A DNA stretch of 64,000 nucleotides from an uncultured Hellea sp. (GTDB lineage Bacteria; Pseudomonadota; Alphaproteobacteria; Caulobacterales; Maricaulaceae): contig CALLMD010000006.1 in assembly GCA_938007935.1 (NCBI GenBank), positions 1 through 64,000 of the forward strand, given 5' to 3'. Made by a program: the position numbers and the translations under genes. Positions within the stretch are counted from its first letter, which is position 1. The number at the start of each line of letters is the position of its first letter. Below the pieces are notes generated by a model. That model ran no database searches and was not told the origin of the DNA. It was given only the letters and a program-made list of their open reading frames with translations. This document shows, piece by piece, positions 1-64,000 of the stretch.

Positions 1-141
1 TACCGCCCAGAACCTTCGGAAAATGGCCAAACTCTACATCAATGGCCGCAAAATGAGCACCGCGTAGGAAACGGGAACGCTCGGCCAAAATCCTGGGGCG
101 ACATAAACAAAGTTCCGCAGGGAGTTTTTCAACACTATCCC
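1..141 (+). mobile_element. Right end of an insertion sequence (truncated by window edge)
   Basis: The first 67 bases look like the tail of a transposase gene. About 55 bases after its stop comes ggagtttttcaacactatcc. A 'gttTTTCAACA'-type end shortly after the transposase stop is common in IS5/IS1182-type elements. The exact boundary and the other end cannot be seen, so position 141 is an estimate. Confidence 0.4.
2..67 (+). CDS. C-terminal end of a probable transposase (partial)
   Basis: Frame 2 reads 21 codons to a TAG at 65-67. The residues (TAQNLRKMAKLYINGRKMST) resemble the basic NLRK-type C-terminus of IS1182/IS5-like transposases. The gene enters from outside the window, so only the tail is visible. 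The call rests on this tail plus the IS-end-like sequence just downstream. It could be the tail of some other basic protein. Confidence 0.35.
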   Translation, partial: TAQNLRKMAKLYINGRKMSTA

Positions 142-214
142 TCCTAAGCTGAAATACTGAGCGGCTTATTTTGGGTGTTTATTGCCGCTGAACAATACCC
201 TCAAGCACCCCACC

Positions 215-760
215 CTACCCCGGAAACATGCGCCTCAACACCCCATCTTTATTGATGAATTGATGTTTGAGCGCCGCGCCGATGTGAAGGGCGATGAGGG
301 CTATGGTGAGTTTTCCAATATTGTGATGTAGCATTTTAAATGTGTCTGCGAGGGCTTCACTGCGCGCGATGCCGGGCATATCAGGCCAAGGGAGTGTATC
401 AAAAATGCGGGTGGGAATTGCAATGGGCGAGGCCGAGACCATGGCCCAGCCCAAAAGCGGCATGCCAATCATAATAACGTAAAACGCAATATGCGTGAAT
501 TTTGCGGCAGCGATTTCCCACGGCTTCATCCCATCTGGGAGCGCGGGCGGTTTATGGGTGAGCCGCCAGATCAACCGCAAAATAGAGAGCAGCAACACCA
601 AAATTCCAAAGGATTTATGAAGTTGATAGAGCGCGAAACGATTAGGCGTATCGGGATTGGTCATTAGGATACCAAAGACAATCAACCCTATAATCATGAG
701 CGCGATGAGCCAATGCAGACCCATCGCGACTTTTGAATAGCGCGTCTTACTCGCGGCCAT
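215..760 (-). CDS. Cytochrome b561-family membrane protein
   Basis: A 181-residue four-helix membrane protein of the bacterial cytochrome b561 family (Ni/Fe-hydrogenase-like b-type cytochromes). It opens with the family's usual YSKVAMGLHWLIA segment, whose His is a haem ligand. Further His residues lie in 'LHKSFGILVLLLSILRL', 'THIAFYVIMIGMPLLGW' and 'LHHNIGKLTIALIALHIGAA'. Members pass electrons between quinol or superoxide and periplasmic acceptors in the inner membrane. The start is an ATG 2 bases after the stop of the YceI gene, so the two are almost certainly co-transcribed. YceI/b561 pairs are common in proteobacteria, sometimes fused. Confidence 0.9.
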   Translation of the reverse strand: MAASKTRYSKVAMGLHWLIALMIIGLIVFGILMTNPDTPNRFALYQLHKSFGILVLLLSILRLIWRLTHKPPALPDGMKPWEIAAAKFTHIAFYVIMIGMPLLGWAMVSASPIAIPTRIFDTLPWPDMPGIARSEALADTFKMLHHNIGKLTIALIALHIGAALKHQFINKDGVLRRMFPG

Positions 761-762
761 AA

Positions 763-1503
763 TTAGCCCGCTTTTTGGAACTCGACTTCAATCATAATAT
801 CGATGTCATCTGCCATAGGGCCATATTTATCGACGCCAAAATCAGAGCGCTTCAAATTACCCGTCGCCGAAATACCAAACATATCCACGCCTGAGCGGAA
901 ATGTTTGCCTATTTTATTCAGCTTTACATTAAGGGTCACAGGCTTTGTTGTACCTTTAATGGTGAGGTCCCCTGTCACGCGGCCAGTGCCGGTAACAATT
1001 TGCTCCATATTGGTGCTATTGAATGTGATTGTCGGATGGTTATCCGCGTCAAAGAAATCAGCGCTGACGAGATGTTTATCAAAGGCCTCAACGCCGCTAT
1101 CGATGGAGCTGACAGGGATTGTGACTTTCAGCGTTGAGTTTTCCGGATTGGCGCTATCAAGATTAAGGGATGCGTCCATCTTGCCCCAGCGTAATATCGG
1201 CTTTGAATAGCCTTGGTGGCTATAGGTAAAGGCGACATAGGCATGGCCCTGTTCCGAATTATAGACACCCGACGGAGCCTCCCCAATATCAACACCTGGC
1301 CGCGTCATTTTCTTCGCGCCCTGCATGGTGGCTTTTGCTGTCTTGCCCACGGTCTCGGTAACGGTTTCAGTGGCGTTTTGAGCCGTTTTCTGGACGGTTT
1401 CTGTTGTTTTGGCGGCCGCTTTTTCGGCGGCATTTTCCGCTTGAGCGCATCCCCATAAAAGGCTTGCGGCAAGTATTGAGGTTGTTAGATGTGATAATTT
1501 CAT
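763..1503 (-). CDS. YceI-family lipoprotein
   Basis: 246 residues. A signal peptide ends in a lipobox-like LLWGC, so the mature protein should be lipid-anchored at Cys19. A low-complexity linker rich in Ala, Thr, Glu and Lys (roughly residues 22-65, TETV repeats) precedes the YceI domain. YceI proteins are lipocalin-like barrels that bind isoprenoid lipids such as ubiquinone-8. The family signatures are visible: 'TFNSTNMEQ', 'VTGDLTIKGTTKPVTL' and the closing 'DFGVDKYGPMADDIDI'. It is transcribed just ahead of the cytochrome b561 gene, which suggests a shared quinone or redox-stress role. The repeat-rich linker may span to the membrane. Confidence 0.9.
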   Translation of the reverse strand: MKLSHLTTSILAASLLWGCAQAENAAEKAAAKTTETVQKTAQNATETVTETVGKTAKATMQGAKKMTRPGVDIGEAPSGVYNSEQGHAYVAFTYSHQGYSKPILRWGKMDASLNLDSANPENSTLKVTIPVSSIDSGVEAFDKHLVSADFFDADNHPTITFNSTNMEQIVTGTGRVTGDLTIKGTTKPVTLNVKLNKIGKHFRSGVDMFGISATGNLKRSDFGVDKYGPMADDIDIMIEVEFQKAG

Positions 1504-1526
1504 AGGTCTCTCCTGATCGTCTATAA

Positions 1527-2873
1527 CTAGATAGGCTTAAAACTTGCGAGTTTCGTCTCGAACATAGACCAATCATCAGCCTCGTCAATTGGCTTCCACA
1601 AAGCGCCAATCTCTTCGTAAATCAAACTTGCGGATGTTTCGACATCGGGCGGCGGCCCCGCAGGCTCATAGGCTCCCAGAGCGGTGAGCCAATCTGCGAA
1701 TTCCTCGCCCGTATAAAAGTCGGCATTGGCTGATTTTTTCGCGCGCATTAATTGCCCCGCCCCGCCCTGCCAATCATGCCAGAATTGCGGCCAAGAACAT
1801 TGGCTATTTTCCAAATATCGAAAGGTTTGCAGCACAAAATCTATGTCCGCATCCGTCTCTTTCGGCTCAATAGATAGACGCCTGAAAATATGTTTACGAA
1901 GCGCCTTGCGGTATGCGGGGGCGTAGCTTTCCAAAGCCGGTATCAATGTCTCATCATCACAAATCAAAGACAGGCTTTGGGCGAGCTGCCCTAAATTCCA
2001 ATACATAATTTCTGGCTGCTTTGCGAAAGCATAGAGCTTGTTATAATCAAAATAAGCCGCCGTGTGATCAGACCTCAGTGTGGGGAGAAAACGATAGGGC
2101 CCATAATCAAAGCTCTCCCCAGTGATATTCATATTATCCGTATTCATAACGCCGTGAACAAAGCCCGCCGCCATCCAAGACGCCACCATATCGGCAGAGG
2201 CCGCCGCGCAGCCTTCAAGCAGGCCTGCCGCGCCCTCAGCCTCTGGATAAAAATGGCGCAGACAATAATCGACGAGGCTTTCAAGATTATCTGTGGCCTG
2301 AAAAAATGCCTGACGCTGAAATGTGCCAAAGCGGATATGGGAATGGGAGAGGCGCGTCAGCACAGCAGAACGCGTGGGCGAAGGTTCGTCATTGCGCTGC
2401 AAAGCCTCGCCCGTTTCAATTAAGCAAAAACTCTGGGATGTGTTAACGCCAAGCGACGCGAGATAGCGCGTGGCCAGCACTTCACGAACGCCGCCCAGTA
2501 GCGTCAACCGTCCGTCCCCGCGCCGTGAATACGGCGTCTGCCCTGAGCCTTTTGTGCCAAGGTCCATCAAACGGTTTTTATCATCGCGTAATTGAGCGAA
2601 GAGAAAACCGCGCCCATCGCCAATATCGGGATTATAATTTTGAAATTGATGCCCGTGATAGCGCAGCGCTAAAGGCTCTTTCAGATTATCCTGCAAAGGT
2701 ACAAAACGGCCAAGATGCTTGACCCACGCGGCATCTTCAAATGAAAGGCCAAGGCTCTGCGCTGCAAGATCGTCCTTATAGCGCAGAATGGTTTTTGGAA
2801 AATCTGCGGCTTTGACAGGATCGTAAAAATCCTCACCCAGCTCGTAGATCGCAGCCTGAGGGGAATAAATTAT
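1527..2873 (-). CDS. selO: SelO/YdiU-family protein adenylyltransferase, probable ATA start
   Basis: SelO is a pseudokinase-fold enzyme that transfers AMP to Ser/Thr/Tyr of target proteins. Conserved segments are present: 'RYHGHQF', 'YNPDIGDGRGFLFAQLRD', 'GSGQTPYSRRGDGRLTL', 'GVREVL' and the metal/catalytic 'NTDNMNITGESFDYGPYRF'. The ORF track starts it at an internal TTG, but family-typical sequence continues upstream in frame ('YELGEDFYDPV', 'FPKTILRYKDD', 'WVKHLGRFVPL'). No ATG, GTG or TTG lies between the upstream TAG and that segment. The best start is ATA at 2871-2873, overlapping the GST stop as ATAA, with GGAG about 8 bases before it; ATT at 2868-2870 is possible. That gives about 448 residues, near family length. 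Confidence 0.85.
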   Translation of the reverse strand: MIYSPQAAIYELGEDFYDPVKAADFPKTILRYKDDLAAQSLGLSFEDAAWVKHLGRFVPLQDNLKEPLALRYHGHQFQNYNPDIGDGRGFLFAQLRDDKNRLMDLGTKGSGQTPYSRRGDGRLTLLGGVREVLATRYLASLGVNTSQSFCLIETGEALQRNDEPSPTRSAVLTRLSHSHIRFGTFQRQAFFQATDNLESLVDYCLRHFYPEAEGAAGLLEGCAAASADMVASWMAAGFVHGVMNTDNMNITGESFDYGPYRFLPTLRSDHTAAYFDYNKLYAFAKQPEIMYWNLGQLAQSLSLICDDETLIPALESYAPAYRKALRKHIFRRLSIEPKETDADIDFVLQTFRYLENSQCSWPQFWHDWQGGAGQLMRAKKSANADFYTGEEFADWLTALGAYEPAGPPPDVETSASLIYEEIGALWKPIDEADDWSMFETKLASFKPI

Positions 2874-3505
2874 ATCCCCATCTCCGCGCCAAAATGACTA
2901 TGGATATTTGTATAAAAGGTTTCGCTTCGCCGCGCCGCGAGCCAAGCTGTCAATTTGGGATAAGGTGATAAGTCTAAGCGCGCAGTCTTTTCAGGTTCTA
3001 ACGCCGCAACCAATGCAATATCGGCTAAGGTCATTTTATCGCCGCAGAGAAAATTATGTGCCGATAAACGGTCTTCAATGATGGGTAAGTTATTCTCTAA
3101 AAACCCAAGCCCCGTTGTCACAGACGCTTTATCAACATCCGCGCCAAGCATGGGCGCGACGAAACGATTAAATTGCACACGTGCTACGGCGCTGCGAATA
3201 TGGTGATTTACAAAATCCGTCCATTGGTCAATTTCGCCCTGCGCCTGAATATCATCGGGATAAAATTCTGAGCCTGACTTGCGCGCCATATAACGCATTA
3301 TCGACGCGCTTTCCGCCATCGTATAATCGCCGTCCTGCATGGCGGGAACTTTCCCATAAGGATTTATCACAAGATATTCAGGCGAGCGCTGCTGCCCAGC
3401 TTGCAAATCAACAACCTCTTTCTCGTAATCAAGGCCCATAGCTTCAGCCGCGAAAACGGGACTGAGTGATGGGAAAGATATCGGGTGGTAATAAAGTTTA
3501 ATCAT
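2870..3505 (-). CDS. Glutathione S-transferase family protein
   Basis: The ORF track begins upstream, but homology starts at MIKLYYHPIS (ATG at 3503-3505), giving 211 residues. The N-terminal thioredoxin-like domain has 'INPYGKVPAM', with the cis-Pro, and 'AESASIMRYMAR', the glutathione-binding E-S pair. The C-terminal helical domain has 'GDKMTLADIALVAAL', the usual GST N-capping motif. Members conjugate or reduce electrophiles in the cytoplasm; the substrate is unknown. The start lies 4 bases after the upstream esterase stop, and the stop overlaps the probable ATA start of selO, so these genes form one minus-strand transcription unit. Confidence 0.88.
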   Translation of the reverse strand: MIKLYYHPISFPSLSPVFAAEAMGLDYEKEVVDLQAGQQRSPEYLVINPYGKVPAMQDGDYTMAESASIMRYMARKSGSEFYPDDIQAQGEIDQWTDFVNHHIRSAVARVQFNRFVAPMLGADVDKASVTTGLGFLENNLPIIEDRLSAHNFLCGDKMTLADIALVAALEPEKTARLDLSPYPKLTAWLAARRSETFYTNIHSHFGAEMGI

Positions 3506-3509
3506 CGGT

Positions 3510-4484
3510 CTAAGACTCCATATGTTTACGCAGGAAATCTGCGGCATCGAGCGGTATTTTACGCCCTTTGGGGAAGGCTTTAGCAAAGTTTAAAAAACCA
3601 TGTGGCAGCATCTTCTCATGTTCATATACCACAGGCACGCCGTGGGCTTTCATATTATCTGCGTATAGCTTGCCTTCATCTCTTAAGGGGTCGAGTCCGC
3701 AGGTCAGGACATAGGCTGGCGGTAAGTCCTTCAGGTCTTTCTCAAAGAGTGGCGATAGGCGGGTCTCTTGGGGATCTGAATCGGCCACATAATGTTCATC
3801 AATAAATTTGAGCGCCATCAGCCCGAGTTGCAACCAATCCTGTGGCCCGGGCTTGGGCGGTTTAAAGTCAACTAATTGCATAAGCGGATAAAACAGAATT
3901 TGCGCTTTAAGATCATTACGATATTTTTGCGCCAAGTATGCCGTCATATTTCCGCCAGCGCTATCACCGCCAAGTGAGAGGTTGTTACGGTCAATCCCGT
4001 ATTCGTCTTGCCCGTAGCCCTCTAAAGCCCAGTTTAAAACATATTCACAATCATCAGGCCCAGCCGGATAAGCATATTGCGGCGCGAGGCGGTAATCGAC
4101 GGAGAGAACCCGAAACCCCGTACCCGAAGCGACGCGCCGCGTAATCCCGTCATGGGAATCTATCGAGCCCGTCACAAAGCCTCCGCCGTGCAGGTAGATG
4201 AAACACGGACCCGGTTCTTCGCTCGCATTATAGGGAATGTAAAGGCGCACCGGAATAGGGTCTTCATCATGCTCGATATTGAAGTCCAATATCTGTTTCA
4301 TCTCTGGCCCAGGAATATCAAACTGATTAGTCATGCGCCGAATATTATTGTGTATGTCAGCAATTTGATTGGGCTCAAATCTGAGTTTTTCAAGCTGCGC
4401 CTTCATTTTTGCTGTCACTTCATCAGCAAATTCTTTCGGGTTTTTCTTTGGTTTTCTATGCGGCTTTAGGATTGAATTTTTCAT
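3510..4484 (-). CDS. Alpha/beta hydrolase, HSL-type esterase/lipase
   Basis: About 324 residues if started at the second Met (MKNSILKPHR); the ORF could begin 16 codons earlier, but that stretch looks non-conserved. It has the oxyanion-hole motif HGGG ('YLHGGGFVTGS'), the nucleophile elbow 'GGDSAGGNMTAYLAQ', the acid-containing 'CGLDPLRDEG' and the catalytic His in 'PHGFLNFAKAF'. These define the hormone-sensitive-lipase group of carboxylesterases. No signal peptide is visible, so it is probably cytoplasmic. It is the first gene of the run leading to GST and selO. Confidence 0.88.
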   Translation of the reverse strand: MKNSILKPHRKPKKNPKEFADEVTAKMKAQLEKLRFEPNQIADIHNNIRRMTNQFDIPGPEMKQILDFNIEHDEDPIPVRLYIPYNASEEPGPCFIYLHGGGFVTGSIDSHDGITRRVASGTGFRVLSVDYRLAPQYAYPAGPDDCEYVLNWALEGYGQDEYGIDRNNLSLGGDSAGGNMTAYLAQKYRNDLKAQILFYPLMQLVDFKPPKPGPQDWLQLGLMALKFIDEHYVADSDPQETRLSPLFEKDLKDLPPAYVLTCGLDPLRDEGKLYADNMKAHGVPVVYEHEKMLPHGFLNFAKAFPKGRKIPLDAADFLRKHMES

Positions 4485-4648
4485 ACATGTCCAAATTTTA
4501 CAGGCGTAGTTCCTGTATTTATGTGGGGGCAAATGAGTGCTGCGTCAACCGCCTGTTAGGCATATCATGGTTAAGCCATATTAGCACTGTCTTCACCCAA
4601 TTTTCAGACTTTTTTGATATTCAGCTCGCATAATAAATGGTGGATATA

Positions 4649-5884
4649 ATGGAATTTACAGCAAGAGATCGCTTAAAACTTTTAGGCGGCGCGTCGGCTT
4701 TTTTACTCTCTGCTTGCGGCGGTGGTAGCGACAATAGTTCGAGCACCTCTGGTATAGGGGCAGGACCATCAACACCTGTAACGCCGACCACCCCCACGAC
4801 TACGACACCGCCCCCGACGTCTCCGCCGCCAAGCGGCGATGTGAGCATTGTCGATGGTCTTCTTCGCGATACATTTACGAATAACTTCAAAATGGGCACG
4901 GCGATGACGGATAATCGCGTCAGAGCTAACGATTTATCCGCTGAAATCGCACTGGCTCAATTTAATAGCATCACACCGGAATATGAGCTCAAGCCCGATC
5001 AAATCGCGCCAACAGAAGGCGTCTTTAATTTTGTAGAAGCTGACCGCATCGTGGACTGGGCCCTTGCCAATAATATGGAAGTCAGAGGCCACGCACTCGT
5101 CTGGCATGAAGCGACGCCTGATTATTTCTTACAAGGCTCACCCGCGCAAATTCGAGCGCGGTTGGAGAACTACGTCACAACGGTGGTTGATCACTTTAGA
5201 GGCCGGATTACGATTTGGGATGTTGCCAATGAAGTGACCTCTGTGGATCTTTATAATGGTACAAACGGCGTGGGTCCTGACCGCGATACAGCTTGGTTTC
5301 AGGCCGTTGGAAATGCCGATTATATTGATTGGGCGTTTTTAGCCGCTCGCGCAGCTGATCCTAATGCACAATTATTCCTCAGCGATTATGAAACTGAAAA
5401 CCCAATGAAACGCGGCTGGCTTATTGACATTGTTCGCCGTCTTCGCGCGCGCGGCGTACCAATCGACGGTGTTGGTCATCAATTTCATCTACAGCTCAAT
5501 ACAGATCCCGACCAAGCTTTGGCTGCTATTGACGCTGTGACCAATGAATTTGCGGGGCTGATAAATCATGTGACAGAATTAGATGTGAGTTTTTACACGG
5601 ATCCCGGATCATGTTGGGAAAGCGAGACTAATTGTCAGCCAGATGTTGGCAATCCTGCGCCTGCTGACATGTTGGCCTCTCAAGCCACATTGCTCAGAAC
5701 ATTATTTAACGGGCTAATGCTCAGATCAAGCGTAGAAACAGTTTCATTCTGGGGCGTCAGAGACGGCGATAGCTGGCTCAATGAAAGCCCGACAGTGCGC
5801 TCAAACCACCCGCTACTTTTCGATAGAGACGGTAATCCTAAACCTGCCCTATTAGCTATAACCGACCCCAATTACGTTATCTAA
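4649..5884 (+). CDS. GH10 endo-1,4-beta-xylanase, lipoprotein-like
   Basis: Secreted glycoside hydrolase family 10 enzyme that cleaves internal beta-1,4 bonds of xylan. The N-terminus (MEFTARDRLKLLGGASAFLLSAC) looks like a lipoprotein signal with lipobox LSAC, then a Gly/Ser and Thr/Pro-rich linker. The catalytic domain shows 'ITPEYELKPDQIAPTEGVF', 'RGHALVWHE', the acid/base Glu in 'WDVANEV' and the nucleophile Glu in 'VTELDVSF'; 'SFWGVRDGDSW' is the typical C-terminal segment. The start at the fifth codon of the ORF is preferred because GGTGGA lies just upstream, but the ATG at 4637 cannot be excluded. It stands alone, without other xylan genes nearby. Its stop overlaps the stop of the convergent DJ-1 gene. 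Confidence 0.9.
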   Translation: MEFTARDRLKLLGGASAFLLSACGGGSDNSSSTSGIGAGPSTPVTPTTPTTTTPPPTSPPPSGDVSIVDGLLRDTFTNNFKMGTAMTDNRVRANDLSAEIALAQFNSITPEYELKPDQIAPTEGVFNFVEADRIVDWALANNMEVRGHALVWHEATPDYFLQGSPAQIRARLENYVTTVVDHFRGRITIWDVANEVTSVDLYNGTNGVGPDRDTAWFQAVGNADYIDWAFLAARAADPNAQLFLSDYETENPMKRGWLIDIVRRLRARGVPIDGVGHQFHLQLNTDPDQALAAIDAVTNEFAGLINHVTELDVSFYTDPGSCWESETNCQPDVGNPAPADMLASQATLLRTLFNGLMLRSSVETVSFWGVRDGDSWLNESPTVRSNHPLLFDRDGNPKPALLAITDPNYVI

Positions 5885-6492
5885 ACATCCGCTGTATATG
5901 GCGGCGCGGGGTCATATTGCATGCCGCGCTGAACAAGGCGCGCAAAGGCGGGGCTAAACATTTGCCCCGTGAGCCATAGCGCCATATCTATACCCGCAGA
6001 CACGCCCGCCGATGTCACGACATTACCATCGCGCACATAACGAAGTTTGGAGACTAGCTTTCCCTCAAGGCCGAGCGATGTAAACTCTTCAAACGCGCCC
6101 CAATATGTGGAAATGCGTTTCCCCTTGGTCAGGTCGGCCTTTGCCAAAATAAAAGAACCCGTGCAAACTGAGGTTACCCACTCACAGCTTGGCGCAATTG
6201 ATTGCACCCAATTGATAACGGCCTCATTTTCTAATTGTGCCCGAGCGCCCTGCCCGCCCGGCAGTAATATAACATCCAATTTCGATATTTCTGTCATGGC
6301 TGCATGGGCTCCAACGCGCATACCCTTTTTACCCGTTATATCTTGTCCGTCCTCAGAGATTAGAATAACCTGCACTTCATCAGCTTTGCTTTGATAATTC
6401 AAAACCTCATTAATCATCGTAAAAACTTCATAGGGCCCAACGAAGTCTAGTTCCTCGGCGTCATTGAAGATAAAAATACCTATGGTTTTCAT
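5881..6492 (-). CDS. DJ-1/PfpI (isonitrile hydratase-like) family protein
   Basis: 203 residues with the DJ-1/PfpI fold. The nucleophilic Cys sits in the elbow 'VTSVCTGSFILAKA', and the Glu partner is probably in 'FNDAEELDFVGPYEV'. The 'ISTYWGAFEEF' segment after the elbow matches the InhA/isonitrile hydratase-like and ThiJ subgroup. The exact reaction cannot be told from sequence. The ATG overlaps the DUF924 stop as ATGA, a normal coupled arrangement that contrasts with the ATAA junction one gene upstream. Confidence 0.82.
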   Translation of the reverse strand: MKTIGIFIFNDAEELDFVGPYEVFTMINEVLNYQSKADEVQVILISEDGQDITGKKGMRVGAHAAMTEISKLDVILLPGGQGARAQLENEAVINWVQSIAPSCEWVTSVCTGSFILAKADLTKGKRISTYWGAFEEFTSLGLEGKLVSKLRYVRDGNVVTSAGVSAGIDMALWLTGQMFSPAFARLVQRGMQYDPAPPYTADV

Positions 6493-7031
6493 GGGCTATA
6501 GCCCCCATTTTTAAGGAACCGAATTTCCTCTTCTGTGCTGATGCGCCCAAGAAATTCATTGCGATGCGGAAACCTCCCAAATCGCTCAATCAATTTGCGG
6601 TGTTCTTTGGCGTGATGCAGCGTATTCTCATCATTAAGACGGCTATCGACTAAGCGAACGCACTCATTCTGATCTTCTAAATTTTCAGCATGCATATAGG
6701 GCATATATATAAATGCGCGTTGGTCTTGATTCGTTTTTAAATCCCAGCCTTTCCCAACCGCGCGCTTGGCGCTCGCTAAGGCTTTGGAGTCCCAAGCAAA
6801 AGCCGCGGGAGTGCCGCGATACATATTACGCGGAAATTGATCCAAGGCGATAATAAGGGCAAGGTGATGCTCAGGCGCATCTTCCCAATCAACCCCGTCA
6901 ACCGCTAAGGTCACAGCCGTGTCTTCAAAGTTTTGTCTGATCTGCGCATCAAAGGCGTCGGACTTCATATACCATTTTTTCGACCCTGCCTCGTCGAACC
7001 AAAACTTAAGGATATCGCTGGGTGATTTTAT
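6489..7031 (-). CDS. DUF924 family protein, probable ATA start
   Basis: DUF924 proteins are alpha-helical, TPR-like and of unknown function. The core motif 'LALIIALDQFPRNMYRGTPA' and 'FIYMPYMHAENLEDQ' are clear. The ORF track starts at an internal ATG (6968), but the conserved family N-terminus (ILKFWFDEAGSKKWY) is encoded just upstream in frame. No ATG, GTG or TTG follows the upstream TGA. The likely start is ATA at 7029-7031, overlapping the acyl-CoA synthetase TAA as ATAA, with AGG about 7 bases before it. That gives 180 residues, the family's usual size. An upstream CTG inside the previous gene is a weaker alternative. Confidence 0.8.
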   Translation of the reverse strand: MKSPSDILKFWFDEAGSKKWYMKSDAFDAQIRQNFEDTAVTLAVDGVDWEDAPEHHLALIIALDQFPRNMYRGTPAAFAWDSKALASAKRAVGKGWDLKTNQDQRAFIYMPYMHAENLEDQNECVRLVDSRLNDENTLHHAKEHRKLIERFGRFPHRNEFLGRISTEEEIRFLKNGGYSP

Positions 7032-8815
7032 AACCGCACCTCGCCAGAGCAGATACGATCATATGTCGCCGCATCTATTTTTTCATAGGCGCCGCTAGTC
7101 GGGTCTGCATAGTAGAGCGGCTCTGAAATATTAGCGGGGTCAAATCCAGCTTTCACGAGATTTGTTTTTTTGAATTTGAAAGTACTCGTCGTTTCCGCCT
7201 CTTGCGATAAACGCAAAAATACTGGCCTTGCATAATGGGGTAAGCTCGCCTCAACATGCGCTTTCAATGCCGTCATATCAGGCTGCCCTTCTGCAATCAC
7301 TGCGGCCATGCCCGCGCGCCCATCATAACCGGGTACGCGCACACCATAAACATTAGCCTGTGTCACGCCTTTAAACTTTGAGAGCGCAGCAGCCACTTCG
7401 CCTGTAGCAACATTCTCGGCCTTCCAGCGATAAGTATCGCCAACACGGTCCATAAAGTAGAAATAGCCAAGCTTATCCCGCTTAAGCAAATCACCCGTTC
7501 TAAAATATGCATCACCTTTTTTGAAAACGTCTCGCAGAATTTTCTTTTGGGTCGCCTCTTTCGTTTGATAACCTTCAAATCGAAAACGTGCATCATCATT
7601 GCGAATTTCGGCGATAAGCTCACCAGTTTCATCGTGATCTGCCATGATACAAAACCCGTCCGAGCCACGTGGGTTCGTATTCGTATCAACATCATACCGA
7701 ATAATTTCGAGATTGAATTTAAATTTCAAATAATTTGGAACGCGCCCAACAGCACCTACCGGACCATCCAGATTTATCAGGCTCGCATTCCCCTCAGTCG
7801 CACCATAAAACTCAATAACATGTGGAATATTAAACCGTCCCACAAACCCTTCCCAAACATCAGGACGAAGGCCATTCCCAATCATCCAGCGAATTTTATG
7901 CTCACGCTCTAGGGCATGAGGCGGGGTCGAGAGTAAAAAGCGGCATAGCTCTCCAACATAGGTAAACATCGTCGCTTTATATTTGACGGCATCATCCCAA
8001 AATTTTGTCGCCGAGAATTTAGGCAACACAATCACCGCGCCGCCATTTGATATGACCGCGCCCATGCCGACAAGCCCGCCCGTCGCATGATACATTGGCA
8101 AGACCATCAACATCCGATCTTTGGGCGTTGCTTTAGCGCCGGCACCCATGCCGCGCATGTAATTTTGTGCGCGCACATGTGTAACTTTCGCAGCCTTTGG
8201 CAAACCTGTGGTGCCAGAGGTAAACATCTTCATGCATTGATCGCCCGCTTTAATACCTTTGCGCAGTGATTTGGCAGGACGGTTTGGAACTTGATCTAAG
8301 ATTGCGGCATCAAAACTTTCATAGCCGTCCACCTCACCAAATGCAGCAAAAACAGCAAGATCAAGTTTTATGTCAACCTTAGCGGCTTCAAATTGCGGCG
8401 CCATTTCATGGTCAACAATCAGCACTTTAGCCTCAGATATATTTATACAATGCGCGAGCGCAGGCCCCGTAAGTTGGTAATTTAAAAGAGCTGGAATAAC
8501 GCCAACTTTCGTTAGCCCTAGCCATAAGGGGACATATTGTGCGCGGTTACGCACAAAAACGGCAACTGTATCCCCAGCGCCGCAGCCCTGAGCTTGAATC
8601 CATGAGGCCACTTTATTGGCATAGACTTCCATATCATCATAAGTTAGCTCTACATCGCCTTCGATGAAGGCAAGGTTAGGACCAAATGCATCAATGCGCT
8701 TTTCAAGCTCATCCGCAATGAGGCGATCACTTTCCGCGTCAACATCTTTGACAGCCCGCAACATGCGGAGCAGTCCCGAGACAAATTTAAATTCGCGTTT
8801 GATAGCCGTTAGCAT
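7028..8815 (-). CDS. Long-chain/very-long-chain acyl-CoA synthetase (AMP-forming)
   Basis: 595-residue ANL-superfamily enzyme that activates fatty acids to acyl-CoA via an acyl-AMP. The P-loop-like motif 'MFTSGTTGLPKAAKVTH' and the A5-like 'EFYGATEGNASL' are present. 'YFRTGDLLKRDKLGYFYFMDR' holds the adenine/ribose-binding Asp and 'YRWKAENVATGEV' the FATP/VLACS signature. This signature places it in the SLC27-like very-long-chain group rather than classical FadD. It is the first gene of a run followed by DUF924 and DJ-1. The substrate range is not visible. Confidence 0.9.
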   Translation of the reverse strand: MLTAIKREFKFVSGLLRMLRAVKDVDAESDRLIADELEKRIDAFGPNLAFIEGDVELTYDDMEVYANKVASWIQAQGCGAGDTVAVFVRNRAQYVPLWLGLTKVGVIPALLNYQLTGPALAHCINISEAKVLIVDHEMAPQFEAAKVDIKLDLAVFAAFGEVDGYESFDAAILDQVPNRPAKSLRKGIKAGDQCMKMFTSGTTGLPKAAKVTHVRAQNYMRGMGAGAKATPKDRMLMVLPMYHATGGLVGMGAVISNGGAVIVLPKFSATKFWDDAVKYKATMFTYVGELCRFLLSTPPHALEREHKIRWMIGNGLRPDVWEGFVGRFNIPHVIEFYGATEGNASLINLDGPVGAVGRVPNYLKFKFNLEIIRYDVDTNTNPRGSDGFCIMADHDETGELIAEIRNDDARFRFEGYQTKEATQKKILRDVFKKGDAYFRTGDLLKRDKLGYFYFMDRVGDTYRWKAENVATGEVAAALSKFKGVTQANVYGVRVPGYDGRAGMAAVIAEGQPDMTALKAHVEASLPHYARPVFLRLSQEAETTSTFKFKKTNLVKAGFDPANISEPLYYADPTSGAYEKIDAATYDRICSGEVRL

Positions 8816-8880
8816 GAATAGAGTCCCAGTTTTTGAACGAACATACTGCCCTACCCTGCGGGGTCAATAAGGCGTCAAAG

Positions 8881-8909
8881 AAAAACCCCGCCGTGGGAGC
8901 AGCGGGGTT
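8881..8909 (-). terminator. Rho-independent terminator
   Basis: On the minus strand the sequence reads CCCCGC, a 10-base loop, GCGGGG, then TTTTT. It lies about 215 bases after the stop of the secreted protein gene at 9124 and before the acyl-CoA synthetase start, so it probably ends transcription of the former. The rest of the 308-base gap (8816-9123) shows no convincing gene. Confidence 0.8.
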
Positions 8910-9123
8910 ATAGGTTTGACTAACAATAATACGGCAAAGGATGAACCGTAACGTGGAATACGTACATTTTTGTAAAAACAAAAGATGTACTCTGCATTCG
9001 AATTAAGTGTTGCAACCCCCATGCCAAGAATATGATGCTCTTTTTAGGCGAAAAGACTTATTTCTGTCCCGTCTCGAACGAAAATCAGGCCTGACAGATC
9101 AAAACTGTTCCAAATTGAAACGT

Positions 9124-10671
9124 TTAACGTGTTGGGTAACCCAAAGAACTTCCGGAACTCCCGTTTGTGAGGCAGGTTCCATCAGTTTGCGGTGTTGTTC
9201 CGCTCGGACATGGCGCTGTTTGCGGCGCTGAATACCCTGGTACAGAGTATGTGGGCGGCGTATATGTCGGGCTGGAAGGTACATAGCTGGGACGCGTAAC
9301 TTGCGACGCTGCTGAGGCCTGCCGAAACCCTTCTATATAATTAGGCGGAATAAAGACGGGCAGCTCTTGACCAGAGCGATCCAAAACCAAGACGGTCAAA
9401 CCCTCAAACCGCGCGGCATCTAATCGCGCCTGTGGAATATGTAGGCTGAGCTTCTCTTCCCGCGCACATTGCGAGGCGAGTTGACGGCCACCGCGGCCAA
9501 AAAACGAGGCCATAGGCGACAAAGCCATAATACGCTTCCCGCCTAATCGGGGGGAATTACGAGATTTGATTTCCCGAGAAGATCTAACTTCATTTCTAAT
9601 TCTCGCGCGATTAGGGCGATCAGCACGCGGGCTAGAGCGCCGCGGCGTCGACTGACGTTCAGTTGTTTGTCGGCCAGTTGTTTGTCTTGGTGTGGCCCGT
9701 TGTCTTGGTGTGGCCTGAGGCAGAGCAGCCCGCGTGGGAGCTGGCGCTTGTGGGGCTGGAGCTTGCGGTGCAGCTTCTGTCCGAATACGGGGCTGAGATG
9801 TTGCCCTTTGAGGCCGCCTAGGCTCTGCGTTTTCAAGGCGGCGATTCATACGAGACCCTACGCGCGGTGACATCCCGACATTACGTGCATTTTGACCACG
9901 TCGGCGCGCCCGATCTCCATCTGTTCGGCGGCCCAGCGCTAGGCCGCGCTGTCTTTCCGGTATACGTCTGCGAGTCTCTTCATTTCTTGCGAGGTCATTA
10001 CTGCCCTGATTATCGGCCCTTGTCCTATCCTCATTATCGCGTTGCCGATCCGATCTGCGGCCCCCAAAAATGCGGCGGCCTAAACGATCACCTGCATAAT
10101 ACCCCCCAGAATAAGCATAGGGTGAATAGCCGCCATAGCCCCGCCGGCCAAAACTGTTAAAGCCGCTATAGTGACGATACGGTCTAAATAGATTTAAGTG
10201 AAAAGACGGCGCGTAATAATCTTCGTGATAATAAACCACATCGCGAATTTCTTCAGAGCATTCCAAAACATTTGCCTCGCGGCGAGTCACAGGCGCATAT
10301 TCACCTGACAGGTATACAGCCTCTTCATAGCCCCGGTTATCATAGGGATCAGCAGAGCCGGAATTATAATAAAATGAGAGATCAAGCATCGCCCCGCCGT
10401 GAACCGTTTGACCATTAATACTCACAGCCTGTCCCACAGAACGTAGCTGCGCAGTTCCTGCCAATTCACGGTCATCTTCAAAAGGGTCAAAGCTTGGAGC
10501 AATAAATTCGCGCTGACCCGTTTGCGGATTATAAGACATCTTCACATCGCTTGCGATTTGGCGCGGCGAAAGCTCAGGAAGCGCCGCGCTAAATGCAGGC
10601 GCAGCCAAAGCCGTTGTTAAAAGAAGCGCCGCGCTAAAAAGGCTGGCCCGAATGGAGGATATTTTTTTCAT
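9124..10671 (-). CDS. Secreted Arg/Pro-rich protein of unknown function
   Basis: About 515 residues from MKKISSIRAS (the ORF's Met6). A clear signal peptide has its predicted cut after AFSA. After a conserved-looking N-terminal domain (about 35-170, Tyr-rich) comes a long low-complexity region (about 180-380) rich in Arg, Pro, Gln and Thr, probably disordered. A short folded segment follows, then a Pro/Ser/Tyr tail. Near the C-terminus is CPSGTTPQTDGTCL, a two-Cys motif that recurs twice in the protein at 26440. Envelope or cell-surface location is inferred. The family is not recognised; the run of basic residues suggests binding to an anionic polymer, but that is speculative. Confidence 0.7.
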   Translation of the reverse strand: MKKISSIRASLFSAALLLTTALAAPAFSAALPELSPRQIASDVKMSYNPQTGQREFIAPSFDPFEDDRELAGTAQLRSVGQAVSINGQTVHGGAMLDLSFYYNSGSADPYDNRGYEEAVYLSGEYAPVTRREANVLECSEEIRDVVYYHEDYYAPSFHLNLFRPYRHYSGFNSFGRRGYGGYSPYAYSGGYYAGDRLGRRIFGGRRSDRQRDNEDRTRADNQGSNDLARNEETRRRIPERQRGLALGRRTDGDRARRRGQNARNVGMSPRVGSRMNRRLENAEPRRPQRATSQPRIRTEAAPQAPAPQAPAPTRAALPQATPRQRATPRQTTGRQTTERQSTPRRSSPRADRPNRARIRNEVRSSREIKSRNSPRLGGKRIMALSPMASFFGRGGRQLASQCAREEKLSLHIPQARLDAARFEGLTVLVLDRSGQELPVFIPPNYIEGFRQASAASQVTRPSYVPSSPTYTPPTYSVPGYSAPQTAPCPSGTTPQTDGTCLTNGSSGSSLGYPTR

Positions 10672-10846
10672 AATCCTCAATATCATAGCAAAACTGAGAC
10701 CATACTGAAAGCGGCGTTAACACTAGGTTCATCTTTGTAATGACGCAGCAAGGTTTGACGCGTTAGCGGCTTTTAAGATTAGCGAGCCTCACTCTCAAAG
10801 CAGTGCAAAGCTTGACTCTTACTTCAATCCATGATTTCATGGAATA

Positions 10847-11161
10847 ATGAAACAAATAAATGCTATAAAGGCGCTTAGCGCCATCGCTCATGATGGGCGC
10901 CTGTCTCTTATGCGCCGTCTTATACAAGCGGGGCCACTGGGCATGGCGTCAGGTGAGTTAGCGCAAGCTGAAAACATCAATGCAACCACAGCTTCTGCAC
11001 AGTTGCTTGTTCTATCAAATTCTGGATTGGTCAGCTCCACGCGTAACGGAAAAAGCATAGTATACACGGCCCGATATGAAACCTTTCAAAAACTTATAAG
11101 CTTCTTGATGGAAGATTGCTGTGCAGGCTCATGCTTCTCTAAGCCTGAGACGATACCATAA
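10847..11161 (+). CDS. ArsR-family metal/metalloid-responsive repressor
   Basis: 104 residues, a winged-helix ArsR/SmtB regulator. The helix-turn-helix 'GELAQAENINATTASAQLLVL' and the wing 'VSSTRNGKSIVYTARYE' are typical. The C-terminus has a Cys cluster, EDCCAGSC, like the one used by some ArsR proteins to sense As(III) or soft metals. Its TAA overlaps the ATG of the next gene (TAATG), so the two are translationally coupled and the repressor most likely controls its own operon. No arsenate reductase or efflux gene is nearby, so the inducer is unknown. Confidence 0.85.
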   Translation: MKQINAIKALSAIAHDGRLSLMRRLIQAGPLGMASGELAQAENINATTASAQLLVLSNSGLVSSTRNGKSIVYTARYETFQKLISFLMEDCCAGSCFSKPETIP

Positions 11162-12399
11162 TGTTGATTGATGACATTGCCCTGACCCAAAATAGTGATT
11201 GCTATTGTTGGCCCATTGAACGTGCCAAAATTATCGACAAAATAAATGCGCAGGGTGCAGCCTATAATATGGACGAGATGCTTAAGGCACGCCCCCATTA
11301 CTTTGCCAGCACAGCCGTCTTTCTATCACCCGCTATTCGCGAAGCTATGATTAGGCAAATTCGCGCTATCGAGGAGGTCATAAAACTCCCCAAATTCGTC
11401 AAAGACATTCAAAACCGAAATCCCAGCTTCTCATATATCCCTGACACCAAAGGCGTCTTTATGGGATATGATTTTCACATCACAGATAACGGCCCGCGCC
11501 TGATCGAGATAAATTCAAATGCAGGCGGGGCTTTTATCGTCGATATGCTGGAACAAAGCGTTGGAACATCCTCTGGAAACTTTTCTGCACGTATAACGCA
11601 GATGTTTAAAGCCGAGCTTGACAGCTCAAGCCCTTCGCGCCCGCTAAATTCAATTGCCATCGTTGATGAGGCCCCAGAAGGTCAATATCATTATCCCGAT
11701 ATGTGCCTCGCAAAATCATTACTCGAAGCACAGGGTCTTTATGTGGTGATTGTAGCTCCCCAAGCCCTCACATTAAAAGACGGCGCGCTTTATTACGGCG
11801 AGGTTCAAATTGATCTGGTCTATAATCGTCTTACTGATTTTGATCTGACCGAACCGCAAAACGCCGTAATAAAACAGGCCTATGAAACGGAGGCCGCCGT
11901 GATAACACCTGCCCCGCATCACCATGCCCTTTTTGCTGATAAGCGCAATTTGACCTTACTTAGTGACCAAGAAAAACTTGCCGATTACGGAGCCTCCGCC
12001 GCCCTTCGTAAAACCTTAGAGGCTATTCCCAAGACGGTTATAGTGACCCCAGAAAACGCCGACGAGATGTGGGAGCAAAGACGTCAGCTTTTCTTAAAAC
12101 CAAAGTCTGGCTTTGGTAGTCGCGGGGCATTTCGCGGGGCAAAACTCACAAAGAAAGTATGGCTGCAAATTCTAGAAGGCGGATATATCGCGCAGGATTT
12201 AATCACACCACCCCTACGCGCTGTGACGGTGAATGGTCAAAAAATTTCGCTCAAATTTGATGTCAGAGTTTACACCTATGACGGTAAGCCGCTTTTATTT
12301 GCAGCGCGGGTCTATCAAGGACAGACCACAAACCTGCGAACAGCCGGAGGCGGCCTCGCCCCCGTTATTCATATTTCAGCTGCTATGAGGTGCGGATAA
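11161..12399 (+). CDS. ATP-grasp-like protein of unknown substrate, ArsR-linked
   Basis: 412 residues, not assigned to a named enzyme. Two segments look like ATP-grasp elements: 'GPRLIEINSNAGGAFIVDML', with a metal-binding E-x-N, and 'LFLKPKSGFGSRGAFRG', with the Lys and a Gly-rich loop. Their order (E-x-N first, Lys/Gly loop later) differs from classical ATP-grasp and suggests a circularly permuted member, as in the glutathionylspermidine-synthase-like group. Near the N-terminus 'DCYCWPIERA' carries two Cys. Coupled to an ArsR with a Cys-rich tail, it may make or modify a thiol or peptide in response to metal stress; this is inference. No signal peptide. Confidence 0.55.
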   Translation: MLIDDIALTQNSDCYCWPIERAKIIDKINAQGAAYNMDEMLKARPHYFASTAVFLSPAIREAMIRQIRAIEEVIKLPKFVKDIQNRNPSFSYIPDTKGVFMGYDFHITDNGPRLIEINSNAGGAFIVDMLEQSVGTSSGNFSARITQMFKAELDSSSPSRPLNSIAIVDEAPEGQYHYPDMCLAKSLLEAQGLYVVIVAPQALTLKDGALYYGEVQIDLVYNRLTDFDLTEPQNAVIKQAYETEAAVITPAPHHHALFADKRNLTLLSDQEKLADYGASAALRKTLEAIPKTVIVTPENADEMWEQRRQLFLKPKSGFGSRGAFRGAKLTKKVWLQILEGGYIAQDLITPPLRAVTVNGQKISLKFDVRVYTYDGKPLLFAARVYQGQTTNLRTAGGGLAPVIHISAAMRCG

Positions 12400-12413
12400 C
12401 CGCACCAGTAGTT

Positions 12414-13250
12414 TTACTCAGCCTCAGCGAAGCCGCATTGGCGTTTTTCCATGGCGATTTGCTTGGTCAGGCGAACCGCGTTTTGGGCATAGGCCTCTGT
12501 CACGGAGCCACTATTGACGACCTTACCGCGCAGCGTACTGACATCTTCGCAAAGATGGAAAACAAGTTTTGAAGCTGACTTTTTAGCGCCGTCTTTGGGC
12601 GCAATCCAGTAAACAACGTCTTGACCATTTGTCGCCTCAGCTACGGCTTCTGTATCTTTGGCAATATCTTGCGCTTGGGCCGCGACTTCTGGTGAGCAAG
12701 CCGTGGTCGGCTGCTTGGCTTTGATTTGCGCGGCGCAAGCATTCATATCTTCAGTATATTGTTCAGTCGATGGCGGATTAAAATCAACCCCGACAACCGT
12801 AGCCAAAGCGGCCAAAGCAACGCCGACACCACCCGCGATTTTCTTATTCTTGGGGTCCATATCTTTATCAAGAAAGATCAAGGCCAATAGCGGAAGGAAG
12901 GCAATCACCGTGATAATGGCGCCCAGTTGGTTTTGAACGAAAAACTTGAACGGCTCGGCTTTTGTCGCAGGGTCATGCTTATTGGCCGCTTTCCACATCA
13001 AGCTACCCGCAATCGCGAAGACAGCGATAGCGATTAGGATACCAATTAAAAGCGGGAGGTTACCGTCATCAAACTTATTCTTCAGGAGCATCATAACCCC
13101 GAAAATCTCTGCGCCTATGGCGACGATCCAAGAAAGAGAGGCAAAAATACGAAGCTTTTTGGCTTTACCTTTTTGGTCCTGTGTGGCGGCCCAAGCTTTG
13201 GTAATATCTGTTTCGCCAGCTGTTTCTGCGGCTTGTTTTTCATCAGACAT
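12414..13250 (-). CDS. Inner-membrane protein of unknown function
   Basis: 278 residues. A charged N-terminal cytoplasmic segment (about 40) is followed by three or four hydrophobic stretches at about 38-58, 68-88, 108-128 and possibly 140-155. A C-terminal region with spaced Cys and Lys/Ala-rich sequence follows and is probably periplasmic. No family recognised. It faces the ATP-grasp gene tail to tail with a 14-base gap. A typical proteobacterial base composition and clean reading frame support it as a real gene. Confidence 0.65.
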   Translation of the reverse strand: MSDEKQAAETAGETDITKAWAATQDQKGKAKKLRIFASLSWIVAIGAEIFGVMMLLKNKFDDGNLPLLIGILIAIAVFAIAGSLMWKAANKHDPATKAEPFKFFVQNQLGAIITVIAFLPLLALIFLDKDMDPKNKKIAGGVGVALAALATVVGVDFNPPSTEQYTEDMNACAAQIKAKQPTTACSPEVAAQAQDIAKDTEAVAEATNGQDVVYWIAPKDGAKKSASKLVFHLCEDVSTLRGKVVNSGSVTEAYAQNAVRLTKQIAMEKRQCGFAEAE

Positions 13251-13303
13251 GTAAAGTCCCCCTTATGTCATAGACTCATTTAGAGGCGTTTTAGCAGAAA
13301 AGA

Positions 13304-13333
13304 CAAAAAATGCGAGGGCAATTTCAGCTGCCC
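13304..13333 (-). terminator. Rho-independent terminator downstream of prs
   Basis: On the minus strand: GGGCA, an 8-base loop, TGCCC, then TCGCATTTTTT. It begins about 20 bases after the prs stop codon. The stem is short, so it may be modest in strength. Confidence 0.6.
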
Positions 13334-13352
13334 ATGACCTATCAAAATCCGC

Positions 13353-14294
13353 CTAACCAAAGAGCTTAGACACGCTCTCATCATTGGCAATACGGCGGAT
13401 AGCTTCGCCCATAAGGGTTGCGACCGACACTTCGCGAATTTTTTCGCAATCTTTGACCTTTTGCGGCTGCGCAATCGAGTCAGAAATCACGACTTCTGTC
13501 AGCTGTGAATTCGTGATGCTCTCAACAGCCGGGTCAGAAAGGACGCCGTGGGTAATATAGGCTGACACGCTATTTGCGCCTTGATCTTTAAGAGCCTTGG
13601 CCGCTTTACAGATTGTGCCGCCACTATCAATAATATCATCATAGAGAATACAGCTACGGCCTGCGACATCACCAATAATATTCATGACTTCGCTCTCGCC
13701 CGCTTTGGGACGGCGCTTATCCACAATAGCAATATCGGCATCAAATTGTTTGGCGATAGAGCGCGTACGCACAACCCCGCCCGTATCGGGGGAGACAAAT
13801 AAAAGGCTATCACGGTCTTTTTTCGAAAATCTGTCTTTAATATCGTCAACAAAGACGGGCTGTCCAAAAAGATTATCCGTCGGGATATCAAAGAAGCCTT
13901 GTATCTGTCCCGCGTGTAGATCAGCCGTTAAAACACGGTGCGCGCCAGCTTTTGAAATAAGGTTTGCCACAAGCTTGGCTGAGATTGGCGTGCGCCCGCC
14001 CGTCTTACGGTCCTGACGCGCATAGCCAAAATAAGGGATAACGGCTGTTATACGCTGCGCCGAAGCACGGACCAAAGCATCAATCAGGATAAGCAATTCC
14101 ATAAGGTGGTCATTGGCGGGAGCCGATGTCGGCTGAATAAGGAAAATATCCTCCCCGCGGACATTCTCATTAATCTTGGCGAAAATTTCTTGATCACGGA
14201 AACGCTCAATATCAACAGAGGTCAGAGGTACATCTAAAAAATCGGCAATGCCGCGCGCCAAGGGTTCATTGGCGGTTCCGCTGATCAGTTTCAT
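13353..14294 (-). CDS. prs: Ribose-phosphate pyrophosphokinase
   Basis: Makes PRPP from ribose-5-phosphate and ATP for purine, pyrimidine, His, Trp and NAD synthesis. Start set at [13 protein letters not shown] (ATG 14292-14294) for 313 residues, the usual length; the ORF's extra 17 codons are not conserved. Motifs: the ATP-binding flexible region '[21 protein letters not shown]', '[10 protein letters not shown]', '[14 protein letters not shown]' and the PRPP-binding loop '[14 protein letters not shown]'. Cytoplasmic hexamer in known members. A terminator follows. Confidence 0.97.
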
Positions 14295-14360
14295 GTGCTC
14301 ATTCACCTTTGGAGCTATATTTATTGGGGCTTCCTTAAGACCCAAAGACAGCGATGTAAA

Positions 14361-15146
14361 TCACTCAGTGAGGATTATTGCGGATATATTGCGGCCATAC
14401 CCTTTAACGTCCTGATGCGTATTATAACGATAGCTAAAATAGTCATCTGGCTGGCCATAAGTACAGTCCGGCAAAGCGTCGATTCGGGTGAGGCCTTCAT
14501 CATGGAGCCTTGCGAGTATAAAGCGCTTTAAGTCAAAATGAGGCTTATCGCTTTCAGTATTTAATCTGAAAAAACGATCATATGTTTCGTCTTCGGCGAC
14601 GAAGCTATCACGAAACTCATGACCCACTTCGTAATTGGGCTGGCTTATGCAAGGCCCGAGCACAGCGCGGATATTCTCGCGCGAGGCCCCAATTGTTTCC
14701 ATAGCCCGTATCGTCTCTGTCGTGACGCCAGACAATGCGCCTTTCCAGCCCGCATGACAGGCACCTATAACTTTGGCTTCTGGATCAGAAAATAGCACAG
14801 GCCCACAATCTGCGGATAAAGCCGAGATGGCCAAGCCCGTGGTCTTAGTTACAAATCCATCGGCCTGTGGCAAAGCCCCAGAGATTGGGTCCGTAAATGG
14901 CGCGTCAATAATAAGAACATCAGCGCTATGAATTTGTGACAGGCTCATCAGGCAGCCTACTGACGTGCCTAATGCGCCCGCTACTAAGGCCCGGTTAGCT
15001 TGTATATTGTCAGAAGCATCATCAGACCCGGCCCCGACATTTAAACTCTCATATTGGTTTTGGGAGACACCGCCTTGGCGGCCAAAAAACCCATGGGCAA
15101 CGCCATCATGGGATAAATACTCATGCGTTTTGAACGACACACTCAT
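14361..15146 (-). CDS. pgeF: PgeF/YfiH/LACC1 family purine nucleoside phosphorylase-like (multicopper polyphenol oxidase) protein
   Basis: 261 residues of the YfiH/DUF152 family. The zinc-site motifs are visible: 'SQIHSADVLI', 'ADCGPVLFSD' and 'CHAGWKGALSGV', with the conserved His-Cys-His ligands. Family members have been shown to act on purine nucleosides (LACC1/FAMIN-type) and to help peptidoglycan editing in E. coli (PgeF); older annotation calls them laccases. The ATG overlaps the stop of the methyltransferase gene as ATGA. It belongs to the conserved alphaproteobacterial lgt/MidA/pgeF cluster. Confidence 0.9.
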   Translation of the reverse strand: MSVSFKTHEYLSHDGVAHGFFGRQGGVSQNQYESLNVGAGSDDASDNIQANRALVAGALGTSVGCLMSLSQIHSADVLIIDAPFTDPISGALPQADGFVTKTTGLAISALSADCGPVLFSDPEAKVIGACHAGWKGALSGVTTETIRAMETIGASRENIRAVLGPCISQPNYEVGHEFRDSFVAEDETYDRFFRLNTESDKPHFDLKRFILARLHDEGLTRIDALPDCTYGQPDDYFSYRYNTHQDVKGYGRNISAIILTE

Positions 15147-16252
15147 AAAATGTCTCTAAAGCCAAGCGGCACCATCAGGCCGTCGGATTGAAAACAAATC
15201 GCTTTGAATAACTCGCCCATTTCATCGGCTGCTGTGAGGCGGTGTAACTGCCGCCCTATTTTGTCTTTGGACTCAGGTTTCGCGCGCGACAGACTGACGG
15301 CGCGTAATTCGAGGCCAAGCTTAGATAAGAACTCTCGCTGATAGACAGGCGGCGTCACGGCCAGCTGGATTTTATGTGCAAGCTCAACAAGCGCCCCAAA
15401 ATCAACGCGCGCGGTTAAATCCGTATTGCCTGGATCAGAAAATACGCCGACTTTTTCATGACGTTTTAGGGCCTGTAAGGTATCGCCAAATTCCGTAGCT
15501 TCTGGTCCATAATCAATAAATAGGGCGCGGCCCAAATTATCTTCGAACCTTGCTTTGAGCTGATCTAATATCTGAGCATTTGCGGGACATATCTCAAGCA
15601 GCTCATCCGTCTTGGCTTCGCTCTGCGCCGCAGGTAATATCTGCTGCACGGTTTCAGATATAACAACCGGCGAGACGGCAAAGCGTAACTGCCTTTCCTC
15701 ATAAGTGACCATACGTTCTTGCCAGCCCCCTGCCCCTGCAAAAGGGTCTTTTTGAATGAACTGACGGATAGGCAAGCAATCCAAAAACTCATTGCCTATG
15801 ATAAGGGTTACGCCGGGCTCAACGCTGGCAATATCGGAGGCCCAGCTAACAGGACAAGGCGCATCAGCCAGAGTTTTAGCCTGAACAGCCTCTAACGCAG
15901 ATGATGCCTCGATGAGGGTCACGCGTACGGCGTTGAGGAAATCTGGGGCAAGTTTTGCGGCGCGAAGAATATCGCTCATCATTATCCCGCGGCCCGGGCC
16001 ATATTCAACGAGCTGCAACGTTTCAGGCCGTCCCATATCTTGCCAGCTTTGAATGCACCAAAGCCCTAACACTTCGCCAAACATCTGGCTTATTTCTGGC
16101 GCGGTTATAAAATCGCCATCACTGCCCAGCGGGTCCCGGGTCGGGTAATACCCATCAACAGGGTCCAGCAAGCAGAGCGTCATATATTCAGCGACAGAAA
16201 TCGGGCCTTCGGCCTCAATCTTTGCTATTAAGCGCTCTCTTAGACGGCTCAT
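15143..16252 (-). CDS. MidA/NDUFAF7-like SAM-dependent methyltransferase
   Basis: 369 residues. Family signatures: 'YYPTRDPLGSDGDFITAPE' near the N-terminus, the SAM-binding 'LVEYGPGRGIMMSDIL' and 'IIGNEFLDCLPIRQF'. The mitochondrial homologue NDUFAF7 dimethylates an Arg of a complex I subunit (NDUFS2); bacterial members are presumed to act on a similar target. The start overlaps the lgt stop (TAATG) and its stop overlaps pgeF, so translation is coupled across lgt, this gene and pgeF. Confidence 0.9.
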   Translation of the reverse strand: MSRLRERLIAKIEAEGPISVAEYMTLCLLDPVDGYYPTRDPLGSDGDFITAPEISQMFGEVLGLWCIQSWQDMGRPETLQLVEYGPGRGIMMSDILRAAKLAPDFLNAVRVTLIEASSALEAVQAKTLADAPCPVSWASDIASVEPGVTLIIGNEFLDCLPIRQFIQKDPFAGAGGWQERMVTYEERQLRFAVSPVVISETVQQILPAAQSEAKTDELLEICPANAQILDQLKARFEDNLGRALFIDYGPEATEFGDTLQALKRHEKVGVFSDPGNTDLTARVDFGALVELAHKIQLAVTPPVYQREFLSKLGLELRAVSLSRAKPESKDKIGRQLHRLTAADEMGELFKAICFQSDGLMVPLGFRDIL

Positions 16253-17142
16253 TAAGCCGCTTCTGGGGCTTGCGCTTCATCATTGACGCGCTTTGGCGAG
16301 ACGGGTGAGCGGCGAACAGCCCAAATAACTACGGCCAGTCCGATAACAATCATAGGCAGTGAATATGTCATACCACGAGTTAGCGCTCCAAATTGCGTTG
16401 CATCAGGCTCTCTGAAAAACTCGATGAAAAATCTAAACACGCCATAGAGAAAGACAAACATACCCGCACACAGGCCCGGTTTGGTCAGCGCTTTAAATTT
16501 CAGGCATAAAATTCGAAGAACAAGGAAAATCACGATACCTTCTAAAAAAGCTTCATAAAGCTGACTTGGATGGCGCGGCTGGCTATCAGGGGCCGTCGCA
16601 AAAATGAACGCCCAAGGCACATCGGTCACGCGCCCATAAAGCTCTTGATTAAAAAAGTTTCCAAAGAACCGAACAGCGAGAAGACCTAAGGGCGCGCCGA
16701 CAGCGGCCATATCAGCAATGCGAGCTAGGCCTAATTTCTTACGCCAATGGGCGTAGATGACGGCGGCGCAGACACCCAGAAACCCGCCATGAAAGGCCAT
16801 ACCGCCCTGCCAGACTTTAAAGACATCAAGCGGGGCCTCAATAAACATTGAAGGACTATAAAGCGCGACATAACCAAGGCGGCCGCCGACAATAATCCCA
16901 ATCAAGCAATAAAACATCAGGTCTTGAAGCATGATTTTTGTCGGGACTAATTCAGGCTGGCGCGTTGCCCCGCTCGCAATCCAAATATCTCGTTTTTTGA
17001 CAAGGCTGGCGGCATAAAAATAGGCGCCATATAGCCCTGCAATATAGGCTAGACCGTACCATTTAATTCCAAAATTTCCGATAGAAATCACATCTGGGCT
17101 AATCCAGTCAGGAAAGGGTATGGCGTTTATAAGGTCAATCAT
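16252..17142 (-). CDS. lgt: Prolipoprotein diacylglyceryl transferase
   Basis: Inner-membrane enzyme that transfers diacylglyceryl from phosphatidylglycerol to the lipobox Cys of prolipoproteins. 296 residues with about seven membrane helices. Signature motifs present: 'GGRLGYVALYSP', 'GGMAFHGGFLGV' (with the essential His), 'VRFFGNFFNQELYGRVTDVP' and 'RHPSQLYEA'. It is the first gene of the minus-strand run with the MidA-like and pgeF genes and is divergent from ubiK across a 101-base gap. Confidence 0.97.
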   Translation of the reverse strand: MIDLINAIPFPDWISPDVISIGNFGIKWYGLAYIAGLYGAYFYAASLVKKRDIWIASGATRQPELVPTKIMLQDLMFYCLIGIIVGGRLGYVALYSPSMFIEAPLDVFKVWQGGMAFHGGFLGVCAAVIYAHWRKKLGLARIADMAAVGAPLGLLAVRFFGNFFNQELYGRVTDVPWAFIFATAPDSQPRHPSQLYEAFLEGIVIFLVLRILCLKFKALTKPGLCAGMFVFLYGVFRFFIEFFREPDATQFGALTRGMTYSLPMIVIGLAVVIWAVRRSPVSPKRVNDEAQAPEAA

Positions 17143-17243
17143 GGATGAGTCTTTAATCTGCCCGCGTCAGTTTGTTCTGATTCACTACTAGAAATTCTGA
17201 TAGCGCGCACCTATCTTGAAAGAAAGGTAAAACGGAGACGATC

Positions 17244-17498
17244 ATGCAAAGCAAATCTCGCCCTCTAGATAATTTAACGAACTTAATGACCAATGCTGTT
17301 GGCGCGGTTAAAGGCGTAGGTGATGAAGTCAAAGCGATTGGCCGCTCTCAAGCTGAGCGCATGATTGCCGATCTCGACCTCGTTGGGCGCGATGAGTTTG
17401 AAGTTTTAAAGACAATGTTTGAAAAATCACAGACCGAGGTCGAAGCCCTGCGCAAAGAGGTGAAATCCCTAAAAGCCGCCCTTAAGAAAAAAGCCTAA
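17244..17498 (+). CDS. ubiK: UbiK-like accessory factor (BMFP/DUF526)
   Basis: 84-residue helical protein. The C-terminal half, 'VGRDEFEVLKTMFEKSQTEV' followed by a Lys-rich coiled coil, is the BMFP/DUF526 signature. In E. coli UbiK helps the last steps of ubiquinone synthesis and binds membranes; related Brucella BMFP is fusogenic. AGGTAAAACGGAG precedes the ATG. It is divergent from lgt, as in many alphaproteobacteria. It converges with the ChrR gene. Confidence 0.88.
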   Translation: MQSKSRPLDNLTNLMTNAVGAVKGVGDEVKAIGRSQAERMIADLDLVGRDEFEVLKTMFEKSQTEVEALRKEVKSLKAALKKKA

Positions 17499-17509
17499 CT
17501 GGGCTGGAG

Positions 17510-18169
17510 TTATAATCCGATGACGGTCTGCGCGATACGTGGCAGGACTCTCTTCATCTTTATACGTTCTTGGGTCATCGCCAAGCAAATGCAATTTTCA
17601 TCGTCAGAAACTTGTAAACGATGGGTTTCATCATCGCTTACAATATGAAGATCACCTTTGCGGTAAACTTGGCCATTTGCAGTATAGCTCCCTTTCAAAA
17701 CAAGCACCCACTCTTCACCGTGATGAGAATGCTCGGGAACCGTTAACCCTGCTTTGGCATTAAAGAGATAAAGTCTATCATGTCCATCAAAACGGCGATC
17801 ACCGATAATATCATGTACAGCAACGCCGGGAATAAATCCGCGCCATTTTATATTCGTGAGAGCGTTATCTAAAATCAATTCAGGGTCATTATCATTCACG
17901 GATATTGCCGTCTTGGAGCTCGGGCGGTCTTGTTGTGGTAAAGCCGATATAACGCTGGAAAGAAAAGACGGTGATAAAGGGACATTCGATGTCTCCGTCA
18001 GATCTGACCCCACAGAGCTTTCTTCTAAGGCGATTAGGCACGCGACATCCTTAGACATCTTTTTTTGACAAGAAATCATCAGATGTTTTGCAAGACTAAG
18101 CTTACCTGCCACATAATCCGAGAGCGCATTATCAGAGATGAGAACTTTATTTGACTGCACGGGTGTCAC
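17510..18169 (-). CDS. chrR: ChrR-family cupin anti-sigma factor
   Basis: 219 residues with a GTG start inside the sigma-factor stop (TAGTG). In Rhodobacter, ChrR holds the ECF sigma factor RpoE until singlet oxygen or organic peroxide inactivates it. The C-terminal cupin is clear, with the metal ligands in 'VPEHSHHGEEWVLVLKGSYT' and 'IVSDDETHRLQ'. The N-terminal zinc-binding anti-sigma domain is less typical: ChrR normally has H-x3-C-x2-C, but here the sequence reads HLMISCQKKMSKDVAC, so the spacing is altered. Zinc binding at that site may differ. Coupled and autoregulated expression with the sigma factor is likely. Confidence 0.85.
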   Translation of the reverse strand: MTPVQSNKVLISDNALSDYVAGKLSLAKHLMISCQKKMSKDVACLIALEESSVGSDLTETSNVPLSPSFLSSVISALPQQDRPSSKTAISVNDNDPELILDNALTNIKWRGFIPGVAVHDIIGDRRFDGHDRLYLFNAKAGLTVPEHSHHGEEWVLVLKGSYTANGQVYRKGDLHIVSDDETHRLQVSDDENCICLAMTQERIKMKRVLPRIAQTVIGL

Positions 18170-18762
18170 TAGAACCCGCCTTTCGACATATTACGCCTTA
18201 AGGCCTGAATGGCGCTTCGAACGCGGGTTTTTATTGTTCCGATTGGAATGCCAAGTTCCTCTGAAATTTCTTTATGGGTTTTAAATTCCATAAAGGCCAT
18301 TTTAATCACGACTTGCTGATTGTTATTTAGCCGACTAATTTCATTTTTTAAATTGTCTGAATTTTCACTCGCCATGAAATTGACTTCAGCCGATGGCACC
18401 TCATCATCAGCAATTATTTTCATCAGCTCAGGATCTCTGACATCCATACGGCCATGTTTGCGTTTGTGATCTATCCATCTATTGCGGGTCATACGGTAAA
18501 CCCAAGTCGCAAATGAAGCCTTTTCAGGATCAAAGGAACTGCCTCTTGTCCAAACTTTGATCATGACATCTTGCACGATATCTTCGGCCGTCCCAGATCC
18601 GACGCCGCGCGCCATCAACCATCCTTTGAGCTTAGGACCATAAACTTCGAAAAGGCTTGAAAGCGCTTGCGCATCTTGATGATTTGAAATCTGGTACAGC
18701 CAATTCGCATCACGCTTTGCAGCGCTTATCGATTTTGGTGATGCTTGTCTCTTATTAGACAT
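18169..18762 (-). CDS. ECF RNA polymerase sigma factor (RpoE/SigK-like, ChrR-controlled)
   Basis: 197 residues when started at MSNKRQASPK (ATG 18760-18762), which has AGGAG at good spacing; the ORF's first 24 codons lack this. Region 2 is seen in 'AEDIVQDVMIKVWTRGSSFD' and 'FATWVYRMTRNRWIDHKRKH'. Region 4 is 'LNNNQQVVIKMAFMEFKTHK' followed by an HTH ('IGTIKTRVRSAIQALRRNM'). It directs polymerase to stress genes when released from the adjacent ChrR. The regulon probably covers photo-oxidative or peroxide stress by analogy. A promoter recognised by this sigma could not be identified with confidence in the 133 bases upstream. Confidence 0.93.
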   Translation of the reverse strand: MSNKRQASPKSISAAKRDANWLYQISNHQDAQALSSLFEVYGPKLKGWLMARGVGSGTAEDIVQDVMIKVWTRGSSFDPEKASFATWVYRMTRNRWIDHKRKHGRMDVRDPELMKIIADDEVPSAEVNFMASENSDNLKNEISRLNNNQQVVIKMAFMEFKTHKEISEELGIPIGTIKTRVRSAIQALRRNMSKGGF

Positions 18763-18895
18763 GCTGGACGTCTCCTGCCAGCAATTAACTTGCTGCCTCT
18801 CTAGGAGTGTAATCGCGTTAGAGCCCAATGTCATGAATATTCCAAAAAAATTATGTCGATTGTGAGTTAATTACGACGACATCAAGCAATTGGTT

Positions 18896-19702
18896 TTATT
18901 TGAAGATTTGCAAAGCCTCTAGGACAATCTTGCGACCACCTAAATACCAAAGATTTGTATGCTGCCCGCCTTCTATAATATGGGCAGATTTAGGCCCTTT
19001 ATAACCATCATATAATTTTTGCCCTTGAGAAAGAGGCACAACTTTATCGTCAGTGCCATGCATCCAAATCAGCGGGATATTCAGCCCGCTAAGGGCCTGA
19101 TCAGACAGATATTTATCCTTCATAAGAAGCTTGACTGGCAAGAACGGCATTTGCCGGCGCCCCATATCAAGGATGGAATTAAACGGTGCATCCAATATCA
19201 GTAATGCAGGCGGGTGTTGCTGTGCCAGTTGAGACGCGACGCCTGAACCTAGAGAGGTCCCGAAATAAACATGCCTTTCAGGATTAATCCCCTGATTAAT
19301 GATAAAGTCACGCTGCAAGGCAGCGGCGATTTCTATGTCCTTTTGAGAGGGGCGGCCATCACTGCCAGGATAACCTGGATAGCCAACGCCAAGAACGCCA
19401 ATGCCATTGGCCGCTAAGTCACGGTAGATGTCGTGATTACTATATACCGCCGAGCCATTACCGTGGAAAAACATAACCACCTTATGCTCATCAGTGGCAG
19501 GAGGCGCCCAAAACGCGGTTAGCTCTATATTGTCCGCCCCCTCAATCTTAACCTGCTCAAACCCCGTAAGCCCGACCGCCTCTGGCGTGAGGTAAATTTG
19601 AGGCGGAAAATAAAGAAAATTACGTTGCAGCGTATAAACAAGCGCAACCAAAGCAAGATAAAAACTGAATACGGCTAAAACAATTCGCTTTAGCCATTTC
19701 AT
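18896..19702 (-). CDS. Alpha/beta hydrolase (BEM46/YfhR-like), membrane-anchored
   Basis: 268 residues. An N-terminal hydrophobic segment (about 5-23) may anchor it in the inner membrane. Motifs: 'VMFFHGNGSAVYSNHDIY' (oxyanion), the nucleophile elbow 'YFGTSLGSGVASQLA', the acid in 'WMHGTDDKVVP' and the catalytic His in 'IEGGQHTNLWYLGG'. This pattern fits the BEM46/ABHD13 group of serine hydrolases with unknown substrate. The ATG lies 3 bases after the pntB stop region, so it may be read from the pnt transcript. Confidence 0.85.
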   Translation of the reverse strand: MKWLKRIVLAVFSFYLALVALVYTLQRNFLYFPPQIYLTPEAVGLTGFEQVKIEGADNIELTAFWAPPATDEHKVVMFFHGNGSAVYSNHDIYRDLAANGIGVLGVGYPGYPGSDGRPSQKDIEIAAALQRDFIINQGINPERHVYFGTSLGSGVASQLAQQHPPALLILDAPFNSILDMGRRQMPFLPVKLLMKDKYLSDQALSGLNIPLIWMHGTDDKVVPLSQGQKLYDGYKGPKSAHIIEGGQHTNLWYLGGRKIVLEALQIFK

Positions 19703-19705
19703 AAA

Positions 19706-21115
19706 TTATAGCGCCTTGATGACTTCTTCGACCAGCTTCTTTGCATCAGATAAAAGCATCATGGTGCGGTCTTCATAGAAGAGGTCATTATCGATACCTG
19801 CATAGCCCGGCGAGAGCGAGCGCTTGACGAAGAGAACCGTCGCCGCTTTATCGACGTCCAATATTGGCATGCCCGCAATCGGGCTTTGTGGGTCTATTTT
19901 GGCCGCTGGGTTGGTCACGTCATTCGCGCCAATCACAAAAGCCACATCGGCATTTGCAAATTCTGAGTTAATGTCTTCAAGTTCAAACACTTCGTCATAA
20001 GGCACATTGGCTTCGGCAAGTAGCACATTCATGTGGCCCGGCATCCGCCCCGCAACGGGGTGGATAGCATAGACGACATCAACACCTTCTTCTTTAAGCT
20101 TATCCGCCATTTCGCGCACAGCATGTTGCGCTTGCGCCACGGCAAGGCCGTAACCCGGCACGATAATGACCTTAGAGGCGTTCTTCATAATAAAGGCCGC
20201 ATCTTCTGCAGAGCCGCGCTTCACAGGGCGCTGTTCTTTATCGCCCGCTGCTGTCGCTGCGCCGTCTGCGCCAAAGCCGCCAAGGATAACCGAAATAAAG
20301 CTACGGTTCATCGCCTTACACATAATATAAGACAGGATAGCGCCGGAAGACCCCACCAGAGCACCTGTTACGATGAGGGCGAGATTGCCAAGCGTAAAGC
20401 CAAGCGCTGCGGCCGCCCAGCCTGAATAGGAGTTCAACATAGAGACAACGACAGGCATATCCGCTCCGCCGATAGGAATAATCAGTAAGAAACCAATCAC
20501 AAAGGTCAGGCCGAGCAATATCCAGAGCAGCATTGGATCCGCCCCGCCAGATTGCATTAACATTGCAATGACCACAGCAATGGCGATGGCCAAGACGATA
20601 TTAATCAGGTGACGTGCCGGCAGCATAATCGGCGCGCCCGACATATTCCCGTTCAGCTTGGCAAAGGCGATTACCGAGCCTGAAAATGTAATCGCGCCAA
20701 TACCTGCGCCGAGGGCAAGTTCAAGCAAGCTAAAGGGTTTAATCCCGTTGGCTGTCATAATACCGAAACTATCAGGGCTAAAGAAGGCAGCGACCGCGAC
20801 GAGCACCGCCGCCAAACCCACAAGGGAGTGAAAGGCCGCAACCAATTGCGGCATATCTGTCATCGGAATTCTCTTAGCAATTAGAGCGCCCAGGGCACCG
20901 CCAAGCGCGAGACCACCCGCTGCTAATAAAAAACCAGTTCCGCTTAATCCTGCGACCAAAACCGTGGTCACTATCGCAATGGCAATACCAACCATGCCAA
21001 ACATATTGCCGCGCCGTGAAGACTCAGGAGAGGACAAGCCACGAAGGGCTAGGATAAAGAGAACCGCTGAGACTGTATAAAGGACCGCGGCGAGATTAGC
21101 TGAAAGCTGCGGCAT
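19706..21115 (-). CDS. pntB: NAD(P) transhydrogenase subunit beta
   Basis: 469 residues. Membrane helices fill the first half; the NADP(H)-binding domain III is at the C-terminus, with 'KVIIVPGYGLAVAQAQHAV', 'YAIHPVAGRMPGHMNVLLAE' and 'FVIGANDVTNPAA'. With PntA it uses the proton-motive force to reduce NADP+ with NADH in the inner membrane. It is the last gene of the three-gene pnt operon, and its ATG directly abuts the upstream stop. Confidence 0.97.
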   Translation of the reverse strand: MPQLSANLAAVLYTVSAVLFILALRGLSSPESSRRGNMFGMVGIAIAIVTTVLVAGLSGTGFLLAAGGLALGGALGALIAKRIPMTDMPQLVAAFHSLVGLAAVLVAVAAFFSPDSFGIMTANGIKPFSLLELALGAGIGAITFSGSVIAFAKLNGNMSGAPIMLPARHLINIVLAIAIAVVIAMLMQSGGADPMLLWILLGLTFVIGFLLIIPIGGADMPVVVSMLNSYSGWAAAALGFTLGNLALIVTGALVGSSGAILSYIMCKAMNRSFISVILGGFGADGAATAAGDKEQRPVKRGSAEDAAFIMKNASKVIIVPGYGLAVAQAQHAVREMADKLKEEGVDVVYAIHPVAGRMPGHMNVLLAEANVPYDEVFELEDINSEFANADVAFVIGANDVTNPAAKIDPQSPIAGMPILDVDKAATVLFVKRSLSPGYAGIDNDLFYEDRTMMLLSDAKKLVEEVIKAL

Positions 21116-21469
21116 TTACTTAGCCTCCACTTTCGCTGGTTTTTCTTTTTTCTTATACATAGCGAGCATGCGCTGCGTGACGAGGAAGCCGCCAAAGATA
21201 TTCACCGCGCAGAGCGCTACGGCAAGAACGCCTGTCCATGTGGAAAGTGATGAACCGCCCTGTGTACCTGCGGCCACAGCGATAAGCGCGCCCACAATAA
21301 TCACAGAAGAAATCGCATTGGTCACAGCCATAAGCGGCGTGTGAAGCGCGGGCGTGACTGACCACACAACATAATAACCCACGAAAATGGCAAGTACGAA
21401 GATTGTGAATTGGAAGATGAAAGGAGAGACAGCCCCGCCTCCCGCGAGTATTAATGCAGCTATCATCAT
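21116..21469 (-). CDS. pntAB: NAD(P) transhydrogenase subunit alpha part 2 (membrane part)
   Basis: 117 residues with three or four membrane helices. Family segments include 'VTPALHTPLMAVTNAISSVI' and 'VNIFGGFLVTQRMLAMYKKK'. In many alphaproteobacteria the alpha subunit is split into a soluble NAD-binding protein and this small membrane protein, as here. It lies 1 base after the upstream gene and directly before pntB. Confidence 0.95.
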   Translation of the reverse strand: MMIAALILAGGGAVSPFIFQFTIFVLAIFVGYYVVWSVTPALHTPLMAVTNAISSVIIVGALIAVAAGTQGGSSLSTWTGVLAVALCAVNIFGGFLVTQRMLAMYKKKEKPAKVEAK

Positions 21470-21470
21470 C

Positions 21471-22616
21471 TTAGCCCTTTAATCTTTCATGGACAACGGC
21501 CCCGTCCCGCGTGAGCGCGCAGCCTTGGATAATATCATCCTCCCAATCTGGCGCATATGAGCCATCTTCGGCGGTGACGAGCGGAAGGAAATTTTTGAGA
21601 TTACGCGCAAACATATTAGACGCATCAGAGGCCATACGGCTCGGCCAGTTTAGCAAGCCCACAATATGCACATCATTTTTCGTTGTTACAATTTTACCCG
21701 CCACGCAGCCTTCGACATTACCGCCGCGCTCGGCCGCGAGGTCAACAAGGACAGAGCCCGGACGCATGGTATCGAGCATCTTTTTCGTAACAAGAACAGG
21801 CGCGGCCCGCCCCGGGATAAGCGCCGTCGTAATAACGATATCTTGTTTCGCGATGTGAGAGGCCGTCAGTTCCGCTTGGAGCTTTTGGTACTCCGCGCTC
21901 ATTTGTTTGGCATAACCGCCCGCAGTTTCGGCTTCTTTAAATTCTTCATTTTCTACGGCGATGAATTTTGCGCCGAGTGAGGCGACTTGTTCTTTCGTTG
22001 CAGGACGCACATCAGTCGCGGTTGTCACAGCGCCGAGACGGCGCGCGGTTGCAATCGCTTGAAGCCCCGCAACACCTACGCCCATAATAAAGCATTTGGC
22101 CGGGGCAACCGTGCCCGCAGCCGTCATCATCATCGGCATGGCCCGACCATAAATGCCTGCGCCTTCAACTACCGAACGGTAACCCGAGAGATTAGATTGC
22201 GAGGAGAGCACATCCATGCTCTGCGCGCGCGAGATACGCGGTATCCATTCTAGGGCAAATGCCGTCACGCCCGCTTTGGCGCAAGCTTTAGCATATTTTG
22301 GATTATCTGTAGGGTTCATCAGCCCCGTAATACCTGCGCCTTTTTTAAGGCCAGACACGAATTTGGCATCGCGACCCGTAATCGACATGACCAAATCCGC
22401 TGTTTTGGCGGCCGCGGCATTAGATGCTACGATTTTGGCTCCTGCGTCTTTATAATCGGTATCAGAAAAATTGGCGGCTTCGCCTGCGCCTTTCACCACG
22501 CTAACCTCGTGGCCAGAGGCGACATAGCCTTTAACTGTATCTGGGGCTGCACTCACGCGAGCTTCGGCGTTATCACCAATCTTACTATCCGCATCTTTTA
22601 AAACTGCTATTTTCAA
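21471..22616 (-). CDS. pntA: NAD(P) transhydrogenase subunit alpha part 1 (NAD-binding)
   Basis: 381 residues, similar to alanine dehydrogenase/PntA. The N-terminal domain has 'RVSAAPDTVKGYVASGHEV', and the NAD-binding Rossmann motif is 'FIMGVGVAGLQAIATARRLG'. 'VLVDLAAERGGNVEG' is another family hallmark. The start is a TTG (22614-22616), supported by AAGGGG about 9 bases upstream. It is the first gene of the operon, with a duplicated TATAAT-containing repeat just upstream. Confidence 0.96.
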   Translation of the reverse strand: MKIAVLKDADSKIGDNAEARVSAAPDTVKGYVASGHEVSVVKGAGEAANFSDTDYKDAGAKIVASNAAAAKTADLVMSITGRDAKFVSGLKKGAGITGLMNPTDNPKYAKACAKAGVTAFALEWIPRISRAQSMDVLSSQSNLSGYRSVVEGAGIYGRAMPMMMTAAGTVAPAKCFIMGVGVAGLQAIATARRLGAVTTATDVRPATKEQVASLGAKFIAVENEEFKEAETAGGYAKQMSAEYQKLQAELTASHIAKQDIVITTALIPGRAAPVLVTKKMLDTMRPGSVLVDLAAERGGNVEGCVAGKIVTTKNDVHIVGLLNWPSRMASDASNMFARNLKNFLPLVTAEDGSYAPDWEDDIIQGCALTRDGAVVHERLKG

Positions 22617-22639
22617 ATGACTGCCCCTTAAGGTAAGTG

Positions 22640-22671
22640 AGTGAAACCATTATAAAGTGAAACCATTATAA
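22640..22671 (-). promoter_or_regulatory. 16-bp perfect tandem repeat carrying two TATAAT boxes upstream of pntA
   Basis: The unit agtgaaaccattataa occurs twice back to back. Read on the minus strand each copy contains TATAATGGTTTCACT, that is, a consensus -10 hexamer. The repeat ends 24 bases before the pntA TTG, so one or both copies may be the pntA promoter. No clear -35 was identified. Confidence 0.5.
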
Positions 22672-22709
22672 ATGGAATACAAAGCCTGCTTAGACGTGAA
22701 AATGAATAT

Positions 22710-23018
22710 CTAGGTACTTGTATGCCATAGGGCCAAAAGAAAGCTGGTAATGGCTATTGGAATTGCGCCTGCAATCATACCCACATACCAACCGCCTTTA
22801 AGTTTGAGAGCAACTCCTAAAATAAAACCTATGACCAATGTCGTGATAAGTGAGGCAAACCAGCCTAAAGGTGTTCCGAAAACAAGTGTTGGATAGATTA
22901 CCAAAAGCGCAATCGCTGCGCCGCCATATACGGTAAAACCCATGAAACCGCCAAAAGTTTTTTTGTGTCCCGTGACACCCATTGTTCCTTTAACGTAATC
23001 AGAATGATCAGCTGCCAT
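22710..23018 (-). CDS. Aa3-type cytochrome c oxidase subunit IV-like small membrane protein
   Basis: 102 residues. The N-terminus 'DYVKGTMGVTGHKKTFGGFM' resembles the short bacterial aa3 oxidase subunit IV domain. That domain is a single helix after a hydrophilic stretch ending in TF-x-x-F. Here the domain is followed by two more hydrophobic stretches, so it is longer than the roughly 50-residue classical subunit. Small genes of this type often lie next to pntA in alphaproteobacteria, as here. Function in the oxidase is unproven. It is divergent from the response-regulator gene. Confidence 0.65.
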   Translation of the reverse strand: MAADHSDYVKGTMGVTGHKKTFGGFMGFTVYGGAAIALLVIYPTLVFGTPLGWFASLITTLVIGFILGVALKLKGGWYVGMIAGAIPIAITSFLLALWHTST

Positions 23019-23213
23019 TTTAAGTCCCTCTAGACATTTCTATTCAAAGGCTCGTTATCATGCAGCGCTAAGCACCTCAATGGCAAAGACGTCGCATAGG
23101 ACAATATTAGAAATGAAATATTAACCCTACATCCTAACCAGAACTTCACCTTTTTGTCTCATATTGCAACGCACAAGAGCTGAGACCACTCAGCCGGTAT
23201 TAGGATGAATAGT

Positions 23214-24662
23214 ATGGGTAAAACGGTCCTCATCGTTGATGATGACCCGACTCAAAGACGCTTGTTACAAGCCGTCGTTGAGAAAAGCGGGTTTTCGACA
23301 TTACAAGCCGATAATGGCGACACAGCGCTAGATATGGCGCTGGGTCCAGACGGCAACAACATCCATGTTATGTTGCTAGATCTGATTATGCCTGGCCGTA
23401 ATGGTATGGAAACGCTCGAAGAGTTAGCCTCTAAACGCGCCGATCTTCCCGTAATTGTCCTAACTGGCAAAGGTTCTATAGATACCGTCGTTAAGGCGAT
23501 GCAAATGGGTGCACGCGATTTTGTCGTTAAACCTGCAGCGCCCGAGCGAATTATAGTGTCTATACGCAATGCCCTCGCTATGAAAACATTGGTGGGCGAA
23601 GTTAAACGGTTGAAAAAGACAACTGTTGGCGGCCTTCAATTCTCAGACTTAATCGGAAATGCCAGCACGATGCGCACAGTCGTTGCTATGGGCGAACGCG
23701 GGGCAAAGGCCAATATCCCCATGCTCATCACGGGTGAAAGCGGTGTCGGCAAGGAAGTTATAGCCAGAGCGATACAAGGCGCGTCAGAGCGTTCGGATAA
23801 GCCCTTTGTAACTGTTAATTGCGGGGCCATCGCTGAAAACTTGGTTGAATCTATCTTATTTGGTCACGAAAAAGGGTCATTCACAGGCGCAAACGCAAAA
23901 CATTTAGGTAAATTTCAAGAGGCCCATACAGGCACGCTCTTTTTGGACGAAGTCGGTGAGCTTCCCTTGGACATGCAAGTCAAGCTCCTACGCGTTTTGC
24001 AAGAAGGCGAAGTCGATCCTATAGGGTCTAAACGCACTGTACCTGTTGATGTCCGGATTATATCGGCAACCAACCGCGATCTGGCTGAGGCCGTCAAGAA
24101 CGGTACGTTTAGGGAAGATCTTTATTATCGTCTGAATGTATTCCCAATCGCTGTGCCCCCACTTCGTGAGCGCGCAGAAGACATCCCTGCTCTGACAGAG
24201 CATTTCATCAAGCGCTTTAACGTACAGGAAAAAATGAACGTTGTGGGCGCGGATTACGAAACAATCGAGCTTCTAAAATCATATGAGTGGAGGGGCAATG
24301 TTCGCCAACTTGAAAACACAATTTTCAGAGCCATGATTTTATCAGACGGGCACAAGTTAAAGCCGCAAGATTTTCCACAAATCACAGGCTTAATGCCAAC
24401 AATGTCAGCTAAGGCAGATGATCCCTTATCATCACTTGTGGCAAATGTGTCTGATGACAATGATCCATCCGTGACCTTCGTCGACAGAGAGGGCCACTTA
24501 AGAACTTTAGAAGATATCGAACGCGACTTAATTCAATTCGCAATCGAAAATTACTCGGGACATATGAGCGAAATCGCGCGGCGTCTCGGGATCGGGCGCT
24601 CAACACTGTATCGCAAAGTCCGCGAACACGAACTCGACGTTGAAAACGTCAAATCAGCATAG
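23214..24662 (+). CDS. Sigma-54-dependent response regulator (NtrC family)
   Basis: About 482 residues from MGKTVLIVDDD; this Met has AGGA at 8 bases, the ORF's first Met does not. Receiver domain: acidic pair DDD near the N-terminus, phospho-acceptor Asp in 'MLLDLIMPGRNG', Thr in 'VIVLTGKG' and Lys in 'FVVKPAAP'. AAA+ domain: Walker A 'GESGVGKE', the sigma-54 contact loop 'GSFTGA' (usually GAFTGA), Walker B 'TLFLDEVGELP'. C-terminus: a Fis-type HTH, 'MSEIARRLGIGRSTLYRKV'. No histidine kinase is adjacent, so it is an orphan regulator. The outer-membrane protein gene begins 16 bases downstream, which suggests co-transcription. Confidence 0.93.
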   Translation: MGKTVLIVDDDPTQRRLLQAVVEKSGFSTLQADNGDTALDMALGPDGNNIHVMLLDLIMPGRNGMETLEELASKRADLPVIVLTGKGSIDTVVKAMQMGARDFVVKPAAPERIIVSIRNALAMKTLVGEVKRLKKTTVGGLQFSDLIGNASTMRTVVAMGERGAKANIPMLITGESGVGKEVIARAIQGASERSDKPFVTVNCGAIAENLVESILFGHEKGSFTGANAKHLGKFQEAHTGTLFLDEVGELPLDMQVKLLRVLQEGEVDPIGSKRTVPVDVRIISATNRDLAEAVKNGTFREDLYYRLNVFPIAVPPLRERAEDIPALTEHFIKRFNVQEKMNVVGADYETIELLKSYEWRGNVRQLENTIFRAMILSDGHKLKPQDFPQITGLMPTMSAKADDPLSSLVANVSDDNDPSVTFVDREGHLRTLEDIERDLIQFAIENYSGHMSEIARRLGIGRSTLYRKVREHELDVENVKSA

Positions 24663-24678
24663 TTTCAGGGGAAATATC

Positions 24679-26400
24679 ATGAAAACTGCACTAAAATTTA
24701 CACTACTTGCGGGCGCGGCTGCTGCGGCTATCGCAATACCCGTATCAGCCAACCATCAAATGGCTGGTCTGCGCGGTATGTTTAAACCACAAGCGCCAAT
24801 AGGTGAATTTGAAGGTCGGTTCGTCCAGCCACAGAGCCACGCGATGTCTTGGCAAGAAAACCGCCTACAAGCGCAATCTCAGCCGACATATTATACATCA
24901 AATTATGCGCCAAGCTCATATGCTCAAGCGCCACAAGGTCAGACAGAAAATGTTCGCTATTATAATGCTGAGGATTACTATGCTCAAAATGGCTATGTTG
25001 CGACACAGCAAGGCTTGCAACTTCGTGGCTTCGCAAATCCCGGTCAGGTTCATTATAGCCAAAGCGCAGCAAATGCTTTCCATGCTGATGCTGGACGAGC
25101 CTTTGATGTTGGCGGCGTAACAGTTCGGACAAACTCAAATCATTCGCGTGATATGCTAGATTGGCAGGAAAATACGACAGGTAAAACGCTTACTCTTTTG
25201 GCTAACCGGGCCAATGGGCAGCTCAAAGACAACTCGCTTTATATCGGCGCAGGGTTCCAAGGCGGCCTAAAATATCAAAAAACCTCTGAAGATGGATTAT
25301 TCCCGATCCTGTCGCGCTTCCCCTTCTTCTCAGACAGAACAGATGATGAATCAGGTGTGTTTGCTATTGATCACGCGGCCCTGTCTTTCACTTCGACTTT
25401 TGGCGATTGGACAACTGTTTATATGCAGCCTGAATATTCAGAGACTGAATATGGACGCAATCAGGACGAGTTCCAGCTCCGCAAAGCCTTTGTTGTCTTT
25501 GGTAATCTTGAAAAAACACCTTTCTACGCAGCCTTTGGCCGCAAAACTATCGATTTTGGTAACTTTGATAGCTACAACGCCTTTACCCATAATGAAGGCG
25601 CGCATTACTTCTGGGCAGTTTCAGATCAGCCCGTTGCTGAAGTCGGATATTATAAGAATGGTTTGAAGCTGACAGCCTCAGCCTTCTCTGGAGGACGTCA
25701 ACTACGCGTTGGTCTTGCGGGTGAAGAAAACAATATTGCCAATTACGCCTTTAATGCAGAAAAGGAATTCCGCATTGGCAATAAAGGCGCCTTTACAGTT
25801 GGCGGTGGTTATCTACACGACTCCATTTACCGTGATAACTGGACGGCCCATACGTTCCAAGAACGTGATAACGGAACGCCGCCTGCAAACTTTATCGAAT
25901 ATCGCAATAGTATTGTTAACGGCTTTGCTGAGTATAATAGCGATTTCTTTGATGCGATGATTGAATACACAACAACGCTTAGACCTTGGGCCGCGGCTAT
26001 TCCGCAAGCTCCAAATGGCACACCTCTTCCGCAATATCTGGTGGATCCAACAGGTTCGACAACTGAGTTTAGCAATATCAATTTTGATGAAAATCTAAGC
26101 ACAATTGTTGCTCAGGCGCGGATTAAGCCAATGCTCCCTAACGGAAAACGCGTCGCCATCGCAGCAACTGGGTCTTGGGGCAATATTAGTGATGATTTCG
26201 GAAATCCGTTTACCAGAACGACCTTCCAGAAAAACCAGCAACATGCAGCCTCTATTGAGTATCCCATCAATGACTTCCTCGAAGTGGGGGCGGAATATGT
26301 TTACAATAAAGGCTTTATTCCATTCGTAGCACCGCAACTGGTCTCCAACGACCAAGTTGACGCTCATGCCATCAATATCGGCTTCAAAGCCCGCTTCTAG
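24679..26400 (+). CDS. Outer-membrane beta-barrel protein, LbtU-like porin
   Basis: 573 residues from MKTALKFTLLAG, with AGGGGAAA before this ATG. A signal peptide ends near PVSA. A roughly 130-residue Gln/Tyr-rich N-terminal region is followed by a beta-barrel-like domain ending in Phe ('INIGFKARF'), the usual outer-membrane signature. The segments 'TTVYMQPEYSETEYGR', 'FGRKTIDFGNFDSYNAFTHN' and 'AEVGYYKNGLKLTASAF' resemble the LbtU siderophore-porin family, but substrate cannot be inferred. The first 100 or so residues are related to the next gene's protein. It sits 16 bases after the sigma-54 regulator. Confidence 0.75.
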   Translation: MKTALKFTLLAGAAAAAIAIPVSANHQMAGLRGMFKPQAPIGEFEGRFVQPQSHAMSWQENRLQAQSQPTYYTSNYAPSSYAQAPQGQTENVRYYNAEDYYAQNGYVATQQGLQLRGFANPGQVHYSQSAANAFHADAGRAFDVGGVTVRTNSNHSRDMLDWQENTTGKTLTLLANRANGQLKDNSLYIGAGFQGGLKYQKTSEDGLFPILSRFPFFSDRTDDESGVFAIDHAALSFTSTFGDWTTVYMQPEYSETEYGRNQDEFQLRKAFVVFGNLEKTPFYAAFGRKTIDFGNFDSYNAFTHNEGAHYFWAVSDQPVAEVGYYKNGLKLTASAFSGGRQLRVGLAGEENNIANYAFNAEKEFRIGNKGAFTVGGGYLHDSIYRDNWTAHTFQERDNGTPPANFIEYRNSIVNGFAEYNSDFFDAMIEYTTTLRPWAAAIPQAPNGTPLPQYLVDPTGSTTEFSNINFDENLSTIVAQARIKPMLPNGKRVAIAATGSWGNISDDFGNPFTRTTFQKNQQHAASIEYPINDFLEVGAEYVYNKGFIPFVAPQLVSNDQVDAHAINIGFKARF

Positions 26401-26439
26401 TCATATCCACATCAAATAGATCGAAAGATTGAGGACAAA

Positions 26440-27408
26440 ATGAATACACTATTAAAAATTGCACTCTTAGTCGGCAGCTCTGGGTCTGTTATAGCTCTAC
26501 CTGTTTCCGCAGGAAATCACGTTGCTGAACTGCGCGGGATGTCCAACCCTTATGCAGCTATCGCCGAGTTTGAAGGTGGTCATGGCGCTCAGCTTAGTCA
26601 TAATATGATGTGGCAACATAATCAGTTGCCTCAGACAATGGCTCAACCAAGATACGCCTCGTCAAGATTTGCACCGTCGTCTTCGTCAAGCTCACATGGT
26701 ATGACAGTACCGCGTTACAGCGCGCCGCAGACATACGCTATACCGAGTGCAAAAATGCGCTCACGTAAATTTGGTTACGGTGATGTTTATGACTATGAAA
26801 GCGGTCATTGTGGTCAGGCTTGTGCCGCCCCAATGCCCCGGCCTATGCCTCAATATAGAACATATATGGCTCCAGTGCAGCCCGTTCAAACCTATCGTCA
26901 GATAACTCAATATAAATGCTGGGACGGCGAAATTGTCAGCACGAGCGATGGCTGTAAACGTCAAACCATTACACAAACGATCCCGCAATTTAAATGCTGG
27001 GATGGCGAGATTGTAACCGATGAAAATGGATGCAAACGTCAAATGATTACGCGTGAAGTTATGTCAACGCGTAGCAGCGGCAGTTTCTCATCGCCTGTAA
27101 ATTGTCCGTCAGGTACAACAGCGCAATCAGATGGGACATGCCTGGAATCAAGCTCAATGCCTGTCACGAGCTATGATAGCGGTTTCTCAAGCTATAACAG
27201 CCAGCCAAGCTTTAGCAGCACGCCGACAAATTGCCCGGCAGGTACAACGGCGCAATCAGACGGAACCTGTATGGAAGGTGGATCATCTGACTACACGAGT
27301 CCTTATGCTGGTGCCTCCATTGATCTTTTCAGAGGCTATAGCTCAGGCGATAGCTATGGGTCTGGCAACAGCTACGACTCAAGCAGCTATCTACCTATCC
27401 GTAAATAA
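26440..27408 (+). CDS. Secreted Cys-repeat protein sharing its N-terminus with the upstream porin
   Basis: 322 residues with a signal peptide. Residues after the cut ('HVAELRGMSNPYAAIAEFEG' and 'SHNMMWQHNQL') parallel those of the upstream porin ('HQMAGLRGMFKPQAPIGEFE', 'SHAMSWQENRL'), so the two genes share a module. Then come two copies of a KCWDGEIV...GCKRQ unit (about residues 157-200) and two copies of NCP(S/A)GTTAQSDGTC (about 225-275), all with paired Cys. A Ser/Tyr/Gly-rich tail follows. It is probably an envelope protein with disulfide-bonded repeats. No known family; co-transcription with the porin is likely from the 39-base gap. Confidence 0.75.
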   Translation: MNTLLKIALLVGSSGSVIALPVSAGNHVAELRGMSNPYAAIAEFEGGHGAQLSHNMMWQHNQLPQTMAQPRYASSRFAPSSSSSSHGMTVPRYSAPQTYAIPSAKMRSRKFGYGDVYDYESGHCGQACAAPMPRPMPQYRTYMAPVQPVQTYRQITQYKCWDGEIVSTSDGCKRQTITQTIPQFKCWDGEIVTDENGCKRQMITREVMSTRSSGSFSSPVNCPSGTTAQSDGTCLESSSMPVTSYDSGFSSYNSQPSFSSTPTNCPAGTTAQSDGTCMEGGSSDYTSPYAGASIDLFRGYSSGDSYGSGNSYDSSSYLPIRK

Positions 27409-27444
27409 TCCCACATCTCTTTACTAGCGTAAGCTAGGAGAAAG

Positions 27445-27484
27445 ATGAGCCTGAACACGCTGGGCGCGGCGTGTTCAGGCTCAT
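27445..27484. terminator. 16-bp perfect hairpin, bidirectional terminator between convergent genes
   Basis: atgagcctgaacacgc is followed by an 8-base loop and its exact reverse complement. It lies between the stops of the plus-strand Cys-repeat gene and the minus-strand gene at 27507. Neither side has a long T-run, so termination strength is uncertain, but the perfect stem and location fit a shared terminator. Confidence 0.7.
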
Positions 27485-27506
27485 TACATTTAGCCCTTTG
27501 AAACCC

Positions 27507-28085
27507 TTATTTTATGACACGTAAAAACGGTTTTTTAGGTGGGACATATTCTGGAATATATGGCTCTTCTTTTTTAGGCGGCCAATTATTGTCGGGCATA
27601 TCATCCTCGATATGACGCACGCGCGGCTGATATCCAGATTTTGATTTAAAACCCTTTTGTTTAAAACTGGATTTGGGCTTATTTTTCCATCTATCCGCCG
27701 TGCGCTCATAATCGGCATCCAGGCCCTCGCCTTGAATACTAGCCTCGCTTGGCTTCTTTTTGAGGTCTTTGACTTTCTTATTCATCGCCGCGAGTACGCG
27801 TTTTTGCGCGAAACTTAGCGCGTCCCCTGGCCGCCCTTTTTCTCGGTCATGAAAAGCCGAACCAAATTTATCAAGGCGCTCGACAACGCTCTCACCAAAT
27901 TCATTTTCAAACTCTGAAATTTCGCCTTGTTCGGTCAGCGTGCGATGAAGGCGTTTAAGTTTACGTCTTGCATTACGCGCAGAGCGCTCGCGCGTTTTAG
28001 CATATTTTTCGCGCTGCTTTTCTAGCGCGTCATCACGCGCCGCCTGCTGGGCTTGCCATTCTTGTTTGTCATAATCTGCCGACAT
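27507..28085 (-). CDS. Basic, coiled-coil-rich protein of unknown function
   Basis: 192 residues. The N-terminal half is highly charged and helical ('EKYAKTRERSARNARRKLKR'); the C-terminal part is Lys/Pro-rich and probably disordered ('PPKKEEPYIPEYVPPKKPF'). No signal peptide or membrane segment. No family recognised. It lies 48 bases after gapR on the same strand and may be co-expressed; nucleic-acid binding is possible from the charge but not shown. Confidence 0.7.
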   Translation of the reverse strand: MSADYDKQEWQAQQAARDDALEKQREKYAKTRERSARNARRKLKRLHRTLTEQGEISEFENEFGESVVERLDKFGSAFHDREKGRPGDALSFAQKRVLAAMNKKVKDLKKKPSEASIQGEGLDADYERTADRWKNKPKSSFKQKGFKSKSGYQPRVRHIEDDMPDNNWPPKKEEPYIPEYVPPKKPFLRVIK

Positions 28086-28133
28086 ATGTGCTGATTATCA
28101 CAAACAGAACAAAAGTCGAACATTATTTATAAC

Positions 28134-28400
28134 CTATAGGTCTGCAACAACATCCATATAAATATCCAGCAAAGCTTCTTGCTCAGCCCGCTCTGCAGCA
28201 TCTTGCTTACGCAATGACACAACTTTGCGAATAACTTTTGTATCGAGACCAAAAGTTTTCACCTCGGCGTAAACCTCACGAATATCAGCCGCTAGCTCGG
28301 TTTTTTCGGCTTCCAGCCGTTCAATACGCGCAATGAATTGCTTGAGTTTTTCACGAGTTGCTTGCCCTAATTGGTCAGCACGATCAGCATCAGAAAGCAT
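28134..28400 (-). CDS. gapR: GapR/DUF2312 nucleoid-associated protein
   Basis: 88 residues matching the DUF2312 family along its length: 'LKQFIARIERLEAEKTELA', 'DIREVYAEVKTFGLDTKVI' and 'RKVVSLRKQDAAERAEQEAL'. In Caulobacter GapR encircles overtwisted DNA ahead of replication and transcription and stimulates topoisomerases. It marks the left chromosomal flank of the tRNA-Met islands. Confidence 0.93.
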   Translation of the reverse strand: MLSDADRADQLGQATREKLKQFIARIERLEAEKTELAADIREVYAEVKTFGLDTKVIRKVVSLRKQDAAERAEQEALLDIYMDVVADL

Positions 28401-28523
28401 GAAATATCCTTTTATAGAACCTTCCCGTCTCTTAAATCACTCCGACAAATTCTCCAGTCAATCCATGGTCTTTGTTGTGGATGGAATGTGAGGAGAGCGC
28501 AACGATATGTTTTTAAAAAGAAA

Positions 28524-28570
28524 AATGGTAGTGAGAGTGAGACTTGAACTCACGACCTCAGGATTATGAG
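28524..28570. repeat. attL: 47-bp copy of the tRNA-Met 3' half
   Basis: This stretch is identical to 51120-51166 and to 60231-60277. It covers the tRNA-Met 3' end through the anticodon loop, plus two bases beyond CCA. Here it lacks the 5' half, so it is not a working tRNA. It marks the left junction between chromosome and Island A. After the core the sequence turns to cgcagga, unlike the intact tRNA (tcctgcg). Confidence 0.93.
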
Positions 28571-28660
28571 CGCAGGAATCGCCATTTTTCTAAGATTCAG
28601 AAAAATTTTTAACAATCATATCAAAGGCTTAGAATTTTTGAAAATCATGAAAATTCATGA

Positions 28661-28731
28661 AATTCACACGTCACAGCTATTTTTGTGTGAAAACCGTGTG
28701 ATTTTACGCACGCAGGATAATACTCACACGC
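28661..28731. promoter_or_regulatory. Cluster of probable integrase arm-type sites, left end of Island A
   Basis: Four copies of a CGTGTGA-like motif in mixed orientation: aattcacacgt (28661), gtgtgaa (28685), ccgtgtgatt (28694) and actcacacgc (28722). The first is the exact reverse complement of acgtgtgaatt at 51045 at the other end of the island. This fits arm sites of a lambda-like tyrosine integrase. The rest of the gap 28571-28854 shows no convincing gene. Confidence 0.6.
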
Positions 28732-28854
28732 AAGTTTCAACTTGCCAATCTGCATCAAAATGGATTAACCCCTTTTTTTAAGATATTTGACTTTGAAAGT
28801 AATTCAATTACCTTCTAGAAGATAAAAGCAGAATTAATTGATTTCGATAATGCA

Positions 28855-29094
28855 TTGGAGCAAAAAAACTTCGTATTCAATGTATCACAAATTGACAAAG
28901 AAATTGACTTTAACGATTTAAGGGACGAATTGATAAAGCATGTCTGCAAAGTAAGACTTTCTGTAAAAAACGCATGCCACGGCAAAGTTAACTTAAATGG
29001 AAATAGATACCAATGGTTTTTTGGGTATCACGAAGATTACTTCCGTAAAAATAGAACCAAAAACATCCATGAGTTAATCTTAGTTTTAGAATAA
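28855..29094 (+). CDS. Small hypothetical protein
   Basis: 79 residues from a TTG. The sequence has a normal amino-acid mix for an AT-rich island ('LIKHVCKVRLSVKNACHGKV', 'WFFGYHEDYFRKNRTKNIHE'), but no recognisable domain. Start uncertain: no good ribosome site is seen, and the frame stays open upstream to a TAG at 28816. Its last bases overlap the tail of the convergent membrane gene. May be spurious. Confidence 0.3.
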   Translation: MEQKNFVFNVSQIDKEIDFNDLRDELIKHVCKVRLSVKNACHGKVNLNGNRYQWFFGYHEDYFRKNRTKNIHELILVLE

Positions 29095-29622
29095 ATAATG
29101 GTTGAATATAGAATATGTAACACTAATTACACGTATAGTCGCTGATATAATAATTAGCAAAGCCCCCACTAATACTAGAGCGCGAACAGCATTTTTCCAT
29201 TTTAATTTTGATATCTCCTCTTTCACCCAATAGTCCCTTATCAAACCTTCACGGGTGCGTTCAATTTGGCTATCAGGAATGTATTCTGGAGCTATTTCAC
29301 CAAGTTTTCTTCCACTTAATAACAGGTCCTCAACTGTACCATACACTTTGATAATTTTAGGAGCGAATAGAGAAAAAATGAGTACTGAAAAAGACAAAAG
29401 TAATAGTCCATAGTACATTAATATCGGCTCTATAGAAACGCTATTATCTAACAACCTAGTATATGAAACCGGACTATTATCGGTTGGTTCTTTAGAAAGT
29501 CTAAAAATTATAAATTGCCCTAATAATGGATAAATAAAGCCTGACCATTTCACAGCAGGATGCCATAATACTGATGCTAAAAAGCTCCAAGAAAGTTTAT
29601 CCCAAGAAGTTTTCAATAGCAT
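29086..29622 (-). CDS. Three-helix membrane protein coupled to a P-loop NTPase
   Basis: 178 residues with hydrophobic stretches at about 25-42, 66-90 and 145-172. A charged helical cytoplasmic segment ('EYIPDSQIERTREGLIRDYW') lies between the second and third. No family recognised. Its start lies 26 bases inside the preceding large NTPase gene, so the two are probably translated together. A membrane partner next to an NTPase resembles sensor-effector pairs in phage defence, where the membrane protein disrupts the envelope. That role is inference only. Confidence 0.65.
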   Translation of the reverse strand: MLLKTSWDKLSWSFLASVLWHPAVKWSGFIYPLLGQFIIFRLSKEPTDNSPVSYTRLLDNSVSIEPILMYYGLLLLSFSVLIFSLFAPKIIKVYGTVEDLLLSGRKLGEIAPEYIPDSQIERTREGLIRDYWVKEEISKLKWKNAVRALVLVGALLIIISATIRVISVTYSIFNHYLF

Positions 29623-32350
29623 TTATATTTCCCCTATTTTTATTTTTATATTTAGCGGCCACTTTGTACTCATAAGATTGTATTAAGCTGTACGTACTTT
29701 GCATATCATTTCGCAAATCATTATATCTGTCTGCCTCTCCTGTAGCTTCTGACATTGAGACAATCCTTGAGATAGCTCCTCCTAATCTTAAAAATACATC
29801 TGAAATTGGAGAGCCACATCGAAAACTCGCTTCATTTAACTTGCCGCGTTGTAAATTCCTTAACATAGACTCCTCAGCAGGTAACAAAATACTTATGCTT
29901 CTGATAATTGAACTAAAAATATCTGGTAGAGGCAAAGGAATTATATTTTCTTCTTTATCAAGAAGAGCATAGTAAGTTCTAAAATATTCTCGTTTTGACA
30001 TCCCACTCAGATAAATTAATGCATCAATTGATGAAAACGCCCATTGAGTATAACATGTTGTACCCAACAATGTATTTAAGTATCCATGTCCCGCCCATGA
30101 AAGAAGAAAGTCTCTCTGCAAACTTACTTTACCATGCACTTTAAGTTGGTGATAGTCATCGACTGAACTGAAAATAAGCCTACGGTCTGGCCTAGTTAGA
30201 GTCATCAGCAAATCTACAGTATCATTTCTGTTGATACCAACTCTCGAAGCAGTTCTAATTATCCTCTTAAAGTTCATGCCTTTTTGGTTACTCCAAAGCC
30301 GCTCTCTAATGTGATATAATAGCCAAATAGGAAAAACGCTTATTTCATCTCCATTGATAGTAAACAAATTAACAGGAGAAAAGTCTTGTTCTTCTGCTCC
30401 TTTTCTCATTTCTGACTGCAAAAGTAGAACGCTAGAAAGATGAAACCTCGACTGTCTTGAGGGTTTTGACAAAGCTTGATAAATCTCTTCATCAATATCG
30501 TTGGGGTGTTTTTTTTGACCCTCCACTAGTTTTCTTGCCACTTCCGTTTTGCCCTTCAAATCACTTATAGATTTGAGAAGGGCAAAGTGATAAGTGCGCA
30601 TGTCTGATATGACCATAGTATCAGGTTCAGCATTATCAATTATTTTATCGATTTCATATTGCAAGTCCGCTAGCCAGGACGAGTCCACATCAAGCTTTCG
30701 CAATTCCTTGAAGTTCCTTAAGACAATTACTTTAATCGAATTATCAGAAGGGATTTTTTGCAATGAATTTTTAGCATTAATTTGAACGATCCTACTAACC
30801 CGAAATCCATGTGATACGGGAATATCCTCATATGCGGCGGAGGTTTCTCTAAGCTCATTCAAACAAAATGACTCTACTTGGCTAGCAACATCAATGTGTG
30901 TTAGTCCTTGTACTATGCCACTCTTGATAATATCGAATATACACCCAACATAGTTCTCAGCGTAATTATTTGCTAGTATCCTTGCTAGAGCATTCCTCGA
31001 ACTTATAACTTCTGCTGAAGTGTTTATTCTTGGATTTAAAGCTTCCGATGTTAACCAGTCATATGTTAATTTAAATGCCAACCTAATATTACTACCCGCA
31101 ATCGAAAATAGTAAGTTTGAAAAATCACATTTATGATCTGTGATCACGCAGATTAATTCAAACAGTCTTGATAAATATAAAGTCTGATCTTTATCGTACA
31201 AGTTAACATCAAATTTCTCAGAAAATATTTCATCAAACACTCTATCTAAAATTATATCGACTGGTTCGGCGCTACCAAAATAATCTGGGTCACCATCTAT
31301 TTGCGTGCCCATAAGTTCGGAATAACTAGAAAGGCGTAAAGGGAGTATAATACGTAAATTGGAAAATACTTTTCCACGTTTTCTTTGAAATGTTTTCAGG
31401 TCATCATAAAGCGCTCTCAAATCTACTTCTATGAATTGATCTGCATTATCAATAAAAATACAAAGTGGATAATTTTCAAACAGGTTATTATCATGGTTGA
31501 TTGTCAAATTTGAACTCAAACTTACCGTCGCTTCATCAGAAATTTCTGGATGTTTAATTTTCGTAGAATTACCTTTTATCTCCGAGACCAAGCCAATTAT
31601 TGTCAACAAATCAGAAACTGAAACATTAGTGTCATATTCTAGTTCTTGCCAAAAAAGATCTGAAAAATCATAGATGTCTTCTCTAATGTACTTGTTGAAA
31701 ATTAATCTAATTTTTCGAGATGTACGTTTCCCTATTTTCTTATTTTCATTATTCTTTGAAAAATGAGTTTTTAAAAACTCGATCTGCTCAGTATCATTCT
31801 GAAATAGGCTTTCAATTTCTGCAATGATTTGAGACTTAACAAATTTGGTATATTTAGAAACAGCATCTGGATATTCGTAGATACCTGTAATTTCCACTTC
31901 GTCACGATTATTTGGCCTTTCTGGGTCTGTTGTTGAGGCTTCTTTTGGATTAACATTTACATATATCGCACGAGGCCTAACATAACCTTCATCAATGCCT
32001 GCAGAACAAACATTGATGTAGTTAGTTAAACTCTTACAAAAAGATGATTTGCCTGAACCTGAACCTGAACGAAAAGTATGAAGTGTTGTAGAAGATACTT
32101 TAAGATTTCGAATGAATGTTTTTTCATAATGCCCAATCTCATTGTACCCAATTCTTATATTGCTATTTTGAGCCCTTGAAGGGATTGGTTTTTGCCCATT
32201 TTTAACCTTCAATGGAGGAAAAAGCCTTTTACGAGGAACCCAGCTAGATTTATACTCTAAATGCGGATCAGCAGCCGCATCATTAAAAAGAGATTGGGTA
32301 TTAGTTAATAAGTACTGATTTTGCACTTTGCCATCTAATCTTGTTGACAC
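29597..32350 (-). CDS. Large P-loop NTPase of unknown function
   Basis: 917 residues. Walker A 'GSGSGKSS' at about 96-103; a Walker B-like 'LCIFIDNADQF' near 296-306, with Asp-Asn instead of Asp-Glu. Downstream of the NTPase core come several hundred residues of mostly helical sequence without a recognised domain. This layout resembles STAND/KAP-type NTPases: ATPase, then a long C-terminal part that could sense a partner. No signal peptide. It overlaps the membrane-protein gene downstream. The gene is strongly AT-rich compared with the core genome. Confidence 0.75.
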   Translation of the reverse strand: MSTRLDGKVQNQYLLTNTQSLFNDAAADPHLEYKSSWVPRKRLFPPLKVKNGQKPIPSRAQNSNIRIGYNEIGHYEKTFIRNLKVSSTTLHTFRSGSGSGKSSFCKSLTNYINVCSAGIDEGYVRPRAIYVNVNPKEASTTDPERPNNRDEVEITGIYEYPDAVSKYTKFVKSQIIAEIESLFQNDTEQIEFLKTHFSKNNENKKIGKRTSRKIRLIFNKYIREDIYDFSDLFWQELEYDTNVSVSDLLTIIGLVSEIKGNSTKIKHPEISDEATVSLSSNLTINHDNNLFENYPLCIFIDNADQFIEVDLRALYDDLKTFQRKRGKVFSNLRIILPLRLSSYSELMGTQIDGDPDYFGSAEPVDIILDRVFDEIFSEKFDVNLYDKDQTLYLSRLFELICVITDHKCDFSNLLFSIAGSNIRLAFKLTYDWLTSEALNPRINTSAEVISSRNALARILANNYAENYVGCIFDIIKSGIVQGLTHIDVASQVESFCLNELRETSAAYEDIPVSHGFRVSRIVQINAKNSLQKIPSDNSIKVIVLRNFKELRKLDVDSSWLADLQYEIDKIIDNAEPDTMVISDMRTYHFALLKSISDLKGKTEVARKLVEGQKKHPNDIDEEIYQALSKPSRQSRFHLSSVLLLQSEMRKGAEEQDFSPVNLFTINGDEISVFPIWLLYHIRERLWSNQKGMNFKRIIRTASRVGINRNDTVDLLMTLTRPDRRLIFSSVDDYHQLKVHGKVSLQRDFLLSWAGHGYLNTLLGTTCYTQWAFSSIDALIYLSGMSKREYFRTYYALLDKEENIIPLPLPDIFSSIIRSISILLPAEESMLRNLQRGKLNEASFRCGSPISDVFLRLGGAISRIVSMSEATGEADRYNDLRNDMQSTYSLIQSYEYKVAAKYKNKNRGNINAIENFLG

Positions 32351-32427
32351 TTTGCCTCCCTAATATTTGAAAAAGAGTATCAAAGGCTGAAAATAAAAAT
32401 GCAACCTCTTATTTGTAATTCGTAAAC

Positions 32428-33291
32428 TTAAGACTCAAGTCCGTAATCAAACAAAAATGGATTTGCACTTTTGGAGTCTGTAAACACCCAACCTCGAGAT
32501 AAATCCTTACCTAATTGTTCAAAAGTATTGAAGAGAAAAGCCTTTTTAAAATCATGAAAATTATCTGTTTGGATAAAAGCTATTTTTACACCTTTAAGAA
32601 CATTTTCTTTCATGTGTACCGAACAAATAAGCGGGGAAATTTCTAGCTTATATTTTATAGCAACAGCTCCAGTTTCCAAAACTTCGATGTAGCGCTTAAG
32701 TTGCTTGGTAACGGCCTTAGTCTCTGTGGTTCGGTGAATTTCTAAGATATAGATTCTTGGTTGCCCATTGATCGCTACCCCAAAGATACCGTCTGGCACA
32801 ATGGGAGTTGAGTCGTTTGGCAATCTGATTTCCGTTTTGGGTGTAAAATTGCCCTGCCGTCGTGAGCCAATAATATCGAAGTCCATATCCGTGAAAAGAA
32901 TATCTACATCGGGGCGACTGTTCGCCCATTGCCGAAATCCAATATGGAAATCAACTTGAACGATACGATGCTTTGCAAACATCGCTCCGAACTGGACTTG
33001 GCCTTTGGGATAAGGAAAATTTTCAATCGGTTGTTTGTAAACTTCAGCAAGGTGCTTTGCGCCATGTTCCGTAAGGTAGTGTACTTCGGGCAGAAAATTA
33101 CCAAGTTTACGTTTCTTGGCGAGAGGCTTTCTCGAACGGTGTAGCTTGGGTAATATGTTTTTACGAACGGACGCGTCACTGGCTCCGATGCCAAGTTTTA
33201 CAAATTGAGATACAGTAAGAAACCGATAGATCGATAAAGCGTGTAGAGCTTCAAGAGGTTTAGCCGAAAGTGATTGAACAACTTTACTCAT
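32428..33291 (-). CDS. Replication-relaxation family protein
   Basis: 287 residues. The N-terminal winged-helix-like part, 'LHALSIYRFLTVSQFVKLG', and 'VHYLTEHGAKHLAEVY' match the replication-relaxation family found on plasmids and integrative elements. 'RIVQVDFHIGFRQWANSRPD' and 'VPDGIFGVAINGQPRIYILE' follow, as in many members. The function is poorly known but linked to plasmid replication or transfer. Its ATG overlaps the stop of the TraD/HerA-like ATPase as ATGA. Confidence 0.8.
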   Translation of the reverse strand: MSKVVQSLSAKPLEALHALSIYRFLTVSQFVKLGIGASDASVRKNILPKLHRSRKPLAKKRKLGNFLPEVHYLTEHGAKHLAEVYKQPIENFPYPKGQVQFGAMFAKHRIVQVDFHIGFRQWANSRPDVDILFTDMDFDIIGSRRQGNFTPKTEIRLPNDSTPIVPDGIFGVAINGQPRIYILEIHRTTETKAVTKQLKRYIEVLETGAVAIKYKLEISPLICSVHMKENVLKGVKIAFIQTDNFHDFKKAFLFNTFEQLGKDLSRGWVFTDSKSANPFLFDYGLES

Positions 33292-35045
33292 TGGGCAGAG
33301 ACATCAGGAATTGGGAACTTGGGCTTTCGCAGTGGTTCTGCGTGTTTTGGATTAGGTTTATTTGTAACCTCTTTATCATCTCGATAGTAAGTTTGGCATT
33401 GAGTGGCTTTTAGGTTTTCCCACTTAGCTTTAGCTAATGCGTGTTTGTTTCCGACAATACTGATCTTGGTTTTGATAGCTTGGCGTTCAGATTGAATTTG
33501 AAAGAACTCTAACTTTTTAAGCTCCCGAATATCATCGGCACTGATGGGGTGTTCCTCGGCCATCTTCTTAGCGGTTTTATTTTTATTGCGGCCAATCAGG
33601 TAACAACCAACATTGCCAAAGATTGCGTCTAGTAAAGCACTACCAACTTGTTCTTTGCGTTGAGTGGCAAGGGTAAGGTACAATCCAAACTTTCGGCTCT
33701 CGCCTAGAATTTCTTCAATCTTGGAACTTACAAAATATTGGCATTCATCGGCAAAGAGATGAATGGGTCGGCGTTTCGTTTTCGGGCGGCTCATTGCATA
33801 GTTGGTGATAAAGGCGTTTATTAATTGCCCCGTTGTCCGAATGGCCTCTTGCGTGTGATAATCTGGGTTGAAATGAAAGACGATGAGCTTTCCCGCCTCT
33901 AAACACTCGGCTAGATTAAATGTACTCGGATTACACAAGAACTCTCTTACGGTTGGGTCGCGTATGATTTCTCCAAATCGATAACGTAGCGCCTCTTTGG
34001 TACTTTCAAAATTTCGAGAGTAAAACTGGTGTTGGAAAAAGTCTTTGTCCTGTGCATTGGGTAAATAGTTTTGCCCATACTGAACAAGGTCGCGATTACG
34101 CTTATCATCCATAAAACGGACAAGCTCTGTGAAGTTTGAATGTTTCCTATGTAATAAAACGCCGATACAGGGCGTCAGGAGTGCCCTCTGTGGTCTGGTG
34201 AGTTTTTCACCGATAATTTGCTCTAATGCCCCTAAGAATTGAACCTGAGCGCGATTAAGCGATATTTCATCCGTTCTTTGTATGTCGAATGGATTGAAAC
34301 TGATGTGTTTGCCTATGAAGTGACTAGGCGAGACATAAACGAGACGGTCATTGGTAGCATTCTCTTTAAAGCGAGCTACATCAAGTGCCAGATCGCCATG
34401 CGGATCGAGCACGACCAATGCAGGCTTTGTATTTTTCGTCAGGTAATGACGAATGAGCGTTTTGATAGCTTCTGATTTTCCTGCACCAGTTCCCCCTGTG
34501 ATAAAGGTATGACTTTTACGGGCTTTCTCACTGATATAAAAAGTCTTAGGCGTAAAAAAAAAGTTCTGCGTAAAGTCCGACCAATTATCTTGAAGGGTAG
34601 ACATAATAAAATCCAAATACCCTCCAACATCAAATTTACCAGCCGCGCGGATAGTGCGTATCTGTAAGAGTAGTTTCTGGTAGCTTTTGTGTTTTTCTTC
34701 ATATTGGGCGTAGGCTTTTTGGTATCTATAAATGCGAGCAACTTTTCGGTCTGAGGCGCTATCATATTTTATTTTTACAGGATCAAAGGCTTCATCTTCT
34801 AACTGAGGCTCAATTGGCACTTCGGGAGTAGTGCTCTGTAACCTCAGATATTCTGTGAAAGTCCAAAATGCGCCCGTACGCTCTGCTACAATATCGCAAA
34901 GGTGTTGAGTTAGGTTGGGGTTATAAATGAGCCTGTAGTGACCACAGAGCAACTGGGCATCATCAATATCATTCTCAGAGTCAGAAAAAGAAACCCCAAA
35001 CTCTTTGAGAGCCAGCTTAAACTCATGTTCAAAATCAGGAATCAT
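33288..35045 (-). CDS. TraD/HerA-like DNA-transfer ATPase (coupling-protein type)
   Basis: About 585 residues from MIPDFEHEF; the ORF could start 19 codons earlier. Walker A is 'FITGGTGAGKSEAIKTLIRH', followed by 'LVVLDPHGDLALDVARF'; Walker B is 'PIHLFADECQYFVSSKIEEI'. 'ESRKFGLYLTLATQRKEQV' is typical of TraD/TraG-like and HerA/FtsK-type DNA pumps. It has no clear N-terminal membrane helices, unlike classical VirD4. It is coupled to a replication-relaxation gene, a pairing common on mobilisable elements. A role in moving the island's DNA is likely. Confidence 0.8.
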   Translation of the reverse strand: MIPDFEHEFKLALKEFGVSFSDSENDIDDAQLLCGHYRLIYNPNLTQHLCDIVAERTGAFWTFTEYLRLQSTTPEVPIEPQLEDEAFDPVKIKYDSASDRKVARIYRYQKAYAQYEEKHKSYQKLLLQIRTIRAAGKFDVGGYLDFIMSTLQDNWSDFTQNFFFTPKTFYISEKARKSHTFITGGTGAGKSEAIKTLIRHYLTKNTKPALVVLDPHGDLALDVARFKENATNDRLVYVSPSHFIGKHISFNPFDIQRTDEISLNRAQVQFLGALEQIIGEKLTRPQRALLTPCIGVLLHRKHSNFTELVRFMDDKRNRDLVQYGQNYLPNAQDKDFFQHQFYSRNFESTKEALRYRFGEIIRDPTVREFLCNPSTFNLAECLEAGKLIVFHFNPDYHTQEAIRTTGQLINAFITNYAMSRPKTKRRPIHLFADECQYFVSSKIEEILGESRKFGLYLTLATQRKEQVGSALLDAIFGNVGCYLIGRNKNKTAKKMAEEHPISADDIRELKKLEFFQIQSERQAIKTKISIVGNKHALAKAKWENLKATQCQTYYRDDKEVTNKPNPKHAEPLRKPKFPIPDVSAQ

Positions 35046-35306
35046 GAAGCCAATTTCAAGGTGTTTTGAAAGGTTGTTTTCAACATGACACCGTGATCTC
35101 ACTAAGGGTATGAATTATATAGAGAAAACAGAGAGTTTCAAATTAAACTCTCCTATCAATACATTGTATTGAGCTAGTGTTTTCTTCTCGCGTTTCATCC
35201 TCGTCATTCGCTCTGCTCTTTCCTCGTCTTCAACTTAATCAGTCAACCCTAATCAATCCAAACATATTGCCAGTCGGCGGCTGGGTGGGCCGCCCCATTG
35301 TCTGCC

Positions 35307-35867
35307 CTACTTTGGAAGCTGTCCCTTTTTAAACAGCTCACTCAAATGCTTGGATATTGTCTCCACTTCAATATTCTCGGCAAAGGCTTTCATCTTTGCC
35401 GAATATTTTTCCTTAAAAGCGAAAACATCTTTTTCTAGCTTTGACTGATGCGTGGCAAAATCTTTACTTTGTTGATGCTCTTGCTTTGAGAGATTCAACT
35501 CTTGCTTGGCTTTGATTTGATTTTCATAAATTCTTAGTTCCAATCCCAAAATCTGCTCGTCCATTGACCAATGGTGACGGATAAAATCATCTCGCCTTCT
35601 CATGATTAATTCTAAAGCTTCACGTTCAAGTTCTCTGGCGTCTTCTGCCATATTAAACTGGTGATCGAGCAGCCTATTGTCTTTGTTAAGCTCGTGCTGG
35701 AGTTCCATTAGCTCTTTGGCATTTGCGCCCTCGATTAAAACGGATTGTGTTTTTTGCCGTTCTTTTCGAGCATCATTGGCTTCTTGACGTTGACGCGTTA
35801 GCTCAGCGCTTTTCTCTAGGCGAATAATGGCATCTTGCTGACGTTTCTCTGCGGCTTGCCAATCCAT
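35307..35867 (-). CDS. Coiled-coil protein of unknown function
   Basis: 186 residues, almost entirely charged helix (Glu/Lys/Gln-rich), e.g. 'AAEKRQQDAIIRLEKSAELT' and 'HQQSKDFATHQSKLEKDVFA'. No signal peptide. The ATG overlaps the stop of the previous coiled-coil gene (TAATG). Third of three coupled coiled-coil genes upstream of the TraD/HerA-like gene. Could be a structural partner of the ATPase. The 204-base gap to that gene holds no gene I can support. Confidence 0.65.
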   Translation of the reverse strand: MDWQAAEKRQQDAIIRLEKSAELTRQRQEANDARKERQKTQSVLIEGANAKELMELQHELNKDNRLLDHQFNMAEDARELEREALELIMRRRDDFIRHHWSMDEQILGLELRIYENQIKAKQELNLSKQEHQQSKDFATHQSKLEKDVFAFKEKYSAKMKAFAENIEVETISKHLSELFKKGQLPK

Positions 35868-36277
35868 TAATTGCTGCCGCTTGCTATTTCGGATAGCTGA
35901 TTTAATCGCTGTTGTTGATTATCATTAAGCTGCTGAACAAGCTTCATATCACTATCTGCAACAGCACTAATTTTGCGATGCACGTCATTAAGGTCGTTGG
36001 TAAGGTTTTCCATTTTTTCAATCAAAATAGCTTTCACCTCTTCTACGCCTAGCATTTGCGTCTTAAGAGTTTCCGTTAGGGTCTCATGAAGTGTTTCATT
36101 TTCCTTACGAAGCTCTGAAACGGCTTTATTAAGCTCCGCAACTTCAGCTTTATAATCTCTGATTTGAGGCTCTAATTCCTTTAAGGCTAGCCGAGCCTCG
36201 TAATCCTCTTCTTGCTCATGTTCGTACTGTTTTGCTTTATCACGTGCTTTTTCTGCTTTTGATCGGAAATCAACCAT
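35867..36277 (-). CDS. Coiled-coil protein of unknown function
   Basis: 136 residues. 'KAEKARDKAKQYEHEQEEDY' opens a continuous heptad-like helix, then 'YKAEVAELNKAVSELRKENE' and a C-terminal 'QLNDNQQQRLNQLSEIAS'. No catalytic motif. The stop overlaps the next gene's start, so the subunits would be made in equal amounts. Context suggests a complex with the neighbouring coiled-coil proteins. Confidence 0.65.
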   Translation of the reverse strand: MVDFRSKAEKARDKAKQYEHEQEEDYEARLALKELEPQIRDYKAEVAELNKAVSELRKENETLHETLTETLKTQMLGVEEVKAILIEKMENLTNDLNDVHRKISAVADSDMKLVQQLNDNQQQRLNQLSEIASGSN

Positions 36278-36280
36278 TGT

Positions 36281-36736
36281 TTACTCCACTCCAGCTTCGG
36301 TTAATGTCTCAAAAGCATGACGACCAGTAACGGCAGCTTCCTCATTATCAAGCCCCCCACACTCTGCCATCAAACTTAAAATTGTCGTGATAGAGCGTTT
36401 ATGGTCTCCTGAAATTTTATGGGCGTCCAATGATTCAATCAATAACGCTCGTGAAGCTCTGGCCTGTTTAAAATCATGATAGAGAGATTTACTTTCAGAA
36501 CTTTGTAATATCGAACGCTTGGTGAAAGAGAGGAAGGGATTTACGCCCCCTTCTTTTTTCGCAGCGACCTTTTTAGCATTGTGTTTTTTCAACTCCACAA
36601 AATGCTCCGTTGAAAAAGATTGCGACAGATGTTCAAAATGAATGATCAATGCCTTCATACATTTCATAACATCAGCAACTTGAATGCTGGTCAGGTCAAA
36701 TTTATCCTGAATTTTTTGACTAAGTTCTTCGCCCAC
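36281..36736 (-). CDS. Hypothetical helical protein, first gene of the coiled-coil operon
   Basis: 151 residues with a GTG start. Predicted mostly helical; segments 'VADVMKCMKALIIHFEHLSQ' and 'HDFKQARASRALLIESLDAH'. No known domain. It is 3 bases before the second coiled-coil gene. The divergent region upstream has an inverted repeat (36852-36903) that could be an operator for this operon or for the divergent integrase. Confidence 0.6.
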   Translation of the reverse strand: MGEELSQKIQDKFDLTSIQVADVMKCMKALIIHFEHLSQSFSTEHFVELKKHNAKKVAAKKEGGVNPFLSFTKRSILQSSESKSLYHDFKQARASRALLIESLDAHKISGDHKRSITTILSLMAECGGLDNEEAAVTGRHAFETLTEAGVE

Positions 36737-36851
36737 TTTTTCGCCCCAAATTGCACCCTAATGTTGTTTAAGAGGAGTTCTCGAAATAATCAATAAAATT
36801 TTAAAATGCTACATATGCGGGTGTATGTTCAAATGAAGATGTTTGCGAATA

Positions 36852-36903
36852 ATGAAACTGAACTGTAAAAATAATTTCCAACTAAATTCAATTACAGTTT
36901 CAT
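36852..36903. promoter_or_regulatory. Inverted repeat in the divergent region (possible operator)
   Basis: atgaaactgaactgtaa at 36852 faces ttacagtttcat at 36892. The left arm has an extra aactg; otherwise the arms are complementary. It lies between the coiled-coil operon and the integrase gene at 36978, an expected place for a regulator site. Confidence 0.35.
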
Positions 36904-36977
36904 TAAGCCTCTAATTTTAGCCTGTCACATCTTAGATTGGGTGCGCGTAGTGGGAGTTAAATTAATCCATAAAATAA

Positions 36978-38006
36978 ATGTCAAATCCAACATTACAGCA
37001 TGCGAAAGAACAAATTCGAAATAAATACCCGCACCTCATTTCATTATTATCGCCTGATGAAATAAAACTTTATGAGCAAGAAATAGGAAATCAAGAAACA
37101 CCGATCTGGCGATATTGGGAAGACTATGTTTTTAAAACCCTCATTCTAGGGAAAAGCCCTATTACCATAAAATCAGTTCGAGATGGTCTAAATACAATCA
37201 TGCGCCACACGGGCATTCTGACCATTGAACAAGCCAATTCACTAGGTGTGTTGGATCAAGCCACATTAGAGCTACAAATAAAACGAAACCAAAAACCAAG
37301 CACGCGCAATACCTATCTCAAAAATTTCAACACCTATTTTATCTGGCTCTATAAAAATAACTTGATCCAACAAAACAATATTGCTCGCATCGAGAAAGGC
37401 CGCGAAGCACCGCCAGATGTAAAACCGCTAAGTTTAGACCAAATTGAGAAGACAGTTCTACATTTTGGGCGAAGACATCATTCAACGGCACTTGAACGCG
37501 CTCGAAATATTTTAATGGTAGACGTGTTCCGATTTTCTGGTGTTCGCCCCTGCGAATTACTCAGCATGAACAATGATGATATTTTTCAAGAAAACGGAGA
37601 GTGGAGAATGGTGATTAATGGCCGCAAACAAAAAGGGCGTTTACGATATTACGAATTGCCTAGTTTTGTTGTTCATTCCTATCAAAATTATATGAGGTTA
37701 CGTTTCGATAAAGACCGATACGAGAAACCATTATTTATCTCTATGTCTTCACGTGAGGGATGGAAAACAAGCGGTCTACAGCAACTATTTAAGACTGTTT
37801 CAAAAGAGCTTGGGTTTCGAATTACCGCCTATGGTTTTCGGCGTTTTATCGCCACTCAAATGAGCCGAAACGGTATCGCCCGCGATGATCTATCCCGTTA
37901 TTTGGGGCATAATCGATTTACGACTACAGATAGGTATATCGCTAGAGAGTGTCATCTAACACGGAATGGCACCGATATGATGAAGCAAATGTACGATGAT
38001 ATCTGA
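36978..38006 (+). CDS. Tyrosine recombinase/integrase
   Basis: 342 residues. N-terminal SAM-like core-binding region, then the catalytic domain: first Arg in 'FRFSGVRPCELLSM', second box 'ITAYGFRRFIATQMSRNGI' (the usual H-x-x-R reads Y-G-F-R), then 'LSRYLGHNRFTTTDRYIA' with the His and the nucleophilic Tyr. The Tyr for His change in box II occurs in some active recombinases. It lies far from the att sites, so it is a second, internal recombinase. It is one of four in Island A. Confidence 0.85.
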   Translation: MSNPTLQHAKEQIRNKYPHLISLLSPDEIKLYEQEIGNQETPIWRYWEDYVFKTLILGKSPITIKSVRDGLNTIMRHTGILTIEQANSLGVLDQATLELQIKRNQKPSTRNTYLKNFNTYFIWLYKNNLIQQNNIARIEKGREAPPDVKPLSLDQIEKTVLHFGRRHHSTALERARNILMVDVFRFSGVRPCELLSMNNDDIFQENGEWRMVINGRKQKGRLRYYELPSFVVHSYQNYMRLRFDKDRYEKPLFISMSSREGWKTSGLQQLFKTVSKELGFRITAYGFRRFIATQMSRNGIARDDLSRYLGHNRFTTTDRYIARECHLTRNGTDMMKQMYDDI

Positions 38007-38043
38007 ACCTTTAAAAATGAATATTCGATATTACATATAAATT

Positions 38044-38424
38044 ATGAAATCAGATACTCGCCAAAAGATAAACCCAGAAAAAATTTCTACTGCGGTAGCT
38101 CATTACATGGTTCCAACTGGCTTTTGTGGACTAGGGTTGTTCGGGCTAAATTTTGTAATTAAGAAAGACATCCCGCTTTTAGAAAATGCCACTATGTTTT
38201 TTTGGTATTTAGCAATGGGTATTTTCTTTTTCGGCGGCTTAATTTTTATGTTTTGGTTGCTGACCTATCACATAAAACAAGTAGAGAATTGGTTAGAAAA
38301 GAAACATGTTGGAAAAGGAAAAGCCGCGAAAGCAGTCATACTAATCAAGTTATTTGCTTTCATTATGTTAGTTTGTTTTTTAGGGCTTTTTGCCTTGATA
38401 GCAGGTCTGATTAAAATGGGTTAA
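38044..38424 (+). CDS. Small membrane protein of unknown function
   Basis: 126 residues with three hydrophobic stretches (about 20-40, 54-74, 98-122) and basic cytoplasmic loops. It starts 38 bases after the integrase stop. No known family. It might be an immunity or accessory protein, but nothing shows this. Confidence 0.5.
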   Translation: MKSDTRQKINPEKISTAVAHYMVPTGFCGLGLFGLNFVIKKDIPLLENATMFFWYLAMGIFFFGGLIFMFWLLTYHIKQVENWLEKKHVGKGKAAKAVILIKLFAFIMLVCFLGLFALIAGLIKMG

Positions 38425-38434
38425 AGCACTTTAT

Positions 38435-39337
38435 TCATTCCATGTTATTCATCAAATGTCTTTCGACACTTTCACGTTTATCATCCAATGAAAGATGCGC
38501 GTAAACTTGGGTGGTCTTTATACTCGAATGACCCAATAAACCAGATACGGCGTAAATATCACGAGACCCGCGATAAGTATGTGTAGCGAAAGTGTGCCGC
38601 AGAACTTGCGGAGAAAAATCTATACCTGACCTTTCTTTAAGCTTACGGCACATCACCTGAATTGCGCGAGGGCTTAATGGTGTATCTTGATTGACACATG
38701 TAAAGAAACTTATTTGCTTGGTCTTTTTCGATCTCCGTTCAACGTATTCCAACAAAAAATAAAGCAGTCGAGAAGAAATAGGCACTTGTCGATCTTTGTT
38801 CCATTTTCCTTGTCTTACGAAAATGACGCCATTTTCTAAGTCTACGTCCAACCGTTTTAGGTTGGATATTTCAGAAAGCCTTAGACCCGCAAAAATCATA
38901 ATCCCAATAATAGCTCTGTTTCTGATACCCTCCAGTTTATATGTGTAAGGAAGATGGTAAGCCGTTTCCAGTAACTGTTCACAGACATCTGGCATAAGAT
39001 ATTTGGGCAATCTTTTTTCTAGTGGTGGCTTATCGATGTCATCAGTATAATTGTGGGGTAGGTATTTCTTCTTTACGCACCAGTTACAAAGTGCCCGCAA
39101 ATGTTTCAAATAAGATCGGAATGTCACAACCGACCAATTCCTTTTTGTACGTCCATCAAGAAGAAACTTTTCAATGATTTCTGGCGATAGATCACTCAGT
39201 GTTTCTACATTGGAGGCTTTAGCAAAAAAGCTAAATGTACTTCGATAGCTTTTGATCGTCGCGGGTTGGAAGTTCTTAAATATTTTTCCGTGTTGTAAAT
39301 ACAGATCACAGATAAGGTTGAAGTCGTCGGATTTCAT
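38435..39337 (-). CDS. Tyrosine recombinase (XerC/D-like)
   Basis: 300 residues. Core-binding domain 'TIKSYRSTFSFFAKASNVET'; catalytic residues in 'MIFAGLRLSEISNLKRLD' (Arg), 'GKWNKDRQVPIS' (Lys), 'FSPQVLRHTFATHTYRGSRD' (here Q-V-L-R-H) and 'VSGLLGHSSIKTTQVYAHLS' (His and Tyr). It is of XerC/D size, without an arm-binding N-terminus. It lies about 130 bases from a tRNA-Ser 3' fragment, the type of site such enzymes use. It is probably the integrase that placed that fragment there. Confidence 0.88.
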   Translation of the reverse strand: MKSDDFNLICDLYLQHGKIFKNFQPATIKSYRSTFSFFAKASNVETLSDLSPEIIEKFLLDGRTKRNWSVVTFRSYLKHLRALCNWCVKKKYLPHNYTDDIDKPPLEKRLPKYLMPDVCEQLLETAYHLPYTYKLEGIRNRAIIGIMIFAGLRLSEISNLKRLDVDLENGVIFVRQGKWNKDRQVPISSRLLYFLLEYVERRSKKTKQISFFTCVNQDTPLSPRAIQVMCRKLKERSGIDFSPQVLRHTFATHTYRGSRDIYAVSGLLGHSSIKTTQVYAHLSLDDKRESVERHLMNNME

Positions 39338-39467
39338 AGCACAAGAAAGAGAAAATAATGAGGCTGTCTCGCTATTTTCAAAACTTTTGAGGCGGTTCGT
39401 CCCCCTTTCGGGGGAGTGTCACCAGAAGCTATATTTCCTTGAGTATCAATTGCCGTCTAGTCAGTCA

Positions 39468-39525
39468 TGGCGGAGAAGGAGGGATTCGAACCCTCGGTAC
39501 CCGTGAGGGTACACACCCTTAGCAG
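39468..39525 (-). repeat. tRNA-Ser 3' fragment (58 nt), fossil attachment site
   Basis: On the minus strand it reads from the anticodon loop CTGCTAAG (anticodon GCT) through the long variable arm, the T-arm (GAGGG TTCGAAT CCCTC), the acceptor 3' strand, and CCA. The D-arm and 5' acceptor are missing. Such fragments are the usual att core of elements that target tRNA-Ser. The rest of the 365-base gap 39338-39702 holds a C5/G5 hairpin near 39404 and no gene. Confidence 0.85.
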
Positions 39526-39702
39526 CTATGAAGACTTCTTACTAAAAGCACTTAGGTCAGTTATAGAGCGGAAAATGTAGCTTCTGAGGTTATAAATTCT
39601 CCAAGATCGGAGAGCCTCATTATTTTGAGAAGAGCAAAATGATTTTACTTGCAATTCAGTATTCTGCAAACTCAAATATAGTTAGAATCAGGACAATCGC
39701 GT

Positions 39703-40008
39703 ATGACAAATCGAAATGAGATAATAAAATCAAAAGGTAGTGAGATTGAACCTCAACTGGAAGCTTCGATTCCAATAATGGATTTACTTAAAGATCCTGA
39801 TGCTATGAACGCTCTCGACAATCTTATAGGTTCAATAATGGATCGAAGTAGAAAGAATGCTACTGGTGAAAGAGTCTTACAAGGTTTGGGAGTTGTCTTG
39901 CTTGTATCTGCAGTTTCAATTCTTTCTTATTTAGAAAAAATGACGCCAAGTGCTGGGGTTATTTTTGGAGCACTAGCAGGTTACATATTCGGAAAAGGCC
40001 TTGAATAG
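39703..40008 (+). CDS. Small membrane protein upstream of the Avs-like gene
   Basis: 101 residues. A charged N-terminal part ('MDLLKDPDAMNALDNLIGSI') is followed by two hydrophobic helices (about 58-74 and 80-96). No known family. It lies 64 bases before the large STAND-type NTPase and on the same strand. A link to that defence-like gene is possible but unproven. Confidence 0.5.
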   Translation: MTNRNEIIKSKGSEIEPQLEASIPIMDLLKDPDAMNALDNLIGSIMDRSRKNATGERVLQGLGVVLLVSAVSILSYLEKMTPSAGVIFGALAGYIFGKGLE

Positions 40009-40072
40009 TTTGATGCTACAAACACTCACTTGGAGAACTATTCAATCAGGAAAATTCAGGTAAGCTATTCAT

Positions 40073-43000
40073 ATGTTAAAGGGAGGATTCGCTGATAAAC
40101 TAGGAAATCGCTATGAAGCCAAATGGACTATCAGTAGGCTTCTATTGGTGCTCGCTGGTGACTATGAACATCTTACTTATGAGGGCATCAACGAGGACTT
40201 TAAGGGTTTTGAATTTAGATTAAGCGACTCACAAATTACACAGTGGCACCAAACTAAGATAAACGCCCCTAAAGGTAACTGGACTATTGGAGCACTTCAG
40301 AGAGAAAATTTGCTAAAAGCATTTAAGGATCGGCTAGATGCTGATCAAAATGCACAATGTCATTTCATTTCCCAAGACAATGCTAAAAGCCTCAGAGAAC
40401 TCGCGAATGATGCCCGTCTAGCAAATTCACCTGAGGAGTTTGTGTCGGCTCTAGCTGATGGTCGAATCTCAGATTTTGAAAAACTTAAATATACTTGGGA
40501 TTGTGATAGCAATCATGCATGGCAATTGTTGCAGGGTATCTACGTCAAAGTAATTGTCGAAAGTGAAATCGATACGAACATTACGGCTCTAAGTAGGTTA
40601 CTGCTCAATGTCGATGGCGACACTTACGCGATTTTGCGAAAACATGTCGAAGAAAATTTGAATAAGAGGGTCAATAGAGAGACTCTAAAAAATTGGATCA
40701 ACTCAGAAGATGGTGTTGAATTCAAAGCATGGGCAAGTCCCAAATCCAATATTGAGAGAATACAAGCTGCAAATGAGAGGTATTTATCTACCTATATCCC
40801 ATTCGGAATAGGCGGCAAAACAATCACTAGGAATCAGACTGAAGTTATATGCTCCGACATTATCGACTCTGAAGGCTCAAAAATTGTAATTCTTGCAGGC
40901 GTTGCAGGAAGCGGAAAATCAGGCGCCGCTAGACAAATCATCGATACCTTTAATGAGGCAGGTATTCCTACTTTAGCATTTAGAGTAGATCACTATTTAG
41001 ATTGCCGGCACCCTTCTGAAATAGGCAAAGCCGTTTTAGATATAAATGATTCACCTGTAGCACTACTGAAAGCTCTTTCACCCAGAGAAACTTCCGTGCT
41101 GATCATTGATCAGTTGGACGCTGTTAGTGAAGTGTCAGGTCGAAATGGCGTTGTGAAATCGGGTCTGTTTGAACTTCTTGATGAAGCTTCTCAATACGGA
41201 ACTGTGAAAGTTATTATTATTTGTCGAAGTTATGATCTCGAAAATGATGATCGCTTTAGGAAGCTCTCGAATGGATATAAAACTACCAAAGTTGATCTCC
41301 CCTTACTTAACTGGAATGAAGAAATAGTGCCTGTCTTAGAGGCACTAGACTATGATTGCTCGCAGTTTTCTGAACGACAAAAACGGCTGCTATCTGTTCC
41401 CGTTAACTTAGCTGTCTTTATCGAAACTGGCGATAAATACTTTTCATTTAAAAACCGTGCTGATCTTTTTGGTAAATTAATCAGAAAGAAAGAAAAAGTC
41501 TTTGTAAAACTCGGCTTCTCTTGGTCACTCATGACGCCTTTACAAAAGGTGGCAAAATGGATGAGCGATAGACAGGAGCTATCTGCTCCCGAAAGCATCT
41601 TAGATGAATTTTCAGGTTCTGGTGACTTCTTAAGCTCAGAAAACCTGATTGTCATTTCAAATAGAAAGATCAACTTCTTTCACGAAAGCTTTTTCGATTA
41701 CATTTACGCCCGTTCCTTCATTTCTGGAGAACAATCCGTTCTGGAGATGGTTTTATCAGGAGAACAACATCTCTTCCGAAGAACCCAAGTCCGTCAGATT
41801 TTTGCGCTTATGCGAGAAGCCGATCACTCAAATTACATTCAACAACTGAAGGGCTTACTAATTAGTCAGTTTGTACGTTACCACTTAAAGCTATCAATCG
41901 CACAATGGCTCGCCTCATTAGATGATCCTAGCGCCGATGAGCTAGGTGTCGTCCTTGGATTAGGAAACAGTGAATTAAATAGCCTCCAAATAGTAGTTCT
42001 ATTCTCAAACGCAAATTGGTTCTCTCTACTTCATGAGCAAAAAATCATCGAAAAAACCCTACATGGAAGTTCTGAAAAGAATTCGCGTATAACGCTAAAC
42101 TGGTTATCACAAATAGCAGGACGGCATCCGTCTGAAATAGCCAAGTTAATAGAGAATTGGTGGGCTAAAGATGAAACAAAAGCAGAGCAGCTTGTAGACT
42201 GGTTTGGGTTTCTCAGACGTAATAAGCCAGATGATGAGCTGTTAGAATTATGCGGGCAGGTAATAAAATTTCGTCCCAAGAATCTTTTCAAAGATGAAGG
42301 TCGTGACCGTATAATGATGCTATTGCATACTTGGGTTGATCATGAACCTGAAAAATGTGGAGCTTTAGTAAAAGAACTGTTCGATGCGTGGTTTGAAATG
42401 CATCCCGATGCCAATCTACTTGACCGCGACGATTTTAAGCTCTTGGACAATCATTCGTTAAGCGAGCTTGCGAAAAAGTCATCCCGAGCATTTGTAGAGG
42501 GAACAAGAGATGCGATATTGAGGACTGTAAGAGAAACAGTCGAACAAGGAGAAGAAGGCCGTAGATGGTATTCTCTCATGTCGTCCATGAGATCAGATTA
42601 CCTACATGGTTTCGACGGCCTGTTTCAACTTTTTGAAAAATCACTCTGTGAGCTAAGTAGAACCGAGCCTGATTTCACTAGAGAAACTCTCGCCCGCCTG
42701 CCAGCAAGCCTTCATCCGCGATTTATGGGGTTACATCTGGGAATAATTGGTACAAGCTCCGACACATTCGGAGACATGCTTAGTTCACTCCTTGACGATG
42801 ACAATGCCCTAAAAGCTGGAGTCGATGGGGCTGAATGGAAACCGTTCGCTATAGCTTGTAAAGCCATGTTGGGAGTATCTAACGATTTACGAGATATAAT
42901 CGAAGCTAAGATTTTTTCTATTGATCACGAAATTCAAAGAGCAAAGAGGCTTTGGGACCTATTAAAAAGAGGAGAGGCCAATGAGTGGGTTGATAAAAAC

Positions 43001-44644
43001 TCGGTTCTGAGAAGCTTAAATTTTTCAGGTTGCAGAGAGTGGAATATTCTACACTTCATCGGCATCGAAAACTTATCTGAGAAAGGGAGGAGGCGTTATC
43101 AGCAACTGAGTCACAAGTTTAATACCGAACATATTGATGAAGAAAACTCAGTTCGTATGATTGGAGTTCACTCGCCTATCGGTGCTGAGCAAGCACAACG
43201 AATGAATGATGAGCAGATAATTTCTGCTATGCTAAAATATGATACTGACGAGGGAAAAGATTGGAGGCGCGGAGGTGCATATGAGCTATCTTCTGTAATC
43301 ACAGATCAAGCAAAGAATGACCCAAACCGATACTTAGCTTTACTTTTAAAGTTGCCTCTAAATATCAATCATCTATACCATTCAGGAGTTTTGAGAGGTA
43401 TACGCGATGCGGAAGCCTTCGATAATGAGGTGGCAAGAACGGCTATTCTTCATATCCATGAACATTTTAAATCCAAGCTATCAGACGAAATTTTAAGCGT
43501 GATAGAGACTCATTCATCACTCATTTTATCCGATAAAATAAAAGAACTAGTCTTCGATTATGCCGTTAATGGAGACAGCCCTAGCAGAGAAGACCTTCGT
43601 GAATACAGCGACGATGACTCTAATAATTCTAAAAACAAACTACTCACCGTTGATGATCTTGTTCGATCAGGTGGTGGTGGCATTATGATACAATCCGTTC
43701 ATGGAGGGCGTGCAAAAGCTTGGGACACGCTCAAACGAATTGGCTGGGATCATTCCTCAATACACCAAGAAATTTGGGATTTAGTAGAAACACAAGCTAT
43801 CGATGAAAAGTCGGTAAGCATCAGGGCTAGAATATTTGATGCAATGACGCCACTCTTTAATGACGATAAAAAACGTTATGAAAATGCCTGCCACACACTC
43901 TTCGACCAGAAGACCATAGGAAACAGATCAATCGATCCAATAGCAATATTAGCGACACTTCATGGCGTAAATATGCAAAAATATATCGATTTCAATATGC
44001 CTAAATTCGCTTCAAAATGCATCCACAGGATGACCACAAATGACAATAAAAATGTTCAAGCCGTTGGGACATGGTGGTTGTTTTGTGAGCATTTTCGACA
44101 TGGACGCTCAGGTATACCGCTCAAAGCCGTCGATGAAATGAGCGATCAAGAAAAAATCCTTTATGCTGATATCTTGTCACATGCGTTTCATTGGGACGAA
44201 GTGGAAAAGTCTGCGGAAACTGATTTAATCAGAATGTTCAATGACCCCAATATCAAAATAGGCGAACAAGCCTCTGAAGTTTTCAGGAATTGTAAGCCCG
44301 AAGATTTTCATCGTTGTTTAAAGTTGGCGGAAGCATATATCCGAACAGATGCATACTTAGAAGCATCAACTTACATACTATACGCATTAGATAGCGCAGA
44401 ATGTGATGTCATGGAACTTGTAGTGTTCGGTGCAGAACGATTAATCGCAAGTATTATTGATAAAGGTGATCAACATGGTAGCCGAGGAACAGGCCTTTAT
44501 AAATTACAGGAGCTATTAGCGCGAGAATATGCTGCTTCGGAAAAACGACAAGATATCAGAAAGAGAATATTAGATTTGATCGACCTTATGCTTGAAAATG
44601 ATATTTACGGCACTGAAAAAATTACCTTGGCAAATGATAGATAA
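40073..44644 (+). CDS. STAND-type NTPase with N-terminal Cap4/Mrr-like nuclease domain (Avs-like defence protein)
   Basis: 1523 residues. N-terminal part (about 1-200): 'GGFADKLGNRYEAKWTISRL' is typical of Cap4/Mrr-like dsDNase domains. The likely catalytic residues are Glu15, Glu47 ('KGFEF') and Gln60-x-Lys62 ('HQTK'). NTPase core: Walker A 'GVAGSGKSG' (276-284), Walker B 'SVLIIDQLDAVS' (341-352). From about 450 to the end are helical, repeat-like sequences, as in Avs sensors that recognise phage proteins. In Avs proteins, binding of a phage terminase or portal drives tetramer formation and nuclease activity. This gene fits that plan, but the sensor target is unknown. It is AT-rich compared with the core genome. 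Confidence 0.8.
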   Translation: MLKGGFADKLGNRYEAKWTISRLLLVLAGDYEHLTYEGINEDFKGFEFRLSDSQITQWHQTKINAPKGNWTIGALQRENLLKAFKDRLDADQNAQCHFISQDNAKSLRELANDARLANSPEEFVSALADGRISDFEKLKYTWDCDSNHAWQLLQGIYVKVIVESEIDTNITALSRLLLNVDGDTYAILRKHVEENLNKRVNRETLKNWINSEDGVEFKAWASPKSNIERIQAANERYLSTYIPFGIGGKTITRNQTEVICSDIIDSEGSKIVILAGVAGSGKSGAARQIIDTFNEAGIPTLAFRVDHYLDCRHPSEIGKAVLDINDSPVALLKALSPRETSVLIIDQLDAVSEVSGRNGVVKSGLFELLDEASQYGTVKVIIICRSYDLENDDRFRKLSNGYKTTKVDLPLLNWNEEIVPVLEALDYDCSQFSERQKRLLSVPVNLAVFIETGDKYFSFKNRADLFGKLIRKKEKVFVKLGFSWSLMTPLQKVAKWMSDRQELSAPESILDEFSGSGDFLSSENLIVISNRKINFFHESFFDYIYARSFISGEQSVLEMVLSGEQHLFRRTQVRQIFALMREADHSNYIQQLKGLLISQFVRYHLKLSIAQWLASLDDPSADELGVVLGLGNSELNSLQIVVLFSNANWFSLLHEQKIIEKTLHGSSEKNSRITLNWLSQIAGRHPSEIAKLIENWWAKDETKAEQLVDWFGFLRRNKPDDELLELCGQVIKFRPKNLFKDEGRDRIMMLLHTWVDHEPEKCGALVKELFDAWFEMHPDANLLDRDDFKLLDNHSLSELAKKSSRAFVEGTRDAILRTVRETVEQGEEGRRWYSLMSSMRSDYLHGFDGLFQLFEKSLCELSRTEPDFTRETLARLPASLHPRFMGLHLGIIGTSSDTFGDMLSSLLDDDNALKAGVDGAEWKPFAIACKAMLGVSNDLRDIIEAKIFSIDHEIQRAKRLWDLLKRGEANEWVDKNSVLRSLNFSGCREWNILHFIGIENLSEKGRRRYQQLSHKFNTEHIDEENSVRMIGVHSPIGAEQAQRMNDEQIISAMLKYDTDEGKDWRRGGAYELSSVITDQAKNDPNRYLALLLKLPLNINHLYHSGVLRGIRDAEAFDNEVARTAILHIHEHFKSKLSDEILSVIETHSSLILSDKIKELVFDYAVNGDSPSREDLREYSDDDSNNSKNKLLTVDDLVRSGGGGIMIQSVHGGRAKAWDTLKRIGWDHSSIHQEIWDLVETQAIDEKSVSIRARIFDAMTPLFNDDKKRYENACHTLFDQKTIGNRSIDPIAILATLHGVNMQKYIDFNMPKFASKCIHRMTTNDNKNVQAVGTWWLFCEHFRHGRSGIPLKAVDEMSDQEKILYADILSHAFHWDEVEKSAETDLIRMFNDPNIKIGEQASEVFRNCKPEDFHRCLKLAEAYIRTDAYLEASTYILYALDSAECDVMELVVFGAERLIASIIDKGDQHGSRGTGLYKLQELLAREYAASEKRQDIRKRILDLIDLMLENDIYGTEKITLANDR

Positions 44645-44650
44645 CTTTAA

Positions 44651-44986
44651 CTAATACTCATCCGCCCGCATGATCGTCATTACGCGTGTTGTTTTCTCTG
44701 GGTCGCTCGGGTCTTCTGATCCGTATCTTAAGCTTGGGTCGTAGTAGTCGATTTTGAAGAAAAATTGATCTCCGTTTATTTCGACAGCCCCAAAGTCATG
44801 CTCATTATAAGGATCATTCCCCTCCTCAAATTTATTGTACACTCGTATTGCTTCAACAACCTTGCCACGTGTTTCGTGGCCTAAATTTTGAACGCCGAGT
44901 GTTGCGACTACTCGCCCGCCAATACCTTGTGTGCGGAGGAGGTCATTAAGTCTTGAGATCGAAGCCGTTTGAGGTGTTTCTTGCAT
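44651..44986 (-). CDS. DUF3768 domain protein
   Basis: 111 residues with the full DUF3768 signature: 'GGRVVATLGVQNLG', 'FEEGNDPYNEHDFGAVEING', 'FFFKIDYYDPSLRYGSEDPS' and 'TRVMTIMRADEY'. These proteins are frequent on alphaproteobacterial plasmids and islands; function unknown. It converges with the Avs-like gene, 6 bases from its stop. Confidence 0.85.
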   Translation of the reverse strand: MQETPQTASISRLNDLLRTQGIGGRVVATLGVQNLGHETRGKVVEAIRVYNKFEEGNDPYNEHDFGAVEINGDQFFFKIDYYDPSLRYGSEDPSDPEKTTRVMTIMRADEY

Positions 44987-45160
44987 AGGACAAAAATTCT
45001 ACGCCCTCTCGGTGTATGCATTCAAATATCATAGATAGATTTGACTTGAGCGAAAATAAAAACTGTTATGCTTTATAACTTTGACGATATTACAGCAAAA
45101 TCTTTTAAATTTGTAATCTACGGGTAACTTTATAGTTGCTTTAACAATTTGAGATAGACA

Positions 45161-45769
45161 ATGGTGAATATACAACGAATCATTAACTCTAAAAGTACTT
45201 TAACCTTGATGCCAAGTTCACTTCTGAGAAAACCCTCTGATGGCTCTGAAATTGCATCAGAAAGCCTGAAGCGAGATCATTCAAATGAAACTCAGGCCTA
45301 TTTACGCCTAATTTCTGCCGATAACTCGTTTTCTGAACGCAAAAAAGCGATTGGAGAATGGCTAGTGTACTATAATGAAACAGAGTCGAGACAAGACCCA
45401 TCTACGGCCATAAAACAGCTAAACACAATGGTAGATTTTCTTTTCCCCAAAACAGATGACCTCGGGAAATCATGGAATGCTCTGCTTAAAAAGCGAATAC
45501 CAAACGCAGCTACCTCAGAAAGTGTTACAAAATATGGTAATTTAATAAAACTGTGCTACGGTAACTATGCCAATAATCATACATCTATGGAAAAATTTGA
45601 TTTTCATTCTGCCAAATCTCGTATTGAAGCACTCGTTCCAGAGGTCATTAAAGAGCTTGATGAAAGAGAAGCCGAACTAGACCTTCAAATCAAAGAGTCC
45701 CGTGAAAGACAAGCTGAATACAAGATAGCTTTAGTAAATTCCCAGCGTCTGATTGAGGCGATAAGTTAA
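45161..45769 (+). CDS. Hypothetical protein, coupled to a coiled-coil partner
   Basis: 202 residues. N-terminal part of unknown fold; the last 50 or so residues are a charged coiled coil ('IKELDEREAELDLQIKESRE'). No known domain. Its stop is 1 base before the next ATG, so the two are one unit. Both are unlike core genes in base composition. The 174 bases upstream hold a plausible promoter (ttttaaatttgtaatct) but no proven one. Confidence 0.5.
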   Translation: MVNIQRIINSKSTLTLMPSSLLRKPSDGSEIASESLKRDHSNETQAYLRLISADNSFSERKKAIGEWLVYYNETESRQDPSTAIKQLNTMVDFLFPKTDDLGKSWNALLKKRIPNAATSESVTKYGNLIKLCYGNYANNHTSMEKFDFHSAKSRIEALVPEVIKELDEREAELDLQIKESRERQAEYKIALVNSQRLIEAIS

Positions 45770-45770
45770 A

Positions 45771-46121
45771 ATGAATGCCGAACTTAAAATTCTCAAGCTC
45801 GCCGCCGAGATACTTAAGGCGGTTGCAGGTGGATCTGATAGTATCAAGAAAATGCTTGAGAGTTTTTCGAGTAAAGAGAAAAAAGAAAAGCAACATAAAT
45901 TAGAATTAGACAAAGAAAGAAAAGCTAAAGCGGCTTTGGTCGAAACAAACGCAATGCTGTACAAACTTCTATCTGAAGCCCATGCAAAACAGAAAGAGAT
46001 AAATATTGAAGTAGTTGAATTAAAGGCGAAAAATGTTGATCTGAAAATTCAAAATGACCAATTTTCAATTTGGAAGGCGGGGTGTGTTTGTGAAACTACT
46101 AAAGACATAACTATCAACTAG
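45771..46121 (+). CDS. Hypothetical coiled-coil protein
   Basis: 116 residues. Charged helical region 'SKEKKEKQHKLELDKERKAK' to 'HAKQKEINIEVVELKAKNVD', then a short tail with two Cys ('KAGCVCETTK'). No signal peptide. It is coupled to the preceding gene; a heteromeric complex is a reasonable guess. Converges with the gene at 46124. Confidence 0.5.
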   Translation: MNAELKILKLAAEILKAVAGGSDSIKKMLESFSSKEKKEKQHKLELDKERKAKAALVETNAMLYKLLSEAHAKQKEINIEVVELKAKNVDLKIQNDQFSIWKAGCVCETTKDITIN

Positions 46122-46123
46122 CA

Positions 46124-47005
46124 CTATTTACTACGATTTATTCGCCCCTGCTTCCGCTTCCTTTTCTTCAATTTATCCCGATAAGCTTTTGGCACTGATT
46201 TCTGATTGCTAACTGACTTCGGTTTTGAAGCGTGAATGTCGAGATGATCTCTCAAGGCAAAATAATCAGGTTCACGAGTTTTGTCCGACCAGATAAAATT
46301 ACTGACTTTGCGAGCTATGGTTTGATTAATCTGACCATCCGAATTGATAATACCAAGCTCTCTCAAGTTGAGATTCCAGTAAAGGTTTTCTTGCTTTAAC
46401 TCACCTGTTCCATCAGGGCGGCGGCACCAACTCAGCGCGTATTCAATATCATCTTTGTTCGCCGATTGGCTCGTATTATCGAGATTGGGATCAATAAATA
46501 TCTGCATGAAGCATTTGTCGATATCAGGGATATTACCGTTACATCGGTCATAAAAAGCCAACAATTCCGACATATATTCCAATGATAAGTCTTGGCGGAT
46601 CATCTCTACGATCAAACCTATTTGCGGGGTTTTATTCCAATAAGGCGCTACCAACTGGGCAAGCGCCGCTAAACGGGCATAATCCACTTCTCCGTTAGCT
46701 GTTTTAAGCTTGAGATCATTTAGATCAAAAGTAGGTGGCTTAAAGGAAACGCCTTCACCTGTTTTTCTAGCCGCTTCTAATGCGGGACGGATTTTATTAT
46801 AGGCTTGGTTCCATCGTTTAGCACTACACAGCCAGATATAGAGCTGATTGATATAATCGGACAATGGCGCGTCCGCAAAACCATCACCGAGCATTTCAGG
46901 CGGTAAAATATTATCTAAGGGTATGCCCGTATCGCCTTTGCGTATGTTAAAATAGATTATCCCTGCGTCGTTCTTAAACAGCCCAACCGTTCCATTTTCT
47001 TCCAT
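46124..47005 (-). CDS. Hypothetical protein (island)
   Basis: 293 residues, no family recognised. Segments such as 'QLYIWLCSAKRWNQAYNKIR' and 'DIEYALSWCRRPDGTGELKQ' look soluble and helical, and the C-terminus is strongly basic ('KAYRDKLKKRKRKQGRINRS'), which suggests nucleic-acid binding. Last gene of a minus-strand run from the integrase at 49554, with an 18-base gap to the 465-residue gene. Confidence 0.55.
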   Translation of the reverse strand: MEENGTVGLFKNDAGIIYFNIRKGDTGIPLDNILPPEMLGDGFADAPLSDYINQLYIWLCSAKRWNQAYNKIRPALEAARKTGEGVSFKPPTFDLNDLKLKTANGEVDYARLAALAQLVAPYWNKTPQIGLIVEMIRQDLSLEYMSELLAFYDRCNGNIPDIDKCFMQIFIDPNLDNTSQSANKDDIEYALSWCRRPDGTGELKQENLYWNLNLRELGIINSDGQINQTIARKVSNFIWSDKTREPDYFALRDHLDIHASKPKSVSNQKSVPKAYRDKLKKRKRKQGRINRSK

Positions 47006-47023
47006 GTATTATCAGTGTACGGA

Positions 47024-48421
47024 TTATGCTTCGCCTGAAAAATCCAAGTTCTGATTTTCTCGCTCCGCTTCAGAAACAGGATCAACAAATTGCGGATATA
47101 ATCGGTGTAGATAATCCACTAGCCCTAACTGATCGGAATGCCCTGAAGCATAGTTTTCCTGCGTGTAATCCCCGAATGCCGCGATGACCTCTAAGTTTGG
47201 ATGTCCGTCTGCATTTTCCAATCCCAATCGTTTCAAGACTTTGGTTGTTCCAGCTTGGTTATTTTCCCAGCCAAAGGTGGTTTGGGTTTCAGAGAATAAG
47301 CGACTTTGATTTTGGATAAGGGTTTGTTGGTGTTCAAAGTTTTCAATGTCACCATCATACCCTGCAAAACCACCAGTCATGTGACTAATCACTTGTCGAA
47401 ACCGATTAACGGTCAAAGGATCAAAAGCTCCGCCGCTATCCAATACTGAGAAATCAATTTTGTAGATATTCTCAACAAAGCCCGTGGTTCCAAAGCTTTC
47501 AGTCGTATGCCAGTAATGCATGACTTCGACCATTAGGCCAATGTCCTCGCCTGACCAACCCGTAACGTCTTTGGTGACGATATGATCGCCTGATCGAGCT
47601 TCGATAATCTGTCGGCCTGACGGTTCGGCATAGCCGCTCACGCCCGATCTAAATTCACGCTTATTGTCTTCGGTATTGCTAAAGACCCCATCAGCATTTT
47701 TCTCCGAGAGAACGTCCTGCACATCTGAGCCTGTGACAACATCTCGAAGACGTGTTTTAGTTTCTGCCGAGAATGCTTCTGATTTATCTATCTCAGCTAA
47801 TACAGGCGAGAACATGGTGTTGAGATCATTCGCGCCTAAGTCAATCGGTACAGATGCCAACATAGCTTCAAAGGCGGCTTGCTCTTGTGGGTCTTCAATA
47901 ACGCTCCGTAAATCGGCAAGTGTCTTTCTAAACTGGGTTATTTGTTTCAGGGCTATTTCAGCTTTGTCAAATTTCGACACCTGCGCTTCAATCCGTTCTA
48001 ATTTGGTATCAATACTGCCACCCTTTTCAAATTCTTCCCGCGCTACTTCATTTAATTTTGTTAGCACTTCAGTCGTTGTGTCAATCTTCTCTAGCTCTTC
48101 TGTTTTCGCGGCGATTTCAGTGTTTTCAATACAGGTATCAAGTTCAAATTCAGCGAAATCAGGATCATCTAATATAGCTGGATCAGTGATAAGTAATTTG
48201 GCCGCTTCATGTGCCGCCATTGATAAATGTAGTGAAGAGTTACATTTATCTCGTAGGTAATCTTGAGCGTGTTCTGGCAAGCTTAATAGGGAGGTATCAA
48301 CGCTATCGCTTAAAGATACTCGTTCTTGAGTGGATGCCTCTAAAGCGTCTGATTTCTCCTGCAAATAATCTGCGTTTGACTCAGGTGATCTCTCGCCGCC
48401 AGCCAACTCATAAGAGTTCAT
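47024..48421 (-). CDS. Hypothetical large soluble protein (island)
   Basis: 465 residues, no domain recognised. The first 220 residues are helical and charged ('NTEIAAKTEELEKIDTTTEV', 'EARSGDHIVTKDVTGWSGED' later). The segment TTTEVLTKLNEVAREEFEKG is closely similar to one in the small lipoprotein encoded just upstream (NTTNEVLSKEFQQMAREEFE), so the two genes share a duplicated piece. No signal peptide. Confidence 0.55.
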   Translation of the reverse strand: MNSYELAGGERSPESNADYLQEKSDALEASTQERVSLSDSVDTSLLSLPEHAQDYLRDKCNSSLHLSMAAHEAAKLLITDPAILDDPDFAEFELDTCIENTEIAAKTEELEKIDTTTEVLTKLNEVAREEFEKGGSIDTKLERIEAQVSKFDKAEIALKQITQFRKTLADLRSVIEDPQEQAAFEAMLASVPIDLGANDLNTMFSPVLAEIDKSEAFSAETKTRLRDVVTGSDVQDVLSEKNADGVFSNTEDNKREFRSGVSGYAEPSGRQIIEARSGDHIVTKDVTGWSGEDIGLMVEVMHYWHTTESFGTTGFVENIYKIDFSVLDSGGAFDPLTVNRFRQVISHMTGGFAGYDGDIENFEHQQTLIQNQSRLFSETQTTFGWENNQAGTTKVLKRLGLENADGHPNLEVIAAFGDYTQENYASGHSDQLGLVDYLHRLYPQFVDPVSEAERENQNLDFSGEA

Positions 48422-48453
48422 CCACTAATTATAGCAGATATACGCTCAAATTC

Positions 48454-48810
48454 CTAATTTTGCGGACGTGCGCCCTTTTCAAATTCTTCCCGCGCCATCT
48501 GTTGAAACTCTTTACTTAACACTTCATTGGTTGTGTTGCCTTCTTCGATTTTGGTATCTAACGCGGCGATTTCAGCTTGTCTGGCCGCTTTTGCTTCTCG
48601 CATACAGGTTAGTTTTTCAGCTTTCGTAGCACCGACCAAGGCTCTACATTCTGCTTGTGTTCGTACTTTCACTTCTACCACTGCCGCCATTGACGTAAGC
48701 TCGGCTGTGGTTGTCTGAGGCGCGTTCTTATCCTCTGCTCCAGCATCAGCACATCCTGCTAACGCCAAGCCACCTGCCGCCGTTGCCAAGAGAGTTCTAA
48801 GTTTTCCCAT
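48454..48810 (-). CDS. Small probable lipoprotein
   Basis: 118 residues from MGKLRTLLATAAGG; the ORF could start 7 codons earlier. A lipobox-like segment, 'GGLALAGC', implies a lipid-anchored Cys. The mature part is helical and charged and ends in FQQMAREEFEKGARPQN, which repeats a segment of the 465-residue protein downstream. Small lipoproteins of this type can act as entry-exclusion or stability factors on mobile elements, but nothing proves this here. Confidence 0.55.
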   Translation of the reverse strand: MGKLRTLLATAAGGLALAGCADAGAEDKNAPQTTTAELTSMAAVVEVKVRTQAECRALVGATKAEKLTCMREAKAARQAEIAALDTKIEEGNTTNEVLSKEFQQMAREEFEKGARPQN

Positions 48811-48840
48811 GAAAGGTATATTAAGTACCATAAAGGCTAC

Positions 48841-49554
48841 CTATTCTCCATTTTTTGTCAAATATTCGTCGAGCTTAGGAGCCAGTAATTCCCATAATTG
48901 ATCGGCCAAACCCGCCTGATTTTCTTGGACAGGCATTGGGTCAAATATGTTGTGAGTGAGCGCGGCTTCTCGCGCCTGAGCTTCATCTATGCCGAGATAA
49001 CGGATGGTTGACACAGATGATCTATGGCCGAGTAAACGACCAATAAGCTCCACTGTAACACCTTGCTGATAAAGGTAGATCGCCTTTGAACGTCGTAGAG
49101 AGTGTGCACTAATATTCTGCGAAGGAATACCAACCGCTTTAACCCATGACTTAATCAGTGTTCGATAAAAGCCAATCGTTATCGGTTGACCATGTGGGTC
49201 TTTAGTTCGCGTGAAAATATAATCGTGTTCTCGTTTCTGACTTGCGATCACCCAGCTCTTAAGAGCCTTACGCGTATCAAGGGTAAGTACAGGAAAAACA
49301 GATTGAGATGTTTTCTTCTGCCGTAACGGAAAGCTTTGATGAACTGCCCCATCTGAAAGCATTACATCTCGGGTTTTCAGGTTCAACAAATCCGAGGCTC
49401 GGAGCATCGTATCTATGGCCACCATAAACAGGCAGTAGTCATGTGAATGGTTTTTTAATTGCGATCTGATCTGCGCAATTTCAGGCACGGATAAGGCTCG
49501 CCGTGCACCGACACTGCGGCCTTTGTTCCACGGCTGGCCGTAATTTCTCGTCAT
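48841..49554 (-). CDS. Short tyrosine recombinase
   Basis: 237 residues: catalytic domain with only a short N-terminal extension, as in FimB-like or phage-type short recombinases. Catalytic positions: 'DTMLRASDLLNLKTRDV' (Arg), 'AHSLRRSKAIYLYQQG' (H-x-x-R), 'LLGHRSSVSTIRYLG' (His, Tyr). Divergent from the HTH/integrase pair across a gap holding two similar repeats. It could be an inversion or resolution enzyme of the element rather than its integrase. Confidence 0.82.
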   Translation of the reverse strand: MTRNYGQPWNKGRSVGARRALSVPEIAQIRSQLKNHSHDYCLFMVAIDTMLRASDLLNLKTRDVMLSDGAVHQSFPLRQKKTSQSVFPVLTLDTRKALKSWVIASQKREHDYIFTRTKDPHGQPITIGFYRTLIKSWVKAVGIPSQNISAHSLRRSKAIYLYQQGVTVELIGRLLGHRSSVSTIRYLGIDEAQAREAALTHNIFDPMPVQENQAGLADQLWELLAPKLDEYLTKNGE

Positions 49555-49565
49555 GAAAAAGGAGG

Positions 49566-49716
49566 TGACGCTATTTATAAAAGCAATGCTATTTTACAGA
49601 AATAGTGTCGATAACAAGGGAATTTTGTGGAAAATGGATTTAGCTTTCTCAAATTCCAACGACCATAAAACCCTTATGAGTCAAGGCGGATTGAGTGACG
49701 CTTTTATAAAAAGCAA
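49566..49716. promoter_or_regulatory. Two related 21-22 bp repeats between divergent recombinase and excisionase-like genes
   Basis: tgacgctatttataaaagcaa at 49566 and gtgacgcttttataaaaagc at 49695 are near copies. The second also reads as an inverted repeat (gcttttataaaaagc). They could bind the HTH protein encoded at 49747 or be arm sites for a recombinase. Confidence 0.4.
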
Positions 49717-49746
49717 GTATGATACTGCTGTCTTAATCAAAACACG

Positions 49747-50136
49747 ATGTCAGTTGAAATATCTGAACTTCATATTGCGATAGCGCAGGCTAAAGGATTC
49801 CAAGTCTACGAGACTTATAGCGAACCAAAGGCCGCACAGATTTTAGGCCTTAGCCTCTCTACCCTGAGTCGATTACGGCATAGCGGGTCTATTGGCTTTA
49901 TCCAAAAAAGCGAACGCCGTGTGGGGTATTTCGGGTTTCACCTCATCGACTATTTATTAGCGCGACAATCATGCCCAAATACAGAACAACGAAAAGATAC
50001 CAAGTCGGTGATTACTGGCTCTCTAAGCAAAGCCGTAGCCCCGCATGGTGCCGTACATGGTACTGCAAACGTACCAAGCAAACCCGCCGTACTTCACTCC
50101 TCACGACAGATTTTAACGAGGCCAAGGATCGCTTAA
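49747..50136 (+). CDS. HTH protein, probable excisionase (Xis-like)
   Basis: 129 residues; the HTH 'SEPKAAQILGLSLSTLSRLR' near residue 25-45 resembles MerR/AlpA-type excisionase domains ('HSGSIGFIQKSERRVGYFGF' follows). The reading frame overlaps the integrase gene by 166 bases; the last 50 or so residues look non-conserved and the real end may be read through that overlap. An excisionase just upstream of the integrase is the usual order in integrative elements. Confidence 0.6.
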   Translation: MSVEISELHIAIAQAKGFQVYETYSEPKAAQILGLSLSTLSRLRHSGSIGFIQKSERRVGYFGFHLIDYLLARQSCPNTEQRKDTKSVITGSLSKAVAPHGAVHGTANVPSKPAVLHSSRQILTRPRIA

Positions 50137-51143
50137 ATCAGTGGTTTATTTTGGAATGCCAAAAGAAAAATCAACCAAGTGATCATGTGACTATCGCTTC
50201 AATCTTTGCGCGGTATTATGAAAAGCATGGTCGGCATTTAAGCTCATATGATAGCGTTAAACGGAACCTCGAACACTGGTTGGATTTCCACGGTGAAGCA
50301 ACGCTCGAAGAAGCGGCTGATCTACGCCAACAAGAAATCTTTAGAGACTGGCTTCAGACAGAACGCAAACTCGGTTTAAACTCGGTGCGTAAGGTTATTA
50401 CTATCGGAAAGGCTGCTTTTAACTGGTCGTACAAACGCGGTGAAATTGAAAACGTCCCCTACTTTGAAACGGTCAAAGTACCAACACCTGAACCGCTCGG
50501 ACGACATCTTGAAATCTCAGAAATTGCCGCCCTCTTTCGAGCCGCTGATAAACCACATATCAAAATGTTTATGATCATGCTCATAGCGACAGCGGCGCGG
50601 CCAAAGGCTGTCTTAGATTTACAGTTCGATCAGATCGGCTTCAAACGTGACATCATTGATCTGAACCCGAAAGGCAGAACGCAAACGACTAAAACGCGGC
50701 CAATAGTCAAAATACCAAAATCTATAAAGCCGCTTCTAAATTTAGAACAAAGCATGAACTTAAATTCTTACCTAATCCATTACAAAGACGCACCGATTAA
50801 GAGCACTCGATCCGCTTGGCAAAACTTACGGGATGCCGCTGGATTAGATAAAAAAGTCATGCCCTATTCTATACGCCGCACAATTGCACGGTTCATGAGA
50901 CAGCAAGGGGTTCCTGCTTGGGAAGTAGCGGAACAACTGGGACATAAGTCCACTGGCTACCGCATTACAGAGCTATATACGGCTCATAGTCCTGACTATT
51001 TAGAAAAAGCTGTAGAGGCGATTGATGTATTCTTTGACCAATTAACGTGTGAATTACGTGTGAGTCGTCTTGAAGACATTTTTCATGGCTCTGAAAAACC
51101 GTTAAAAATCAAGGAGAAGAATGGTAGTGAGAGTGAGACTTGA
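49971..51143 (+). CDS. Island A integrase, stop codon inside the att core
   Basis: 390-residue tyrosine recombinase. An N-terminal arm-binding-like part is followed by the core-binding 'YEKHGRHLSSYDSVKRNLEH'. The catalytic domain has 'MLIATAARPKAVLDL' (Arg), 'MPYSIRRTIARFMRQQG' (box II, Y-S-I-R) and 'AEQLGHKSTGYRITELYTAH' (His, Tyr). The final seven residues (NGSESET) and the TGA are read from the 47-bp tRNA-Met att core starting at 51120. Because the core includes the stop, the protein stays the same whether the island is integrated or excised. ACGTGTGA arm motifs lie inside its 3' end. Confidence 0.9.
   Translation: MPKYRTTKRYQVGDYWLSKQSRSPAWCRTWYCKRTKQTRRTSLLTTDFNEAKDRLNQWFILECQKKNQPSDHVTIASIFARYYEKHGRHLSSYDSVKRNLEHWLDFHGEATLEEAADLRQQEIFRDWLQTERKLGLNSVRKVITIGKAAFNWSYKRGEIENVPYFETVKVPTPEPLGRHLEISEIAALFRAADKPHIKMFMIMLIATAARPKAVLDLQFDQIGFKRDIIDLNPKGRTQTTKTRPIVKIPKSIKPLLNLEQSMNLNSYLIHYKDAPIKSTRSAWQNLRDAAGLDKKVMPYSIRRTIARFMRQQGVPAWEVAEQLGHKSTGYRITELYTAHSPDYLEKAVEAIDVFFDQLTCELRVSRLEDIFHGSEKPLKIKEKNGSESET
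51045..51065. promoter_or_regulatory. Arm-type sites at the right end of Island A, inside the integrase gene
   Basis: Two tandem copies, acgtgtgaatt (51045) and acgtgtgagt (51056), 55 bases before the att core. They match the motif at the left end (28661-28731), with one 11-bp exact inverse copy. They are within coding sequence, so the match is constrained by codons as well. Confidence 0.6.
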
Positions 51144-51166
51144 ACTCACGACCTCAGGATTATGAG
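51120..51166. repeat. Middle att copy (47 bp) joining Island A and Island B
   Basis: Identical to 28524-28570 and 60231-60277. It lies between the Island A integrase and the Island B integrase and carries only the tRNA 3' half. It is thus both the right end of Island A and the left end of Island B. Confidence 0.93.
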
Positions 51167-51300
51167 TTCTGTGGAAAAGATTATTACAACGAACATTTGC
51201 GATGTTGAAAGACTGAGTAATGTTATAAAAGATAATATTATCAATGACTTAAAAGCTTTATAGTTCCCCAAATGTGAGGAGCGATTGGGAAAAGATTAAA

Positions 51301-51324
51301 AAAATCAAACCCAATTCAAACCGC
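51301..51324. repeat. 24-bp direct repeat, left arm of Island B
   Basis: aaaatcaaacccaattcaaa followed by ccgc; one mismatch to 60088-60111. It lies 134 bases inside the middle att copy and just upstream of the integrase gene. Probable arm-type integrase site. Confidence 0.6.
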
Positions 51325-51346
51325 GGTAAAACTTGAGAGCAAAGAT

Positions 51347-52642
51347 ATGACAAAAATAAAACTAAAAGCCAGAGCAATCGATAAGTTGCCAATTACTGGC
51401 AAACGCTATGATGTACGTTTCTTAGACCAATCCGCTAGAGGACTAATTTTACGTGTAGGTAAGAACGGCAGCAAAACTTGGAGCTTCTGGCAAAAAATAC
51501 CAAATTCATCTGAAATATTTTCAAATACCTTTGGTAAAGTTGACTTAGATGCCCATGACAAAATCAAACCAATCAATATTGATGAAGCAACCGAATGGGC
51601 AGCATCACAAAGAGTTGCAGTTAAGAATGGAAAAAACAAGAAACGCTCAAAAAGACTGGCCGAAGGCCCGCTAACTTTTGAAAAATTATATCAAGAGTAT
51701 GTGCAAGACCATGCAAAAATTCGAAATTGTCTCTCATCACAAGAGAATAATGAGAGACTTTGGCGATTACACATAAAACCAGAATTTGAAAATCTAGTTG
51801 TTAAATCTATTCAGCATGAGGACATTGATTTTTTTATAAGCAAGAAGTTTTCTGAACTACGTTCACATGGTGGCTCTGGAGGACGTGCGAACAATATTCT
51901 ATCGCTTATGTCATCAATAATGAATTTTGCTCTGCGGCGCAGATATATTACATCCAACCCATGTTTCGGAATAAAAAAAATTAAAACCAAACATGAATGG
52001 CCCGAAATTACGAATGAACAACGAACCCTTTTGAGGACAACTGCTGCAGAAGAAAGCCCTATGATGGGTCTTATTGTAGATATTGCTCTGATAACTGGAG
52101 CCAGAAAACAGGAAATTCTAAAGGCGCGATGGGAAGAACTTGACGGTAATCTTTGGACTATTCCATCACGCAGAAAGAAAGGCGGCAAAGAACATGTGCT
52201 TACTTTGCCTCCACGATTATGCGCCCATATAAACTCTTGGCGTCAAAGACCTAGCATTATCAATGATAACGGAGATACAGCAACGATGGTTAGAAATGCT
52301 GGGTATATTTTTCCCTCTACAGCATCGAAATACAAGGGCAATCGGCGGAAAGGGATAAAGTTCACGCCTGAGAATGAAAGACCGCCTTTACAAGATATCA
52401 AATCTCCATGGACACGTATTAAGAAGGCTTCAAATCTTGAGTATTTGCGTTTTCATGATTTAAGGCATGACTTCGGCACCCAATCTGCAAGAGCTGGTAT
52501 GAGTCTCTTCGATTTAATGGATGCAATGGGACATCAAAACGTCAGCACAACAATGCTATATATCAATAAAGCAGGTCTGAATGGTCAACAGAAAGTTTTA
52601 GCTATGAGGGAAGAAATGTTAGAGAAAGCCCGAAAACTGTAG
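51347..52642 (+). CDS. Island B integrase (P4-type tyrosine recombinase)
   Basis: 431 residues. The N-terminal 'LDQSARGLILRVGKNGSKTW' is the DUF4102-like arm-binding fold of P4-type integrases. Catalytic residues: 'DIALITGARKQEILKARWEE' (Arg), 'RRKKGGKEHVLTL' (Lys), 'RFHDLRHDFGTQSARAG' (H-x-L-R-H) and 'MDAMGHQNVSTTMLYINKA' (His, Tyr). It reads away from the middle att site from 181 bases inside it. It is distinct from the Island A integrase, which explains the two sets of arm repeats. Confidence 0.93.
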   Translation: MTKIKLKARAIDKLPITGKRYDVRFLDQSARGLILRVGKNGSKTWSFWQKIPNSSEIFSNTFGKVDLDAHDKIKPINIDEATEWAASQRVAVKNGKNKKRSKRLAEGPLTFEKLYQEYVQDHAKIRNCLSSQENNERLWRLHIKPEFENLVVKSIQHEDIDFFISKKFSELRSHGGSGGRANNILSLMSSIMNFALRRRYITSNPCFGIKKIKTKHEWPEITNEQRTLLRTTAAEESPMMGLIVDIALITGARKQEILKARWEELDGNLWTIPSRRKKGGKEHVLTLPPRLCAHINSWRQRPSIINDNGDTATMVRNAGYIFPSTASKYKGNRRKGIKFTPENERPPLQDIKSPWTRIKKASNLEYLRFHDLRHDFGTQSARAGMSLFDLMDAMGHQNVSTTMLYINKAGLNGQQKVLAMREEMLEKARKL

Positions 52643-52644
52643 CC

Positions 52645-52683
52645 GAGAGAGAAAGAGAGAGAGAGAGAGAGTGTGTGTGTGTG
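52645..52683. repeat. (GA)n(GT)n simple repeat after the Island B integrase
   Basis: A purine run of GA units turns into GT units within 39 bases. It begins just after the integrase stop and before the tail of the pentapeptide-repeat gene. It is noncoding; length variation could affect nothing but the short intergenic gap. Confidence 0.85.
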
Positions 52684-52699
52684 GCTCGCTTTAGAGGTT

Positions 52700-54955
52700 T
52701 TAATTTCTCTCTATGCCCTCTTTCACATCATTTAGGCAGTTATGGCCATCAGAAATATATAAATCATAAAGAAGTCCCTTCTCTTCGGCATCTTGACAAG
52801 CAAATTTAATACCTTCTTCTAAGCTATTTTTTTCGAACTTTGAATTTATATGAATTACGAATTTAGTTTCGAATGTTTCCATAATTTTTTTTCGGTTTAA
52901 CTTAGATTGTTCAGACCCATAAAAGTAGGGACAAAGTAAAACTCTTTGAGAAGGAACTAACTCATCTCCGAATAGTGCAAGCATACACCCTAATCCACTA
53001 TTGCTTATAAAGCCTTTAACTGGATAACTATCTCTTACTGGTTTAAGAACCTCCGCATTTAATATCTTTAATATTTCTAAAGTTTCAGGATGTCGAACTT
53101 CATCTGACAGCTCTGTACACTTATTTCTCTCGCTGATATCGTCAATTTTAGGGAGATAACAACTGCTGCCAATTCTATAGGCATCGAACAACGCCGTAAA
53201 ATCTGAAGGGTTATTTTTTTTTGATGCGAAAGGGCTCTTTGAATGCGAAGGAAAAGAATTGTATAACATTCTCGGACGTTCGCCTTCACTTAATAAAGTA
53301 AAATTAGGGTATTGAACACTTCCGTTTAATTCAGAAAGTTTTTTGGCTTCTTCAAAGGGATCAGGATTTTTCTGATAAATATAAGGAAAATTGCTCTCTA
53401 CTCTAGTACCAAACTTATTATGTTTACTTCGCACATATATTTTTTTTTCAATATTAGGCACACTCCTTTCATCAAAAATCTTAAGGAGAGACTCTTCTTT
53501 AGCGTCCCATTGGTATCTAATTTTTAAATACCTAAAATCATTCAAAATTAATTTGGCACCATAAAAGTTAGAAAAACTCATATTAGCGTTAGAGAATTGA
53601 TTCCCAACAAGTAATGAAGAGGCAAAACTAGCCGCAGAAAAATCCCTATGAGCTAGTGAACTATTCTCAATGAATGAATAAGAAAAATCACTTCCTACCG
53701 AAGAAAACCAACCACTTGTACCTTGAATCACCGTATATGAAAAATCGCAATAACTACAACTCGCCATAAGAATATCCGAACTAATAAACTTCGAATTTTC
53801 AAAAATAGACCCGTCGAAATTGCTAATAGCAATATATGTATTCTGAAATGAAGAGTCAGAAAAAATAGACCCAAATGCCTTAACATCGTTAAATGATGCG
53901 GCATTAAAATTCGTTCCATTAAAATTTAATCCTGACATCTCAGTATTTTTAATGTCAGAAAATGCGAGTTGCGAAGTCAGAATTTTAGAAATTGGCATAT
54001 GTTGCCTTCGGTATACTTCCCACGCACCTCTTGTTGCATCAACTGTTTGCAATTTTGAAACAAGGTCAATTGGAAGTACATCTTTTATCAACGGTATTTC
54101 TTCTGACAGGTTTTTGCCTTTTAAGGCTAAATAGCGAATTCTTGGTATACCAAATAAAGTCTTGTGAGCCCGCTCTAAACCGGGTTTATCATCGCCATGA
54201 GCGAAGACAAAATCGTTCCAATAGAATGAAATAATCCCTTTGTTTAGCGCTTTTGATTTAAGGTCTGGAAGCGGTCGTGCGATAAGCAACGAGAATAAAG
54301 CTATTACACCTCCCATAACTATGGATACCAGTATTAAGTAGGAGGTTAAGTTTTTTAAATTTAATGAATTTAGTAACGGCCTTAGAACTAAAAAAGAAAA
54401 AGTAAAAACGGTAATAATAACAAAATCTAATATCGTTATAAAAACAGTATTTAAAACAGGTAAGAACCAAGTTTTTAGTAATGCAAGTACACTAATTGGC
54501 AATACTGCAAACGTAGTTATAAAAAATGCTATCCGTATGTTTCGTTCATAATAGCCATATGGGATAGAGTTTTCCATATATAAGAAGTTAAAATCACTAA
54601 ATTTCGAAACCAGAGATTTTCTATAATCTAGTGGTTTCAAGCTTCCTGAGTCGTATTGAGTCAATTTCCGTATTTCTCTTAACAATGAAAAAAGACGAAG
54701 ACAAAGCCCTCCATAAAGAGTCACCATAATTATCGACGAGCCAGCGACAAAAAATGGGATATCAACCTCAATATTGACCAATGGAAGTTGAACAGCAGAT
54801 TGTTTAGCTTTGTCTAAATGCGATGAGCTTACGATTAAAGAAGCAATAGTGAATGCAATCAGTAGGAAGGAAAAGTAATTTGTTCGGGCACTCCGAATAC
54901 TTGCATTTATGTTATCGTATGAATCAGATTGCTCTATTGTGTCTTTCATGCGCAT
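52700..54955 (-). CDS. Membrane protein with pentapeptide-repeat domain
   Basis: 751 residues. N-terminal half: helices at about 28-44 and 68-92, then several between about 140 and 230. A pentapeptide-repeat region lies at about 330-480, with A(D/N)Lxx-like units such as 'GLNFNGTNFNAASFND' and 'ANMSFSNFYGAKL'. The C-terminal 250 residues are a soluble domain without a recognised family. Membrane-anchored pentapeptide proteins are seen in several defence and stress contexts. No partner is adjacent, so function is unknown. Confidence 0.75.
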   Translation of the reverse strand: MRMKDTIEQSDSYDNINASIRSARTNYFSFLLIAFTIASLIVSSSHLDKAKQSAVQLPLVNIEVDIPFFVAGSSIIMVTLYGGLCLRLFSLLREIRKLTQYDSGSLKPLDYRKSLVSKFSDFNFLYMENSIPYGYYERNIRIAFFITTFAVLPISVLALLKTWFLPVLNTVFITILDFVIITVFTFSFLVLRPLLNSLNLKNLTSYLILVSIVMGGVIALFSLLIARPLPDLKSKALNKGIISFYWNDFVFAHGDDKPGLERAHKTLFGIPRIRYLALKGKNLSEEIPLIKDVLPIDLVSKLQTVDATRGAWEVYRRQHMPISKILTSQLAFSDIKNTEMSGLNFNGTNFNAASFNDVKAFGSIFSDSSFQNTYIAISNFDGSIFENSKFISSDILMASCSYCDFSYTVIQGTSGWFSSVGSDFSYSFIENSSLAHRDFSAASFASSLLVGNQFSNANMSFSNFYGAKLILNDFRYLKIRYQWDAKEESLLKIFDERSVPNIEKKIYVRSKHNKFGTRVESNFPYIYQKNPDPFEEAKKLSELNGSVQYPNFTLLSEGERPRMLYNSFPSHSKSPFASKKNNPSDFTALFDAYRIGSSCYLPKIDDISERNKCTELSDEVRHPETLEILKILNAEVLKPVRDSYPVKGFISNSGLGCMLALFGDELVPSQRVLLCPYFYGSEQSKLNRKKIMETFETKFVIHINSKFEKNSLEEGIKFACQDAEEKGLLYDLYISDGHNCLNDVKEGIERN

Positions 54956-55307
54956 TACGCTTACAGTAGATTAAGATTAAAAAAGAGCAACTCGTTTTTA
55001 AGAACAGCATTGCAGATATCCAATTATTTGTTCTCTGTAGAAACGCACTTTTCCATTGTTTCTTGTGTCACTTGCGCGATTTTCACAATTCTCTATTAGC
55101 CACCTCGAAAACAACAATGAGGTAGAAAATGGATTAATTTCTTCACCCTGCTAATTAGGGGTTAGACAAACAGCGGATGTGAAAGTGACGATTTTCTTTC
55201 TGAACAGGTAAAGCATATATTATTTCGCTCATACCGAAAGCAAATTCGTTCCTTATCTAAAATAAACTTTAAAACCCCGTGACGGGTTAACAGTGGAGCT
55301 TTGCCTA
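54956..55307. other. Noncoding region between divergent genes
   Basis: 352 bases. It contains a CCTC...GAGG imperfect hairpin (ccacctc at 55100, gaggtag at 55119) and accccgtgacgggtt just upstream of the HTH gene. It likely holds promoters in both directions; none could be assigned with confidence. The weak ORFs here (55162-55438, minus strand) are not supported. Confidence 0.4.
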
Positions 55308-55562
55308 ATGGTAAGTGAAATAGAAATAATAGAAAAAAAGAGTAGGTACTGGCAGCTGCCTGACGACACATTAGTGAATACGAAAACTGCCGCGTGTCTA
55401 ATAAACAAATCGCCCAGTACGCTAAAGTTTTGGCGCACCTCAGAGCAAATGCGGGGGCCTAACTGGGTAATAGGACGTCCAGTTAGTTACACTATAGGCA
55501 GTCTGAAAGCATATATCAGGCAGCAACAGTCCAATACATATGATGGGGGTTCTAATGGCTAA
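55308..55562 (+). CDS. HTH protein, excisionase/AlpA-like
   Basis: About 84 residues from MVSEIEIIEK (ATG 55308); the ORF's GTG start is less likely. 'VNTKTAACLINKSPSTLKFW' and 'GRPVSYTIGSLKAYIRQ' fit a winged-HTH of the AlpA/excisionase type that controls or assists P4-type integrases. It is 8 bases overlapped by the next gene. It may act with the Island B integrase. Confidence 0.65.
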   Translation: MVSEIEIIEKKSRYWQLPDDTLVNTKTAACLINKSPSTLKFWRTSEQMRGPNWVIGRPVSYTIGSLKAYIRQQQSNTYDGGSNG

Positions 55563-55998
55563 ACATGACGCCAAAGGCAGAAGTAAGAATACAAGATTCA
55601 TCAAAATCGATTATTGGATGGTGCAATCAGATGCTTGGAGGTCTCTAAATCCAAGGGAAATAGCGATATTTCTCCTATTGCTGGAACGATACAACGGTTC
55701 AAATAACGGACGCATTAGCCTCTCCATTAGGGAGTCGTCTAAATTAGGACATATGTCACAGAATACGGCCTCAGAAGCTTTTAAGACGCTCACTGAGAGG
55801 GGTTTTATCAAAATACGATATAAGGGCTCGTTCTCTCAAAAAGTTAAGCTTGCGAGCGAATATGAGCTTACGCATTTAAAGTATAAAGACCGACTGCCAA
55901 CTAAAGAATTTGCAAGTTGGAAAAAACAAATTCCGGTATTAAATCAGATGCGGAACGGTATTGATTTAGGTGCGATTAGCAACAATGATGTTTTATAA
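55555..55998 (+). CDS. Winged-helix protein, possible replication or control protein
   Basis: 147 residues from the ATG at 55555, which has GGGGG a few bases upstream. 'REIAIFLLLLERYNGSNNGR' and 'HMSQNTASEAFKTLTERGFI' form a winged HTH with a MarR/DnaD-like look. Many integrative elements encode such proteins as replication initiators or repressors. It is coupled to the HTH gene before it. Confidence 0.6.
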   Translation: MAKHDAKGRSKNTRFIKIDYWMVQSDAWRSLNPREIAIFLLLLERYNGSNNGRISLSIRESSKLGHMSQNTASEAFKTLTERGFIKIRYKGSFSQKVKLASEYELTHLKYKDRLPTKEFASWKKQIPVLNQMRNGIDLGAISNNDVL

Positions 55999-56226
55999 GG
56001 CCAAATTTGCACTTAGCTTAATACCCAAGTCATATAATTTTGACCTTAGACGGTATCATTTTAACTTACACATATAATAGCCATATACTATGGTGTATTG
56101 TTCTGCAGATTAACCTAAAGAAGATTAAGTAACTAAAAGACAAACTTGCTGGGACGCAGAGTGTTTTCACATAATTATTGCTGTATAATTATAATATTAT
56201 TTTTTTGGTACTTCTAGGAGATTAAT

Positions 56227-57693
56227 GTGAGAGTTATTTTATTAGTTGTATTAGCTTTTACTTTCCTCAATCCAGCTTTCGCCTATGCCCAGATTAAACA
56301 AATTGAAGACAGTGAAGGATATGGGGATATTTTTGATAATCTAAACAATAAAAAATCTTCAATATCAAATACTCAGAAATTTAATGGAATAAAGCCTTAT
56401 TTAAACACCTCTGGTATTTCCTCATGTTTGCTTGAAAGGGCTGGCAGAAACACTTCTCAATCCGCCATAACCTGCAAGTCTATTTGTCAGCCTTTAAGCG
56501 AATTAATATCAGAGGATTATTATCCTGCTGTTAGCTTTGCATTGAATGACTCTCTAAAGTCCATGGGTTCAAGTGTTGTTAGCACCTGCAACTTTATGCC
56601 TTATGGCATTATAGATGGCAGTCACCTTGCAAACTCTGCCTCGAGGATTCCTCAAGTAAAAAACAATAAATACGATACATACAATTTAGCGTTATTTGCT
56701 CAGAACGGGAAAAGGCAAAATGAGGCAAGGGCCTTTCTTTTGATGTCCGCAAATCTTGGTTATGATAAAGCTGAGTTTGAACACGGGAAAATTTTACTTA
56801 AAACTGGAAGTGAAAAAGAAGCTTTTATTTATTTGAATAAAGCAGCTGCACAAGGAAATATACAGGCCATACAGACACTGAAGCAAGAGTTTGATTATGA
56901 TGTTAAGCCTAATGCCATCTTGAGCTCTCAGGCCGCTTCTGATCCTATTACGACAGGCAGTAATGTGCCTAGCAATGTTTCGCAAAGTATTCCTTCTGTT
57001 CCTTCAGTTATGGCTAAAGATTATTGGGTGAAATCAAGCAGTGCGAACATATATGACAATACTGGAAATGTTATAGGGAAACTAGGTTTCGCCGCACCTG
57101 TAACCACATATGGGGAAAAGGACGGCAAGGGTAAGATTGACCTTTCTTCAGAAAATTGGATAAATTTATCTGAGTTATCAAATATACTGCCAGCGCAAGC
57201 CGAGTTGTTAAAAGAAACAGTTTCTGCTCCGAAGCAAGTAGATAACCTTAATCTAACTAAATACACTACTGCTGACCCCCTAAATTACAGAGATGCACCA
57301 AACGGAAATAAACTAGGCAGTTTGTCGTACGGTTCATTAGTTAAAGTCTATGAAGAACGGGATAACTGGGTAAGAATATCGAAATCAAATGAAACCCCAA
57401 ATTGGGTGCACAAAGATTACGTTTCCAAGTCAAAGCCTCGACCCAAAAAGACGGTAACTCGCACTCAATCAAAAAGAGGCTTTAAGGAAATTGGCGATGG
57501 CGGAAGGTATGGCATCAGTCGTTCGCTAAAAACACTTAAGAGCAAATGCAGCTACCGACAAATGGCACAATTTAGTGTAGGTGAGTATGTTTCAGGCGGT
57601 TGTCATTATGTCGTTCAAATCCTTAAAAAAGAACCTAACCACCCATATTCTACAAACTTGACGCGGTATATGAACAGTTCACTTTGGCCATAA
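56227..57693 (+). CDS. Secreted protein with Sel1-like repeats and two SH3-like domains
   Basis: 488 residues with a signal peptide cut near FAYA. After a Cys-containing N-terminal domain, a Sel1-like segment ('FLLMSANLGYDKAEFEHGKI', 'EAFIYLNKAAAQGNIQAIQT') lies at about 160-215. Two bacterial SH3-like domains follow ('SSSANIYDNTGNVIGKLGFA' and 'DPLNYRDAPNGNKLGSLSYG', ending 'WVRISKSNETPNWVHKDYV'). A C-terminal Cys/Gly-rich tail follows. SH3 domains of this type bind cell-wall peptides, so it may be a periplasmic or surface effector or immunity factor. GTG start preceded by ctaggagatta. Confidence 0.7.
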   Translation: MRVILLVVLAFTFLNPAFAYAQIKQIEDSEGYGDIFDNLNNKKSSISNTQKFNGIKPYLNTSGISSCLLERAGRNTSQSAITCKSICQPLSELISEDYYPAVSFALNDSLKSMGSSVVSTCNFMPYGIIDGSHLANSASRIPQVKNNKYDTYNLALFAQNGKRQNEARAFLLMSANLGYDKAEFEHGKILLKTGSEKEAFIYLNKAAAQGNIQAIQTLKQEFDYDVKPNAILSSQAASDPITTGSNVPSNVSQSIPSVPSVMAKDYWVKSSSANIYDNTGNVIGKLGFAAPVTTYGEKDGKGKIDLSSENWINLSELSNILPAQAELLKETVSAPKQVDNLNLTKYTTADPLNYRDAPNGNKLGSLSYGSLVKVYEERDNWVRISKSNETPNWVHKDYVSKSKPRPKKTVTRTQSKRGFKEIGDGGRYGISRSLKTLKSKCSYRQMAQFSVGEYVSGGCHYVVQILKKEPNHPYSTNLTRYMNSSLWP

Positions 57694-58062
57694 TATTTCT
57701 GTCCTAGGTGATATTTTCTAACCCACATGACCCATCCGTCATTAACTAACCTTGGCATCCAGAGTTTTCACCTATTGGTCATCTGAAAATTGAAAAAAAA
57801 TTTCGCATCTTGGTATTGATAGCTCTAATTTTTTCCAAGAAAGACAGCCTCCCAGATCATTCAAAACTATGTATTAATTACTAGTCTGTCTTAGACTATT
57901 TTAAGAAACAGCTAAGAGGGCAAACGAAATATTTGACGTTCATTTAAAACGATTGATTCAGTATAATATACGCGGTTTTGTACTTCAGTTTTCAAAGCTT
58001 ATTTGTTTAGAATTATTCCATCAAGGGTTGTTTTAAACTAAGCCTAATGTCAGTTTGGCAAA
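57694..58062. other. Noncoding region before the ATPase-TOPRIM gene
   Basis: 369 bases, AT-rich. A weak hairpin (tagtct/agacta at 57882 and 57893) is followed by TTTT. No ribosome-site-supported ORF. A promoter for the ATPase gene is expected in the last 100 bases. Confidence 0.4.
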
Positions 58063-59901
58063 ATGATTATTCACTTCACTAGTAAATATAAATGCATTCC
58101 CCGTGGAGGGACTGTGGAACTTCCAAAATTTGTTGTATTAACAGGTAAAAACGGAAGTGGTAAAACTCAATTATTTGAAGGTATTCATAATAAAAGGTTT
58201 AAGCTAAAAGATAGTGAAGGCGAATTTATTACCAGAATAACATATATTGAATCTGGTAAGTTGTCCGTCGACGACAATTCCTTTTCTGAGCCTACAGAAA
58301 CTAAAGCTCTTTTGGCTTATTACTACAACCAAATTATTTTAAACATCAACGGTAATCGCGGTGGGAATTTTGACTCATATGATAGAGACCCAAACGGTAG
58401 ATTTTTAGGGGTCGCACGGCAATTAGCTCAAGAGTTAAAAAGAAATAAGATAACTGAAATAAGTTATGATGAAATGGTTGAAAAATTCGATGAATATATA
58501 AATAGCATGAAGCCTAAAACAATTTTTTCTGATCAGCTTAGTGAAACCTTCACGAATTATTTTGGACAAAAGTGGGATAATGACAATAATCAGTTTTTAG
58601 CTGAGATAAAAAATAGAGATGTAAAATTTTTAACTGATGAAGAATTTTTAGATTTGCAAGGTCCACCTCCTTGGGAGTTAATTAATGAAGTTCTAAAGAA
58701 TGCTAAAATACCATATACAGTTACCCAGCCAGAAGATGAAAAGAAGCCTTTTAAGGCTCAATTAAAAAGTGTTACTGACCCCCAAAACATAATTGAATTT
58801 TCAGATTTATCTTCTGGTGAGAGAACTTTATGCAAACTGGCTATCGCAATATATCAAACAAAAACTGCGCCTGAATTTCCTGATTTACTTTTACTTGATG
58901 AACCAGATGCTCACCTGCATCCTTGTATGTCAAAACAGATGATAGACACTTTAGTAGTTAGTTTTTTGCCATACATCAAACATGGAATAATTATTACGAC
59001 ACATTCGCCTTCGACATGCGCATTGGCACCTGATGGCTCTCTTTTCTACATGCAAACTGATACAAGAAGGCCAATGTCAATTCAAATTGACGATGCCCTA
59101 GAGGAATTATGTGTAGGTATTCCAACCTTATCCATTCGCAAAGAAAATGAACGTCAAATAATCGTTGAAAGCAACATTGATGCTGAACTTTATACATCAA
59201 TTTGGCAAAGGGTTAGAAAGGTATTAGAATTACAAAATGTTCCAAACTTAAACTTTATCTCATCTGGCAAAGCATGGAGAAAAGGCAACTGTGAACAAGC
59301 ACAACATATGTGTGCGAGCTTAAGAAAAGGCGGGTCAACAACTTGTTTCGCGATAATTGATTACGATGGCAAAAATAAATCTAATGATCATATATTCGTG
59401 CTAGGTGAAGGGGAAAGGTATTCAATCGAAAACTTCATTCTAAATCCATTATCAATAGCTGCTCTTCTGGTACACCATCATGGTAGTGCAGCTCCATATG
59501 AATTTTTAAAAGGCATATCAATTATAGATATCAAAGACCTACCCCCAGAACAGTATCAGATAATTTCAGATGGTATCTGCAATAGGATTGAAACCAGTTT
59601 GGAAGAATTTCGAACGAGTAAAAGTCTTGAAAATAAATTTCCAGGGGTTGAATTGAGTGATGAGAGAATTGAAGTATCCACGATTACTGGTTTAGAGCTA
59701 AAACTTCCTGTTTGGTATAGCGTTACGAATGGGCATGTACTTGAAAAACTAATACTCGCGGTTTTCCCTAAACTTTTACATTATGGAAGAGACAATGAAG
59801 CGGGAAAATTAATGACTTCTGTATGCACTCATATTTTAGCTCCAATTCCCGAATTTATTCCTCTAAGTCTTTCTGAAACTTTAGTTAAACTAACAGAATA
59901 A
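58063..59901 (+). CDS. AAA/ABC-type ATPase fused to a TOPRIM/DUF4435-like domain (PARIS/OLD-like defence candidate)
   Basis: 612 residues. ATPase half: Walker A 'GKNGSGKT' (28-35), ABC signature 'LSSGE' (249-253), Walker B 'LLLLDEPDAHLHP' (275-287), H-loop 'TTHSPS' (312-317). C-terminal half: 'IIVESNIDAELYTSIW' with the TOPRIM-like Glu369, 'AIIDYDGKN' with the D-x-D at 433-435, then 'ERYSIENFIL' with the DUF4435-like Y-x-I-E-N. OLD nucleases and PARIS (AriA ATPase with AriB DUF4435, sometimes fused) share this layout. In PARIS the ATPase senses a phage anti-restriction protein and releases a TOPRIM nuclease. A one-gene version here would suit that scheme, but the sensor part is not recognised. 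Confidence 0.75.
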   Translation: MIIHFTSKYKCIPRGGTVELPKFVVLTGKNGSGKTQLFEGIHNKRFKLKDSEGEFITRITYIESGKLSVDDNSFSEPTETKALLAYYYNQIILNINGNRGGNFDSYDRDPNGRFLGVARQLAQELKRNKITEISYDEMVEKFDEYINSMKPKTIFSDQLSETFTNYFGQKWDNDNNQFLAEIKNRDVKFLTDEEFLDLQGPPPWELINEVLKNAKIPYTVTQPEDEKKPFKAQLKSVTDPQNIIEFSDLSSGERTLCKLAIAIYQTKTAPEFPDLLLLDEPDAHLHPCMSKQMIDTLVVSFLPYIKHGIIITTHSPSTCALAPDGSLFYMQTDTRRPMSIQIDDALEELCVGIPTLSIRKENERQIIVESNIDAELYTSIWQRVRKVLELQNVPNLNFISSGKAWRKGNCEQAQHMCASLRKGGSTTCFAIIDYDGKNKSNDHIFVLGEGERYSIENFILNPLSIAALLVHHHGSAAPYEFLKGISIIDIKDLPPEQYQIISDGICNRIETSLEEFRTSKSLENKFPGVELSDERIEVSTITGLELKLPVWYSVTNGHVLEKLILAVFPKLLHYGRDNEAGKLMTSVCTHILAPIPEFIPLSLSETLVKLTE

Positions 59902-60230
59902 TGTACTCTCTCAGTCTAAGATGCGTCTTTAAAGATTATTGACCAAAATCTTGGTTCATTCCCGAAATATTACTTAAGCAGTAACCCAAAGTGCTACAGA
60001 CCTAATATGGGAACATGGGTCAAAAATAGCCTTAAATAGATAGATTTTGAAGACCGAGAGAATCTTTATTGAGATAAAAATTTGGGGAAAATCAAACCCG
60101 ATTCAAACCGCCCATATTTTTAAAAATAAGCAGGATGACTAGCTTAACGACGCATTAAGCTAGGTCTGAGAGACTAAGACATTGAAATAAAACAATATTT
60201 ACGTTACAAATGTCGAAACTTTTAAGAAAA
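59902..60230. other. Noncoding region holding the right arm of Island B
   Basis: 329 bases. It contains the 24-bp repeat (60088-60111) 120 bases before the att core and AT-rich sequence on each side. No gene is supported. Confidence 0.5.
60088..60111. repeat. 24-bp direct repeat, right arm of Island B
   Basis: aaaatcaaacccgattcaaa followed by ccgc; matches 51301-51324 with one mismatch, same orientation. 120 bases inside the right att core. Probable integrase arm site. Confidence 0.6.
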
Positions 60231-60277
60231 AATGGTAGTGAGAGTGAGACTTGAACTCACGACCTCAGGATTATGAG
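60231..60277. repeat. attR: 47-bp core within the intact tRNA-Met gene
   Basis: Third copy of the core, here joined to the chromosomal tRNA 5' half, so the tRNA is restored. It forms the right junction of Island B. Confidence 0.93.
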
Positions 60278-60309
60278 TCCTGCGCTCTAACCAGCTGAGC
60301 TACCCCACC
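60233..60309 (-). tRNA. tRNA-Met (CAT anticodon, elongator type)
   Basis: 77 nt. Acceptor GGTGGGG pairs with TCTCACT (three G-U pairs; the first, G1-U72, is usual in tRNA-Met). D-arm GCTC/GAGC, anticodon arm CAGGA-CTCATAA-TCCTG, T-arm GTGAG-TTCAAGT-CTCAC, discriminator A, encoded CCA. Its 3' half is the att core of both islands. tRNA-Ile2 with a lysidine CAT is an alternative, but the general pattern fits elongator Met better. Confidence 0.9.
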
Positions 60310-60376
60310 ACGAGGCGTCCTTATGAACAGGCGCGGGGAATAAGCGAATTTAGCCTCTATGACAAGCACAAACCTA

Positions 60377-61579
60377 TCATAAAAACATCATTGTTGGGTC
60401 TTCGAGTAAAGCTTTCATCTCTTGCATCATTTTCGCTGCGTCATAACCGTCTATCACGCGGTGATCACAAGAGACGCTGTAATTCATGACAAGACGTTCG
60501 ATAGGCTGCCCGTCTTCTAGGACCAGTTTTTTACGGATTTTATTGGGGCCAAAAATGGCAACTTCGGGCCGGTTGATAACTGGCGTAGTCACGAGCCCGC
60601 CAAGTGGTCCAAGCGATGTGAGAGTGGTCGTTGCCCCGCTAAGCTCTTCGGGGCTGAGCTTATTGGTGCGCGCACCTTCGGCCAGCCGCGTTATTTCTGA
60701 AGCCAAGTCCCAAATGGAGCGTGTTTGCGCGCGGCGCAGCACGGGGACGATCAGGCCATTATCGGTTTGCGTCGCGATGCCCAGATGCAAATCAGAAAAT
60801 TGGGAAACATAGCCGCCCTTCCCACTCGCCATATTCTCATCAATGAAACGCGCGTTAAATTGCGGCCAGTCTTCAAGCGTGCACGCAAGCGCGCGTATTA
60901 TGAAAGGCAGAACCGTAAGCTTTGGCTGGTCTTCAGATTTTTTTTCATTGGCGCGCTTACGCAGAGCTTCAAGTTCCGTGACGTCAATTTCTTCAACATA
61001 GGTGAAGTGCGGGATATGGCGCTTAGCTTCTTGCATGCGCTGGGAAATTACACGGCGCAGGCCAATGACTTTTATGCGGGTTTCGCCCTCTTCCGGGGTG
61101 AAAGTTTTTTCCAGCAAATCAAGGTCAGCTTGGGTGACTTGCCCGTTCTTACCCGTCGCAGTGACTTGGGAGAGCTCTACGCCTAGCGCCTTAGCCCGCT
61201 TGCGCACAGCCGGCGCGGCCAAAGCTTTATCTGTTGACTCCGCTTCTTTTTTGGAAACTGGCTTAGTCGGTGGTTTTTTGGGGGCCTTGTCCTTAGCTGC
61301 TTCTTTTGTCGGTTCATTTATTGGCTCAGACGTATCACCTTCAACCTCAAAAATAACAAGATCAGCCCCAACTGCGAGTATATCGCCCTCTTCACAGGCC
61401 ACCATGCTGATTATGCCGTCAACGGGTGCTGTCAGTTCAATCGTCGCCTTATCCGTCATAGCATCGGCTATGGGATCGTCTTCGGACACCTTATCCCCCA
61501 GCGCGACATGCCAAGCGGTAATTTCCGCCTCAACAACACCTTCGCCGATGTCGGGCAGTTTAAAATGATACTCACCCAT
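60377..61579 (-). CDS. bkdB: Branched-chain 2-oxoacid dehydrogenase E2 (lipoamide acyltransferase)
   Basis: About 400 residues from MGEYHFKLPDIGEGV (ATG 61577-61579); the ORF extends upstream inside the E1-beta gene. Lipoyl domain with the modified Lys in 'AMTDKATIELTAP'. Linker, then a peripheral-subunit-binding domain ('APAVRKRAKALGVELSQV', 'GKNGQVTQADLDLL'). Catalytic domain ends in 'SVSCDHRVIDGYDAAKMM' with the essential H-x3-D-G. Forms the core of the complex that makes acyl-CoA from branched-chain 2-oxoacids. It is translationally coupled to E1 beta. No E3 (lpd) gene follows; the islands begin about 70 bases downstream, past the tRNA. Confidence 0.93.
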   Translation of the reverse strand: MGEYHFKLPDIGEGVVEAEITAWHVALGDKVSEDDPIADAMTDKATIELTAPVDGIISMVACEEGDILAVGADLVIFEVEGDTSEPINEPTKEAAKDKAPKKPPTKPVSKKEAESTDKALAAPAVRKRAKALGVELSQVTATGKNGQVTQADLDLLEKTFTPEEGETRIKVIGLRRVISQRMQEAKRHIPHFTYVEEIDVTELEALRKRANEKKSEDQPKLTVLPFIIRALACTLEDWPQFNARFIDENMASGKGGYVSQFSDLHLGIATQTDNGLIVPVLRRAQTRSIWDLASEITRLAEGARTNKLSPEELSGATTTLTSLGPLGGLVTTPVINRPEVAIFGPNKIRKKLVLEDGQPIERLVMNYSVSCDHRVIDGYDAAKMMQEMKALLEDPTMMFL

Positions 61580-62607
61580 TATCCAGCATCCATCACTTTG
61601 CGTATGCCGTTTATGACACGCTTTGGCCCGGGGAAGAAGGCCCATTCCTGTGCATGGGGGTACGGCGTATCCCACCCCGTGACCCGCACGATGGGCGCTT
61701 CGAGAGAAAAGAAGCAATGCTCTGCGACTTGAGCGGAGAGCTCTGCGCCAAAGCCAGAGGTTCGTGTGGCTTCATGTAGGATAAGGCAGCGCCCTGTTTT
61801 TTTGACCGATGCCGATATGGCGTCAATATCAAGCGGCAAGAGCGAGCGAATATCGAGAATATCAGCATTTACGCCTGCTTCACGAGCGGCATTTTCAGCC
61901 ACCCAAACCATTGTGCCATAAGCCAATATGGTGAGATCATCACCTTCGCTGAATTGACGCACGGTCTCAAATGGAACTGTGTAATGGCCTTCAGGTACTT
62001 GGCCCAGCTCATGCTTGGCCCAGCTCACAGCGGGTTTATGCGGATCACCATCAAAGGGACCATTATAAAGCCGCTTTGGTTCTAAAAAGAGAACAGGATC
62101 ATTATCTTCGATAGCCTGTATCAGAAGCCCCTTGGCATCATAAGGGTTAGAGGGGATAATCGTTTTAAGGCCCGATATATGCGTAAATAGCGCTTCCGGG
62201 CTTTGGCTGTGGGTTGTGCCGCCAAATATGCCGCCGCCAACGGGCGTACGAATTGTCAGCGGCGCTGTGAAATCCCCATTGGAACGGTAACGCAGGCGCG
62301 CGGCCTCTGAGGCAATCTGATCATAACCGGGATAGATATAATCTGCGAACTGGATTTCAGCGACAGGGCGCAGGCCATTGGCGGCCATGCCGACAGCAAT
62401 GCCGACAATGCCGCCTTCTGAAATTGGCGTATCAAAACAGCGGTGAAGCCCGTGTTTTTCCTGAAGGCCCGCCGTGCAGCGAAAGACGCCGCCAAAATAA
62501 CCAACATCTTCACCGAAGACCAAGACATCAGGGTCTTGGCTCATCTTGACATCAAGCGCATCGCGAATGGCTTCGATCATATTCATTTGTCGGGTAGGAG
62601 CACTCAC
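61579..62607 (-). CDS. bkdA2: Branched-chain 2-oxoacid dehydrogenase E1 beta
   Basis: 342 residues from a GTG with AGGAGC at 8 bases upstream. Typical E1-beta segments: 'DALDVKMSQDPDVLVFGEDV', 'DTPISEGGIVGIAVGMAANG' and 'EIQFADYIYPGYDQIASEAA'. 'IRTPVGGGIFGGTTHSQSPE' marks the BCKDH type. It shares the thiamine diphosphate site with E1 alpha. Stop overlaps the E2 start (TAATG). Confidence 0.95.
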   Translation of the reverse strand: MSAPTRQMNMIEAIRDALDVKMSQDPDVLVFGEDVGYFGGVFRCTAGLQEKHGLHRCFDTPISEGGIVGIAVGMAANGLRPVAEIQFADYIYPGYDQIASEAARLRYRSNGDFTAPLTIRTPVGGGIFGGTTHSQSPEALFTHISGLKTIIPSNPYDAKGLLIQAIEDNDPVLFLEPKRLYNGPFDGDPHKPAVSWAKHELGQVPEGHYTVPFETVRQFSEGDDLTILAYGTMVWVAENAAREAGVNADILDIRSLLPLDIDAISASVKKTGRCLILHEATRTSGFGAELSAQVAEHCFFSLEAPIVRVTGWDTPYPHAQEWAFFPGPKRVINGIRKVMDAG

Positions 62608-62609
62608 AG

Positions 62610-63851
62610 TTAAAGCTCCTCATCAAAGAGGTCACGTTGATCACGCAAATGACGGGGCAGTTCCTCATAAACTTGCTCAAACATTGTGTAATGGTCGACC
62701 TTGGTATCGCCGGATAGACTGCCTAAAGCCTCGGCTGATTTATAAATATCTCGAATTTCTTTTTTACAGCTCTCTTCAAGCGCGGCGTGCTGATCTTCAT
62801 CCCACTCACCAATTGCAATCAGGTGCATTTTAAGACGTTCAATAGGATCGCCAAAAGGCCAAATATCAGGCTCGCTCTCTGGTCTATATTTTGTCGGATC
62901 ATCCGATGTCGAATGCCCCGAACTGCGATAGGTGAAATGTTCGATAAGTGTCGCGCCGCCGCCTTTGCGGGCACGTTCCGCGGCCCATTTCGTTGCCGCA
63001 TAAACGGCGAGCAAATCATTTCCATCTACACGCAGCGTTGCCAAGCCAAATCCGGTGCCGCGAGCCGCAAAGGTTTCACCTTCACCTGCGGCAATGCCTT
63101 GGAAGCTAGAAATCGCCCATTGATTATTCACCACATTGATAATGCAAGGCGCGCGGTAAGTTGACGCAAAGTTGAGCGCATAATGAAAATCGCCCTCTGC
63201 GGTTGCGCCCTCACCCGTGAATACCGACGCAATATCATCAAGGTTCTTATAGGCATTGGCCATCGCCCAGCCTACGCCTTGAATAAGCTGTGTTCCAAGA
63301 TTACCTGAAATAGAAAAGAAACCATGCTTTTTAAAAGAGTAAAGAACAGGAATGGATTTACCGTCCAGAGGATCGCCAGAATTAGACAGACATTGACACA
63401 TCATCTCTTTGATAGAAGCCCCGCGGTTAATCAGGATGCCTTGCTGACGATAAGTCGGAAACACCATATCAGAATTTTTAAGCGCCATAGCGTGGCCAAC
63501 TGAAACCGCCTCCTCGCCTCTGGACTTCATATAAAAGCTCATCTTCCCTTGGCGTTGCATGTTAAACATGCGGTCATCCATCGCGCGTGTCATCATCATG
63601 TCTTTTAGACCTTTATGCATAAGGTCGAGGGGCATTTGCGGGTTCCAGTCACCCACAGCCTCGCCATTAAACCGCAGAACACGGATTAAGCCCAGCGCAT
63701 GCTCCATAGTATCATAATCATCACATAAGGGATCAGGACGCGGAGGCGTATGCGCTGTAGGGACAGAGATATAGGAATAGTCAGGTGTATCACCTGGGCG
63801 GAAGGGCGGCTCAGGAATATGAAGGCGGGATTGATTGGAGGTTTTTGACAT
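62610..63851 (-). CDS. bkdA1: Branched-chain 2-oxoacid dehydrogenase E1 alpha
   Basis: 413 residues. The N-terminal extension, 'LHIPEPPFRPGDTPDYSYI', is typical of bacterial BkdA1. The ThDP/Mg motif is 'VFTGEGATAEGDFHYALNFA' ending in 'NNQWAIS'. The loop 'IEHFTYRSSGHSTSDDPTKY' holds the conserved phosphorylation-loop-like Ser/His region. First gene of the bkd operon; branched-chain amino acid breakdown and branched fatty-acid primer supply are the usual roles. Confidence 0.95.
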   Translation of the reverse strand: MSKTSNQSRLHIPEPPFRPGDTPDYSYISVPTAHTPPRPDPLCDDYDTMEHALGLIRVLRFNGEAVGDWNPQMPLDLMHKGLKDMMMTRAMDDRMFNMQRQGKMSFYMKSRGEEAVSVGHAMALKNSDMVFPTYRQQGILINRGASIKEMMCQCLSNSGDPLDGKSIPVLYSFKKHGFFSISGNLGTQLIQGVGWAMANAYKNLDDIASVFTGEGATAEGDFHYALNFASTYRAPCIINVVNNQWAISSFQGIAAGEGETFAARGTGFGLATLRVDGNDLLAVYAATKWAAERARKGGGATLIEHFTYRSSGHSTSDDPTKYRPESEPDIWPFGDPIERLKMHLIAIGEWDEDQHAALEESCKKEIRDIYKSAEALGSLSGDTKVDHYTMFEQVYEELPRHLRDQRDLFDEEL

Positions 63852-63977
63852 TTTTCCTCATATTTCAAAATAGTTGCTAAATTTAGCCCTCTATAACCGT
63901 ATTATTATAATTTTTCGTGTTGATATTCAATAAAATGCAGAATATTTGTCCTAAAATATATTAATAGGAGGCTAAAA
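63852..63977. promoter_or_regulatory. Divergent promoter region of the bkd operon
   Basis: 126 very AT-rich bases between the bkdA1 start and the start of the gene on the plus strand. It is the expected place for a shared operator (often Lrp/BkdR-controlled). No specific site could be identified. Confidence 0.5.
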
Positions 63978-64000
63978 ATGCCCGAACAAATAGATGGCAT
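63978..64000 (+). CDS. Start of a gene cut by the right window edge
   Basis: ATG at 63978 with an ideal ribosome site (AGGAGG, 6 bases upstream). The seven complete codons read MPEQIDG. Divergent from bkd, so a regulator (for example Lrp-type) is possible, but seven residues cannot show this. Confidence 0.6.

Follow-up and report, generated by a model that had tools for sequence, protein, structure and literature searches.

What the open reading frame at positions 40073 to 44644 of this 64,000-nucleotide stretch of DNA (the window, contig CALLMD010000006.1 of an uncultured Hellea sp.) encodes is the question raised by this locus, and in particular whether its product is an immune receptor of the Avs kind and, if so, one of an already described type. 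A preliminary description made from the letters alone had proposed an Avs-like STAND NTPase with a Cap4/Mrr-type nuclease domain and a long helical sensor. The frame starts with ATG on the forward strand, runs for 1523 amino acids, and has no internal stop. Full-length relatives at 33 to 38% identity in several phyla show that the frame is a genuine gene under selection and did not arise by chance. The features discussed below are collected in Table 1.

Domain architecture of the window protein

Pfam matches in the window protein were limited to the P-loop core, amino acids 271 to 389, with E values of 4e-5 for NACHT and 2e-4 for AAA; measured against the curated cut-offs, the NACHT score falls slightly below and the AAA score above. 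The P-loop and a DQxD Walker B motif are common to the 17 intact family members, the window protein included, and the aligned relatives keep the NTPase motifs GxAGxGKS, DQxD, and CRxxDL, as well as the signature EQHLFRRTQVRQI. With a P-loop, a Walker B motif, and a NACHT-like core, the protein has the makeup of a STAND/NACHT NTPase.

The N-terminal region was matched by no Pfam model, and conservation in the family peaks in its first 75 residues, with a mean pairwise identity of 53%. The aligned relatives share the N-terminal motif GG[IF]ADKLGNxYE. Residues of the PD-(D/E)XK type, namely, E37, an acid at position 47 (D or E), and Q60xK62, are kept in nearly all of the 17 intact members, and in the AlphaFold model the catalytic-type residues lie at or on predicted strands 33 to 36, 48 to 51, and 56 to 62. 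The model and the family alignment together present the alpha-beta-beta-beta core with acid ... acid-x(n)-[EQ]xK of PD-(D/E)XK enzymes. The proposed Cap4/Mrr-type nuclease therefore held in part: the PD-(D/E)XK-type residues sit on a predicted core of the right kind, but searches of the window genome and of the records that hold relatives with the Pfam model Cap4_nuclease (PF14130) hit only an unrelated protein, in record G583. A Cap4 identity is thus not confirmed by this profile. The label justified for this putative nuclease is "PD-(D/E)XK-type, Cap4-like" at most, on the grounds of the motif, the predicted fold order, and homology to the solved chain 9n00 described below.

Foldseek searches with the AlphaFold model of amino acids 1 to 690 (mean pLDDT of 85.5) returned as the best solved folds Avs3 with terminase (8dgc, E value of 7e-14) and Avs4 with portal (8dgf, E value of 2e-13), followed by NLRP9, NLRC4, NLRP3, and Avs5. 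TM-scores over the whole two-domain model were low, at 0.26 to 0.29, and the fold match is not domain-resolved; low scores are expected when relative domain positions differ. The C-terminal 830 to 1000 or so amino acids are all-alpha, as is the model of amino acids 560 to 1523 (pLDDT of 81.8), and resemble HEAT solenoids, including karyopherins, CAND1, and SF3B1, among the top 50 PDB matches, none of which was an Avs protein. Identity in the sensor blocks mostly drops to 30 to 38% in pairwise comparisons and is mostly 22 to 31% against the window protein. Motifs, Pfam core, and models thus agree on a nuclease, an NTPase, and a long helical sensor, in that order, in one protein, and the sensor is as unlike known Avs C termini as had been suspected.

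TABLE 1 Features of the window gene, its island, and distant relatives with other N termini
Feature	Position	Strand	Basis or remark
Whole coding sequence, nuclease - STAND NTPase - HEAT-type sensor	40073..44644	+	ORF and full-length relatives
N-terminal PD-(D/E)XK-type nuclease region (predicted), aa 1-245	40073..40807	+	Invariant columns, model strand order, 9n00 profile match
Catalytic candidates E15; E37; E47; Q60-K62	E37, 40181-40183; E47, 40211-40213; Q60-K62, 40250-40258	+	Invariant columns
STAND/NACHT-type NTPase core, aa 245-560	40805..41752	+	Pfam NACHT/AAA; Foldseek to Avs3/Avs4/NLRs
P-loop GVAGSGKS, aa 276-283	40898..40921	+	Invariant or almost so among members
Walker B-like LIIDQLD, aa 343-349	41099..41119	+	Family alignment
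Post-NTPase family signature EQHLFRRTQVRQI, aa 564-576	41762..41800	+	Family alignment
All-helical C terminus, a HEAT-type solenoid and presumed sensor, aa 690-1523	42140..44641	+	Model; faster-evolving than nuclease/NTPase
Best-conserved sensor segment, KF...SP...GGA..L......P.R, aa 1010-1095	43100..43357	+	Common even to 9n00
Att-like direct repeat of tRNA-Met 3' end, island left end	28521..28570	.	
Att-like direct repeat between tandem elements	51120..51167	.	Overlaps 3' end of integrase ORF 49971-51143
tRNA-Met (CAT), 60233-60309, with att-like repeat 60228-60278	60228..60309	-	Insertion site, island right end
Caspase-headed protein, shared NTPase and sensor	L029:5465-10594		Nearest found to solved chain 9n00
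PNP- and SEFIR/TIR-headed proteins, shared NTPase and sensor	L012:4509-9779; L032:6146-10780		

Relation to Avs proteins and other known systems

The tripartite plan of Avs proteins, an effector followed by a STAND NTPase and a C-terminal repeat sensor, is found in the window protein in a single chain. Avs3 (8dgc) and Avs4 (8dgf), with an effector nuclease, a STAND NTPase, and a long helical sensor, share that plan and are the best solved folds for its nuclease and NTPase model, which bears out an "Avs-like" architecture. However, neither has a sequence-profile match to the window protein, whose C-terminal half resembles HEAT/karyopherin-type solenoids and not the sensors of Avs3 and Avs4. The profile search against Avs1 to Avs5 that had been suggested at the outset came back empty: neither PADLOC nor NCBIfam Avs models matched the window protein, the best PADLOC Avs match among the relatives was to Avs2 (E value of 0.0015, NTPase only), and the NCBIfam Avs models matched none of 12 family members. 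PADLOC, NCBIfam, and PHROGs yielded no useful name for the window protein, and among curated models none was found that names it as a defense protein. Membership in Avs1 to Avs5 is thus rejected at the level of the PADLOC and NCBIfam profiles. A plain new member of one of these types, missed by the profiles through divergence and sensing terminase or portal, would explain why Avs3 and Avs4 head the Foldseek matches, but it sits poorly with the empty profile searches and with a HEAT solenoid for a sensor, and we consider it unlikely. The window protein is Avs-like in design, yet it lies outside Avs1 to Avs5 by the tested profiles and has a different sensor.

Run against the PDB, the profile of the whole protein gave a single significant match, to 9n00 chain A (E value of 6e-22). 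This solved protein (9n00, 9n01, and 9yix, chain A), recorded as an "AAA family ATPase," has 1523 amino acids, the same length as the window protein. The nuclease-region profile matched 9n00 residues 5 to 194, which include a D...QCK motif, with an E value of 5e-7, and the sensor-segment profile matched with an E value of 6e-6. Because the nuclease, sensor-segment, and whole-protein profiles all match, the two proteins share a layout end to end, with a nuclease-like N terminus, an NTPase, and a C-terminal solenoid. They differ in that 9n00 is distant in sequence and its NTPase and sensor are nearer to cyanobacterial caspase-STAND proteins than to the window family; a fragment of the 9n00 sequence matched for the most part relatives from cyanobacteria (caspase type), at around 36%. 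Among the papers searched, none cites structure entry 9n00.

Two other described systems were compared. PDC-M54A, itself only a candidate phage defense system in PADLOC, resembles the NTPase of relatives (E values of 1e-10 to 1e-13) and, in the Herpetosiphon relative, both nuclease and NTPase. The window protein had no hmmscan match to it, and a genome search with the model gave a weak match over the NTPase (E value of 2e-7). PDC-M54 comprises the PDC-M54A protein plus one or more partner genes; the relatives in the window family look like single genes. EruA, a NACHT antiphage protein (NCBIfam NF058535), is similar to some relatives in its NACHT-type core, but they scored 25 to 27 bits against a cut-off of 1000, and the model has 1318 positions and a short N terminus. 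With the relatives this far below the cut-off and no match to NF058535 in the window genome, membership in EruA is ruled out.

The NTPase and sensor profiles of the family also reached proteins with other N termini, namely, a caspase-STAND protein (L029), a PNP-STAND protein (L012), a SEFIR/TIR-STAND protein (L032), and a NACHT protein (L030). Judged by these profile matches, therefore, the NTPase-sensor half is a shared chassis, and the nuclease is one among several effectors.

Distribution of the family

The 17 intact family members consist of the window protein and 16 relatives from several phyla. Searching plasmids by tblastn recovered full-length homologs from Sinorhizobium numidicum and Rhizobium phaseoli (35% identity, query coverage of 100%) and more remote ones from Isosphaeraceae, Herpetosiphon, Tolypothrix, Nostoc, and Segatella. 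A search of GTDB genomes with an alignment as the query added 15 further loci, from Desulfobacterota, Aminicenantes, Alpha- and Gammaproteobacteria, and one planctomycete. A single-sequence query of genome contigs and viral contigs gave no family match; the alignment query alone reached the family. No phage record among those searched matched the window protein, and one contig labeled as viral (L028, from IMG/VR) carries a truncated remnant of the family. Several copies (L018, L019, and L025) are broken by frameshifts or stops. The gene is rare and patchily spread: of the 199 nearest genomes, the window's own alone carries it, and within the class 3 genomes out of 385 match, with a full-length copy in just one apart from the window genome.

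In the family tree, the Aminicenantes and Desulfobacterales sequences and those of another "deltaproteobacterial" bin lie very near each other. The window protein forms a long lone branch, nearer to the Aminicenantes/Desulfobacterales group than to the rhizobial sequences, a placement marked as unsure. Horizontal transfer is the simplest reading of this tree.

The relatives are stand-alone genes with differing neighbors, for example, a multiubiquitin/ThiF set at L007 and an integrase at L010. The remnant in the viral-labeled contig adjoins HamA (PF08878, E value of 5e-57) and a protein with a reverse transcriptase (RT) domain (PF00078, E value of 1e-25). That region (L028:4884-13305), with a HamA/HamB-like pair, the truncated copy, and the RT-domain gene, forms a defense cluster. 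As the preliminary description noted, a gene for a small membrane protein (positions 39703 to 40008, 101 amino acids) precedes the window gene. It stands beside none of the fetched relatives, and searches of 199 related genomes and of the plasmid set gave no homolog, which rules it out as a system partner; as far as the relatives show, it would be unrelated passenger DNA.

Genomic setting

The window gene is carried as cargo within a low-GC block (0.35 to 0.44, against 0.47 to 0.53 in most of the flanks) that extends from 28.5 kb to a tRNA-Met gene. Direct repeats of 48 to 50 bp, copies of the tRNA-Met 3' end, occur at three sites and mark two tandem integrated elements, one of about 22.6 kb and the other of about 9.1 kb. 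Integrases flank the middle repeat, at 49971-51143 and 51347-52642. Five tyrosine recombinase genes, all matching Phage_integrase, lie within 16 kb (36978-38006, 38435-39337, 48841-49554, and the two just named). Farther upstream, a gene for a T4SS-coupling/HerA-like ATPase (33288-35102) adjoins genes for a 917-amino-acid P-loop protein (29597-32350) and a 287-amino-acid protein, and the genes at 29597-35867 may form either a transfer module or another defense module. Downstream of the window gene, the island proteins encoded at 45161-45769 and 46124-48421 had no Pfam match. The second element carries a gene for a 612-amino-acid AAA/ABC-type ATPase (58063-59901) that looks by eye like OLD/AbiEii-type ATPases and is possibly a further defense gene.

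This setting bears on the target. Location on an integrative island, together with relatives on plasmids, would fit a guard of the carrier island whose main targets are plasmids, satellites, or competing mobile elements, and not phage virions. Nothing specific speaks against this, but most island-borne STAND systems that have been tested act on phages, and we give it a small chance only.

Proposed function

We consider it probable, at roughly 80%, that the window protein is a stand-alone antiphage (or anti-mobile-element) immune receptor working like Avs3 and Avs4. The architecture and motifs, the Avs3/Avs4 folds, the HEAT-solenoid C terminus, and the end-to-end homology to 9n00 argue for this, as do the patchy spread across phyla, the tRNA-Met island, the single-gene organization, the remnant in a defense cluster, and the swapping of effectors. 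The best reading is a single-gene, Avs-like receptor of an unnamed clade that would act by abortive infection. STAND proteins serve many roles, and an NLR/STAND signaling protein in regulation, development, or programmed death under stress, with its nuclease acting on the host genome, is conceivable, but the patchy mobile spread, tRNA island, broken copies, remnant adjoining HamA and an RT gene, and fast divergence of the C terminus are typical of defense genes and make such a role very improbable.

In the general Avs scheme, a repeat sensor binds an invader component, the NTPase oligomerizes, and the nuclease cuts DNA (PMC12931631). From Avs and NLR precedents we infer ligand sensing, oligomerization, DNA cleavage, and abortive infection for the receptor proposed here. 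At rest, the NTPase would keep the protein inactive. Binding of a foreign protein or other invader signal by the C-terminal HEAT-type solenoid would then lead the NTPase domains to assemble into an oligomer, in which the N-terminal PD-(D/E)XK-type nuclease domains would be paired and activated. The activated nucleases would cleave DNA and thereby halt the infection, with the cell itself probably lost.

More tentatively, and at somewhat less than even odds, the family may be a separate branch of bacterial pattern recognition receptors, in which the solenoid reads some conserved part of the invader that is neither terminase nor portal and one NTPase-sensor chassis serves, in different bacteria, nuclease, caspase, PNP, or SEFIR/TIR effectors. 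With the window protein comes an unnamed clade of nuclease-STAND receptors that spans phyla and whose HEAT-type sensor differs from known Avs sensors, and the 17 intact members provide material for finding the invader signal to which a solenoid of this kind responds. Since the sensor is retained in distant relatives while the effector is exchanged, identifying the trigger of one protein could explain several systems at once.
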